A stretch of DNA of 64,000 bases, taken from the NCBI GenBank assembly GCA_030737835.1, contig CM060850.1, positions 30,793,716 to 30,857,715 of the forward strand, given 5' to 3'. The notes below the pieces were generated by a model. The model saw only the letters and a program-made list of their open reading frames with translations, was not told where the DNA came from and ran no database searches. This document shows positions 1-64,000 of the stretch, in pieces. Origin of the DNA: Acorus gramineus (taxonomy: Eukaryota > Streptophyta > Magnoliopsida > Acorales > Acoraceae). The position numbers and the translations under genes are program-made. Each line of letters opens with the position of its first letter. The stretch's first letter is position 1.

Positions 1-1639
1 GTTTGTAGCTAATAATCCAATTTGTTGTAGTGAGTTATTTATTCATGACAAAACTAGACAAGACATGATACAATATAGATATCCTAAAGGAAGGTTGGAA
101 GAGTTCTAAAATAGGGTAATTTCCTTGAAAGAGTCTGTGGGTTTCTTAATTTATCTCAACTTGGATTCTCTCTTTTAACTCCATTGATGTAGACTTAGAT
201 TAAACTATCTATATCTTATGTTCTTCGTGTGATATAATGTTTTTTTTTTGTTGGATCTCACGTTTATTTTTTGCTTCAGTGATCGCCTTCTCAACATTAT
301 AAACATAAAGAAATTAAACAAATGAACTTTCAAGGAAGTTGTTGCTTGATCTTAATGGATTAACAACTTTTTTTTATTTAGTGAAAGAGATGGTACATTG
401 TACTATTCTTTGTTGGAATTACTTACTGGAAGCGACTTTCAGTCAATTAAATATATATATATATATATCCAAAGGTTGGTTGTTGGCATTGATTTCTTCT
501 TACATCAGTTATTTAATATTAGAAATATCTATGGATCATTTAAGAGTTATAAATAAAACAGTTAGACCATTCAAAGATTGGGATTGCGATATGTTTGAGG
601 AATTGATTGTGATGGGTCACCAGTGGCTCAGGTATTGCCGTCACAGCACCGAATGGAGAAGCTCATATCGTGTTGTTGTTTTTTTCCCGGAGAAAATATA
701 GAATATATATAATAAACAGATCAAAATGATATTATATGATTATGAATTTATCTCAAAAAAACAAGGTCGTGGTAACGTAATTTCATGAAAGAGTGCTACA
801 ATTGGACTGAGGGTGTGCAAGATTAGTAATTAGGAGTATTAGTCACACATTAATACATAATCCTTCATAAAAATATGTAAGCTGATTGAGATCATCCATC
901 TGCATTCAAAAAACCATTCACTGACTTCGATCCTAATCAAATTGAGGTTATTTTTTGTTGTTGTAATTAAAAGTGGATTAATTTCATTGATGGGCATCTC
1001 AATCGATGTTGTGTCGAAAGGTTAAATTTATAGACTAATGGAACAGTTGCAATTCAAGTAATATAAGAGAAGGATACGTAGCCTAGCTCTTCAACAATAT
1101 ATATATATATAACTCAATAGTAATGAGCTAATGAATCAAGAACATACAACGCATTATTATGAATGAGAGAAAATGTATTAAAATCATGAATAGAAAAATG
1201 ATACGCCTAACCCTTTATATGAATAACCCTATATAGCTATTTATTGTCCTCATCAGTTTTTTTATTTTTAAATAACATATACATTCACACGTTAATATAA
1301 TATTATTATATAAATAAAATATATATTAAGATATATTAATATATTTTTAAAAATTTTATACGAACAGAAGGCTGACTTCAACATGCACAGTACAAGAAAA
1401 CGTGCATTTAAGTTGCTGGGCTAATGGTGGATTATGGCCAAATTTTTCTATTGTCACGTCATTCAAGTTTCAGTCACTCAAAAAAAAAAAAAAAAATGTA
1501 ATCGAAGTTTTTATTTGGACAGTTGACTTCAATGGAAAACCAAAAATGGAATCTTCAGGAGTGAATTGAAGAAATATTTTGCAGCCTTCATTTTGACTTC
1601 ACCAGCCAGTATACCTACCACCACACGTAAAAGAAACGT
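1..1639. other. AT-rich intergenic DNA, no supported gene
   Basis: This stretch is AT-rich with short poly-A/T and TA runs. The longest open frame (339-701, plus) begins and ends in low-complexity AT sequence. Its central part, around residues 65-105, looks somewhat protein-like but I do not recognise it. It could be an old exon remnant; no splice structure or start context supports a gene. Confidence 0.5.
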
Positions 1640-1648
1640 TAATATTAA

Positions 1649-3037
1649 GGAAAAATCCATATAACCCCCTCCAAACTATCTGATATTTATATAACTTTGA
1701 TTTTTTTAAAAATTCATATAACCCCCTACAAACACTTTGAAAATACAAATGGCCCCTGCTGTTAGTCAACTTAACCCATGTTGACTAACCCTTCACCCAA
1801 CATTTGAAATTACATTTTTGTCATGTTTCAAAACAGGTCTTTAAACATTACCACACCCTCCACCGCGAGCGACACCAAAAAATGGCTCGTGCTTGAGCAC
1901 CTGCGCGACGGGCACCAGAAGCCTAACCATAACGTTATGGACATTTGAACACGCTTTGTCAGGATATCCGACCAGCCTCCGGTTCGCAGCTGCCTGTAGA
2001 GTGTTCGACGCCCTCGTCTTGACGTCCAGGCTCGCCAACGTCTTCAGTGAATCAACGAGGCGCGGATTCCGAGACAGGTGGGGGCCGCGGACGATGGCGC
2101 GGTTGAAGCTGCTGTCAGGCTCGAGCCACCAGGGAATGGAGAACGCCACCTCAAAAGTTGTGTGATTCTTGATGCGAGGATGGTTTTTCTATGCTCTTTC
2201 ATACGGGTTTAAGTCGCATGTGAGGCTTTTGGGCTTGTGCTTGCACTCAAATGTGGTTTCATAGATACATCATGGTGTCTCCATGAATAAAATGGTCAAT
2301 TACACATGTACATGCAAAATGAATCAATTGCATGACTGCTATAAATGGAACACACAACAATTTGCAAGCTTCATTTAGGAATTGCAACAAACACATGAAA
2401 CACTAAAGAAAATTATTCTTGCACATTTCATCACAAGCATTTTAACAATTATATTTACACAATACATATGGCAATTATATTAGTGGTATTCACAATTGGT
2501 GATTGACATTTGACAACGTGGTGTCATAGTGATAATACAACAGTGGTGACCTGCAATGGCGAAAAAATGGTGAAGATGATGGCAATGGAGGCTTGGAGCC
2601 AATGGTGGATAGGAAGAAGACCAGGACATTTTCGGCATTTCAGGCATATTTGTCAGTGTAAAGACATGTAATTTTTTTATGTTTTGAGGGACCTACTAAA
2701 ATAAGGTCGAGATGAGGGTCACCACGACCATCAGATCCCCATGTGCCTGCAACAGTGTGAAAGGAAGAAGAAGAAAGTCTATTAAAAGGGAGGGGTAAAA
2801 AGGTAATTAACAAGGGGTTATTTGTATTTTTTATAGTTTACAAGGACTTATGTGTATTATTTCAGTTTGCATAAGTTAAGATAACATAATATTATAAGAA
2901 TATTCTAATTAATTCAGGTGGCTGATTTGGCTTTTCATTATATTTCTGGGGTGTTATTTGGATTTATGAAAAATATAGGGTGTTATCTGGATTTTTGAAT
3001 TTTTTTTTTTTTTTGGTTGCGTATATGAATTTTTCCC
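1649..3037. mobile_element. Mutator-like non-autonomous element (Pack-MULE candidate)
   Basis: The ends are inverted repeats: GGAAAAATCCATATAACC on the left against the reverse complement of the right end, GGGAAAAATTCATATACG. The element is flanked by an exact 9-bp target duplication TAATATTAA (1640-1648 and 3038-3046). A 9-bp duplication with long inverted ends is the mark of the Mutator superfamily. No transposase is visible. The interior holds a GC-rich block (about 1841-2165) quite unlike the AT-rich surroundings, which suggests captured host coding DNA, as in Pack-MULEs. The exact duplication suggests a fairly recent insertion. Confidence 0.7.
1841..2149 (-). pseudogene. GC-rich, probably captured gene fragment inside the Pack-MULE
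   Basis: A 102-residue frame is open on the minus strand, and an overlapping plus-strand frame (1893-2165) is also open. The minus-strand reading looks more protein-like, with regular hydrophobic spacing (for example PWWLEPDSSFNRAIVRG near its start), but I do not recognise the family. GC content is far above the surrounding transposon DNA. It is most simply read as an exon fragment picked up by the element. Direction and origin remain open. Confidence 0.4.
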
Positions 3038-3630
3038 TAATATTAATATACATATATAGACCTTCATATAGACCTTCAAGATAAAGATATGCATGCCCCC
3101 TGCGCAGTTCACATCGATCGGATCATTTTATAATAGATCCATTGGGATAGTCAATTAATCCCTAGCAATGAAATGAATTGACATGGATATACCATGTACT
3201 GGGCATTTGAGACCATTTTAATATTTTTTGAGGAGGAGATAATTAATAAATGATTTTACTAGAATCATATATAGTTTAATTTAAATATTACCTTTTTAAT
3301 TCATGACATATAATTCTATGATGCACTAACATTGCTTTCTCTCTCACCTTTGATACTTTGAATACTTCTTACCTTAACAAAAACCGACCTAAACCACCAA
3401 TCACCAACTATGCATAATAAAGAAAACTAAATTAAGAACAATAAGTCCCCATTCAAACCAGGCGAAAAAATAAAAATAAAAAAAAGTTCCCCATCCATGA
3501 AACATCTTAATCAAGCCCAACTTTTGCGTGCAGTGTGTATTTTTGACAAATCAGCATACTTTATGTAGCATGCATGTTTAAAAAAACTGGTGGCCGGTAA
3601 TTCTATATACATAATATATATAAAAAATAG

Positions 3631-4313
3631 GGTAATTAGCACTTTTAACTCAATAAAAATGAAAATTCACAAAAATAGTCCCATCCATCCATCGAATATT
3701 TACAAAAACTAGTCCCGTTGACCCAGTCAGCACTGTCAGGTTAGCGCTGGCCTTTTTTTTTTTCTTTTTTTTTGAATTTTAGTACTAGAGACAAATTATA
3801 TATAATCAGTCTCCAGTACAAATTTTCAAAACACTGGAGACGGATTATATATAATCAGTCTCCAGTATAAATTTTTTTAACACTGGAGACGGATTATATA
3901 TAATCAGTCTCCAGTATAAATCTTTTTAACACTGGAGACGAATTATATATAATTAGTCTCCAGTACAAATTTTAACACTTATCCGGGCCTATCCGGGATC
4001 TTATACCAGAAACAAACGGGGGCTAAGGTAGAAATGCACTGGAGACTGATTATAATCCGTCTCTAGTGTTTTTATAAGGTTTCTGAAAATTTGTATTAGA
4101 GACTGATTATATATAATCCGTCTCCAGTGTTCTGAAAATTTGTACTGGAGACTGATTACATATAATCCGTCTCCTATACAAAAATTCAAAAAAAAGGTCA
4201 GCGCTGACGTGACAGTGCTGACCGGGTCAACGAAGCTAGTTTTTATAAATATTTGATGGGCGAGGCTATTTCCGCTAATATTTATTTTAAGGGGGCTAAA
4301 AGTCCAAATTACC
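3631..4313. mobile_element. Foldback/MITE element with internal hairpin repeats
   Basis: Long inverted ends of about 120 bp run from GGTAATTAGCACTTTTA on the left to the reverse complement GGTAATTTGGACTTTTA on the right, and both sides contain the GACCSRGTCAGCACTGTCA motif. The middle holds repeated short palindromes of the form ACTGGAGACGGATTATATAT followed by ATAATCAGTCTCCAGT, so single strands would fold strongly. It is absent at the matching site of copy B (near 21490), so it inserted after the duplication or was lost from B. No clean target duplication can be read in the A-rich flank. A piece of another MITE (3983-4024) is embedded in it. Confidence 0.7.
3983..4024 (+). repeat. Fragment of the 40.2-kb MITE end nested in the foldback element
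   Basis: The segment CTTATCCGGGCCTATCCGGG through AAACAAACGGGGGCT resembles the right end of the MITE at 40220-40700. It splits the series of hairpin repeats, so it arrived after the foldback element formed or was copied into it. Confidence 0.5.
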
Positions 4314-4699
4314 TGAAAAAAATATAAACTATAAAGTATAAACAAAGAACAATATATAACTTATGCATCTCCCTCTTAAAAACAAAGAACAAATTAAAAA
4401 TCATTAAATCAATAACCACTGCAAGTTTGAAAGGTTCCTTGTTGGTGGAGATGCTCCTTCCCTTCTTCAAAATAAAAAACACTTCCATAACAAATAAAAT
4501 AGTAACAACAACGAACCTTTCAAACTTGCAGTGGTCATTGATTTAATGATTTTTAATTTGTTATACTTAATATTTTTATAGTTTTAAAAATAATATCATA
4601 TATCTGGTTAGTCGAAAAATATGACCGACGTATTGGAGTGTAGCAATATTTTCCTTATAATATAAATCAACAGCTAGATATAACACACACACGCTCTTC

Positions 4700-4708
4700 T
4701 ATAAAAGG
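4700..4708 (+). promoter_or_regulatory. TATA box of BAHD copy A
   Basis: TATAAAAGG lies 112-120 bp upstream of the start codon, between an ACACACAC stretch and CTGGCCTCCTCATTCACC, a likely transcription start context. Copy B has TATATAAGG at the same place. Confidence 0.7.
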
Positions 4709-4820
4709 CCCTGGCCTCCTCATTCACCAAACCATATATGCTCAACACAAACAACCAACCAACATAGCTTATATATTACTCTCCTATATATTTTGAGGGA
4801 CGACCCTAGCTGTCTTCTGA

Positions 4821-7800
4821 ATGGCGTCCACATTAGAGTTCACAGTCCGGCGGAAGGAGGCGGTGCTGGTCCGTCCGGCCGGGCCGACCCCGCACGAGTT
4901 GAAGAAGCTGTCGGACCTTGATGACCAGATGGGTCTCCGGTTCCAGGTACCGGTGGTCCAGTTCTTCCAAAACAACCCGTCCATGGCGGGGAAGGACCCG
5001 GCGAAGGTCATAAAGGATGCCGTGGCTAAGGCCCTCGTCTATTACTACCCGTTTGCGGGGCGCATCAGGGAGGAGGAGGGGGGGATGAAACTCAGCGTGG
5101 ACTGCACCGGAGAGGGAATTCTCTTCGTCGAGGCCGACGCCGACGTCACGCTAGACCAGTTCGGGGACGAGATATGGCCGCCGTTCAAGTGCTTGGGTGA
5201 CATCCTTCATGATGTTCCTGGGACCGGGGACGTCGTCAACTGCCCCTTGTTGTTGATTCAGGTATTTAAGTTCAATCATTAATTCCATATGACTTTCATG
5301 ACTCACGCATGATTAGAATTGTCACATACCTCGTATGTTAATTAATCATAACTTGTTGATTCAAATTTGACAAGAAATTAATAACAAGATCCGGTGCTGC
5401 TTGGATCTTTATCTCCTGATTGAAAAATGACCCAATTTTTTCATGATTGTCGTCACATGCTTTAGTATCCTTTACCTTTGTTATTTTTATTTTTATAATA
5501 ACGGTTATAGGCCAATTTTAATGGCTGATCTGATCATCGAATCACATCTTCACAATTTTTTTTTTTTAAATCGATAAATATTTTTCTTTTCTTGTTAAAT
5601 CTCCCCGAATCAACAGACAGATAACAAAATTTAAACTTAGGTCTCCTTATTCAAAAGTGATATTTCTACAATCCTACTAAAAAGAAGTTCAATGATCATG
5701 AGCTTCACAGGTTATATCATTAAAAGCCCGGTTGATAACACGATCAGGGTTCAAAAGTGTTACAAAATGGGTTTCAGAAAACAAACTTAATTAAAAAGTT
5801 ATTTATAGTTTTTAATGTAAAAAAGTTGTTTTTAAAAAATATAAAAAATGAGTTTTTAAAAAATTAAAATCTATTTAAATCGTTTCATTCAATATTTTTT
5901 TTTCAAATGTGTTTTACAACGCTACCTAAAATTAAAGTTAAAACTAAAACTGATTTCTTTAACCAGGGGTGTAAAAAAAAAAAAAACTTCAATTAGGTGA
6001 ACCAGATCAGGTCAGCGCTCATGTAGTCACACCACGAAAATTGGTATGAGACTAATAATTTAAAAAAAAAATTAATAATAATAATAATACGATGAAGGAC
6101 CAAAAATGAAAATTATCTTAAGAATTATGTACACATGCTTTTATACATGTCCAGATCAATCCATAATGATTTCACGTAATAAATGCAAGTGTGGCAGAGA
6201 CAAGAATCGGATCTTTGATCCGACAAGATGGAATGACAAAAAAATACATGTGATTTCTTTGGTATTTTGTCGTTTATACGGATGTGCCATATATGTTGAA
6301 TAGCTGTCACATAAGGTTCAAAGTCAAAGGCTTAGTTTTTCTTTTTGGTAATTCTAGGTCGTTGCCATGATAATTAATAAAATTTTCTATCCTCAAAAAT
6401 AATTAAATAGAGTGATTATAAGATATTATTTTCCGAGGTCTGTAAAAAAAAATGGTATGTAAATAATAAACAGGATCAGTGCCAGTTTTTTTTTTTTTTT
6501 TTTGTTAATTCTAGATTGTGCCAAGATGATTAACAAAATTTACAATCCAAAAAAATAATTAAATAAAGCGATTATATGATATTATTTAATGAGCTCTATT
6601 TAAAAAGAATAAGATAGAGATAAATTTATTTTCTTGATTCTAAATTCTAATGTAGAGAGAAAGGGAAAAGATTTTTTTGGTTTTTTCTGGCTTAGTAACG
6701 AGATATACATATGATTGTATTTTTTATAAGCGTAAAAATAAATGTGTTTTACGGCGCCGTTTCATATTTTGTCGTTTACGTAGAGGGGTCATGCTGAATA
6801 GGTGTCGCATAGAGTTCTAAGTCAAAGGCTCAATGCCACACTTTGTTTCTTTTCGTTAATTCTTGGTCGTACCAGGATAACCAAATTTTCAATCGAGAAA
6901 AATGTTTAAAATATGTGATTATTCTTTTTTCTGAGTTCCGTTTAAGAAAAAAAGCAGGGTAAGATAGAGATAAAATTCAATAAAGAGAGAGAATAAGATC
7001 AGCATTTTCTTATTTTCATACTTTTCAAACTCAAATATAATTAGCGTATTCTTCATTTTTTTTTTTTTATGTAAAACGATAGTTTTGTTAAAAATTTAAA
7101 TATATAATTCAATGGATGAATTGTATATCATATACAGCATGAAAAATAATATTCCATTCATGACTGTTGGTGCAGGTGACCCGACTGACATGCGGAGGGT
7201 TCATAGTGGCCTACCGCCACAACCACACGATGGCGGACGCAGCGGGCCTGGTCCAGTTCCTCAAAGCGGTCTCCGAGTTCGCCTGCGGCGCATCCCGACC
7301 CACCCTGCAGCCCGTATGGGCGCGTGAGTTCCTCCTCGCGCGCAACCCCCCGCGCGTGACGTGCGAGCTCCGCGAGTACGACGACGTCCCCGATACGAAG
7401 AACACGCTCGTCCCCCACCCCGACATGGTGGACCGCGGCTTCTTCTTCGGGCCGAGACAGATGGCCCGACTACGGGCCCAGCTCCCGCCCCACCTCCGCA
7501 AGGCCGCTTCCTCGTTCGAGATCATCACCGCCGTCCTCTGGAGAGGACGCACCGCCTCGCTCAACATGGAACCGGAGGACACCGTTCGGATCCTCTGCAT
7601 CGTCAACGGACGGTCCAAGATCAAACCCCCGCTCCCCTCGGGATTCTACGGGAACGCGTTCGTGCTGCCCGCGGCGGTGTCCACGGCCAGAGACCTTTGC
7701 GCGGGCCAGCTTGGGTACGCGGTGGAGCTGGTGAAGCGGGCCAAGGGACGGGTGACGGACGAGTACATAAGATCGACAGCTGATTTGTTGGTGGTGAGGG

Positions 7801-8105
7801 GGAAGCCGCACGCGACGGCTGTGGGGACGTTCTTGGTGTCGGACGTGACCCACGCTGGGTTCAGGGAGGTGGACTTCGGGTGGGGGGAGGCAGTGTACGG
7901 TGGACCCGCGAAGGGGGGTGTTGGGCCCGTTCCGGGATTCGCAACGTTTTATATGCCGTACAGGAACAGAGAGGGGGAGAATGGGGTGGTGGTGCCCATG
8001 TGTTTGCCACGGCCCGCCATGGAGAGGTTCTCGGCCGAGTTTGACGAGCTGACTCGGGAGCAGCCCAAGGCGCAGCAGCCCACTCATATTTTATCTGCAC
8101 TTTAA
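4821..8105 (+). CDS. BAHD acyltransferase, benzyl-alcohol O-benzoyltransferase-like (copy A)
   Basis: Two exons, 4821-5261 and 7176-8105, join in phase 0 (CAG/GTATTT donor, TTGGTGCAG/GTGACC acceptor) to give 456 residues, the normal BAHD length. The catalytic HTMAD motif (HxxxD) is at residues 164-168 and the structural DFGWG motif at 380-384. Both are intact, as is the family's single intron just before the HxxxD region. The N-terminal TPHEL..LSDLDDQ.GLRFQ region (about 24-42) is typical of the alcohol acyltransferase/benzoyl-CoA:benzyl alcohol O-benzoyltransferase clade. Such enzymes transfer an acyl group from acyl-CoA to an alcohol in the cytosol, making volatile or protective esters; the actual substrates cannot be read from the sequence. 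The exons are very GC-rich and the intron is AT-rich. The start is the first ATG after the TATA box and aligns exactly with copy B. Confidence 0.92.
5262..7175 (+). other. Intron of BAHD copy A, with hAT-like MITE and tandem repeats
   Basis: The intron is 1914 bp and AT-rich. Around 5725-5940 it contains a MITE-like segment (GGTTGATAACACGATCAG) related to sequences near 23770 and 51270. From about 6340 to 6960 it holds two or three degenerate units built on AATTCTAGGTCGT, AATAATTAAATAAAGTGATT and a GAGCTCTGTT block. The same minisatellite is longer in copy B. Confidence 0.6.
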
Positions 8106-8509
8106 ATTGAATATTTATTTGGTTGTATTGAAAATGGAGTTGTTGCATTGTTGGTGGGTGAATAAGTGGGTCGATCCAAGGAAGAGGGGCGTCAGTACAA
8201 GTTGCTATATGATTACTTATTTCGATGTTTCGTCTGTTATCTGGTCATGGTCATGTTCGATTTATTACATAGCTATGTAGGTAATGTAGCCCATATGTGT
8301 TGTTCATTTGCGAGTTCGTTTGACATGTTTTTAGTTTTTTTTTTTTTTATGAGGCCCGGGTGATTGGTTTGTTCATTATTTATGTCAGCTATTGAATGAA
8401 AGTACGTATGGCAGGCAGCTTCAGCGACTTGGCTTGGACTTGATCAGTTGATTGTCCGTTGGAAACCCTCACCTAACTATTAATCATTTTTAAATTAAAA
8501 AAGAATTTT
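8106..8509 (+). other. 3' flank of BAHD copy A
   Basis: This is the 3' untranslated region and flank, nearly identical to the flank of copy B for the first 90 bases and then diverging by small indels. The AATGAAAGTA near 8393 is a possible poly(A) context, but no signal is clear enough to call. Confidence 0.4.
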
Positions 8510-10411
8510 GGGTGATTGTTCAAATGCGTTAAGGGTTTAATTTTTTTTTTTATTCCTGAATGTTTTTTTATTTTTAATTTATCTCTAAAATCTGATCTTT
8601 TTTATTTTTTTACCTGTGATCAGTGCGACCTCATTTTTATACTTAAACAATTCTCATCTGTAAATTAGTATTATGTTTCTATAACTAATCATTAAATTTC
8701 TATAATTGGTTATTATATTTCTGTATTTTATATGTCTTTAGTTTAGTTCCATATATGATATTACATATCTGTTTTGTAAATTATAGTTTTTGTAATTTAT
8801 GTGATACTTGTTATAAGAATGATAGATGATATTATCAATAAATGGTAGATTATGTCATTGAACATTACATTTGTAATTTGTATTGTAGTTGTTATATAAA
8901 TGTTAGTTTCTATAATTGTTTAGTACATGAATCAAGAAGTAATTCTACTAAAATATTACAATTGTTCATAAATTTTCAGTTTGAATTTATGCTATTACCA
9001 ATTTTGTTCATATTGCTAAATAAAAATTTATTTAAGTGTTTAACAATTTGTTGTATTTTTGAAGTAGCTTGGAAAGCCTGCTATTTGTTATGAAGTACAT
9101 TGAATGTCTAGTTCAGTGGTCTTTTAGTGAGTTTCATTTCATTTAAGAGGACGTGCAGAAGATTAAGAGGGAGACAACAACTAATCATTAAGATATGAAG
9201 AAAACATCATAATTTAAACAATTGATGAATCTATTTTAATGAAACTTTGAGATTAGGTCGATAACAATTTTGCGTACGTTGAATGCACTTACAGATTGAG
9301 GGTGATATTTTCCCCTTTAGTTAAACTATCAGTTCTTGGTGCCATTCTTCATGAACCTGGACCCAATTGGAAATGGATCATACACTCACAAAGAAATCAA
9401 GGGGACACCAGTGTGGTGCCAGCCAAAGGGTATCTGAAGAGATATACCAGTCGGAGATTCAAAACAAAACTCACTTAATTTTTGGTGGCATGAAAGTATA
9501 AAATTAGATTCGATATATTAGCCTTTTGAGTTACATCACTTTTTATAGGGTTATCTCGGCTAGATTGCAACTTCCATTCTCTTTTGGTGTTATAACCGTT
9601 TCCCCACTAAACACTTAGGGGACGGTTTTTGTGAGAAACTCCACGTGTCAATGAGACACGTTGTGCCACTAATTACCCACGTTTAACAAATAATGGCCTT
9701 AATTCTCCTCCCGTCAATTATGGACGTTACAGTCTTCTGACTGTTTCCTTGGTTCTACTCATGGCCTTTGGCTTGATCGTTCTTCTGTTACGTCTTCGAG
9801 TGTGTTTATGAGGTGAAAGATCGCCCGATCAGATCTCTTATCTAGTCGTGTCTCTTCTGCTCGTTCGCGAAGAGTAAGGTCGTCCGACCAGATCTCTAAT
9901 CTGATCTTGTCTTACCTGCTCGTGATGACATTCGCCCGTGAGGTGTCTAACTATCCGACTAGACCATCAATCTAATCGTATCAGCCTACTCGAAAGTGTC
10001 ATCATGACATTTTGGATTTGAATCCAGGTTTGTGGGTTTCGGCTTTGACGGCCCACGTCCGTCTTGACTTGACACGTGTCATTTGTTAACATGGTGTAGA
10101 TTTTTTCCTCCACAGAGATGATGGTGTAATGACACTGAGAATGTACATATGATCATTTTGTGTTTAAACATCTTTGCGTACTTTGATATTTTTGGTAGAT
10201 AACTATTAAATATCTATAACTATTTGTATAATTTATGATGTATCATATTATCTTTGTCTAACTCTGTCTATTAGGGGTAGTTCGGGTATTATAAAAATTC
10301 AGATGAAAAAAAAATAGGATCAAATTTTAAGGGTAAATAAAAAATAAAATATAGTTCAACAGTAAAAAAAAAATTAGACCCTTGATCAAGGGACATTTGA
10401 ACGATTCACCC
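8510..10411. mobile_element. Mutator-like element, 1.9 kb, no transposase seen
   Basis: The ends are long inverted repeats of 90 bp or more: GGGTGATTGTTCAAATG on the left and, reversed, GGGTGAATCGTTCAAATG on the right, both followed by T-rich blocks and a ...AAAATYTGATC motif. The flanking 9-mers AAGAATTTT (8501-8509) and TAGAACTTT (10412-10420) agree at 7 of 9 positions. Copy B has the undivided site (AAAGAACTTTTAAC near 27847), so the insertion is specific to copy A. The interior (about 9100-10140) is less AT-rich and has imperfect repeats of a GATCAGATCTCT type. It may itself be a nested insertion, but I could not define its ends. Confidence 0.7.
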
Positions 10412-12444
10412 TAGAACTTTTTAACTCTTTTGATACACATATGCCACCTATGTATCAAAACATGCATGTATCGGTAAAATTCTCATCAACACACACACTG
10501 ATATAAAAGTTTCTCATTTGTTGAAATGGGAGTCATCAACTAAATGTCTGACTCCGGCCGGGTGAATTCATCTAGTGGAGAAAAGGACCATTATGTGATT
10601 TCAAACTGTTAAAAAATGGCGCTTGTGAAAGGGCCCCATTCATGTCATTTCAATGCGTTACAGAAGGGAAACGTGAGGGACATTCTTCCAGTACGTACTT
10701 TTGACATTAGCAAAAATTATATATATTTATTTAACAAAATATATACATACACAACGAGAAATTTAGGATTTGGTAACAATTTTTTTTGCTACAATTTTAT
10801 AAACTTAAGGTATGTATATGCTATAAGTACGACTTAAAAAAAATCGTAGCATTATTTTGAAAGCTTTTAAAATATTTTTATGTGTGAAAGAACAGATGCT
10901 ACAAAAATTGTTTAATTGAGAACGGAATCTATGGGATTGTGGTGATAAGTATGCCTGCGGCTTTTTTAGAAACCGCAATAATGTGATTGGAAATCACAAC
11001 AATTAATTTAATTAATGCTGGTGAATTTTTTAAAAACTGTAGCAGTAAAGATCATTTATGGCCATGACTCTTCTTTCTCCATTGTAGTTTTTTCACATTT
11101 TCCTTAATCACTGAAAAATGGCTTCTCATCCGAAAAATTACTCATCTCCACAAAACTTGGCAAGCCTTCTTTGAACTCCTCCATTGATCATGTCGTTCCC
11201 CATCTTTTCCACATTCCTCCGTGAAGACTGATCAGGCCCACTCAAATCACATTAATTTTGAATTCATAGAACTAGTAAAAATTCTTCTATATTTTTCTTT
11301 GTGAATTTTTTTATAGTCTATTGTTTGGATTGCCTTTTTTTTTAGATTCAAGATTATGGAATAGCAATTATAGTTTTGATCATACCACTTGGAATCATTT
11401 TTTTTTTTTTTTTGCATTTTTTCAGAATACACGAGGACAAAGGATCAAAACCCGAGCTTCGATCAAATCAGTTTTATGAGAGGATACATTGCATGGAGTA
11501 GCAGAATACTCAATAGATGAATGCAACAAATGCAAGATTTTCTATCGGACAAAAGGAGGAGAAGATGCATGAAAAGATGCAAGAGATACAAGAACTAAAA
11601 ACAATTTTTTTAGAATTTATCAAAATTTTAAGTTTTAGATAGTAATCTTTAACTGTTATTTTGTAATTTTTTTTGTAAATTCATATGTATTTTAGTTTTA
11701 GACTTTTATGTTGACTAGTAGGTGTACATGTGCGTTGCACATGAATTATATTACTGAAATATAATGGCTGAATAATAATTACGATAATCAGTTGACTCTA
11801 AAGTAAGAACATATTTTATAAAAATTCAATATTAACTTAACATAAATATTGACAATTTAAAATAAATATTTGACTGCCTTTGTTAAATCATACAACTACA
11901 TCACACTTGAGCCACCTGAGGAAGATTGCATTGATACATGTCAGATATATGAATTAAAAGGACCAATAAGATAAATTTAATTAAGCTAATTATTCTATAA
12001 AAGCGACAAATAATGCTCTGATGAAGATGTAGCATAATAGGTATATGGCAACAGAGGATATTTTTTACATGAATTCTCATTTGAATAAAACAAAAAATCA
12101 CCTCTCAAATGATACATCAAATCAAAGTTTCAAAAAACAAACCACTTCCATTACAAACAACAATGTGATATCCATGTTAAACCCTAACTAAGTACCAAAT
12201 TTTGACAAATTCAAAGAAAATGACAAAAAAGAATTGCATAAACATGAAACTCAATTACCAAATAATTGAAAAATTCAAACAATTTTAAGTAACTAAAGTA
12301 ACAACAAAAGACTTTTTAAGAAGAAAAAGGACCAACAAACAATATGGAAATCCATTGAGGTTCCTAACACCGCAGCAAACCATTAGCATACCCATCCATA
12401 AAAGATAAGCATTTAGGATATTAACAAAGATTGTTTTAGAAAAC

Positions 12445-12695
12445 TTTGAAAACCTTCTCCTTTGTAGGCCCACTGGTGCCCCCTTCTCATATCGTGTTCC
12501 TTGTCTTCAGTGTAACCTCTTTTGATAATTGAATATCATCGTTATCTCAAAGGATGTTTTCTCTTGATCAAATTTGTAACCCTTTGCTATAAGTTCCAGC
12601 AAGCTCTTTATATTGAGGTAGTCTTCTGACTGGAATATGAAAGCCAATGTTGAAAAAAAAATCAGCACAAAGGAAGCGAAGGGAAAAGAATTCAA
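12445..12695 (-). pseudogene. Captured SKP1-like fragment in the Helitron
   Basis: The minus-strand reading contains TLAFIFQSEDYLNIKSLLEL, matching the SKP1 segment TLFDLILAANYLNIKSLLDL residue for residue in spacing. It continues with EKTSFEITMIFN against the family's GKTPEEIRKTFN. After a change of frame near 12510 it reads RRGHQWAYKGEG, corresponding to the conserved SKP1 C-terminus RRENQWAFE. SKP1 is the adaptor between cullin-1 and F-box proteins in SCF ubiquitin ligases. Only the C-terminal part is present and the frame is broken, so this is a captured fossil of a host gene. The AG at 12639-12640 on the minus strand is not needed as a splice site, since homology runs through it. Confidence 0.75.
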
Positions 12696-15039
12696 TTTGA
12701 AATAAATATCTATTTCTGATACAATACAAGGATTTTAACAACACCAAAGGGAAAATAGATGTCAAAGACAATCTGTCATTTCAAGTGTATAACAAATAAT
12801 GGGGACAAAGACAGGATGTTTGTATTTTAAACAAAATCACGAAAGAACACACACACAACATATAAATATTGTTTTGGTTTTTTCTTAATAAAATGTCTTT
12901 GAGCTATCTTAGCGTTCAGGCATGATAATGTATTAAAAGTCGATATAACTATCTTTAAACTCATACACATAATAAGTCTAACTAAACTGACAGCTAAAAA
13001 TTACAAAGACTCTAATGAAAATCCAACAATGTTCAACACATGAAAAATACAGATGGCCTAAACTTCTCCTAGCTAAATTTTTAAATCAAGAGAAGCTGAA
13101 TAATTTACCAAAGTCCTGCTATCTTTTTTTTTTTTTTTTGAAATGCTGGATTAACGAAAACTAATTAAAATATGAAAGCAAATATCTAATTTTTTAAAAT
13201 AATAATAAATAATGGTGTTACATAAATTAACCAACATCCATCTATTATTCTATTATATCAACTCCATCAAAATTCAAGAAAAGGGATCAACCAACTTACA
13301 GAAAGGGAAGATGATGGAAATACTAATGACAAATCAAACCGTCATTTCATTCATCTTACATTCATCTTACATTACAATACCAATGACACTCGTGTATATC
13401 TTTAGTATACATTGAATCTTTGACTCGTCAAGAGGATTAGTGTGCATGGACACTATCTTGTAAATTTGAAACATTTTTGTAATCAAGCTACATACACTAT
13501 TTGAAGTTTTGTGAGCGACAACATTATGGTAAAATGTATATACATCAGATTTTGGTGTTATTAGACCGATTAAATTTTTTTTCCTTTTCCTCTCACTTTT
13601 TTATGTTTAATACAATTAGAGTATTATAATGCACCTTGACTATAAAATTTCTGGTTATTAAGTGATGGATGGAACCATAGGAAAGAGTGGAGTGCTATCC
13701 CAAAAAATATCTAGCGCAATCTAAAATTATACAAAATCTTTGTTGCATATGTATCCGAATTTATTTTTAATCTTCTGATTGTTTTGTGATCTTTTAGTTC
13801 TTTCTTGAAATATTTTTTATTTTCTTATGAACATGTTTTTGCAAGATCTTAAATTTTTTTTCTCAGGATATATAACTCTAGAATTTTGATGGTGGAAACT
13901 CTGCTAGATGTGTTCTTTTATATTTAAAGTGACAAACTATTGGAGGGTAGGACATAATGACGTGCACTTAAGAAGTTTTAGAGAAAAGATAACTATGGAT
14001 GTAACTATGAAATCAGAACAATGGTTGATGTTTATGTTTTATTAAATTTCATATTTTATTATGTATTAGTTGATCAAATTAATTTTATTATTAATGTTAT
14101 GATTAAATAAGACAAAACTAAATAAGACAATACTAAAGGGAAATTCCTTTGGTATTTTCATTTATCAATTCTAAGATAGAGCAGCAGATGTAATATCCAA
14201 TGAGCAAAGGGATACCTTTGCCTTGTACCTCTCATCCTATGTCATAAATGTGAACCAAAGCCCTCTTCCTGGTCATGTTACAACATAAGTGATATCCTGG
14301 AAGGAACAAAAAGAGCAAACACACTTAGAAAGTGACTCTGGCCAAAATCAGTATTTTTATAATGTTATTAAACTAATTAAGTGATTTGTACTTATTGCGT
14401 GATAATCCAGTCGAGATTCACATCTTATAATATTAAAAAATGTGCAACAAATTGACAAGATGTCCAAGATGAAAAATATATCATTGTCCCTCAACAGGGT
14501 AAAATACACAGTTTCCTTGCCGAAAAATTAAGTCCATAAAACATTTTAAAAAAAATGATTTCAGTGTTGACGGACATAAATTCTTGGCATTCAATCAGAA
14601 AAATATGGATGATAGAAAAATATTACTGTAATTTTTATGTAAGGCCCACAATCGAAGTGAAAGTTAACTATCCTATATTCGGAGTCAACATTCACTAAAA
14701 CAATGAATCCTCATTCTATCAGACGTGTCCCTTAATTTAGAGCAAAATACACATCACCTAGAAAATGTTGAATATGTTAAAGACCCTCTTCCCGACCACA
14801 AAATTCTTGACCAAGTACAGAGAATCCATCATATTATAATGAGTAATATATAGAATTTGTGGGGTGTCATGTAACATTGTTCACATTTCGAGTAAAGCAT
14901 GCAGTTTGCCTTTTCCCATTAATTTAATGACCACCTTTTTGGGATCAATCATCCGTGTCAAGAGTCACATACTAATTCTTTGTACCACACTTTTTTTTTA
15001 ATGACATCCAATGCAATACACCGCAGATTGATCATGAGC

Positions 15040-16150
15040 GTAACATCTGATTAAGCAAGTCTGATGATTTCACTTCTTAGCTTTCGTGAAGCCAATATCT
15101 CCATAATCTGACTGTAGCAATAGAAAAGCACAGTAATGTTGAGGATGTAAATGTTGTTGTTAATACCATAAGATATATCATGTAGTCACACTTTGTTTCT
15201 TAATGAAAGTGCTAGTGCCAATAGTCTATCTTATTTTAAATAAAAACATAGGATACATCAAATAATTCATTTCCTCCAAAATAAATATTAGATCAGAACA
15301 ACTATTTTTATGGTTGTTTTAATCCTAAATCAGGGCTCCTATTGTAATTTATAATAATTAAACTGGTACATAAACTCTGCACTTGCTCCAACAACAAATA
15401 CCATTAAGCAACAAACTGGTAGTATTCTAAAAAGTTATTATAAACTCAAAATTTATCCAACTATATTTAGTTTTCTAAGAAAAAGAAGGCTGTAAAGACA
15501 ATAATCAATGCTATTTAACCAATTTCTTCATTTGCTAGAGTGAAAGTCCAATCAATTCATCAACCTCCAACTATATTTAGTTTTCTAGGAAAAAGAAGGC
15601 TGTAAAGACAAGAATGAATGCCATATAACCAATTCCTTAATTTTTTAGAGTGAAGTCTAAACATTCATCTACCCAATTTGTAAGCATATATTACTAATTT
15701 GATATAAATCATGATTGCAAATACACAAAGCAAATTAATTCAAAATTCAATTTGAAGACCAAACCAACCGTCTCAACTCTCAATGGCTGTTTTGAGAAAA
15801 AGAGGGATTGCATTAGACTCCCCCAAAATTTGATAAAAATTTGATTAAAGAAAAAAGGAAATCTTATGATCTTTCAAACTATATTTAGCCATTTTTTAAG
15901 TGGGATTGCAAAGTCGAAGCACCAAAGACAGCACCAAGAGCCAACCAAAAAAAAAAAAAAAGACAGCACCAAGAACTTCCATTTGTAGACTGAAATAATA
16001 TTATAGTACTGATATGGGTGATACTCATACCCAGGATAGTGTCGAATGTATTAGATTAGTGATTGAATGCTATGTACATTTATTCGACAACATATAGAAG
16101 AACATCAACTTCATCTTCTAGTTCATCAGCCTGGGAAACAAAAAATGAAG
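15040..16150 (-). other. Unidentified exon-like pieces in the Helitron
   Basis: Two short minus-strand segments look like terminal exons. One follows a CTACAG acceptor near 15111 and reads SDYGDIGFTKAKK then stop. The other follows TTTCCCAG near 16131 and reads ADELEDEVDVLLYVVE then stop. Around 16120-16250 a segment of about 66 bp including the acceptor is tandemly repeated. Near 15457-15660 about 110 bp (CTATATTTAGTTTTCTARGA) is also duplicated. I do not recognise the proteins. Confidence 0.35.
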
Positions 16151-16753
16151 TAAGAATAAGTCTAAACATTCTACTAAACATGATGTGAAGAGTAAGACAC
16201 ATCTGCCTGAGAAACACAAAGTGGAGTAAGAATAAGTGTAAGCATCATTATTCTACTGGGACATCTTGTACTTTGGGGATTGAACCTATATTGTATCTGC
16301 TATTCGATGCATTTTGCCTGTTCAAAAATACTACAGTAAGAATATGTTCTATAAACTCGTTGGGTTCAGGAAGACCTTTAAATGCTTCTCTTATAAAATT
16401 TCATATCAGGTTCAGAATGGATATTTATGCTATTTTAGTGTTTTGATGGTCAGCTTTTCTTCTTATTATCTGCATGAACCTGCAAGAATTTAGAAGATTT
16501 TTTTATCGGTACATGTACATTGTTACTGCTACTGGGTGTATTATTAGTTTTGTGAATTATGGAGGCAAATTGATAATAGGTAAATCCATTTTCAAATTAC
16601 ACAGAGCAATAAAGCGAAGTGGAAGCATGTCAGAAAACTTAATCACAAACGCACTCAAAAACTATTTATGTTATTTCGAGCTGCTTTATTCATTTATTCA
16701 AAAAATAAACAAAAAATTGATATAGTGTTGCTCAAATTACCAGTTTAAGGACT

Positions 16754-17075
16754 TCCAAGATCCTCACCAACCACCTGAAAAGCATGCAAACCATAGGAGC
16801 ACATAGGTAAGTGAGTACGATAGGCCTCAGCATAAAAAAAATGTATGTGAAAAATGTACAATTTTTATCATCATTCTAAAAATATGAATTCCAAAAAAAA
16901 AGAGCACTGCAAGGCATATATACAATGTATTAGATTAAATTGTGATATATTCATGGTTGAGGAAATCTAGAAGTTCAATCTCAAAATAAAGTTCGTCCTG
17001 ACACGGGAATCCCTCAGGAGCTGTAACTGGCCAGTGAACTTCTCTATAATGTAGTTTGGGCTTCATTTTGAACTT
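16754..17075 (-). pseudogene. Captured FKBP fragment, PASTICCINO1-like
   Basis: The segment 17075-16959 on the minus strand reads FKMKPKLHYREVHWPVTAPE and then GFPCQDELYFEIELLDFL. This resembles the end of the first FKBP domain of plant PASTICCINO1, which has FKMKPE.HYGEDDCPVS followed by FPKDDELHFEIELLDF. Downstream, after an intron-like gap and a TTTTCAG acceptor, 16773-16754 reads VVGEDLG, matching the next stretch of that protein. PAS1 is an FKBP-TPR protein tied to very-long-chain fatty acid synthesis and cell division control. Only these pieces are present, so the copy cannot be functional. Confidence 0.6.
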
Positions 17076-17785
17076 AAAGAAATAGGGAAGCCAAAACAGA
17101 TTTAGCAACAAACGGATAATTTGCTAAACAGTTCAAGATGTGGCAGAAAACCCCCAAGTATTCAAATGATCACACCATGGCACAAGTCAATTAAATAAAA
17201 TGCACCCCGAATATCCATTTCTACGAAAGCGATCACAGTGATTGGAAAAGAAACTGAGAAAAAAGACAATGAAAAAAATCATGTTCTAGGAAAATGAATG
17301 ATTGGCTAAATAAGACAAATATGCATATTTAAAAATAAAATGCAAAAGCAATGTGACATCAATATAAACATTATTATGGGAGCATGAGAATAGCATCATG
17401 ATAAATTTTCCATCCTCTATTCATGCAATAGCAAAAAAATTTAGAAAGGAAAAAAATAAGAATAAAGCAATTCAATGCATGATCTATAGCATTATCTCTT
17501 GAACATATAAAAATACAAAGTCACAACGAACCAATCAAATGTCTTTATCAGTTAGTGAACGCATTGGTTAACAAAAAAAAAAAATATTTTTACAACAAGA
17601 CACTGGGGATGGGAATTCCATGTTTCATTTCTGATTAAAAAATCTAATCAGAAATATTGATTATCCTCATAAGGTTCAGACTAATGTACTAAATTCAAAA
17701 AAACATATTCATGTTGATAATGAAGAAAGCTGCACTGCATTTTTTTTTATGAGAGTATCATTCTGCAGTGGATGACATTCAATGT

Positions 17786-18424
17786 TCAGAATGAAAAGGC
17801 AGATGGCCAAGAAGCTTTTCAGACATAATTGTTCCAAGAGATCACTCATAAAATACATAGTAGAAACAAAACTCATAAATAGACTTAAGAACTAACCAAT
17901 CACACTCCATTCCAAATCCTTTCTTCAGCAGGACTTCTGTAGTAATATAATCCAGTGTATCAACCGGTGAATAGACCTGAATGCGGAGATAAATATCATA
18001 ATAATTAACAAATTGCTACCATGGTCTTCTATATCTGAACAGATAGACAAATCATCAGAAAATACAGTGGACATCAGGAAATCATATCATGAGGGTAGGG
18101 GATCATAAAATTAAAAACCCAATTCCATAATATGAAAATTTGACATGTGTAATAAAATGTCTGCAACAGACATGCATATCACTGAACAACAACATTACCA
18201 ACAACTTAACGTACGATACTGAAAATGGAACATAATAATTGGAGAAGACGGGAAATTAACTCTCATATGTCCGCTCTTTTTGCCAGTGAAGCAGCTGCTC
18301 TTTCTATGTATGCCTATAAGCACGGGAATCATTTACACTTTGAGATCTTTTCCAATCTCATAGTCAATCTAACCAAAACTGGGGAAACCATTGCAGTCTA
18401 AAGGCTTACATAACCAAAAATCTG
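17786..18424 (-). pseudogene. Captured NDR-type AGC kinase fragment
   Basis: Four collinear pieces read on the minus strand in the order of plant NDR kinases. SDFWLCKPLDCNGFPS (18424 downward) matches the magnesium-binding SDFGLCKPLDCS region, with the DFG glycine replaced by W. KEQLLHWQKERTY (about 18312-18258) matches the NDR insert QEQLLHWQKNRR. LDYITTEVLLKKGFGMECDW (17978-17897) matches [36 protein letters not shown] (17843-17786) matches SLGAIMYEMLVGYPPF. Intron-like gaps separate them and in-frame stops occur, so this is a fossil. NDR kinases are AGC kinases of cell-morphology and growth control. Confidence 0.8.
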
Positions 18425-18894
18425 AAAGCTTCGTATGACCATATAAATTTATTTGTAACATTTATTTCTCCCTGTTTGAATGAGACTATGAAAGATAAAA
18501 AGTAAAGAGCAAAAGCCAAAAGATGAAACCAATTTAAAAATTACCACATCAACTTGTGGATCAAGCTAGAAATAATGTCGGATTCTTTAGAACATGAACG
18601 CAAGACAAACACATTGCATACCAAATAACAAAAACGGGTGAAAAGGCATTCTAAATCTTGCAAGACAGATACATCCATCAATCTAAAAACACACTAAAAT
18701 ATAAGAACACACTAACATTCAATAAAATACAAAGATCAAAACCCACCTCAAACATACTCACATGATTATCATATGATTCAAAACCCACCTCAAACACATT
18801 GCTGTTTTTTTTTTCAATATGGTGGAAGCAGAACCAAAAAAGGGACAAAAAGAGAAAGGAATCATAGGAAATCGAATTTCATTAATTCCATAAA

Positions 18895-19541
18895 AAACAA
18901 CAAAAGTAGTAACCCAACTAAACAAAAGCCACCTCCAAACTAAACATGAAAATCTTTAAAAAAAAAATTCAACTGAAATACATACAATCTATGTTTTTAG
19001 GTTTCCCAAAAAAAATAAAAGAAAAAAAACTAACAAATGATCGACATTAAATAACATTCTAGACAGATGGAAGGGACAAAACTTCACCTGAATTGGAGAG
19101 GTGGAGAAGCGACCGGAGTTGAGGTTTCTCCTCGCGGCTGTGGTTGCATAAGATCCCCCACCGGCGAAGCCAAGCGGCGATCATGGTTGTCGGCGGTCTG
19201 ATGAATCTTGACGCAGCTAAACAACAAAAGTAGTAACCCAACTAAACAAAAGCCACCTCCAAACTAAACATGAAAATCTTTAAAAAAAAAATTCAACTGA
19301 AATACATACAATCTATGTTTTTAGGTTTCCCAAAAAAAATAAAAGAAAAAAAACTAACAAATGATCGACATTAAATAACATTCTAGACAGATGGAAGGGA
19401 CAAAACTTCACCTGAATTGGAGAGGTGGAGAAGCGACCGGAGTTGAGGTTTCTCCTCGCGGCTGTGGTCGCATAAGATCCCCCACCGGCGAAGCGAAGCG
19501 GCGATCATGGTTGTCGGCGGTCCGATGAATCTTGACGCAGC
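18895..19541. repeat. 324-bp direct tandem duplication
   Basis: Unit 1 (18895-19218) and unit 2 (19219-19541) are adjacent and nearly identical; I see about three base differences (for example GTGGTTGC/GTGGTCGC). The unit includes AT-rich intron-like sequence and a GC-rich segment (GGAGAAGCGACCGGAGTTGA). It lies near the 5' end of the Helitron, so it arose within the element recently. Confidence 0.85.
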
Positions 19542-19644
19542 GGATGAATTTCTGGTTATCCCACTTGTGATCCAACATATAAAATTTGTACAAGATTTTC
19601 AGTTCTTGGCATGAAGGGCTGTCGACCAACACCATCGGAGGTGG

Positions 19645-19647
<3 letters not shown>

Positions 19648-19699
<52 letters not shown>
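19648..19699. repeat. (GA)n microsatellite
   Basis: About 26 GA repeats lie in the 5' part of the Helitron, next to the 324-bp duplication. Confidence 0.95.
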
Positions 19700-19704
<5 letters not shown>

Positions 19705-20702
19705 GGAAGAGGGTTGAAATATCAATCAAAAGAAGAGATGTTCCAAAAGTATAGATGAAGAGAAACGTAACAGAACTACAGCAGAAGATGAAGCGGTTTG
19801 GGAGACGAAAAGACATGAGGATAAATGAAAGAGTAAAAATGTAAAAATGATAAACTGTCAAAAGGACAGGGATGTATTTTCAGAAATTCAAAAGGGTAAA
19901 TCTGTCAATAGAAAGTTTTTCAGGATTGGTGCTTTTATAAGTAGTATAGATATATAAAATTTCAATTTTCCTGTACCACATCACCATTTAGCAATAAAAA
20001 TTTATATTGTGTTTTATGATTTTAAATAAATGCCATATAAGAAAAGAAAAAAACATTTTGTGCACCTTTTAGTTAATGCATGTTTTTTTAAATGAAAAAA
20101 AGTAAAAAAGCAAATATTTAATAGCAATTATGGGTATACAATTAGCTATGATTTCAAAAATATAGCTATACCCCCCTGAATCGTCGGAAGAATGAAAGCA
20201 AAAGCGGAAAGTCAAGCTATTTTTTAGCGGCGGTTTTTCAACCCGTCGCTAAATTGACCGCAGCAGTTAGTTCAACGACCGTCGCTAAAACATAAAAGAC
20301 TTTTTTTACCAAGCGGGTTGTCAAACGTCGGTATAAATATAGCTGCGGTTTTATTTGTTAGCGACGGTTTAGAACCGTAGCTGTAGATCACTTTTCTACC
20401 TTGAATGCATATTTACTTATGTTCTCTTTTACCTTAATTAACAATAGTTTATAGGAAAGAGAAGGCTGCATAAATGACTCATCATCCATCAAATAAATCA
20501 CTGAAAAAACTGGTGAAAATGCTCTCAAGTTGGCATCTACGTGAAGTTAAAATCTTCTGCAGAGTCTCCTGGCTTGAAGTATGAAATAAGAAGAATAAAA
20601 CATAACACGCAGACGTGTACTACAGAAATAACAGATAATGCAATCACAATTTCTTCAAGTATAATGCAGTGTAAAATATCTATCATGCATTATGTAGCAT
20701 AC

Positions 20703-20827
20703 CTCAGATTGATTCATTGGCTCATCGCTGCACCAATTGTCAGCATTGCAGCAATCAGCATATGTCCCATTTTCAGCTGCCACTGCACTAACTGTCATGG
20801 CAATGCTATTACAAACACCAGTGTCTT
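20703..20827 (-). other. Exon-like segment of an unrecognised gene, copy A
   Basis: The minus-strand segment is bounded by TTGTTTTCCAG/AAGACAC and CAATCTGAG/GTATGC, both good splice sites. It has an open frame containing DTGVCNSIAMTVSAVAAENG and then ADCCNADNWCSDEPMNQSE. The frame stays open upstream through the acceptor, so the exon might be longer. Copy B has the same segment with one extra base. Cysteines and acidic residues are frequent, but I recognise no family. It may be the truncated 3' part of a gene whose other parts lay outside the duplicated block. Confidence 0.4.
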
Positions 20828-21706
20828 CTGGAAAACAAACCTCATAGCAAACTGTTAATAGCCACTTGCACAGAGTAAACATTTTTTGCTGAAGCATAAT
20901 CAGCAGAACTGTTATCAAAGTCCACTTTAGATCTGATGTTCTTTATCAATGATGTGAAGGAAAAATTTTCCTCTCTAATTGTAAACATGACAGTATAAAA
21001 TATGAACTCACAATATTATCTCTTTTTAAAATAATTTTAATAAAGAAGAAAAAACCTCTTAATATTCAGTTTCTTCTTCATGTGGATTTTTCTACAATCC
21101 ATTTTATCTAACTCAAGTACAATGCTTTTGAAACCCACACGGAAAAAGACCAATATAGCAGCAGCGAAGAAGCTATCACTTATGGAATTGCAAAATAGAG
21201 GCAGTACATTTATCCCAATTTTCTTGTCCCAACATTGATAAATGCCTAACATTGATAAATGTAAATATTAACAAATTTGATAGATTTTTTGCCTTTTAAA
21301 GTTAGGATAACATATCCCCAAAACCTTATCCAATTGTCAAACTAACCCAGTGAATGAAAATGAACAGTTGAAAATAATTAATATATACACATCACCAACA
21401 TAAAACAATTACACTAAAATCAAGGTGGAGATGCATCTCCATGTTTAAAAAAAACTGGTGGCCGGCAACTCTATATACATTATATATATATATAAACAAA
21501 GAACAATATATAACTTGTGCAGCTCCATGTTCGTTGTTGGTGGAGATGCTCCATCCCTTCTTCAAAGTCAAAACATTCAGATAACAAATAAAATAATTAT
21601 CGTGTTTCCCTCTAACGAGGTAACAACTACGAATCTTTCCAACTTGCAGTGGTAATTGATTTAATGATTTTTAATTTGTTATAATTAATATTTTTACAAT
21701 AATTAG

Positions 21707-22760
21707 AGGTCCTTGATTTTTTCTTATTTTCTTTAGATCCTTAAGTTAGCGGTGGTATTTTGTTTAAGTCACTTTCATCCATTCAACTTTCATCCATTCC
21801 ATTTTTTTCTACATTTTTTACCCCCAAGTGAACATGCATGAATTGTCTCTCTATCTCCCCCAACCTCTCTCTTTCTCTCCCAAACAACTCAACAAGATGT
21901 GAGACCACCTCCACCAGCCCTCCATTGTGCCGATCTCAACCTCAACGCCTATCGCTCCCCCCGGCCTCTCCCGACTGTGTCCCGCGAGCCGTCTCTCGAT
22001 TCTGTGTTATACTGTGTATACTATTATTCTTAATATATACACTGTTATACCTTTTACAGGTTATTTGTGTTACACTGCGTACACTGTTACTGTGTCCCGC
22101 GAGCCGTCTCTCGATTCTGTGTTATACTGTGTATACTATTATTCTTAATATATACACTGTTATACATGTTATAGGTTATGTGTGTTACACTGCATCCACT
22201 GTTATACACATTGCGTACACTGTTATACTCTTACAGATATCAAATTTTGTGTTACACTTTATACACTGTTATGCCCAACGTATACATTGTTATATCTGTT
22301 AAAGGTTTTGTGTGTTATACTGCGTACATTGTTATGCTCATTTTGTACGCTGTTATACCTGTAACATGTTAGGTCCACGCACGGGGTCGCGAGAAAGGGT
22401 TGGGCTCGTGGATGGGGTCGCAAGAGAGGGTTGGGCTTGTAGATGGTTCGTAAGAGGAGGTTGGGATCGTGGACGGAGTCTCAAAAAGGGGGTTGGACTC
22501 GCGGATGGGACACGGGATACGATCGGTTGGGTTCGCGATCGGCGCAATGGGGGCCTGGTGGAGGTGGTCTCATAACTTATTGAGTTGTTTGGAAAAAAAA
22601 GGGAGAGATTGGAGGATATAGAGAAGCAAAAATGATATTTACTTAGGGATAAAAGAGGAAGAAAAAAAATAGAATAGATGAAAGTTGAATGGAATGACCT
22701 AAACAAAATACTACCACTAACTTAGAGACTTAAAGAAAACAAGAAAAAGTCAACAGACCT
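21707..22760. mobile_element. 1.05-kb long-inverted-repeat element upstream of BAHD copy B
   Basis: The ends are inverted repeats: AGGTCCTTGATTTTTTCTTA on the left and, reversed, AGGTCTGTTGACTTTTTCTTG on the right. The repeat continues inward for more than 200 bp, including TCCCAAACAACTCAACAAG opposite CTTATTGAGTTGTTTGGAAA. The core (about 21990-22370) is a minisatellite of TGTGTTATACTGYGTAYACTGTTAT units, with one larger block (TGTCCCGCGAGCCGTCTCTC) repeated at about 21978 and 22092. No target duplication is evident. It is missing from copy A and ends about 165 bp before the TATA box. Confidence 0.7.
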
Positions 22761-22924
22761 ATTGTTATTACATATGTGTCTCATAGATCTCTAATTAATT
22801 TCCTTAAAATAATATCATATATCTCATTAGTCTATAAATATGACCCAAAAACATATTGCACTGTAGCAATATTTTTCCAAATTTATATAAATCACCAGCT
22901 AGACAACACACACACACGCTCTTC

Positions 22925-22933
22925 TATATAAGG
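22925..22933 (+). promoter_or_regulatory. TATA box of BAHD copy B
   Basis: TATATAAGG lies 109-117 bp before the start codon, at the position of TATAAAAGG in copy A. The flanks (ACACACGCTCTTC and TCTCATTCACCAAACC) are conserved. Confidence 0.7.
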
Positions 22934-23041
22934 CCCGGGCCTTCTCATTCACCAAACCATATATACTCAACACAACCAACCAACATAGCTTATATATTAC
23001 TCTCCTATATATTTTGAGGGACGACCCTAGCTATCTTGTGA

Positions 23042-26000
23042 ATGGCGTCCACATTAGAGTTCACAGTCCGGCGGAAGGAGGCGGTGCTGGTCCGTCCGGC
23101 CGGGCCGACCCCGCACGAGTTGAAGAAGCTGTCGGACCTTGATGACCAGATGGGTCTCCGGTTCCAGGTACCGGCGGTCCATTTCTTCCGAAACAACCCG
23201 TCCATGGCGGGGAAGGACCCGGCGAAGGTCATAAAGGATGCCGTGGCTAAGGCCCTCGTCTATTACTACCCGTTTGCGGGGCGCGTCAGGGAGGAGGAGA
23301 GGGGGATGAAACTCAGCGTGGACTGCACCGGAGAGGGAATTCTGTTCGTCGAGGCTGACGCCGACGTCACACTAGACCAGTTCGGGGACGAAATATGGCC
23401 GCCGTTCAAGTGCTTGGGTGACATCCTTCATGATGTTCCCGGGACCGGGGACGTCGTCAACTGCCCCTTGTTCTTGATTCAGGTATTTAAGTATAATCAT
23501 TCCATGTGACTTTCATGACTCACGCATGGTTGAAATTGTCACGTATCTCCTATGTTAATTAATTATAACTTATTTCAAAACTCACTCATTCAAATTTGAT
23601 AAGAAATTAAGGACAGTTTAAAAACACGTTTGAAAAATAAATTTTAAATAAAATGATTTAAATAAACTTTGAGTCTTATAAAGTGTATTTTCTGTGTTTT
23701 TTAAAAAGTAACATTATATTTTTGTACTAAAAGCTGTAAATAATTTTTTAATTAAGTTAACTTTTTAAAACCCGTTCGGTAACAAGTTTGAGCCTTCTAT
23801 TTAATTAAAAGCAGAATCATGTCCCATCATGTTACCAAACATGTCCTAAAAAGTTATTTACAATTTTTAGTGTAAAAAATTATTTTTTAAAAAGTATAAA
23901 AATAAGCTTTCTAATAATCAAAATCTATTTAAATCACTTTATTCGAAACTTTATTTTTCAAATGTATTTTAAAACGCTACCTAAAACTAAAACGGATTTG
24001 TTTAACATGGGATGGGATGTAAAAAAAAATAACTTCTATTTGGTCAACCAGATCAGGTCAATGCTCATAAAGTCAACCCACTAAAATTGGTTTGAGACTA
24101 ATAATTTTAAAAATAACAATAATAATTGTTAAATGGGTTTTGTTAAGGAGTGCCCTCAGAGCACTGGTTAACCCACATTAATTGCTCATTTTTTAGACAA
24201 CTTAACAAATTAATTATAATATAGTTAAAAAAAATAAAAGATTTTTTAAAATACCAACAACACCCCTAATAAATTCACCACATTTTTTCTTCCCTCCCAC
24301 ACCCAATTTTTCCCTCCAATGTTTAAAAATAAAAATAATGTTACAAGCATAAATAAGATATTTTCAAGAAAAATATCCTATTTATGTAAAAAAAAAAAAA
24401 AAAAAAGTATGTATACCAAACAATTGAACAATATTTTTTTTTGGTATATAAAGTCAACTTTTTATATATTATTTATGAGTAAATAGGGTATGAGAGGGAA
24501 GAAGAAAAAAAGATAATGAATTTATTAAGATTGTTGTTGGTATTTTTAAAAAAATTTCATTTTTTTGTACTGATATCATATTTAATTTATTGAATTGCTT
24601 AAAAAGTAAACAATTAATGTGGGTTAACCAGTGCCATGAGGACACTCGTTAACAAAACCCTTGTTAAATTATATGTGTTATGTCATAGTGGCTGATTGTA
24701 ATAATAATAATAATAATAATAATAAGATAAAGGATCAAAAATGGAAATTATCTTAACAATTATGTACACATGTTTTTGTACATGTATCGATCCATAATGA
24801 TTTCACGAAATAAATGCATGCGTGGCAGAAATAGGAATTGGATATTTGATCCGACCAGATGGAATGACAAAAAAATATATGTGATTTCTTTGGTATTTTG
24901 TATTTTATACGGATGGGCCTATGTTGAATAGCTGTCACATAAGGTTCAAAGTCAAAGGCTCAATTTTTCTTTTTGTTAATTCTAGGTCGTTTACAAGATA
25001 ATTAACAAATTTTTCGATCCAGATAAATAATTAAATAAAGTAATTATAAGATTTTTTTTTTCGAGCTCTGTTACAAAAAATGGTATGTAAATAACAAACA
25101 TGATCAGTACCAGTTTTTTTTTTTTAATTCTAGATCATGCCGAGATAATTAACAAAATTTACATTCTAGAAAAATAATTAAATAAAGTGATTATAAGATA
25201 TTATTTTCCGAGCTCTGTTAAAAAAAAATGGTCTGTGAATAACAAACATGATCAGTACCAGTTTTTTTTTATTATTATTCTAGATCATGCCAAGATAACT
25301 AACAAAATTTACAATCCAGAAAAATAACTAAATAAAGTGATTATACAATATTATTTCATGAACTCTATTAAAAAAAAATAAGCACCTCCTGCTCTTCCTT
25401 CAAAAGCTAAAAAGAAAAGATTTATGAAAATATTTGAAAGATTGTATTTATGGGACGTAAGACATTTTTATTATATTTATGCATTTTCATTTGTGTTTAT
25501 TATATTTAAACATTTTTATTTGTATTTAAAAACAGGAGTTAAATTGATTGTAATGGAACTTATGTTTTATTTTCTGAAAGTTATTTTATGTTCAAGCGGG
25601 AATTTTTATACAGATGAGAACCAACAATTTGTTCAAAAAAAAAAAAGATTTACATTAGAAACGGTATATATATAATCTGTCTCTAGTGTAAATCCACAAT
25701 AAGGGGGTCAAAACACCGGAGACGGATTATATAATCCGTCTCCAATGTAAATCCCCACTGATGTGGTCGAAACACTGGAGTACAAAACTTCACTATTTTT
25801 GTAAATATTCAATTTTTAAAAACTAAAAGTGCTAATCACCCTTAACAAAATTTACGATCCAAAAAAATAATTAAATAAAGTGATTATACGATATTATTTC
25901 ATGATCTCTATTAAAACAAATAATAAGATAGAGGTAAAATTTATTTTCTTGATTCTAAATAGAGAAAAAAAAAAAGGATTTTTTGTTATTGACTTTATAT

Positions 26001-27454
26001 ACAGAGCAGTATTTTAGACCATTAAAAATAATAGAGTTTTACGGGGCCGTTACATATTTTGTCGTTTACGTAGAGGGGTCACGTTGAATAGCTGTCACAT
26101 AGAGTTTTTAGTCAAAGGCTCAATGCCACCCATTGTTTCTTTTTGTTAATTCTCAGTGCCACCGAATTTTCAATCCAGAAAAATGTTTAAAAAATGTGAT
26201 TATACGATATTGTTATTCCTGAGGTCCGTTTAAGAAAAAAAAAAAAAAAAAAAAAGGATAAAAATAGAGATAAAATTCAATAAAAAGAGAAAATAAAGTC
26301 AGCATTTTTTTATTTTTTTAATCTCAAATATAATTAGCATATTTTTCATTTTTTCATATACCATTTTTGTAATTATATAAAAAAATAAAAATCAAAATAT
26401 ATAATTCAATAAATAAATTTTATATTAAAAATATATAATGAAATATATAAATTATAAATAAAATTATGAAATAGACTGGATGTAACCGAGCCTGATAATA
26501 TTCCCTTTATGACGGTTGGTGCAGGTGACCCGACTGGCATGCGGAGGGTTCATAGTGGCCTACCGCCACAACCACACGATGGCAGACGCAACGGGCGTGG
26601 TCCAGTTCCTCAAAGCGGTGTCCGAGTTCGCCCGTGGCGCGTCCCGACCGTCCCAGCAGCCCGTGTGGGCGCGTGAGCTCCTCCTCGCGCGCAACCCCCC
26701 GCGCGTGACGTGCGAGCTCCGCGAGTACGACGACGTCCCCGACACGAAGAACACGCTCGTCCCCCACCCCGACATGGTGGACCGCGGCTTCTTCTTCGGG
26801 CCGAGACAGATGGCCCGATTACGGGCCCAGCTCCCGCCCCACCTCCGCAAGGCCGCTTCCTCGTTCGAGATCATCACCGCCGTCCTCTGGAGGGGACGCA
26901 CCGCCTCGCTCAAGGTGGACCCGGAGGACACCGTTCGGATCCTCTGCATCGTCAACGGACGGTCCAAGATCAAACCCCCGCTCCCCTCGGGATTCTACGG
27001 GAACGCGTTCGTGCTGCCCGCGGCGGTGTCCACGGCCAGAGACCTTTGCGCGGGCCAGCTTGGGTACGCGGTGGAGCTGGTGAAGCGGGCCAAGGGACGG
27101 GTGACGGACGAGTACATAAGATCGACAGCTGATTTGTTGGTGGTGAGGGGGAAGCCGCACGCGACGGCTGTGGGGACGTTCTTGGTGTCGGACGTGACCC
27201 ACGCTGGGTTCAGGGAGGTGGACTTCGGGTGGGGGGAGGCAGTGTACGGTGGACCCGCGAAGGGGGGTGTTGGGCCCGTTCCGGGATTCGCGACGTTTTA
27301 TATGCCGTACAGGAACAGAGAGGGGGAGAATGGGGTGGTGGTGCCCATGTGTTTGCCACGGCCCGCCATGGAGAGGTTCTCGGCCGAGTTTGATGAGCTG
27401 ACTCGGGAGCAGCCCAAGGCGCAGCAGCCCACTCATATTTTATCTGCACTTTAA
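23042..27454 (+). CDS. BAHD acyltransferase, benzyl-alcohol O-benzoyltransferase-like (copy B)
   Basis: Exons 23042-23482 and 26525-27454 join in phase 0 to give 456 residues. HTMAD is at 164-168 and DFGWG at 380-384, both intact. Compared with copy A there are 16 amino-acid differences: V45A, Q47H, Q50R, I82V, G87R, L144F, T152A, A170T, L172V, C184R, T190S, L191Q, F199L, N277K, M278V and E279D. Several lie next to the HxxxD motif and in the 184-199 region, which could affect substrate choice; that is inference. From residue 280 to the end the two proteins are identical. The intron is 3042 bp against 1914 bp in copy A, owing to insertions and repeat expansion. No break is visible and the gene looks functional. 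Confidence 0.92.
24135..24660. mobile_element. Mutator-type MITE in the intron of BAHD copy B
   Basis: The 526-bp element has inverted ends of about 60 bp (GGGTTTTGTTAAGGAGTGCC on the left; reversed right end GGGTTTTGTTAACGAGTGTCC) and an exact 9-bp target duplication TTGTTAAAT (24126-24134, 24661-24669). It is absent from the intron of copy A. It carries no coding potential. Confidence 0.88.
24960..25380 (+). repeat. Intronic minisatellite, expanded in copy B
   Basis: Three consecutive units of roughly 130-145 bp share TAATTCTAGATCATGCCRAGATAA, AAATAATTAAATAAAGTGATTATA and a GAGCTCTGTTAAAAAAAATGG-like block. Partial units follow at 25845-25920 and near 26130-26240. Copy A has about two full units at 6346-6600. 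Confidence 0.65.
25640..25850. mobile_element. Foldback-element fragment (same family as 3631-4313)
   Basis: Short hairpin repeats (ACCGGAGACGGATTATATAA, TCCGTCTCCAATGT) are followed by AAAAGTGCTAATCACCC, which matches the terminal repeat of the 3.6-kb element. The left end is not clear, so the copy is probably truncated or nested. Confidence 0.55.
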
Positions 27455-28244
27455 ATTGAATATTTATTTGGTTGTATTGAAAATGGAGTTGTTGCATTGT
27501 TGGTGGGTGAATAAGGAGCGTACGTCAGTTCGCTATTTCGATGTTTCTCTATCTCGATGTTTCGTTATTTCGATGTTTCGTCTGTTATCTGGTCATGGTC
27601 ATGTTCGATTTATTACATAGCTATGTAGTCCATATGTGATGTTCATTTGTGAGTTCGTCTGACATGTTTTTTTTTTTTAATGAGGCACAAGTGATTGGTT
27701 TGTTCATTATTAATGTCAGCTATTGAATAAAAGTATGACTGGCAGGCAGCTTCAGCCAATTGGCTTGGACTTGATTGTCTGTTTTTTTTTCTTTATGAAA
27801 AGGTAGACTTGATTGTAAACCCCACTATTAATGATTTTTAAATTAATAAAGAACTTTTAACTCTTTTGATAGACATAGATCACCTATCAAAATATGTATT
27901 AATAAAATTCTCATCAACATATACTGGTACAGAAGTTTTTCATTTGTTGATATGGGAGTCATCAACTAAATGTCTGACTCCGGCTGGGCGAATTCATCAA
28001 GTAGAGAAAAGGACCATAATGTGATTTCCAACTGTTAAAAATGGCAGTGGTGCGTGGACCCCATTCATGTGATTTCAATATGTTGCAGAAGGGAAATGTG
28101 AGAGTCATTCTTACAGTCCATCTGATCTTTGTAAAAATATATATATATTTATCTAATAAAATGCATACCTTGAATGTGTATTTGAAATATTTGAATGCAT
28201 ATTTACTTACGTTCTCTTTTACCTAATTAACAATAGTTTATGGG

Positions 28245-29707
28245 TGTTAGAATAAAAGAGAAAAAAAATAATTATTAAACCCTAAAACCATTGTTCTATT
28301 AAAGAGGGATTAAAAACCCTTTGTATAATAGTACATAATAGTGTTACACGTGTAGCACACTAACATTTTAAGATAATAATAAACTAACAAACCGATATGT
28401 AATTTAACACTTTAACACTCTCTTCCGAACTCTGAAGGGCAACACCCTTGGAGTTTGGAAAAGATGATAAACTAAAATCCCAACAAACAACTCTAATCAA
28501 TAAACTGAAATACCGTTAATACTTATTCAACACCTCTCCCAAACTCTGAAGAGTATATTTCGGTCACCGTCTTTCTTTTAGAATCCATCACTTTGCTCCT
28601 GCTTTTTTTTAGTCTATCGGAGTTGCTCTCGCTCTTTTGAGTCTATCAGAGTCGCTCCTGCTTTTCTTGAGCCTGTCAGAGTTGGCTGTCCACTAAATCA
28701 GATCTGTCATGATATCTTTTTATAACATTGCAAACGCTGATTGTAAAGCGTAACGAGGATGAAAAAGAAATGCAACGCGAATGGCGGCACGTGTGGAGAC
28801 GACAGTGCATGAATATGACGGCGCAAATATAAAAAATAAGACGATGATGGTGCACGGAGAAGACGGTGGTGCGCGTAGACGACGGTAGATCTCAAAGGAA
28901 GGAGATCCAAGGAAGAGAACAACGACGAACGCACATAAAAAAAAACGTGTGCAGAGGCAGCAATACTGCGTTTAAAAGGCCACTTGGCGAACGATGACGG
29001 TGATGACTGATCTCAAGAATTTGGCGAACGACGATGACAACGACGGATCTCAAGAAAAATGAGATCCAAGAAAGAGAAGAATGACGATGGAGAGCGGAAA
29101 TGACGACACGAGGAGACGACGACGATAAATGGAGGCTTGCGGAAGCGCAAGGAGACGCACGGAGGCTTTGACGACGAAGAATGAGAGGCAGCCACAGCGG
29201 CAGCAGAGGTGGTGGAACCCGTGAAACGGCAGCTGGACACCGTGTGAGATGACGTGTTGCGTAGAATCCCTTGTTGCGGCGACAAGATCCGACATATGGC
29301 ATAGAATCACAGGACAGGTTGCGTCAACGGGGACAACATCCGCGAATGACAGACGAGCGAGGTGCGTGTATGGCTTGACGAAGAAGACGCATAGACAACA
29401 GAGACAAGAGATGAAAATATGGGTACCAAAAGTCCTCCCCTGCTTCGGTTGAACACTCCTCGATCGGAGTAAGGAAGAAAAAGAAAAACTTTTGTGGATC
29501 TAAGGATTTTGGGTTGACTCTGATACCATATTAGAATAAAAGAGAAAAAAAATAATTATGAAACCCTACAACCCTTGTTATGTTGAAAAGACTAAAATCC
29601 TTTACATAATAGTGCAAGATGGTGTTACACGTATAACACACTCACAAATTAAGATAATAACAAATTAATATAATAACAAACTAATATGTAATCTAACACT
29701 TTTAACA
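28245..29707 (-). mobile_element. Fossil TRIM-type LTR element in copy B
   Basis: Two direct terminal repeats of about 173 bp (28245-28417) and 179 bp (29529-29707) start TGTTAG-like and end in AACA. The flanking 5-mers ATGGG and ATGAG are a probable target duplication, and copy A retains the uninterrupted site. On the minus strand, TGGTATCAGAGTC directly follows the first repeat, matching the 3' end of initiator methionine tRNA, the usual primer site. A purine-rich tract precedes the other repeat. The interior is about 1.1 kb and has no retroelement proteins. It does have short tandem repeats (AGTCTATCRGAGTYGCTC, 28600-28690) and GA-rich degenerate repeats. The two repeats differ noticeably, so the insertion is not recent. 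Confidence 0.8.
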
Positions 29708-30407
29708 ATGAGAAAGAGAATACAGCATAAATGACTCATCATCCATCAAAGAAATCACTGAAAAGACTCGTGAAAATGCTCTCAAATTTGGCATCTATGT
29801 GAGTTAAAAGCTTCTGCACAGACTCCTGGCTTGAAGTATGAAATAAGAAGAAGAAAACTTAACACAGACATGTACTACAGAAATAACAGATAATGCAATC
29901 ACAATTTCTTCAAGTAATGCAGTCTAGAGTAAAATCTCGATCATGCATTATGTGGATGATAATGAATTAATTATATGTTGTAAATTAAACACGGGTGACA
30001 AGTACAAATGACAATACAATAAGCACAAACAATGCTGTAATTTTAAGCCATCCTCGTCTCTCCCACATATATCACACAATTCCACTTTTACACAATATAA
30101 GCGAACCGATCACATCATCGCAGATAAATTTCTCACCTAAAGAATTCATCATGGCCATCTAACTGTCCAGTTCTTGACACCACTGAGCTTTCGGTATTCA
30201 TACACGCAACATTAATCATATAAGACAGCTGGATCTAACTTATGCAATCTGGCCTTGGCCTACCATGACTTTGAAATATGTGACAAAAATTGTATCATTT
30301 ATGTAACATGTCCAATACCCAATGACCATATCCAGCACCTCTACATTCTCCTAGTTACTAACCCTTCTACATGCACCACAGACCACGGTACACTTTCTGT
30401 AGCAGAC

Positions 30408-30533
30408 CTCAGATTGATTCATTGGCTCATCGCTGCACCAAATGTCAGCACTGCAGCAATCAGCATATGTCCCATTTTCAGCTGCTAACTGCACAATCTG
30501 TCATGGCAAGGCTATTGCAAACACCAGTGTCTT
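30408..30533 (-). pseudogene. Exon-like segment of an unrecognised gene, copy B
   Basis: This is the same segment as 20703-20827, but 126 nt long, one base more (CAGTTAGCAGC against CAGTGGCAGC), which shifts the frame. The donor is GTCTGC here against GTATGC in copy A. At least one copy must therefore be non-coding, and both may be remnants. Confidence 0.4.
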
Positions 30534-30915
30534 CTGGAAAACAAACCTCATAGCAAACTGTTAACAGCCACTTGCACAGAGTAAACATTTTTTGCTGAAA
30601 GCATAATCAGCAGAATTGTTATCAAAGTCCACTTTAGATCTGATGTTCTTTATCAATGATGTGATGGAAAAAATTTCCTCTCTAATTGTAAATCTGACAG
30701 TATAAAATATGAACTTGCAATATTATCTCTTTTTAAAATAATTTTAATAAAGAAACAAAAAACTCTTAATATTCAGTTTGTTCTTCATGTGGATTTTTCT
30801 ACAACCCATTTTATCTTACTCAAGTACAATGCTTTTGAAACCCACTCGGAAAAAGACCAATATAACAGCATCGAAGAAGCTATCACTTATGGAATTGCAA
30901 AAATAGAGGCAGTAC

Positions 30916-33900
30916 ACTGGTCCATATGAATGTCTGAATGCAAAACAATTGAAATAGAAATTTTACATTACAGCAAAGACGGAACACATTAAAATTAGAA
31001 CAAGAAAACAAAAACACCACACACAGACGCGTATATAAATCCGTCCCAATCAACCAGCCATGGCATATATGATTTGATCCAAAAACTATATAAATTTGAT
31101 GGAAAATTGGCAAATATCTCTTCAAAATAATAATATCAATAACAACAATGTACAACATCTTCTCAAAACTGATCAATGTGCATGCAGCATGGTGGACACT
31201 CAGAATTCAAAAAGAAGGCACTTTTCATATAACCACGACTGGAAAATGACATCACACTTATCCAATCATGACGAATAGCACCAATCCCTGAATGAGTAGG
31301 CTGGATGACTCATTATACGGAAAAAAATAAAAGGTCATACAGTCTAACAAAATAAGAAACTATACATACAGAAATACCACAAATAAAAGGACCTCATATT
31401 TGGCATAGAGATTTACGACAATTCCAGAAGCTAGCAGTATAATTTTGTATGGCAGTATACTACAAAGCCAGATCTCAAAAGATTACAACTGTTATTGAAA
31501 GCAAATAATGCATTTTGAGATATTTTTAATGCCAATACATCTTAGCAATGATAAGTGTTTGCTTCACTGTCAGTATAATTTTGTACAAAAGTTTCCTACA
31601 AAGTCAGCTCTAAACAGATTAGAATATAGGATCTGCTATTATACAAAGCAAGTAATACATTTTTTTAGAAGGCTTTTAATGCCAATATATCTTACCGATG
31701 ATAAGAGAGCTTGTTTCTTATGGCATAATCTTTGCTTGCACATAACATGCTATTCAAGGAAAATATCGCTCGGCAAATCAACAGTTCTAATAAATGCCGG
31801 GATCAGTTTGAGAAAACCTCAAATATCAATTACCATAGCAACTCAATTATATATAATCACTTAGCCCTGATTTTTTTTTAACATGCCACTACTTTACGCG
31901 TAGTGACAAGTCAAAATATTTTTTTGGAGCGGATACAATGATATAATTATGCGCATTCCAAATATTCGAATATTATATTCCAAACATATACATATATGTT
32001 TTTGTTCCAGCCCCCAAAAAAGGTAAAGGGGTTCTAATGTCCCCCCCCCCCCCCATCCATCATCGTTCCTTCCCGGTGATGTGGCATGCGCAACGATGAA
32101 GTAAATAAAATGATGTGCTCATGACACGACAGTATGACACATCCTCAAAATTATCCTTAATATTCCTGTCCATTCTGAATCCGTATCCGAAAAAATTATT
32201 TAATAATCGAAGTGCAAATAATGATATCAATATATCCGCTCTGAAAACTTGGCTTTCATTATATGAATTTTAAGGACATTTTACTTTTATATGTAATATT
32301 AAGAAAACATCAAAAGATCCACAATTGAATCCAATGCATCTTTTTCTTGTTTATGATAGACACAATTTAAACAGTGGTTATTACATATCCAGACCTGTGT
32401 CGGTGTTCCTACATTTATTAAAATGGCAATTGGGGTAATCAATATCCAATCATAAGCTCTACACTTTTACTATTTTCAGTAGCACATCCATTGTGCAAAG
32501 GAATCAATCCCATATTTTTTATGAAGTAGGAAACAATCACAATATAACTTCCATCCTTGCAATCCAATTGCAAATAATTAATGGGGTTGGGTTTTTGCAG
32601 ATTGGGGGCAGGGGGGGACAATGGATGATTCAACATATTTAACAAATAACAATCATTGATCGTGAATGTGAATGTGAATTAGATAACACTGATGTGCATG
32701 ACATCGTGCTTTCAATAAGAAAACCTGTCAAAACAAGGAGGCAAAAGAAAAAACACAACGGCCTACTATGTACATATACTATAACACACATTAATTTCAT
32801 CGGAGCCTAACACAGAGTAAAGGCACAAATTCCTGACTTTGTAGACTGTGATGCATGAGAGATAAAGAGACAATACACATATGAACAAGCAAATACACAA
32901 TATAAACAAACAAACATACACATGTGCGTGTGGTGCATGTAATTGAAGCTTTCCATACCTTCTTCTTATCTATGTCTTTTATTGGTGGCAATTTTCCTAA
33001 CTTATAACATTCCACCAAAATCCCTTGTTCTTTTTTAGAAATACACATCCTTTGTTCTTGAGATTACAAAAAAATTATTCTGAACCATGGTTACATGCTT
33101 CATTAGTTTGCTCAGTTTGAGTGCATGATTGAACACAGCTTGAAAAAGAACCAGATAATTGAGGATAAACTTTTATAGCTCATTCTCTAGTTCCATTTGT
33201 CCCCATCCGTAGGAATTTATGGTCACCACTACTAAAATTTGATACTGTAGTAACTTAAAACTATTTCCATACTGTTGAAGATTGTTTTCAGTGAATAATC
33301 ATAAACCAATAACACAAATAGCAAACAAAAGGGGGCATAGCCATCAACTCTCCAAGTTGTTGGGAAAAAAAATCAACGTTCTCTTTGGAACCCTGGCAAA
33401 AATACATTTTAGGAATTACCATAGTTTAATTTAAGTGTGAATTTTATATCTCAGGATCTGCTTAGCATTTTCATTCATTCAAGCGTAATTAATGCAGATG
33501 CGATGTAGATTATCTGAGATGGGAGATCATCATAAAAATTTACATCGTTAAAAAAAAAAAAAGAGGCAAATTTATGTCATGTTCAATGCTCTTCACTCTA
33601 CACCATTAAGACAACCAAATCTCAAATATTACAGATCACTGGATCGACATCACCGCAATCCCACTTCCAACAAAAGATCCTTCTTGAGAACCCCAACACG
33701 ACACGGCAAGAAATCCAATCCCTTGTGACAAACATTCAACGGTAGACAATAGCGGAGGAAACAGAGATTCAACTAATTAACAGACATGATCAACCGATAT
33801 ATAAAGAACAACTATGAACAATCAAAGTCGAATCATCTAACAAGCGATCGGTCATAAAGATCTGAAATTCATTCAAAAGGAACCAAACAAAACAGATCTG

Positions 33901-33990
33901 AAATTAACCTTCAACAATGACTCTGAAAACCAAAAACTCAAAACACAAATTAAACAAACGTGAAGAGACGAAGAGATCTATGAAAGTGAG
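30916..33990. other. AT-rich DNA without a supported gene
   Basis: This follows the end of the duplicated block. No coding exon could be supported on either strand. It includes near-repeats around 31430-31460 and 31560-31590 (AGTATAATTTTGTA...), a C-run at 32041-32055 and short open frames in AT-rich sequence. If the promoter near 34.2 kb is real, this would be the body of its transcription unit. Confidence 0.4.
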
Positions 33991-34001
33991 ATCTGACCTA
34001 C

Positions 34002-34220
34002 TGAACGAGCAGAGGCATTGAAACACCGCCGTTACGCCACCTCCGAGTCAGTTGATGCAAGGCGGGAGAACAACAACCGATGCCGTCAATCGATCGATCG
34101 AACGGTCGTTCTTTCCCGAACTGCACCAAGCGAATCGGAGATGACAACGATTGATATCCCGAAAAAACATCACCGATGGATGCTTCGTGGGGGGACGATT
34201 GGAATAGGAGGGTATTTATA
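34002..34220 (-). promoter_or_regulatory. Possible minus-strand promoter and non-coding first exon
   Basis: On the minus strand TATAAATA (34220-34213) lies in a GC-richer island and is followed about 30 bp later by a leader-like segment. That segment ends at TCGTTCA/GTAGGT (34002), a plausible splice donor. No long conserved protein follows. It could be the start of a gene reaching the exon-like segment at 30.4 kb, but no intermediate exon was found. Confidence 0.35.
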
Positions 34221-34868
34221 TCGCGGTTTAGGGCAGCAGATTGAGACACGTGGTTGATTGACCCAGTCAAATTGGATTACTGCTTTGGGATGATTTCTTT
34301 CCACCCCTTCAGTTCTCCGTTCCACCCCAAAACAAAATAAAAAAATTTGATGGAGAAGAGGGAATAAGGAAGAGACGGGCGGTGATATATAAAGATGTGA
34401 CGTCAAAGGAGGAGGAGAGAGAAAAAGATAAATATAAAAAAGAAAATTTGAAAGAGAGAAAGAGAGAAGAGGAAGGCGGTGGGAAGAAAACTCCTCTGTT
34501 ATTTTTCTTCACCTTCAAATTTTGGCGAAAATAAAGGTCTATATAAGCAAAAAAAAATCATCAAAAAAAAAATATTTATATCATTTTTGGTTTGTATCTG
34601 AAAATAAAAAATTATCAAACACTTGAATATCCTATTGATTATCTGATTTGAAACATATTCAAATTTAACATATTTTATAAAATTATATATGTTTGTATTA
34701 TGTATTATTCATAATTATTATCATACATGTTTAATTACTATAACTAATAATTATCATATTATCTATGTATCATATCTAAAAAAAATTGAAATTTTTTTAA
34801 GTCTTAATTTGAATTCTCTTAATTAAATTAGTGTCCATATTCAAAAAAAAATTATGTCCACTTTATAC

Positions 34869-34894
34869 GTGTGTGTGTGTGTGTGTGTGTGTGT
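34869..34894. repeat. (GT)n microsatellite
   Basis: Thirteen GT repeats in AT-rich intergenic DNA. Confidence 0.95.
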
Positions 34895-35117
34895 ATTTGA
34901 GCATTAATATCCTTTTTTGAATGATTTAAAATAAAATACGGATATTAAGATAATATTTGATCCATATATGAATGGTTAGACATGTTTAGTTCAATCTACA
35001 AAACATTTAAGGTGAAAATACAACACCTCATGAGAGCATATATTGAAAATTATAATCAACAAGGTACATCAATTTCAGAGTTCACAATCATTGCTTGTGT
35101 GAAAAGTTAACAACTTA

Positions 35118-35619
35118 GAGCATCTCCAAGTAAAATTTTTCTTGATCTCCTTCACCAGATTGTGAGTGAGGGTGAAAAACCCCCTCTAACGGGCTCTGTG
35201 CCCCTTGCCAATTTCGGGCGGGCGAGCAGGGACACTCACCAAACGAGGGAGCTCCCAAACATGGGGGCCACATTAATTAAAAAAAAAAATTCAGGTCTTA
35301 CAAAAAAATTTTAAAAATATGAAAAGTTGTAATGGATGTATATCTCAACATATCATTATTCACCTATTTAATTCAATTTTCATTCATACAATTTTTACGC
35401 TTCAATCTACAAGTTTTGTTGTTTTTTTTTAAAAAAATTCTCTCTTTAAATTTTACATTTAATCTGAAATTTTCATTTATTATCATTTTATTTTTTTCAT
35501 GTGAAAATATTAATAAAATGTTATTATATGAGCTATTCAATAAGTTATGGTTGGAATTGAAACTTTATTTAAGATTTATTAACTCATTGTCAAATTAAAG
35601 AAGACACGTGGAGATGCTC
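35118..35619. mobile_element. PIF/Harbinger-like MITE
   Basis: The ends are GAGCATCTCCAAGT on the left and, reversed, GAGCATCTCCACGTG on the right, a terminal sequence very common among plant MITEs. The left flank is TTA and the right flank is T-rich, so the 3-bp duplication is only approximate. The interior is AT-rich and non-coding. Confidence 0.6.
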
Positions 35620-37425
35620 TTTATAAATGCTTTAATAGAGGAGGGGTTGGTTTAACTAACGATGTCTTTCGAATGAGGTGACACGTACACGGACAGAACA
35701 TGAGAGAAATAAAAGAAGTTACGAATTGGGTGTCGGATGATGGATTTGGTGTCCGGATGCAACGGTTCACCCTAAAGCGTTACGTGTCCGGATGCAACGG
35801 TATGGACGTGCGTCGCAAATATAAAGCCCACTTTAGTTTCTTCAGTGGGTGCCACGTAACGCAGGCTCCTCTGATCCGGCCCTCTTCCAGCCCTTTGCAA
35901 CAACACATGCACACAGTTTTGTAATTTTTTTTTTTTTAACTGTCTATAGACTCTGATAGTACATACACACGGTACAGTGTGTTTACATTATCACAACATA
36001 TGAAAATAATTTTTTTAAAAAAAAAAACACATTAATATATTTTCAGTGTATATTTCACTTTTTTTAACAATACGTAATTCATTGGCGAGTGTGTATTAAA
36101 AAAAGATGCACATATATTTTACAAATAAACTATATTATTTTATTATTAAAAAATAAAATAAATACACATACAAATTGAATGCATACATTTTTTATATTTT
36201 TTATATTACTATATATATGATGATATAATTGGGTATATATTACGTTAAACAATTTTATATACTGTATTAATAATGTGACAACTACAAATGATGCCACAAA
36301 ACAAAAGAGCTTATCTGTAAACAAAAAAACACACTTATGATTCTACTTGGGAGACCTCATTTGGCTCACTTGAACAACGCCTAGTGCCATTGTAATATCT
36401 TTACCAAACTCTAAAAATTGTTGTGATGCTAAATACTTTTATCTGTGTGAAGTAAATAATACTAACATAGAATAATATTTATATAGCCCCAATCAATCAC
36501 CAACTCAATCAAAAAAATTTAAAGCAAACAAATCACAAAATGAAACACTCAATTTGACGTGGTTCAGTTTAAACCTATATTCACGAGACATTTCGACGAG
36601 AATCCACTATATCAAAATATAATAAGAATAATATCCTTTTAAGTTTTGTATAAAATTTGAGGAATACAAAAATGAACGAGAGATACAAAGTTACCTCAAT
36701 GAAAAATCTAAATAACCTTCCAAACAATATGAAAAAATCGATCTCAATTTAAAAATATGGAGGAATCTAAAAGGAACGCTTCTCTCTTTTTCTCTCCACT
36801 GTTGCCGCACCAACTACACGCTAAAACCCTATTCTTTTTTTTTCTGGCCGTGTATGTGATGTGAAGAGGAGAAGCCTTAAAGGGCCCCTTTTATACCAAG
36901 TGGACATGTACATGTGCATGCCATGCACATGGGGATCAGATCGTCTATAGCTAATACAGGTTTCTCCCTGTAGCAGCGATGAGAATGCACCACCTAACTT
37001 GAATACACTGTAACTAAGATATTTTAAGACTTTTATTGATAAGAGAATTTTTGTTGGAGGGTTACTACTTTTTTTCTCTTATACGTGACGCATTCCTATT
37101 AGTTCGCTACAGGAAACTCTCAGTAACGAACCACATATGATCTCTTCCTGTGCACATGGGCTTGTCAAGCCATCAATTGGGCTGGACCTAATTTTGGGTC
37201 ATATCCAACAAAAACGTGCATTTTAATTTAAATTCCATTAAAAGGAACATATTCATGCATGGGTGGGAAATTATAAAACCGTGACTGAGTTAATCGAGGG
37301 AGTGACACCGTGACCAAAATTCTACTTCTACATGCCATCTATGGTATTCACCTTTTCACGTAATAAGAAAGTTGAAGTGGCAGGCTCTCTCTGTTATTTC
37401 TCATTTGAAGGATTAAACTGCATTA
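35620..37425. other. Intergenic DNA, no supported gene
   Basis: The region contains short GC-richer stretches with ACGT-core motifs (35680-35870) and a segment with LTR-like phrases (GACGTGGTTCAGTTTAAACC near 36557), for which I could not find paired ends. No coding region is supported. Confidence 0.4.
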
Positions 37426-38445
37426 GAGCATTTTCAATGTATGGGTTAGTTAACTGAATTATTAAAATGTCGTGTCAGCATTTTGTATCTTAACTATACT
37501 CTCATTTAATACACTCATATTTAGTTGGTTGTTGTTACTTTAATAGACTAGCTAAATAAACTAGTCAAAATAATAGTGATCCTCACCTCTCCATCCACTC
37601 AACCTCTCACCATGGCCGGTTCTTTTATTAGACAACTTAGGCAATTACTTAAAGTCCCCCAGATACACAAAGTCCTCTAATTTTTTATATATTTATAAGT
37701 AGGTCCAGATACTGACCAATGATAATTTAACACACTGCAAAAAAATATTTATTTTTTAAAAAATTAATAGTCATTTTGATATGCTTAAAAAAATAACCAA
37801 TAAAAATTTGACAATATTTTATGTTACCTAAAAAATAGCAAAAAAAAAATTAGCATGACACGGTAAAACCTAAATAAGTGCTTTTTCACACTATCTTCTA
37901 TTCTTCTTTTCAATCTTTCTTCTTTATTTAAAAAAAAACCTTCTTTACATTATATTTCTTCTTTATATAAAAAAAAACATATATGGACTTCCTATTTGCT
38001 GTAGACACGAAAAAAAATTATATAATGTGGATAACAAGGAACAATACTTTCTTTTAATTGAATTAAATAAAAAATTTAATATAAAAAATTAATTAGTAAA
38101 TTTACATCCCGAAAGACTAGAAGAATGATATTTAAGTAAAAAAATCAATAGTTTAAAATTAAAATAAATATCATTTAATTGCCTTAGGCCTAATAACATA
38201 TTGAGATGGCCCTGCCTCTCACCAATGGCTGAGATGTAAAGTTTGGAGCTCTCAGATGTATTTTTTTTAATTCTTCAAATGTTGGCCAGTCAAAACATAC
38301 TACAATTGACTTGAAAGATAACACCTGATAGGTGGAGCTCACATCTAACTCTCTTTTAACAATTCAATTAAAACAACATTTTTACATATTATATAAAAGT
38401 TTAATATTAATATGTTAATTAAACCTATCCAATTGATCAGATGCT
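37426..38445. mobile_element. MITE with GAGCAT ends, split by a second element
   Basis: The left end is TTA/GAGCATTTTCAATG and the right end reversed is TTA/GAGCATCTGATCAATTGG, both followed by GGRTWRGTTWAAT-like sequence, with TTA/TAA flanks as in PIF/Harbinger elements. A second element at 37613-38214 lies inside it, so the original length was about 410 bp. Confidence 0.6.
37613..38214. mobile_element. 602-bp element nested in the GAGCAT MITE
   Basis: It is flanked by an exact 10-bp duplication CCTCTCACCA (37603-37612, 38215-38224). The ends are imperfect inverted repeats (TTAGACAACTTAGGCAATTA opposite TTAGGCCTAAGGCAATTAAA) with a GGCCGGTTC/GGGCCATCT outer part. The duplication length is close to the Mutator 9 bp. 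The interior is AT-rich and non-coding. Confidence 0.65.
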
Positions 38446-38720
38446 CTAACATGAAAGCAGATGGTGTGGGATCATTCTAACTAGCTTGGTCCACAAACAA
38501 GACAGACCCAACATTAAAAAAAAAAAAAAAAAGGCCTGATTCAGTTGCATCAACCACAACTGCCACTCCAAATTTATTACCAACCAACCCTCGGAGCATT
38601 CACCAATGTAAAAAAGTAACAACATCAAAATAAATAAGAAAACCTTCTCCAACGTACAATTATCATTTCCAACTTAATATTTCACTGACTCTTTAGCCAA
38701 ACTGACCAAGCAACGTGTGC

Positions 38721-39506
38721 CACGTGAATGTATAGGGTTCGAATTAATGAGGGGACCATGTATTTCGCATCGTACACACTATTTTTTTTTTGCCTTATTT
38801 GGCTGCAGTTTCAGTTGCTTTTCAGGGAGTTGGTTGAAAGAAAAAAAAAAAAAAAAAAGGACACAAAAAACAAAGTGAGCCCCAAATCGTTAATGGCAAT
38901 CAACCTTGAGCGACGTTCCCTCCCCCCACGTGAAACTCTTTATGGGTTACATGAATCATTGATGATCCCCAAAACTATGCCACGTGGCCACGTGTCAGCC
39001 CTCGATCGCAGCGTGCTTGGAGCCCCGGATACGTGTATACGTGGCTCGATCCCATTGGATGATCATTTGGATGGGTGATTTTTGTGGTTAACGTTGAACT
39101 CGATGTGAAGGACGAGATTTTAATTAATTTAAAGGGTTTGTTTGTGTGTTTGTTTATATAATTTGATTGAGGAGATTTTGGATGCATGTGACAGTGTCGG
39201 CCGTCTACATTTGGATTTTCAATCATAGTAGTGTATTTTATATGTATTCATGACCCGATGGATACGAAAGAGGTTATTGACTTGTCACTTAAAATAAGTG
39301 AGCCTAATAATGCCAACTTGTATAATAATAATAATAAAAAAATAATAATAATGTGTGTGTGTATATATATATATACTTTTTGTATAAATGGGATTATTAC
39401 TCTACGTGACTTTTCTTTTATTCAGCCGAGCAAATATTCCCTTGTGAGTCTTCATTTAATTTGGACGATTATGTCAATTTGATCATATCATATGCCCCAC
39501 CACGTG
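38721..39506. promoter_or_regulatory. Cluster of five CACGTG (G-box/ABRE-type) sites
   Basis: CACGTG occurs at 38721, 38928, 38981, 38989 and 39501, with the middle pair only 8 bp apart (GCCACGTGGCCACGTGTC). G-boxes are bound by bZIP and bHLH factors, for example in abscisic-acid or light responses. No coding gene was found within several kilobases on either side, so the cluster may be a relict promoter or belong to a non-coding transcript. Confidence 0.55.
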
Positions 39507-40219
39507 GTGCACTTCCATCGCTCCAGATCAGATTGAATTAACATTCTCTGTATTTTTATTAGCATATCCTCAACCACGGTTTTGGTTGGACTGAATAATA
39601 GCGTACAAACCATCAGCGATCATATTGCGAACGGATACGTTCGGCCAGTCTTCCACGTAGAAAAATGAGGATAACTATTTGTCAATGTTTATATATGTCA
39701 ATGATAAAATTATTACAGATGGAAGAGGTAAGGATTTAGATTTGAGTTTTGCTGTTGCTAATAAGAGAATATTTGACTAAAAAAAAAAAATTTACCCATA
39801 AAGAAAAAAAAAAATTATTTTATGGATCACTCTCATATATATTCTTAAATCATATTACATTTTTTTGTATCACACACGCATCTTTTAAACATATTATCAA
39901 ACACAATAATTTATATTATCCACCATTTATTCATAATTTAATTAAACATGAACCAAATAACAAATAATATTTCTCAATTAAAAATAACAAAAAAAATCAA
40001 TTTAATATAAAGAAAAATCATTTATCCTTTACAAATAGTAATTTAGATCCCTCCTCACCCCCAAGTGATTTGGGTATCAAATAGTAATATAAATTATTCC
40101 TTAATTTCTGAATTCAAGTGATGTTTTGATCGAATAATATTCACATCACAGTTTTTTTTCTCTTGAGAATAATTTATGCTGGTGTACTTGATGCTGATTG
40201 GATGCTATTGCCAGTCTTA
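39507..40219. other. AT-rich intergenic DNA, nothing recognised
   Basis: Poly-A runs and AT-rich sequence without coding or repeat structure that I can support. Confidence 0.4.
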
Positions 40220-40700
40220 GCCCCTGTTTGGAACAGAGATATGTTTTATCATAGAGTATACATTTATCCAAGCATAAGTGAGTATAAATAAGGATAAGAT
40301 GATTTTGTGTTAGGTTGTGTTTTGAATTATTCTCGTTGGTATACATTTATCCAAGCATAAGTGAGTATAAGTAAGAATAAATGTTTTGTTGTTTGGGTAA
40401 AATATGAATAAAGTATGGATAATGATTTATAAAAGATAAAAAAGTAATGATAGTTGATTTGATAGGTGATTTATAAGAGGGGATGACAGTTGATTTGACA
40501 GTGGGCACACATATTCTTTAGGTGGAATAACCTATGATAACTTTAATTCCATTGATTGATTGGAATCCATATACCACTTTATCAAAGTTTATTCTGACAT
40601 GTTTTATCAGGAATTATCTGGGGTAAACAGACATTTAAAATTTTTTATATGGGGTTATCCAGACTTATCTGAGATCTTATACAAGAAACAAACGGGGGGC
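40220..40700. mobile_element. MITE with GCCCCTGTTTGG ends
   Basis: The left end GCCCCTGTTTGGAAC pairs with the reversed right end GCCCCCCGTTTGTTTC. Flanks are TTA and TTG, so a 3-bp duplication is possible. Inside, an 84-bp unit (TATACATTTATCCAAGCATA) is tandemly repeated at 40256 and 40339. A relative of its right end is embedded at 3983-4024. Confidence 0.6.
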
Positions 40701-42900
40701 TTGAAGGTCTCAAAGAATACGAACCAATGTGATGCGCCACAATTTTGTTCGAGATTCGGAGAATCAAAGGAGCACAGGACACACAATCCAACAAGCTAAG
40801 CTTAGCTAAAACCAAAAATAAACACTGTACATGAGACTGTGGCTTACCATTAGAATATCTAATTCTGCTCTCGCCAACCAGTTGTAAATCTATGATAGAT
40901 ATTTATTATGAGGGATAGACACGTTTTTTCTCTTGTCCCCATGAAATTGGACCCAGAGATCGACTGACAATAATAATGGTTGAACTCCTCTGCAACAACT
41001 GCAAGGGAACAAACCTATTAAATCTAAAGCCCACTTTGATCATGTCTATAAGCATATTCCAAGCATTTCATTCTTTATTTACTATATTAGATCCACTAAT
41101 GAAATATATATATAAAATTAAGGGAAACCTACCTTAAAATCTCTCATCGTCCATATCTGGTATTAGACATCAAATTTGTTATCGTTTGTTAATCTTCACC
41201 CAAAATTAAAAAGTCTAATCATCATCAATTGTTTATTTTTCAACCCATCTCGTTTGAAGGAGTGTTTAAAAACAGATTTTGAAATTTTTTTTTTTTTACA
41301 CTCACCTAAACTAGTTTACATCAACAATTATGAGATTAAATTTTCTTGATAGAAGATCAAAATGGAAGCCATTTAAGAATTTAAGTCAAGTTTGAATTGT
41401 TATAAAATCTTTTTTAAAATCAGGGCAATGCAAAGAACCTAGTAAGCCCATAAATTCAAACCAATATAAAACACAGCAAATATTATGTAAATAAGAACAG
41501 AGGATTAGAAAACATATCAGTTTTGGTGGAAGCGAGCAGATACGCTCTGTCCTCGGTGAATAAGGCCCCCCCACGCACAGGGATGAACGGCTCCTACCAC
41601 TGAGAGATACGACCACCAGGGTTATGCCTCCTCGGGGTGCGAGCTACGAGGAGACCACAGTGAACAGGCGCGATCCTTTCAGAAGCTCAGATCAGAGAAC
41701 CAGACAAATGGAAAGGACAGACTCTTCTGTAAAGGAAAAAACCAAAAACAGAAGAACAGTGTGTTGTTTTTGGTGGACTCTGGACTTGTGATTTTCGTTG
41801 ATGTAGAGAGAGACGAATTCGACGCCTTTATAGCAGCAACGTTCACAAAAAAGGAAAACCGACAAAATAAATGCGTGCATTAAAATTGTAACCCGACCAC
41901 TTAATTGCGCACATTAATACGGGCAATTAATACACGCCCGTTGAGAGATCTCGGCGCGGACGATTTTGGAAAGGTGGCGTGGCGGTTTTAGAAACAATTC
42001 AAATTCGCCCGCGGAAAGGGCCCAGAGTGGCCCGAGGAGAGGGATTTGCACCCCCCCTGCGCGCGCGCCCAAGTGTGGCCCGCAACCTAGCCCGGCCCGG
42101 CCCGCCTCGTGTGCAGGCGCGACGTGCGAGCGCGCACGCCCGGTTAACTAGTTTTTCCACCAGAAATCCAAACCCACGGGTTGATGGGTTGGGCCTCGTG
42201 TGCGCACGCGTAGGGTTTGGTTCAACAAGTCTCAATAATGGAATAGTTTGACTCTATGTATAAGGTGAAACAATGAAGTGGTTTTAACCGATGTAGGACT
42301 AAAGTGTTGGGAAGGGAAAAAAGAATACTCAATTTTTGATCAACCAAAGAATGGATCATTCAAAATGGGCCCAACACTAACATGAATTATATGATTCATC
42401 TAAAAATATAATATTTAAAAATTATCCAAATCAGTTTCCACACCTCACCGAAAACCAGTTTGATAAGGATAAATAGTTGAATTTTTTTTATAAAAAATAT
42501 AGTTGTAGCAATTTGAAAATGAAAATAAGATTTTCTAAAATGACTTATTCTTTAAAAATATAGTTGTAGCAATTTTGTCATAGCTACAGTAGACTGCTAG
42601 GGTGTGTTTGTGTGCAATATCAAAGAAAAAATGAAAGAATTTAGATAAAAGAGAAAATGATTGAAAATAATAAAAAAAAATCATTTGATCAATTATTATA
42701 ATGTTTATAAATATAATGAAAGAGATTTTGTTTTCCTACCTAGAAAAGTGAAAGTGACAAATAATTTTTTTTTTTGTAATTTTTTATTTAACACAAATAT
42801 CATATTTTTTTTATGGTAAAAAAAAATTTAACTTTTCCTTATTTCCTAGGGTGTGTTTGTGTACATACCCCTAGTCCAAAGAGTTGATCCAAAAGTGGGA
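40701..42900. other. Intergenic DNA with a GC-rich island
   Basis: Mostly AT-rich, except 41940-42235, where GC content jumps sharply (GCCCGGCCCGGCCCGCC, many CpG). The island ends in an LTR-like phrase (ACCGATGTAGGACTAAAGTG near 42279), but no paired repeats were found. Open frames there are by-products of GC bias. At about 42600 and 42848 the phrase CTAGGGTGTGTTTGTGT occurs twice in direct orientation. Confidence 0.4.
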
Positions 42901-42937
42901 AAAAGAAGAAACCGGTGCGGGTCACGAGACAGTCGTG

Positions 42938-43581
42938 TATATAAAAGCCGCCAACTTGTCCACCACCATTCGAGGGACCCGACCCCATCGACATCTCTCT
43001 CTCTCTCACTTCACTTATTATTATTTTTTTGCAAGAAAGTCCATCATCTTTTTTTACATTCCTTTTTTCATCTTTCCAATCCCCAGGTAACTTTAGTTTC
43101 CAGTCCCTCAAAAAGAAAAAAAAAAGCTTTTTAAAAAGAGGTGGGGACGGAAACGCATAGAGCTCATCGATGAGGTCACCTCGGAAATGGTCCGATGGGA
43201 GGAGAGAGAGAGAGAGAGAGAGTATGTCATTCCTTCCTCTCCGACTTCCTCCCCCCATTACAGCTGTATCCAATTCTCTCCGGGGTCCCCTTTCAACTCT
43301 TCATTTCATTTTTTATTTTCTAAAGAAAAACTAATTTAAAATTAACATTACAAGCCACTGGTTGTTCCCCCTCCATTTCTCTCTCTCTCTTTTTAGTAAC
43401 TAGAGAGAGAGATAGAGAGAGAGACTTTCCTAGGGTTTACTTCGGGGGGCGATCAGGCTGATCAAGGGCTAACGTGAGGCGGTGTTTCTTTTCGGTGGAC
43501 GGGTTTCCGACGAAGAGGGGTTTCCCTTAGTCAGAGAAAAGTCGGGTCTTTTGGGGTTCTGCTACGTTTGAACTCACCGAG
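42938..43581 (+). promoter_or_regulatory. TATA promoter and CT-rich leader exon, probably of the DUF1005 gene
   Basis: TATATAAAAG (42938-42947) is followed by a pyrimidine-rich leader (CATCTCTCTCTCTCTCACTTC) and several GA/CT tracts. CCGAG/GTGAGT at 43581 is a strong splice donor. No gene other than DUF1005 follows on the plus strand. A matching acceptor, GATGACAG at 46035-46042, lies 33 bp before its ATG. The leader intron would be about 2.5 kb. This is a structural inference that needs transcripts. Confidence 0.5.
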
Positions 43582-43853
43582 GTGAGTTTGACGTGTTGTA
43601 TTTGTTAGTACCTTTTTTTTTTAAAAAAAAAAAATTTTGGTAGCCATATCATTAGCTTGAGTGAGTTTCTTTAATTCATCAGCATCTTCTTTTCTTTTTT
43701 TCCATAGTTCCTGATTTCTGCTCTGTATTTTTTTGTGTGCTTTTTTTTTTATATGGTTCTGTTCATATGAAATATTGTTCTAATTGTGATTTTTTTTTTT
43801 GGAGGGATGTCGATGTTCCTGAATTTGGTCACCCTAAGAATATTGTGACTGAG

Positions 43854-44090
43854 GGGGCGTTTGGATGTGTGTTTGGAAAGATTATGGGTTTGCATGAATC
43901 TGATTTCTCAAACCCGTTTTTAGACAGAAAAAAAATTGTAGCTTAATTAAAAGTTGCATACACATTTTTTAAAATAAGTGTTCAACAGCTAGCTTTTTCA
44001 TAATATGTGAAGAGACGTCTTTCTGCAAACTCAATTTTAAACTCAGCTTTTAGGAAAATCTAATTCCCAAACCCACATCCAAACACACCT
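43854..44090. mobile_element. hAT-like MITE
   Basis: The 237-bp element has ends GGGGGCGTTTGGATGTG and, reversed, AGGTGTGTTTGGATGTGGG. The flanking 8-mers TGACTGAG and TGAATGTG agree at 6 of 8 positions. It lies in the putative leader intron of the DUF1005 gene. Confidence 0.6.
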
Positions 44091-44605
44091 TGAATGTGTT
44101 TCATTCTGAGATGACTTTTATTATTTGAATCAATCTTGTAACTTATTTGAGTCATTCTGTAGTGGAATTCAGTCAGGATTACTTAGTAATTAATAAGAGA
44201 CTGACATGTTACATTAATGAAAAAAACCATCCCATCTCGTATGTTTTGCATGTGAGATCACCACATGTCAATCTCCTGTTACTCTTTGATTTGCATCGAT
44301 ATTCTATGCTCTAGCATGTAATTGCCTTGTAAAGTTTTGATTTTTACAAGGCCATGGGAATTCATTAAGCATTATAATACATTACAATAAATAAATAAAA
44401 AACACTCTCTGTTTATGATATCATTCAAGAGAATTAACGAGTTCTGAATACATGAAATAAACACATAATCGCTATATAGAAAAATGTTAAAAGGGACATT
44501 TTTGACAAGGGATTTGGTCTTGAATTGGAATGGAATGGATAGAAAACATGTTAGAGGAAAGCATAATTGAGAAACAGACCTGTCGAAGAAGTTTGTGTAA
44601 TCGAT

Positions 44606-45205
44606 TCAGTGAGACTTGGAGCTACAGTGGAGGTTCACGCTGCTCCCATTGAATGGGGCGAACTGGAGCTGGCAGGACAAGTGAGTCCAGTACTTAACTG
44701 AGACGAGAACTCCCACCTTCCACCGGGTCCTCGCCTGCCCGTTCAGATCAAAAGATATCCGATTCTTCTTCAATGCTTTGTCGACTGCATCCATTGCGCT
44801 CTTCTCCAAGGGGATCTGGGAGGATGGGACTACATAGGAGAGGATGATCGTGCTGTTTTTGGGAATGTCTATGTCATCTGCCCTCAGTTGTGCTATGTCT
44901 ATTCCCTGGAAACGGAGGAGAATGCCAATCCCAGTGAATCTTGCACGGGCTTTCTCGTTATGGTTCACGGCAGCGATGTTGATGGTTAGTTGGGTGCTAA
45001 ACTGCCCGTACTGGTCATAAATGATCCTGTCAAGGTGGGCGTACACAACTTGGAAATAGGGAACTCTTGGCTGGGTGATCATGTATACTATGAAGATAAC
45101 GATACCTGTGATTGTCACCACAATGGCTAGTATGGCGCAGACAATCGCACCAAACCAGACAAATATGTTGGTTTTTTTGTCTTTTCCAAGCATGAGCTTC
45201 GGCAT
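44606..45205 (-). CDS. NHL / LEA_2 family membrane-anchored protein
   Basis: An intronless frame of 199 residues, a usual length for NDR1/HIN1-like proteins. The short basic N-terminus (MPKLMLGKDKK) precedes one hydrophobic segment (about residues 13-44), followed by a LEA_2-type beta-rich domain with AAVNHNEKARARF (about 79-91), the place of the family's NPN motif. The predicted topology is a type II plasma-membrane protein with the domain outside. Members act in defence and stress responses, but this one's role is not shown by sequence. The first ATG with a basic start before the membrane segment was chosen. The gene lies on the strand opposite to, and within, the putative leader intron of the DUF1005 gene. 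Confidence 0.88.
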   Translation of the reverse strand: MPKLMLGKDKKTNIFVWFGAIVCAILAIVVTITGIVIFIVYMITQPRVPYFQVVYAHLDRIIYDQYGQFSTQLTINIAAVNHNEKARARFTGIGILLRFQGIDIAQLRADDIDIPKNSTIILSYVVPSSQIPLEKSAMDAVDKALKKNRISFDLNGQARTRWKVGVLVSVKYWTHLSCQLQFAPFNGSSVNLHCSSKSH

Positions 45206-46075
45206 TGGGGACGGACAGTTTGTATCCCTGAGAATACACCATTTGGAGAGTTGTTGTCCTGGATATTTTTGATCTTAGTAGCTTGGAATGTTGGATGAGC
45301 TCTTTGAGGTAAGTCTAAGGCTAGGTTTGGTATCTTCCTTGCCTGGTGGGCAAGATATCATTGTTTAATATGCTTTTTGGAGGACAAAAGTAAACACAAG
45401 TGGTGTGGAAGAAACTTTTCAAAGCTTAGAATCCTAGCAACTTCACTCTTGAGTAAAGATAAATTCTAAACTTGCATTTATCAATTCTTTCTTTTTCTGG
45501 GATAATGCTGGGTATCTAAACAAACTCTTTATAGTACGAAGTTGAACATATAGCTTTTCAGTCAGCTATCTGTTTTAGTTTTGCCTTGATGCTACTTTTT
45601 CCCCTTACTTTCATGTGCTCAGCTGAGCTGATTGACATCCACAGAAACCATCCACAGAAACTCTGCCATTCATTTCTGGCTTGGGAGGCATTGTCATATC
45701 ATGAATTCTGTGTTTGGACTGCAATTCACTTATTGGTTGTGCCTATTATTATATAATAAACATCATAAATACGGAACCTTCTACTAACATCAGAAGACTA
45801 TCAATGGCATTAACTTGATGGTACTACTGGGTTTGATTAACGATATTTTTTGTATTATGATTCTTTTTGGTACTTTTATTCCCAATGTGTCTCCTTTGGC
45901 CAGGCTTCAGTTGAATTTCAATGCAGAGACAATTTCAGTATTATTTCCAACTAATGTGCTAGTGCAAAATCTTCTGTAAACATTGTTTGTTCCACTATTT
46001 TTGTGCCTTCCCTAGTAACATGGGTCTGTAATTTGATGACAGCCAGTATGACATGAGGAGAGACTTGTGAACCAA

Positions 46076-47870
46076 ATGGATCCCAAAGCTTTCATCAAAG
46101 TATCAATAGGATCTCTGGGTCTTAGAATTCCCGTTGCAGCTTCAAAGGGTGGAAGAGCCGCTGTTCATGCTTCCTCTTCTTCATGCTTGTGTGAGATCCG
46201 TCTCAGAGGTTTCCCTGTTCAGACAGCATCAGTTCCACTTATATCTTCTCCTGAAGCTGTTCCTGACCCTCACAGCAATGCATCATGTTTCTACCTTGAA
46301 GAATCTGATGTGAAAACATTGTTGGCTCCAGGCTGTTTTCAAGGTCCCCAATCACACCTGGAAATCTCCATTTATACGGGTAGACAGGGGTCTCACTGTG
46401 GCGTTAGCAGCAGGAAACAGCAGATCGGGATGTTCAGGTTGGAGGTAGGTCCGGAATGGAAAGAAGGAAAGGCAGTGATGCTTCACAATGGTTGGGTTGC
46501 GTTAAGCAAGAACAGGCAGGAGAGTGGGAAACCAGGTCCTGAACTGCATCTGAGGGTGAAGTTGGATCCAGATCCGAGATATGTCTTTCAGTTCGAGGAC
46601 GAAACGGCATTGAGTCCTCAGATTGTTCAACTTCAAGGAAGCATTAAACAGCCTATCTTCACTTGCAAATTCAGCCGTGACAGAAGGTAAGCATTATATT
46701 TTGCTACACTCTTTCTCCCTTCTCCTTCTCTTTTCTTTTCTTGGTTTATTTCGTAAACTTTTTTATTTTAAATTGAGAGGGAAAGAATATTTGAAAACCA
46801 TGTGATTTGGGATTGCTTTATGAAAAATAAAATTGTTGACGGCCAGCAGCGCATCCATTCTGACGGGACATTGGAAAATATGGCACTTTATTTTCTGATC
46901 AAGAATAAGGGAGGAAAAATGCATATCCTTTGTGTATGATGCTTCCTTCACGGGATGTGGAAAATTTCAATTGCAAATGTTGGACTGTAATTAGCATGAC
47001 CAATCAAAGTTATAGCCAAGTTTCTGATTACCCCTTGGATTTATGGAACTGATTGACAAAATGGATTCCTCATATGATGATAAACTTGTATGTTTCTTTA
47101 TGATTACATGATCACTATAGCACATCAAAACCAGATCCCTATTTTTCATCGCATATTAATTTCAGTCATGGATTTCAGATACAGTTAAGTGATCTCAGGA
47201 TTAACTTTTAATGTAAAACTACAGGCCATCTCAGTTAGACCAGAGAGTTAACTACTGGTCAATCCCCAATGGTGGCAGTGACCAGGACGCCGAAAGACGT
47301 GAGAGGAAGGGTTGGAAGGCTATTATTCATGACCTATCAGGCTCTGCCGTCGCAGCTGCATTCATGGCAACCCCGTTTGTGCCCTCCTCGGGCTGTGATC
47401 TAGTTGCCCGCTCTAACCCTGGGGCGTGGCTCATCGCTCGACCAGATTCTTTAGGGCCTGAGAGTTGGCAGCCATGGGGGCGCCTTGAGGCATGGAGGGA
47501 GCGTGGAAACCGAGACTCCATCTGCTGTCGCCTATTCCTCCAATCCGAGGGCCACGAGTCTGGGATCCTTGTGTCAGAGATCCTTATCAGTGCAGATAAG
47601 GGTGGGGAGTTCTATATCGACATGGAGAGACAGAGGGTTGTTAATGGAGAGATGGTGTCTATGGGGCCTGTCGGAGGGGGGTTTGTGATGAGTTGCAGGG
47701 TGCAGGGGGAGGGGAAGAGCAGTAAGCCTATGGTGCAGCTGGCAATGAGGCATGTCACTTGCGTGGAGGATGCTGCGATTTTCATGGCACTTGCTGCTGC
47801 TGTTGATCTTAGTATTGAAGCCTGCCGGCCATTCAGGAGGAAGCCCAAGTGGGGCACCCGCAGTTCTTGA
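46076..47870 (+). CDS. DUF1005 family protein
   Basis: Two coding exons, 46076-46686 and 47225-47870 (donor AGAAG/GTAAGC, acceptor CTACAG), give 418 residues, close to the family's usual length. The N-terminus MDPKAFIKVSIGSLGLRIPV is typical of the family. Other conserved blocks are IYTGRQGSHCGV, LDPDPRYVFQFE, QPIFTCKFS and, in exon 2, GWKAIIHDLSGSAVAAAFMA and TPFVPSSGCDLVARSNPGAWL. The function of the family is unknown; it is plant-specific. The ATG at 46076 was chosen because the family begins MDP; the three codons before it lack another ATG. A possible 3' UTR intron runs from GTTAG/GTATGT (47892) to TTTTTGCAG (48578). Confidence 0.9.
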
Positions 47871-49370
47871 TAAAGTGCCTGATATAGTTAGGTATGTAAT
47901 ATTGTCTTCTTGATTTTCAATGTTGATGAGATAATCCATGAATTAACTGCTCATGTCAAAAACAAGCCATACCAATTCAGATTATGTTATGATGTGTTCC
48001 AGTGTACGGTGTACCACATAAATAATGGTTTTTTTGTTAGGTGTATAAGTAGTGATTTATTTTTATGATAAGCATATTTAAGATTTTATCTTGTTAGATG
48101 CCAATATATCTAAAGTTTCAGCAGTTTATATTTTGTCACACTATACCATGTGAAACAAAAGTTGATAGTACCATTGCTTTCATCTCACATTGTCTGTGTT
48201 CACTGCTGCTTTGCTGGTCTGAAGCAAAGCATATTCTTTCCTGTGTGTGTGTGTGCGCGCGTGCGCTTGGGAAAGCAGATTTTGGAATGTCTTGAGATGC
48301 ACTCTTCTTTTTTTTAAGGTTTTGTCGACAGGACATCGAAAGCTTGTTAATTACTAGGGTTGTACAATCATGTCATCATAATATTTGTTTATGTATAGCT
48401 ATCATGACAGGTCTTGCATGTGTAGGGCTATATAAGAAGACTTCTGGTATCACATAATTGGGTGTGATAGATGATCATTGAATAGAAAAACTTTGTGAAT
48501 TGTAGGGTTTTAAATATAAGTAGTTCATTAAACTTTAAGGGGTGTTCTACATGACTATTTTACATGCTGTTTTTGCAGGATGGGAGACTGTAGAGAGTCA
48601 GTGATGCGTCCATGGGTCAGAGTATTATAGTTTTAATTTTCTTATTTTTAACCTTGTAGGCTCTGGATACGTTTCAATGGGGGTGTAAGCACAATGTAAG
48701 AATTGCTTCACCTTGATACACTGGACGTGATTAACGTGTAAAACTCTCCATTTTGTAAATGAGTTAGCCTCAGAAGGTTATTTATCAAAAGAACTTTGTT
48801 ACATGCACTCTGTTTTCACGGTTTATTTCATAGCTCTGCATATGCTTTCCCAACTACAGTGGTGAGAACAAGCATCGGCATTAATTCAACAATGTTAATT
48901 TAATACAACAATAAGTGTTGAAGTGAAATTAAAGTAATACCACATTCTGGTGATCCCGGCATATTCTCTTTTGCAAACACATTGCACCGACTGTTGTCTC
49001 AGGTCGGATCTAAACAGTTCTAGTCCTTGGGTCGGATAGGGACCTGAAGAGGATTACGTGTGGAAAGTTTTTGTCAGTTTTTTTTTTATTCGAAAGAATT
49101 GAATGTATATTTTATTTTATTTTATTTTATTATTTTTAAAAATTGAAGTAGGGACCTTATGTAACACTTTTCTTCTTTTCAAACAAGAAAAAGCAGTAAT
49201 AAAATAAAAGCTAAATCAATATGACTCGGACATTTGTGTGGATGACCTTTCCCCAACCAGGACTGTGGCCCTTGCCTTCCCAATCTCTCTGTCCATGGTG
49301 ACAATGTACATAGACAATTGACCACTTACAATGCTTCTCTGAGCTTCTGGGTTCTGTAAAAATTTCCTCC
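47871..49370 (+). other. 3' region of the DUF1005 gene and spacer
   Basis: Contains a probable 3' UTR intron and last non-coding exon (about 48579-48790) and a short GT/CG microsatellite (48243-48266, TGTGTGTGTGCGCGCGTG). No other gene is supported before the UPF0114 gene. Confidence 0.4.
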
Positions 49371-50583
49371 ATGAGAGTCGTTCGTGTATCCGCTCAGAGC
49401 ACCTGCACTGTGTTTGGGTTTCAAAGAACAACGAAAAGATTGAGTCGGGGCACGCATGGGTTACAACACTGGACTTATCTACCGAGGCCCGTGTTCATGG
49501 CTTCGGTGAGCTCGACCCCACCGAGGTCGGAGGACATGCTCTTCCCTTCGGCGGTTGCGTCGAAGAAGTACGGCACCGCCGTCGTGGAGGAGTACCCCAA
49601 CGTGGAGGAACGTCTTGAGAAGGTGAAACTGTATTAACTCTCACACACAAAAGCTAGATATTCCATTCATGGATCACATCTTATCTTATTGAGGTTCCAA
49701 TTGTTAAAAATTGCGTGCAGTGCATATATCATTGTAGATTCATGACACTTCTTGGTGTGTTGGGTTCTCTGGTGGGATCCGTCTTGTGCTTTCTCAAGGT
49801 ATTAGTACCACAAATCTATTAAAAAAAAAAATCATTATTGATGCAAGCACGCCCAAATGTTTCATCAAATTAATCTTGTACTTCTTATAGGGTTGCAATT
49901 ATGTGATGGATTCGTTTGCGGAGAACTGCATGGGTGGCGGAGGGAAGGTGATCATTACTTTGATGGAAGCCGTTGGTGAGTGTTATCAGAGTAATATATA
50001 AATAAATCACTGCTTTAGCACTACTAGTTCACTCACCACAGATTCTTTGCAATGTCTAGATGTGTATCTTTTGGGGACTGTGATGCTTGTGTTCGGAACG
50101 GGACTCTACGAGCTCTTCATCAGTAATCTCGACCCCGCGAGGACCTCCCACGACGCGACGCTTCACGAAGAAGGGGACTCTTCATACAGATCCAACCTCT
50201 TTGGCATGTTTGCTCTCCTGGTTCGTCGTCTTGCTGCTCCTCTTTTCTTATTTTAAACCATGCATTGAGCCCTTTGGATGGCGGAATAGGTGCGGAATAA
50301 AGTGGAATAGAGTAGAATAAACCCAAAAACATATTTGTTTGTAAAGAATAAGTGGGTATAACTAGTGTCTGGAATTTTGCAGGAACGACCGGCATGGCTG
50401 AAGATTCAGACGGTGGACGAGCTGAAGACGAAGCTGGGACATGTTATAGTTATGGTTCTGCTGGTGGGTTTGTTTGAGAGAAGCAAGAAAGTTGCGATAT
50501 GTACACCAATGGACCTGCTCTGCTTCTCTGCTTCCATACTCGTCTCTTCCTGTGGCTTGTACCTCCTCTCCAAGCTTAACTAA
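49371..50583 (+). CDS. UPF0114 family membrane protein, probably plastid-targeted
   Basis: Five exons: 49371-49622, 49721-49798, 49891-49975, 50060-50220 and 50383-50583, all with GT-AG borders and matching phases, giving 258 residues. Residues 1-40 are basic and Ser/Thr-rich without acidic residues, like a chloroplast transit peptide. The core has the family blocks RFMTLLGVLGSLVGSVLCFL (first membrane segment), DVYLLGTVMLVFGTGLYELF (second) and, in exon 5, ELKTKLGHVIVMVLLVGLFE and DLLCFSASILVSS (further segments). The family is found in bacteria and plastids and its function is not established. Intron 4 contains a short MITE-like segment. No break is visible. Confidence 0.88.
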
Positions 50584-51850
50584 ATCTGTAAAATATGATT
50601 GGGTTGTGGATGATGATGACCTTTTGTATGTTAGATGGACCTTATGAATCATTTGCTTCCATGTCTCGCATTGGGTGGATCTGTATTGGCATCTTTGTAG
50701 GGGAAATTCATCAAACGAGTGAGGCACACAGATGAAAGAAACCATTCAAAGAGGGTCTTCACTTCTCGGCAAGTTAATGCGAGATAATAAAAGGTCTTCA
50801 TTATTATATCTTTAAGGCAAATCTAATGCAAAGATGTCCGTGTTTAAGAATTTTGAGAGAAGTGAAGTGGACAGTGGGGCAATAAGAAGTTAGATATTAA
50901 GGGGGTGCGTTTTGAGCTTTATAAGTGAATTTTTTAAGAAGTAACAAAGATGAGTATTTTTTAATTAATCAAAGAATCTCTTGTGTTGCTGATAACAGAA
51001 ACTGTTTTTGTTGAAATAAACATAATTTTTGAAGCACCGTTTTTGTTTTAATCATGAAGACAACTTTTCAATTAAATGGATTATTTAGTAACATGTTTAG
51101 GGCTTTTAGCTTTTTTAAAAGCTAAAAATAATCTAAAATGGATTGTCAAACAGGGCCTAAAGTCCAATCAATATTAACAAATGCACAATTCAATAGTCAA
51201 CCCCCACCCCCACTTGAAGGGTTGGTAGGTTATGTCTCCTAAACCTAAATTTAAACGTCTCTTAGGCCTCGTTTGATAACACGATTAGAGTGATTCTGTT
51301 TTTAATTAAGCAGAAAGCTCAAACGTGTTATCAAACAATTTTAGGAAGGCAATTTAATTAAAAAATTACTTATAACTTTTAGTGTAAAAGAGTTGCTTTA
51401 AAAAAAATGTAGAAAATGCGTTCTTCAGGAATTAGAGTCTATTTAAGTCACTTTATGAGTTTATTCAAAATCCTATTTTTCAAATGTGTTTCTAAACGAG
51501 CTCTTAGACTTATTTTATGATAAAAAATTAAATTAATTTGGTGACCTAATAAATAAAAAGAAGACACTTGATTCTATGACTTTGTAGTTTGGGTAATATC
51601 ATTTTTGTGATTGATCTAAATAAATTTGGATCACATAATTGATCATTTTTTTTTTTTTTTGGTTAACATATCATTTTCCTTTTGAGTTTGCGTAGTATCA
51701 TGTCATTGATTCAGTTAGCAATATCGATCTCTATTTCTATTTTTATAGTATTTTTTACAACATCACATCAAGATATGCAATTGTTGTGCATACTCCACTA
51801 CCACTACCAGTGTATACTCAACTACGAAAAACTTTAAAAATATGTATCAA

Positions 51851-51883
<33 letters not shown>

Positions 51884-52200
51884 TATTTTTTTATAAAAAA
51901 ATATACTTTATTAATTAAATATATAACATAAAAAATCTATAAATTACAAATAAGACCAACAAGGATGTGTTTTATTGCATAATTACAAAATTAATTTTTT
52001 ATAAATTTTAAATTTTAAAATTGAATCTATAAGAACTTGTCCCTTCACAACTTATATAGAAAACTGAAGTTTCGAAAAAAAAAATTTATATTGAAATATT
52101 AAAAAAGTTTTGTTTGAAAACGGGTTTAGAAAAAAAAAACTGTTCAGACCTGTTCCAAGGACTAACAGTTACCATTTCGGAGGGCCAATATGCCGAGACG
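50584..52200. other. Spacer with hAT-like MITE fragments
   Basis: Two MITE-like segments are present. One lies at about 50895-51170 and ends GTCAAACAGGGCCTAAAG. The other lies at about 51266-51505, starts GGCCTCGTTTGATAACACGA and ends TTTCTAAACGAGCTCTTAG. The second is related to sequences in the introns of both BAHD genes. A (TA)n run is at 51860-51882. No gene is supported. Confidence 0.5.
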
Positions 52201-52204
52201 ACCC

Positions 52205-52213
52205 GGCCCATAG
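52205..52213 (+). promoter_or_regulatory. GGCCCATAG element upstream of RPN5
   Basis: GGCCCA-type (site II/UP1) elements recur in promoters of growth-linked housekeeping genes in plants, where TCP factors bind. This one is about 190 bp before the start codon. No TATA box is visible, as usual for such genes. Confidence 0.5.
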
Positions 52214-52400
52214 GAAGGGGTAGTTTCGTCAAATCATATTAATAGAAAGGCTGCGAAACTCATCGGAGCAAATTTTAGCTTCTCGATTGCTTCGTTTTCG
52301 TCTTTCTTTTTCGCAGGAACGATCCGACCTTTCATTTATTTTATTTATTATTTTGGCCAATTCGTCTCCCTCTCGTCTCGAAGCTTTAACGATTTCTAGA

Positions 52401-55400
52401 ATGGCTCAACAGGTCTGATAGCTTATCCTCTTTTTTTTTTTTGTCATCGATCGTCCTGATTTTATTTATTTAAATCTCCATGTAAATGCACCATCTTCTT
52501 TTACGTGTGATCTCGGTTCATCTTTTTTGGTCACTCTGGTGCGTATCTCAATCAGCGTTTCACTTCACTGCTTCTGAATGAAATCTGACTGTCTAAAGAA
52601 TCATATTTTTTTGAGATTTTGTGAATTTGGATTGGAAAATTAGGGTTTAGTTTTATCAATATGTTGGAAAATTACGTGATCTGTATAGTATTCTAAGTAA
52701 CAAATCCAGCCCAAAAAAGCAGTTACATTTACCAACTTTTTTTTGTGAACAAAATATCATACCAAATGGCCATATAGTTTGTAATATGCATTTTCCCCTT
52801 CTCATATGCTGGGATCTGATACTTTGTACTCTCAACAAACATCGAGTTTTACAGTCTATTGGGGTCCACATTCTCGTTTAGCCAGGTATTATCTTTTCAA
52901 TTAAAACGGTGGTTTCATCGTCAGTAGACTCCTTGGATCCCACTGGCCTGATAACTGTATATATTTAAATTTCTAATTGATTTCCAACAAGAAATCGAAC
53001 ACTTTTGCTAAGATCCGTACATTCCAAACAATCAAGTCTACAAGCCGTAGAATGTCCAACTAAAATCATGCATTTCTGAATGAATGTTTTCCCACCACGT
53101 GGTTCTCTTTTTTCTATCAACATCTCTATACGTTTCCCTAATATGTGCCCGGGAAACATGAAATTGTCAGAAGACCAGGATCTGCCCATGTTGTTGTACG
53201 TTAACTCAATCTGCTTCATAGTTTTTACGTGTTTGTCTATTGTAGATGTCTAGGCAACATAACTAGGCAGTGTTTGCAAAGATGTGTGGGAGACTGCCTA
53301 ATTATGTTCCATTAAGCAGGCACGTATGGGTCTGGGCGCAGGTAACTATTGCCTGGACCGCCTCGGCGAACAATATGGGCCTTGGCAGGTGCCTAAGGGG
53401 CTCAATACAACTTTATCTTTAACAAATAGGTGACTAGGATGACATAGCCAAATCTAATGTCGGACTAGGAAAAAAACCCATAAAAGATCCCTAAATGACT
53501 AATTGGATTCTTGCATTTCTCTATTCCTCACATCCTCTCTCTGTCCATAAAGAACACACACATGTGATATGCTGCCTTTTTTTTTTCAATGTATGTATTT
53601 TAATCTTCTTGAGATTTCATCTGAAAATGCCATACCTACCTTTTTAATATAATTTATTCTCGTCATCATATTGTTCTTATGTTGCAGGAAGGAAATTTAG
53701 AAGCCTCCATAGAATCCCTTTTAAATGTGGAAAAGCAGATGAGGCTTGCTGGTGATGTTGCACAAACAAAGAAAGCTGTTGTTGAGATTGTTCAACTTTG
53801 TTATGAGGCCCGTGCATGGAAAACACTGAATGATCAGATCATCCTTTTGTCAAAGAGAAGGGGTCAGCTTAAGCAGGTAAAATTTGTTGCTCTAGTTTAC
53901 CATGCTTGCATATTTTCCAGACATTTTTATATTCAAAGATGGACTTGAACAGATCTTCAGCTTCTAGTAAAAACTCATGTGTGATGCTTAGGATTGAAGC
54001 ATAGAACGAGATATGGACAACTGCAATGTGTCTAGTATGTTCACATTATGTGATAAATTGATGATGAAGTACTTCAAATAAAAATTTAGTTTATACTTCT
54101 GAAAGTCGTATGCTATTGTCGGAATCTTCTTGTGCTATTGACCTATTTCACTGGTGATTAAATTTCAAGTTTAGTATGGCATTCAACTTTTGATGCTTGA
54201 TTTCAGTTATCATAGTAATACTACTGCATCAGTATCCAAATTGCTACACGTTCTTACTCATCTTGGGGATCTGTTGGATTGCAGGCTGTTACAGCAATGG
54301 TACAACAAGCGATGCAGTATATTGATGAGACACCTGATATTGAAACACGTATTGAGTTGATTAAATCTCTGAACAGTGTCTCTGCCGGGAAGGTAATTGG
54401 AAACTACTTTGTGGGAGATCAATTTTTAAGTAATAATATTTTAACCATTTGTCATAAATGACATGCAGATCTATGTTGAAATAGAGAGGGCCCGATTGAT
54501 AAAAAAACTCGCTAAGATTAAAGAAGAACAAGGCCATATTGCCGAGGCTGCTGATTTGATGCAAGAAGTTGCTGTAAGTGCATGTTGGGAGCCATAATTG
54601 AAATATCTCCTAGATTTCCCTTTGTTATCAGTCACATTTCAGTGGATTTAGCTACATATATGTTATGAATCACAATACAATAGATTGAAGAGTGACAAGA
54701 AAGTTATAATTCAAATCTAGTACACATACATATTATAAATTATATAACTAAAAAGAAATAAGAAAGTTTTAGTCCAAAGATAATACTTAATCCCAATACC
54801 TGTTGATTCTTTGCATTACAGGTGGAAACATTTGGAGCAATGGCAAAAACTGAAAAAATCGCATTCATTCTTGAACAAGTATGGTGATCTATATTTCATT
54901 CCTCTAAAATCTTGAATGATCCTATATGTGAACTTTTATAACAAGCTGGTGGAACTTTAAATATGGTTGAAGTTATTTGCTTTCTAATGCTTTCAGGTTC
55001 GATTGTGTTTAGATCGCCAAGATTATGTTCGTGCGCAGATTCTCTCAAGAAAAATAAGTCCTCGAGTGTTTGATGCCGATACTTCGAAAGAGAAAAAAAA
55101 GCCAAAGGAAGGTGATAATATGGTTGAAGATGCTCCGGCAGACATACCTTCACTTTCAGAACTGAAGCGCATTTACCATGAATTGATGATTCGGTATGTT
55201 CTGCCTTTACTTACTGAAAGTGCTTTTTGGGGCCCAAATTCATGACATTGCTTGTTCTTTTATCCTTGTTTTTCTCCCAACTGCTATGATTTATAACTAA
55301 ACACTTTTTCTATTTATAAGTCAAATTATCTGTAGCCATCTATAAATGAATGTGCGGCTGAAGTCATGGTGATCTAGTAAGCATTCATGTTTCTGTACTA

Positions 55401-58239
55401 AATTCAATGTTACTTTGCACAATAATTTTTTTGAAAGGTCTCTAATGTTCAGATTATGTCATTTCAAGCCCTCGAAGCATGTTATTAAGTGGTACCGTCC
55501 TTTATATTGTTGCACTTGGATGGCGATACCTTAATGTTTTACTAATATAATTTCAAGTTACATGGTTTGGGGCATCATAGGAGGGATGGATGGAATCTGA
55601 AGAAGCACTGCTGTGTAACAGGTTTCTTCAAACATTAAAGATTATCAGAATGAATTTCTTTTAAAACAAATTGTATTGATGAGAGGACCAAGGTATTCCA
55701 AAATTAGTTGGAGCTTGTGTGCTGTTGCAATATAAGATCCAACTGATCAAGGTCCTGAATTTTGTTTGATATGTGTTTTCGATTCTGTTTCCATTCAATT
55801 CTCGCCTGTATTGATGATCGTTCTAGTTGATTAAGTTTGTATTTTTGTTGCCATGTGCAATTTTTTTTATTGACACAGTAGAAAGCATGTCAATGTATCA
55901 AATAACAATGCATTTTACAAAATTTGGCAATATTTAAATGGAGGAAAAGTTGATCCTATTATATGCAAATCTTGATTATGGATATCTAACTTTCTTCTCT
56001 TTATCAGTCATCATGACTTTCTTATGGCTCATAATAATGTCTTGTTCTTGTTTGCATATATAACATTTATTTTAATTATCTTTGGTTAAATGAAATACAT
56101 TGGATCTATGATTTCATCAATGCGCTTTAATTTTATTTATTGATGCAAAAGGAACACAAGATAATTGATGAGATATATTTTGGTGTGTAGCTATCATTCC
56201 CACAACAGTGACTACCTTGAAATATGCCGTAGTTACAAGGCAATCTATGATATCCCATCTGTGAAATCAGACGCATCACAGTGGATTCCGGTAAATATTT
56301 GGCCCCTATTACCATTTCTTTGTTCTTAGAAACTCTCTTGACGTGATTAGAATCAATAGGTTCTGAGGAAGATTTGCTGGTATCTGGTGTTGTCTCCACA
56401 TGATTCCATGCAGTCGAGTCTTCTCAACGCTACACTGGAAGACAAGAATCTATCAGAAATACCAAAGTTCCGGTAAATCATGTTTTTTTTAATCCCATTT
56501 AATTTCTTATAAAATGCCATCTACTATTGATGTCTGATTTTATTGTTTTGTTGTTGGATGGCACACATTCAGCATGCTGTTAAAACAGATTGTGACCATG
56601 GAAGTAATTCAATGGACTAGTCTTTGGGAGGCATACAAAGATGAGTTTGAGAATGAGAAGAGTATGCTTGGAGGCTCGTTGGTCAACAAGGCAGCAGAAG
56701 ACTTGCGACAGAGAATTATTGAGCATGTAAGTATTTCCAATCCAAACATAGTTTAAGTTTTAATTAATTCCAGGCATTAAACGAGATACTGATATTGTTA
56801 TATGTTGTTTGTGGCTTTCAGAACATATTGGTTATCTCAAAATATTATTCAAGGATAACTTTGAAGAGGCTTGCAGATCTTCTGTGCCTTAGCTTACAGG
56901 TTCGTCACTGTTAGATATTTAGCAAATTGCATTGCTTTTATGATGGTAGTTTCTATACATCCATAATTAAATTATCAGTGAATATAGATATGTGAAGCGT
57001 AATATATATGCATTCAGCTTGTTGTATACGACAAATGAAGCTGGTAAATACAGACACTCAATTAAGTTGTTTGAGAACAATTATCTCTTCATATGGATGG
57101 TGATCACAGTTTCTTTTCTGCTTCATATGACAAAAGACTTCTTTTGCAATTTTAGATATCAGAAGCTCTTTTCAGTAATGTCACCTAAGAAATTTGGCAT
57201 TGGGTTCAGGTCTCAGGAATTGGCCAAGTGGTTTGTAGGTTAAGCCTTCTGGAATTTGCACTAGGCCTTCTTCATGTCATCTTTGGTCTCCGCTTTGGTC
57301 TCCGCTTCTTTTGTTGGTTTGTTGGTTGTACAGGGTCACTGTTTTGGATATGTTTTTTTAAATATTTTTGAAGTATTTTATAAGCTCTGGTAATATGCTT
57401 CCCTGTGATAAAAGCCCTGTAGATGATGGCACATTAAAATAAGTGTGATTGACTCCAACTCTCTCTGTTTAACTATCCAGGTTCTAGGCTTCTAGCTGAT
57501 GGACCACTTTTTTATACTCACTCTGTTACTTCGGTATCTAGGCAATAGTTTTTGACACCACTAGCTTCGAAGGAATCTTGATATAATGGTTTATAAGGGT
57601 TTAGGAGTATCAGCGGTACATGTGTGACAATTTATGTAGATTCTACCATTTCCTCTCGTGACAACTTGACATAATTGAGAATTGACCCATCAACTTTAAA
57701 TGTTTCCATGGAAGTCTATCTAACGATCATATCAGGTTTTCCTGCTAGGGTTTATCTTGTGGTTGAAGTGATTTTGGTATGCGGTGAATGGGCCCCTAGA
57801 GTATTACAATCATACGTAGAGTTGCGTATTCTGAAAATTTCACTCTCTTTTTTATTATGCATGAACAGAGATTATGGCATACTGGGAAATGACTAGATTT
57901 GATTGTCAATGTTCTAATAGCAATTTTATAGAGGGTGTAATGATGATTTGTTTTCATTGAAATATTATAAAGTTCAGTGTCATATATTTTAAGTTTGAAG
58001 CATCTCTACTTCTTTTTTAGGAAGTTGAGAAGCACATGTCTGAAATGGTCGTCTCCAAGTCCTTGGTCGCAAAGATCGACCGCCCCCTTGGAATTGTGTG
58101 CTTTCAGGTGGCCAAGGACAGCAATGACATCCTGAACTCGTGGGCGAGGAACTTGGACAAGCTGCTGGATCTTGTCGAGAAGAGCTGCCACCAGATTCAC
58201 AAAGAGACCATGGTTCATAAAGCTGTTTTGAAGGCTTGA
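52401..58239 (+). CDS. RPN5: 26S proteasome regulatory subunit RPN5 (PSMD12)
   Basis: Eleven coding exons: 52401-52412, 53688-53876, 54285-54392, 54469-54573, 54822-54878, 54997-55193, 56191-56290, 56360-56472, 56573-56726, 56822-56899 and 58021-58239. Phases all agree and give 443 residues, the expected length. The protein is a lid subunit of the 26S proteasome with N-terminal helical repeats and a C-terminal PCI domain (about residues 230-420). Conserved blocks include [78 protein letters not shown] and [20 protein letters not shown] at the C-terminus. Exon 1 codes only MAQQ and its donor (CAG/GTCTGA) is weak, so the exact start is the least certain part. The last exon is much more GC-rich than the others. 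Confidence 0.93.
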
Positions 58240-59325
58240 TCAGTGATTTTGCCATGCCAATGAACCAAAACCATACAGTGTAACGTCTTCACTGCTCAGA
58301 TTAAAGAGTACATGGACTAATTCAAATTTGCAGATGAATAGTCGTTCATGCTATATTTGATCGATGGGCTATCATTTCTCAGTTTCTGCCTTTTATTTTC
58401 CCCTCTTGTTTCAAGTGTGTTAGGATACATCTGTTCAACATTTTTTTTTATCTAATCATGAGACTCCTCAATTTGTATTAGTATGGATATATGTTTTTCA
58501 TGTTTTGAGCAATTCTTTCTCATCTAATTTTTTTTTTTTTTTTAATTATTAACAGCTGACTTGAACAGTGGTGTGTTTATTGAGATGATGTAAACATCCA
58601 TATTAGTGGCTGATAAACATGAAAAGATATGTCATCAAGGATTAGTGGGTAGGCATTGCTCTCCTAAAGATCATGTTTGAAAAAGTGCTTATGTTTGAAA
58701 AAGGGCAGATTGAAATTTGAAACAGTGTTTAGCCTTTCATTCTCAAAGGTTTATGCCATCATCAATATTATTGCAAGATGTCAATCTATTAATTTATCTA
58801 AAAAAGATATATTCGTATCATATTTGAATCTAATACGAGTCGGTTTCAAATTGGAATTTAGGGGTTTCTGTATAAAACACCATTATTTAAAAAAAAATGT
58901 GTGGGGAGACTAATTCTCTTGTAATTGACCTAAAGTCAGTTCCTGCTGTGATGTATCTGTTTTGTAATACAAAAATATACATGTTGATCGATGGTTCTCC
59001 ACATAGACGATAGGTCAAAGCTGTCACTGGAATATGAGATGAATTGGCAAACATATATTACAAATTTACAACTTCCACATGACTATGGTCCTATGGATCA
59101 CAAGGCACTCCACATTGATCCTTAATTTGTAAAAGAAAATCTTAGCATCTATAGACAAAAGCAGGGCAATCTCCGTAACTAAACATCAACAAAGCAAACC
59201 ATATGCATCAACCTCCACCGCCACTTCCACACACAAAATCAAACCCTATGTTCAAAGAACCCAGATTATCTATGTACCTAGCTAGAGTACCATGTCTATA
59301 TATGCACATATTTATATATATATGA
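58240..59325. other. RPN5 3' flank and spacer
   Basis: 3' UTR followed by AT-rich spacer. No coding region or element is supported. Confidence 0.4.
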
Positions 59326-59597
59326 TCAATCAATGCCTGGCGGATTGTCATGGCCGACACCGGGACTATGTCCGAGATTCCTTGGTGAGCCGCTGTCGAC
59401 CCCGTAAACGGTCTGGGGGGTGCTCCAGATGCACTACTGCATGGCGACTTGGGATCGCTGGAGGAACTCTTGGTGGTCATGACTGATGCATCTTTGTCAT
59501 CCCATTCGATCTTCCTCGCCAAGCCAGTGGAGAAGTGATGAGAGAGGAGAACTATAACAAGAGTGGTGACACAAATTGTAGAAGTAGAAATGGCCAT
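59326..59597 (-). pseudogene. CEP-type secreted peptide precursor, apparently frameshifted
   Basis: The minus-strand ATG at 59597 opens a frame with a clear signal peptide (MAISTSTICVTTLVIVLLSH, cleavage likely near residue 25, after STGLA). A short variable region follows. In that frame the rest looks non-specific and runs on to 59208. In another frame of the same strand, STPQTVYGVDSGSPRNLGH continues as SPGVGHDNPPGID and stops at 59326. GHSPGVGH (59373-59350) is the core of C-terminally encoded peptides (CEP), secreted hormones of root and nutrient signalling, which sit near the end of their precursors just as here. The frame change falls at or near a run of six C (59420-59415), so either the gene is dead or one base is missing or extra in the sequence. 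The family assignment rests on this short motif plus the signal peptide. Confidence 0.6.
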
Positions 59598-59639
59598 CTT
59601 AAGGTGAACTGTATTTTAGATGCTCTTGCTGCTGTGTGG

Positions 59640-60251
59640 ACTGAGTTACGGAGATAGCATAACTTAGAGCATCTCTAATCCTATACTTAAACATTTACTC
59701 AAATATAAATTTGAATAAAAGTCACAAAAAAACATTCTCCAACCATTTACCTATACCCATATCAAATCAAGTTTTTATTCAAAACTTTATCCAAATCAAG
59801 GGAGACTCAAATCTTTATCCAAATTTTTAATATCTTTTTTTTTTTCATTTATGTCCACATTTTCTTCCAAATGTAACATTTATCCACCTTTAGTTGAATT
59901 ATATTAGATGATTTCCCACCCCTCAAAATTTTCGCTATCTCTTGAAACCAAATGTAAAAATTAACTTTGGACCTGGTCAGCATTACCACGTCAACGCTGA
60001 CTAGATTAATTTTTTTTTTTACTAAAAGAGATCATATCTCCCTTTTAAAAAAAGGCATATTTATATAGCACGCCTCCATTTTACTTAAGTACAAAAATTT
60101 CATATAAAAATTAATTTTTTTTTATACGGGTGATGTGATTTATCAATCACTATCTCATTTCTCTCTCGTATTTTTTTTATATAGCTTTGTCATCAAATTA
60201 AAATAAAATCAGATAAGATTAAACAATATTTTTAATTTTAATTATATCTCA
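59640..60251. other. AT-rich spacer with MITE remnants
   Basis: Begins with TTAGAGCATCTCTAATCC (about 59664), a GAGCATC-type MITE end without a visible partner. At about 59972 GGTCAGCATTACCACGTCAACGCTGAC resembles the inner part of the foldback terminal repeat of 3631-4313. No gene is supported. Confidence 0.4.
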
Positions 60252-60259
60252 ATTTTAAT

Positions 60260-60783
60260 TAGGACTGCAACTTGGGTCGGGTTGAATCCGAACCCGATGG
60301 GTTGAACCCAATTTTTACATGGGTTGGGTTGACCAAATCGGGTTCGGGTTCGGATTGGCCAATTCGGGTTGACTCACAAATCGGGTTGGGTTCGGGTTGG
60401 CCTTACTCACAACCCGACCCAACCCGAACTTGTAAACTAATAGTTAAAAAAAAATCATGACCGTTCATTCTGTAGTTTCTAATCTGGGTAGTTTAAATTT
60501 TAGGTAAATCTAGCTAATCTTACGGGTTGGGTCGAGTTGATTTATTTAATTTGCACATCATGTTAGAAATTCGGGTTGGGTCGGGTTGGTCCAATTCGGG
60601 TTGAAATTCAAGTTGGGTCAGGTTGGTCCAATTTGGGTTGGATCGGGTTGGTTTATTTAATTACGGGTTAGGTTCGAGTTGGTCCAATTTGGGTTGAAAT
60701 TCGGGTTGGGTCGGGTTAGGGTTGAGTAGTTTGGAATTCGGGTTGGGTCAAACCGAACCCAACCCGCCCGAGTTGCAGCCCTA
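60260..60783. mobile_element. hAT-type MITE rich in GGGTTGGGTC repeats
   Basis: The 524-bp element has inverted ends TAGGACTGCAACTTGGGTCG and, reversed, TAGGGCTGCAACTCGGGCGG. An exact 8-bp target duplication ATTTTAAT (60252-60259, 60784-60791) marks the hAT superfamily. The interior is mostly repeats of TCGGGTTGG/CAACCCGA in both orientations, perhaps multiplied transposase-binding sites. It carries no coding capacity. Confidence 0.9.
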
Positions 60784-61030
60784 ATTTTAATGGATAAGAT
60801 TATTTTAAATTTTATTTCAATCTTATCTATGAATATTTTATTTGAACTTTAAAATCTCAAATAATTAAAATTTTCAATATTATATATGTTGAGATTTAGA
60901 TAAAATTCAAAACAATCTTATCCATATATAATTAAATATTTACAAATTATATTTTAATATTATCTGATTTTATTTTATTTGAAATCCAATCTAAAAATAT
61001 ACAAACGTGGATATTATACAAAAAAAGATG

Positions 61031-61732
61031 TTTTGCATATGTACCCCTGTTATGATCTCTGGTTACATAAATACCCACGCTAGGATCCCGATTGCAAAAA
61101 TATTTCTCTTAAACTAATAAGCAGTGCTCTTGTACCCCTCTGTTATTCACCGTTAGCAAAATAGAATCGACCATGGTTAATTTGTTAACCACACATATGA
61201 AGATTACCTATCTACCCCCAACTAATACTACCCTTACCTGACTTGAATACCCCCTCACCCTCTCTCGAAAACCCTCTCCCAATGATTTCTTCTCCACTAA
61301 ACCCTACCCTAGATCCTCTTTCTCTCAACCAAACCCTAGGCTCCAACTATAGGACTATTCATGGAACTACTCACTGAGATTTTGATTTGAGGAAGGGGAA
61401 ACAAATGAATGAGAGAAGATGAGGGGACTTTTCCTCTGATTTGAAGGAGGAAACACATGAGTTTTGGCCGAAAAATTTGGAAAAACAGAGAGAAAAAGGA
61501 TGAAGAAGAAGGAGATAGGTTCAGCCAAATAAACAAGTTGAAGGAGGGTATATTTGATTTTTCTATGCACTTAACAAATGGTAACTGTGATTTTTAACCA
61601 GATCTCACGGATCCTAACCATGGGGAGCGTCGGAGCGCTGCTTATTAGTTTAAGAGGGGTATTTTTGTAATCAGGATTCTAACAGAGGTATTTCTGTAAT
61701 CAAAGATCTTTAACAGAGATATATGTGCAAAA
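61031..61732. mobile_element. MULE-like element with long inverted ends
   Basis: Inverted ends of about 100 bp: TTTTGCATATGTACCCCTGT on the left and, reversed, TTTTGCACATATATCTCTGT on the right, both reaching a shared CTTAAACTAATAAGCAGYGCTC block. A 9-bp duplication cannot be read in the A-rich flanks. The central part has short open frames (61336-61570, minus) that look like low-complexity sequence. Confidence 0.6.
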
Positions 61733-61789
61733 AAAACCTAAAAAAATATAGGAGTGAAAGAAAGCATGATTTGTGAATCACACCTCTAA

Positions 61790-61945
61790 CTGAGACGGAG
61801 ACGTTTTATAAAAGAATAAAAACAAAAAACCGGTCAACGCTGTCACGATCTTAGTTTTAGAGGTTATTTTTTTGTTAATATTGGATGAGCGGGGCTAAAG
61901 TTGCTAATATTTGCTTTAGGGGGGGTTATTTTTACAAATTATCCT
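61790..61945. repeat. Right-end fragment of the foldback family
   Basis: CCGGTCAACGCTGTCACGAT, followed by TTGGATGAGCGGGGCTAAAG and GCTAATATTTGCTTTAGGGG, matches the right end of the 3631-4313 element. Together with the left-like piece near 59972 it may be one old copy later split by the hAT and MULE-like insertions. Confidence 0.5.
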
Positions 61946-62470
61946 TGTAAAAAAAAATTATTTTCACGATCTTCCGACTTATTGAAACTGCTGTTCTTCT
62001 ATACATATCTCTATCTTTCCCAGGTTTAATTTGCTAGTTATCATGAATGTATAATATATGCCGAGTAACTGAAATGGTGAATGATAGTCGAAATGCACTA
62101 GCTAGGTGGAATCTGGTTGATGTGACTTGAAGTTTAAAATTTCAATATTTGTTTTCAAATTTTGACTAAAGTTTTTTTTATTGGTAAGCAAAATTGTAAT
62201 CCCATAAAAATGTATGAGGATGGCCCGATTCGGTGACCCGTCATGAATCGCTAACGTGACAAAATCGATTCGATAAAGTTCATTCTCTGAAGAACCCATC
62301 ATCATATACGCTACGCTAGGCCCAGACCCAAAACTAAAGGATTTTTAATGGATGTAGTGATTGATGGGTCCAGCCCAAAACCAAACGCTGATTAATAATA
62401 GTGCGTTAGGGCCCCAAAACCCCCAACCCCAAATTGCGAAGAAGAGGAAGCACTCATTGTCGCGGGAGAG

Positions 62471-62500
62471 AACAGAAGAAGAAGAAGAAGAAGAAGAAGA
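62471..62500. repeat. (GAA)n run before the SHH-like start codon
   Basis: About nine GAA/AGA repeats end one base before GATGGGGAGG, within the probable 5' UTR. Confidence 0.85.
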
Positions 62501-62501
62501 G

Positions 62502-62555
62502 ATGGGGAGGCCACCGAGTTCCGGAGGGGGCGCCTTTCGCTTCACCCAGTCTGAG
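62502..62555 (+). CDS. First exon of an SHH1/SHH2-like SAWADEE homeodomain gene (partial)
   Basis: The ATG at 62502 opens MGRPPSSGGGAFRFTQSE, followed by GAG/GTCTCT as a possible donor (62556). The start MGRPPSNGGPAFRF is characteristic of plant SAWADEE homeodomain homologues, DNA-methylation or chromatin factors that read histone H3 marks. Only 18 codons are visible; the homeodomain and SAWADEE domain would lie in later exons, which I did not find before the window end. The donor is weak (GTCTCT), so the exon border is provisional. Confidence 0.55.
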
Positions 62556-64000
62556 GTCTCTGCAACAAAAATCCGTCATTCCAATAACATGTTTTTATTT
62601 ATTTTTTTATATGTATGTTTGTATGTGTTTATGATTGCAACAAAAATCTGCCACTTACATTCATCAATCGTCTCAAATAGGTTTTTTTTTTTTTTTTTAT
62701 AACAATTGTCCATAGATTCGAAAACAGAATGAGCCAAAAAATTAGCTTTTTTCCCATAAAAATGTAAATGATGGACCAACAAATGATTTAAGGAATGATA
62801 TGGATGAGTTTCCCTTCTTTGCTTCAGTTACCTCCCTTTTTTTTTTCCTAATTCTTTTGAAGATAGGTGGACTGATAATGCCTATAGTTCCTGATGCGAA
62901 GATAAAACAGAAGTCCTTGTTGGATTTTGTGTTCTGTCCATGTATGCCATAGAATCCCATTGTAGATTTTTTTACTAATTCACTACCGCTGCAGACGTAA
63001 TAAATAAATTGGAGAGGGGTCAAACAGTCTTACTGAATGCTTTTGATGATGGAAAAAAAATTCTTGATTCACATGGAACAATGTGAATGAAATTCTGATG
63101 TTGCAAATTTATAGCTGAAATTAGAGTGTGGCCAAGTTTGTTTCTTAAGTGGCATACCGGCATTTGATCGATTCTAATTGGCTTATTCTGTATGATCGCA
63201 TCTTCCAAAGGGAAGGAGCACATATCGAGAATACGTGGGCAGCGATCACGGCTACTCTAAGAACTTGGGTTCTATTATCCTTGGATGCAACCCACCATCT
63301 ATCATCATGGGAGTCAGTTGGAAAGGGCCGATGTTTGGGTGAAACTTTGTTAGGTCTCCCCTCCCGGGTCTTTTTTTTTCTTTCCAAAGTTTACTTTGTT
63401 TTAATTTTGATTTGGAGATTTCTCATCTCATTTTGTTCAAGGGGCAATTTATTTTAATATATTGCTCTTATCCTCTTTTCAAAAAAAGAAAAAGAAAAAA
63501 AGTAGCATCTGATCAATTCATATTTTTTTTCCCTTTATGTGGGTGTGTGTTGGCGATTTCAAAGTCTACACTGTTACTCTTAGAGAATAAGATGTGTCTT
63601 TTACTCTCTCTTTTTACTTGATTACTTAAAGACAGGGATGCCATCAAATATGGATTCTAAATGATATCCATTAATGTACAATGTCTTAGTCATGCCCGCA
63701 TATGAATTTGAATCCACATATCTCCAATCCATATCCGCTACAGTGACACCCTTATAAAATCTCACTAACTAGACCATAAATATGACATCAGTTAATGCTG
63801 AACTGCCAAAACTACATTAATAAAAGCTCAATGATAGCTTAACTTATATGCCTTCTGGACGTATCATAAAAAAATGACCCAGGCTAATCTAAAAAGATAA
63901 CAATCCATCACTTCTCCTTCTTTCACATAATCTTGCAGTTATTTATTAAAAATCTGATTTTGATAAAGTTACCTCTTTATGTTATCTCTTTTTAAAGGTT
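62556..64000 (+). other. Presumed first intron of the SHH-like gene
   Basis: AT-rich sequence with poly-T runs and a short LINE tail (63175-63505). No further homeodomain exon could be recognised before the end of the window. Confidence 0.4.
63175..63505 (+). mobile_element. 5'-truncated LINE tail
   Basis: The first part has an open frame with RIFQREGAHIENTWAAI and RTWVLLSLDA, like the end of a plant L1 ORF2 after its RNase H/zinc-knuckle region. A T-rich 3' UTR follows, ending in an A-rich tail (63482-63501). The flanks CATTTGATCGATTC (63161-63174) and CATCTGATCAATTC (63506-63519) agree at 12 of 14 positions, a target duplication typical of LINE insertion. Confidence 0.6.

Follow-up and report, generated by a model that had tools for sequence, protein, structure and literature searches.

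The origins of multi-gene Helitrons are usually deduced from their end products. In the parts of the literature drawn on here, maize Helitrons are described as carrying several gene fragments built up stepwise (Dong et al. 2011, PMC3288121), and the several 3' termini of some of these elements are explained by nested Helitrons in which the inner CTAG was changed (PMC3288121). A preliminary description of the locus analyzed here regarded multi-gene capture as known mainly from maize, a view that proves too narrow, since 35.25% of 1793 gene-capturing Helitrons in Brassica napus carry at least two fragments (PMC11986588). In the Helraiser assay, loss of the hairpin raised the capture of downstream DNA, which accounted for at least 36% versus ~11.7% of events (PMC4778049). 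Among Pack-CACTA and Pack-TYPE elements, neighbors are reported to lose their facing ends, with the outer ends moving everything between them (PMC8903248; review, PMC13317346).

Here we analyze a 64,000-nucleotide stretch of the Acorus gramineus genome (hereafter, the window) and describe an element that, in our assessment, probably originated when two Helitrons of one family, both already carrying gene pieces, were fused and mobilized by read-through, with deletion and spread following.

Termini, insertion site and copies of the element

The element is confirmed as a real plant Helitron, non-autonomous and lying on the minus strand (Table 1). It starts with TCTATACTACTTATAAAAGCACC at position 19950 and contains a hairpin, ATGTGCAACGCACAT, that stops 13 nt short of the 3' end, and its ends follow the 5' TC / 3' CTRR pattern of Helitrons (TCTATACTAC...CTAG in the window). 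The fold of a 70-nt segment across the 3' end (11706-11775) has a z-score of -4.5, with one of 200 shuffles equally good. The termini, hairpin, CTAG and insertion between A and T given in the preliminary description were thus found as claimed, both by reading the ends and by aligning empty sites through the junction. CTAG is present in all six copies and the 5' start is identical in five, being slightly altered in the copy on C6. An A|T insertion point, with no duplication of the target site, can be read directly in five of the six copies, and copy C6 is consistent with it if a 2-bp change at its 5' start is assumed. The joined flanks aligned across the junction in 26 of 27 non-self rows, at 69-95% identity, and the five of these rows that were fetched all align through the point between A and T. 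Since these paralogous empty sites run through the joined flanks, the boundaries of the element are fixed. The host site of the window copy is an older repeat, interrupted at 11714/19951.

Family members were also located elsewhere, as the preliminary description had anticipated. At least six full-length copies, with both ends and the same cargo, occupy unrelated sites, with 94.6-98.8% identity to the window over stretches of at least 3 kb. A 26-base 5'-terminus pattern, allowing up to two mismatches, yielded 291 matches in the genome versus none for the reversed control. A shorter, 18-base pattern (TCTATACTACNNNNTTTT) was discarded as an uninformative family probe, with four matches versus 23 in its control. 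No RepHel was recognized within the window element. A 1035-aa open RepHel frame is found on C43 (L084), in a stretch containing a 3' end with the same hairpin; the 5' end lies outside the stretch read.

Table 1. Features of the composite Helitron. Element coordinates (e) equal 19951 minus the window position.
Feature	Window position	Element coordinate	Strand	Evidence or remarks
Composite non-autonomous Helitron	11715..19950 (8236 bp)		(-)	Ends, copies, empty sites
5' terminus TCTATACTACTTATAAAAGCACCAATCCTG..., family-wide	19861..19950		(-)	Genome matches to terminus
Multi-copy piece near 5' end	18682..19551	e400-1269	(-)	Holds 323-bp tandem duplication
NDR-kinase gene piece, exons and introns	17601..18448	e1503-2350	(-)	DNA homology and protein match
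PAS1-like FKBP piece, one recognizable coding exon and flanking introns	16345..17531	e2420-3606	(-)	DNA homology
Fourth host-like stretch	14844..16194	e3757-5107	(-)	Similar to C1:22037200-22039000 and C5:8516900-8519600
Scar	14833..14844	e5107/e5118	(-)	Same in five composites; copy C4b has an extra 2.65 kb there
SKP1 piece: intron, last exon, 3' UTR	12264..13362	e6589-7687	(-)	DNA homology and protein match
3' terminus	11715..11788		(-)	Hairpin 11728-11742, CTAG 11715-11718

Gene fragments carried by the element

Judged by homology, at least four ordinary plant genes contributed broken pieces to the cargo. The NDR, PAS1-like FKBP and SKP1 pieces recognized in the preliminary description are real, and alignment to host loci bears out that all three lie in the element's sense orientation together with their introns; that cargo list, nevertheless, overlooked a fourth exon and the multi-copy piece near the 5' end. 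Introns included, DNA identity to host loci is 71-79% for NDR and 68% for SKP1, and PAS1 reaches 82-84% in blocks longer than 200 bp. Protein matches back NDR and SKP1, the SKP1 query having been read across the frameshift in its coding exon (~12455-12629). With regard to the chimeric transcript that the preliminary description considered possible, SKP1 thus has a frameshifted exon and PAS1 one whose reading frame remains open. Searched by itself, the PAS1 exon returned no protein match in Pfam or PDB, and the name comes via a host locus on C8 (4.163 Mb) whose joined exons match FKBP_C. The C8 exon match at 4165843, obtained in part with an approximate query, has two stops. By eye, the NDR locus at C1:25.42 Mb looks decayed, and that at C2:10.299 Mb looks intact over the 1.9 kb read. 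Nine further loci, one of which was read, resemble the piece near the 5' end at 71-75%, and the tandem duplication in this piece (19219-19541 / 18895-19217) is shared by the window and copy C3 and absent from the other four copies.

The fourth gene is represented by a broken exon at ~16050-16136, for which Pfam returned no families and PDB no matches. A protein-level search with this exon produced six genome rows: strong, stop-free ones at C1:22038503, the source of the query, and C11:16941755, and weak ones (E 0.04-0.6) at C4:27457, C128, C5:8518 and C6:23175, three of these four with a stop. The window's copy is missing from those six rows and was assigned by DNA homology and reading frame. 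None of nine peptides from raw window open reading frames matched Pfam, because the fragments are too short and altered. The cargo consists of gene fragments from which probably no functional protein is made.

Separate relatives, the surviving joint and the origin of the composite

Members of the family with different cargo, another expectation of the preliminary description, do exist, and they divide the cargo in two: NDR, PAS1 and the fourth gene piece (element A) and SKP1 (element B). Loci holding only the A cargo (C6:23383, C6:23172, C4:27454 and C128) have none of the 22 SKP1 rows nearby, and loci holding only SKP1 (C6:21468, C3:30370, two on C32, and C54:3543) lie near none of the 41 NDR/PAS1 rows; for C6:23172 and C54:3543 the evidence consists of search rows. 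Among the A-only loci, the 3' end of C6:23383 is its own and intact, complete with hairpin and CTAG, and its 5' region is degraded; in C4:27454 and C128 the initial 30 bases of the 5' end are missing, and C4:27454 shows no 3' end within the stretch fetched. At the B-only locus C6:21468 the terminal CTAG is altered to CTATC and no 5' end was seen, and C54:3543 gave no row in the family 3'-end search. Among the separate copies read, whether of A or of B, none had both ends intact. A further locus, L086, in which e6202 is joined directly to e7569, was considered as a pre-capture B lacking SKP1 and rejected; it is more likely a deletion derivative, since SKP1 homology crosses e7569 into the 3' UTR.

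A single composite copy, C4b (C4:7.9 Mb), keeps the joint between the two halves. There, A's right part (81% over 998 bp, reaching A's 3' end) is followed by broken 3' ends, namely A's own, minus half its hairpin and its CTAG, and a second, different, hairpin-less remnant. These are succeeded by segments with 80-83% identity to family 5' termini, corresponding to a B that lacks roughly 35 bases at the start of its 5' end, and then by segments matching B's left part at 98%/90%. The five other composites have a common 2.65-kb deletion spanning this joint, and C4b is additionally ~360 bp longer beside e5107. The e5107/e5118 boundary was rejected as the A-B junction itself: beyond e5107 the A-only copy C4:27454 continues with A's right part and not with B, so that this boundary marks the place of a deletion that came later. 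Trees of one block from each half place all six composites in one clade, supported at 97/95 in the A block, which has 9 rows, and at 100/99 in the B block, which has 11, and C4b is the first branch in both; the A-block fork joining C60 to the youngest four has modest support (85/85).

We propose that A and B would have lain head to tail and that, once A's terminator hairpin was lost, rolling-circle transfer from A's 5' end would have reached B's intact 3' end, both cargoes then moving as a single element. Helitrons have no inverted ends, and their joint movement needs only the removal of the inner terminator. The redundant middle would subsequently have been dropped in the 2.65-kb deletion and the product spread to at least six places, including the older repeat in the window, with RepHel protein presumably supplied by an autonomous relative such as that at C43:4.03 Mb.

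The preliminary description read the order of the cargo as a capture history running from NDR through PAS1 to SKP1, and uptake of all four pieces in turn by one Helitron through repeated read-through would fit the linear, single-orientation array; stepwise capture has been argued for maize (PMC3288121). The relatives instead indicate two elements, carrying NDR plus PAS1 and SKP1, respectively, that were later fused: some relatives that have SKP1 gave no NDR/PAS1 rows, and in C4b 3'-end and 5'-end remnants lie between the halves, making serial uptake of the whole cargo highly improbable. Stepwise gain is plausible inside the A half, where PAS1 occurs in family members both with and without NDR rows, so that left-to-right order need not equal time order; cargo order along a Helitron should not be taken as capture order. 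Insertion of the pieces one by one, as pseudogenes, into an old Helitron copy at the window locus has a negligible probability. No evidence supporting it was found, the intron sequence argues against retrocopies, and it is refuted by the cargo common to six copies at unrelated sites, with identical pieces in identical order.

A closer competitor, which we nonetheless regard as improbable, is that ectopic recombination or break repair brought distant copies of A and B together, instead of tandem adjacency and read-through. Such an event would be expected to leave a scar much like the one observed, in which both sides of the joint have deletions and the two 3'-end remnants differ. Movement between elements is also seen for a 304-bp NDR piece, and neither a fully intact separate parent nor an A-B tandem retaining all four of its ends was seen. 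Against it, the order of the remnants, 3' end then 5' end, is that predicted by adjacency, and among the first 100 of the 291 5'-terminus matches listed there are 17 same-strand and no opposite-strand neighbor pairs within 10 kb (0.33 pairs expected), these being terminus matches that may represent either separate elements or repeats inside one element. Same-strand clustering of 5' termini would provide a natural substrate for fusion. As a tentative and rather doubtful generalization, multi-gene Helitrons of this genome may arise mainly by fusing head-to-tail neighbors, with inner-hairpin deletions as the switch and cargo ratcheting up by the joining of loaded elements, not by fresh capture.

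Comparison with known systems

Multi-gene, multi-terminus Helitrons are already known from maize and Brassica; what is new here is a well-resolved case with a surviving intermediate. The presence in one assembly of relatives of both contributors, an early copy with the joint and trimmed copies makes the read-through and fusion route checkable base by base. Like the Brassica napus elements, the Acorus Helitron exhibits multi-fragment capture; the Brassica data consulted are genome-wide counts and contain no joint-level reconstruction. Its proposed mobilization resembles that of Helraiser, in which transfer proceeds to a downstream terminator, flanking DNA included, when the 3' hairpin is lost or bypassed (PMC4778049). 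Unlike in that experimental bat system, the flanking DNA here would be another Helitron with its own gene cargo, and the event is reconstructed from fossils. The loss of facing ends and mobilization of the whole by the outer ends likewise recall Pack-CACTA and Pack-TYPE acquisition from tandem insertions, whereas those are described as terminal-inverted-repeat elements that excise. As in the maize elements, several gene fragments occur in one non-autonomous Helitron assembled in steps, but, in contrast to the maize cases as presented in the source, the Acorus element appears to comprise two gene-loaded elements end to end, whose cargoes are also found apart and whose early copy keeps the joint with its deleted inner ends.

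Limits, surroundings and cargo of the Helitron

The Helitron starts on the minus strand at window position 19950 with TCTATACTACTTATAAAAGCACC and terminates at 11715, where the hairpin ATGTGCAACGCACAT is followed by GTACACCTACTAG. Searches with 110 bases of each end, confined like all genome searches here to one genome and giving repeat counts that are lower bounds, returned at least 43 rows for the 5' end (40 of 190 candidates scored) and at least 40 for the 3' end (40 of 55 scored). At least six end pairs, the window's own included, were correctly ordered and spaced, and these six were read whole. Allowing two mismatches at most, 291 places match the 26-base 5' terminus, versus 0 for a reversed control. 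Joining the two flanks of the window Helitron yielded 29 matches, of which two are those flanks themselves; among the remaining 27, 26 cross the junction at 69-95% identity. The Helitron therefore inserted into one copy of a repeat older than itself, and its limits are exact. Five of these 26 empty sites were fetched and place the window junction between A and T within an A/T run, which is longer on contig C11, while the last left base on C2 is T. These results bear out the ends and the A-T insertion site proposed in the preliminary description.

Just outside the 5' flank (window 20243-20367), CCGTCGCTA (twice) and TAGCGACGG occur in opposite orientations, possibly as the ends of another small transposon. 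Two similar Transferase family (PF02458) genes, which we take to be of BAHD type, flank the Helitron in the same orientation (window 4821-8102 and 23042-27451), apparently through local duplication. Two adjacent open frames at window 46052-47867 match the two halves of DUF1005 (PF06219) and are probably exons of one gene.

Cargo of the window Helitron (e, 19951 minus window position)
Feature	Position	Orientation	Basis
Piece of no assigned nature, 5' side	e400-1269		nine other loci at 71-75%, one read
NDR-kinase piece	e1503-2350	element sense	DNA identity including introns; PDB peptide match
PAS1-like piece	e2420-3606	element sense	DNA identity to C8:4161500-4166500
Fourth gene stretch	e3757-5107	fourth exon in element sense	similarity to C1:22.038 Mb and C5:8.517 Mb
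SKP1-like piece (intron, last exon, 3' UTR)	e6589-7687	element sense	DNA and peptide match

The preliminary description had recognized NDR, PAS1-like and SKP1 pieces, and comparison with parental genes located homologous loci for all three; sources are named by best match, and the exact donors may differ. The NDR piece, introns included, is 76-78% identical to a C1 locus that looks decayed and 71-79% to a C2 gene, of which the 1.9 kb read looks intact; in the PDB set its exon peptide matched Cbk1 at E 1e-4 and STK38 at E 0.05, the peptide being that of the window piece. The PAS1-like piece shows 82-84% identity to its C8 locus in blocks above 200 bp; the joined exons of that locus match FKBP_C (E 1.6e-12), and the window exon retains an open frame (68% identity to the query). 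The fourth stretch (65-78% to the C1 locus, 77-88% to the C5 locus) carries a broken exon of a gene that is stop-free at C1:22038503 and C11:16941755. The SKP1-like piece is 68% identical to C10:14.657 Mb over 630 bp; its exon is frameshifted in the window element, and the bridged peptide matches plant SKP1-like protein 1A (E 1e-5). A 323-bp tandem duplication (window 18895-19541) is shared with the C3 copy and absent from the other four full-length copies, and the C1 copy has internal tandem duplications of its own within the cargo.

Separate carriers of the two cargo sets

The NDR+PAS1 and SKP1 cargoes are distributed differently across the genome. Outside the six full-length copies with all cargo (composites), NDR+PAS1 occurs at C6:23383, C6:23172, C4:27454 and C128:39300 (41-row search), with no SKP1 row nearby in a 22-row search; we term this carrier element A. 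Element B, the carrier of the SKP1 region, is represented by C6:21468, C54:3543, C3:30370 and two places on C32, with no NDR/PAS1 row nearby among the 41 and with a 3'-end row at every locus except C54. Sequence was read through the 3' end of A at C6:23383, in part at C4:27454 and C128, over 9.5 kb at C6:21468 and over 3.1 kb each on C3 and C32; for C6:23172 and C54:3543 the evidence consists of search rows. In the stretches read, no A-only or B-only locus showed two intact ends: the first 30 bases of the 5' end are missing from C4:27454 and C128, the 5' region of C6:23383 is degraded, and C6:21468 has an altered CTAG and no 5' end in the 9.5 kb read.

PAS1 also occurs without a nearby NDR row in a complete 5.97-kb Helitron of the same family (C2:3264278-3270246), at C54:3.803 Mb (2.3 kb read) and at C4:24.907 Mb (1.7 kb read), with common PAS1 boundaries. 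The C2 element holds a further piece with a faint, below-cut-off resemblance to an ACT domain (E 0.06). The search for relatives with different cargo thus revealed a Helitron family of varied content. Acquisition of PAS1 before NDR is favoured, short of proof because NDR may have been lost from the NDR-less members and because RepHel-type elements hold a 304-bp NDR piece without PAS1.

In the RepHel Helitron at C43:4026600-4036500, whose 1035-aa open frame contains the domains Helitron_like_N and PIF1, this piece is 94-95% identical to composites and 91% to A-only C6:23383, a proximity suggesting that it passed between non-autonomous and potentially autonomous elements. A C10 element is 96% identical to the C43 element over 2.5 kb. 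Near e4458 the C60 composite is interrupted by 7.2 kb of inserted sequence that contains long inverted repeats; blocks of the insertion are ~72-89% identical to C43 element positions 664-3690, between its two Helitron_like_N matches.

Probable fusion and spread of the composite

Between e5107 and e5118, copy C4b (C4:7908371-7918623) contains 2.65 kb absent from the other five composites, which all have the same scar sequence there. The left part of this stretch matches the right part of A at C6:23383 (81% over 998 bp) and reaches the 3' end of A, halting within the hairpin (TTCATGTGCAAC) with the last 19 bases missing. It is followed by a second 3'-end remnant lacking the hairpin, a 5' end that has lost roughly its first 35 bases and, finally, the left part of B (98% and 90% to C6:21468) running into e5118. 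We rejected e5107/e5118 as the A-B junction because A-only C4:27454 crosses e5107 into A's right part, not B; the site is therefore the scar of a later deletion, and the A-B joint was part of what was lost. Just after e5107, C4b is ~360 bp longer than C4:27454.

Trees were built from A-half (e1100-1960, nine rows, with C4b and C6:23383 short at 550 and 400 bp) and B-half blocks (e7325-8236, 11 rows, C3:7377 being homologous from e7568 onward only). The composites form one clade (97/95 in A, 100/99 in B), within which C4b branches first, then C60 (85/85 and 97/96), then the window, C6, C3 and C1 copies; roots are midpoints, and this order relies on A-only and B-type rows as outgroups. It fits a sequence in which fusion would have preceded the 2.65-kb deletion across the joint. 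In the tree blocks the youngest four differ by 0.003-0.009, against 0.010-0.017 when a longer A block is used, and all six composites by up to 0.04. Their distances to A-only copies are 0.04-0.10, and those to B-type copies 0.05-0.15. The far lower identity to host loci (68-84%) indicates that gene capture is much older than composite spread.

The separate cargoes, joint, shared deletion, single clade and spread are directly observed, and we consider it highly probable that the composite arose by fusion of two gene-carrying Helitrons moved as one by read-through. A and B would have come to adjoin, with transfer reading through from A into B. Both steps are likely, since 5' termini of the family cluster on the same strand and since hairpin loss in Helraiser is reported to increase read-through into downstream DNA (PMC4778049). 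Among the 100 of 291 5'-terminus places listed, all exact, at least 17 neighbouring pairs within 10 kb lie on the same strand and none on opposite strands, against 0.33 expected by uniform placement, counted as termini and not as separate elements; examples of such clusters are C1:15762754-15767161 and C4:14806605-14813929. This clustering favours adjacency over ectopic joining of A and B between distant copies, an unlikely origin that gains some weight, just as fusion by read-through loses some, from the lack of an intact-ended separate parent among the loci read.

A literature search made without the organism name found no earlier report of this element. Published work describes, for maize, gene capture in successive steps and elements that owe their multiple termini to nested Helitrons (PMC3288121); for Brassica napus, common multi-fragment Helitrons (PMC11986588); and for Pack-TYPE elements, fusion via facing end deletions (PMC8903248, PMC13317346). 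The composite resembles the maize and B. napus Helitrons in combining multiple gene fragments in one element, and Pack-TYPE elements in its probable fusion after loss of facing ends; it belongs to a known kind, here unusually well resolved.
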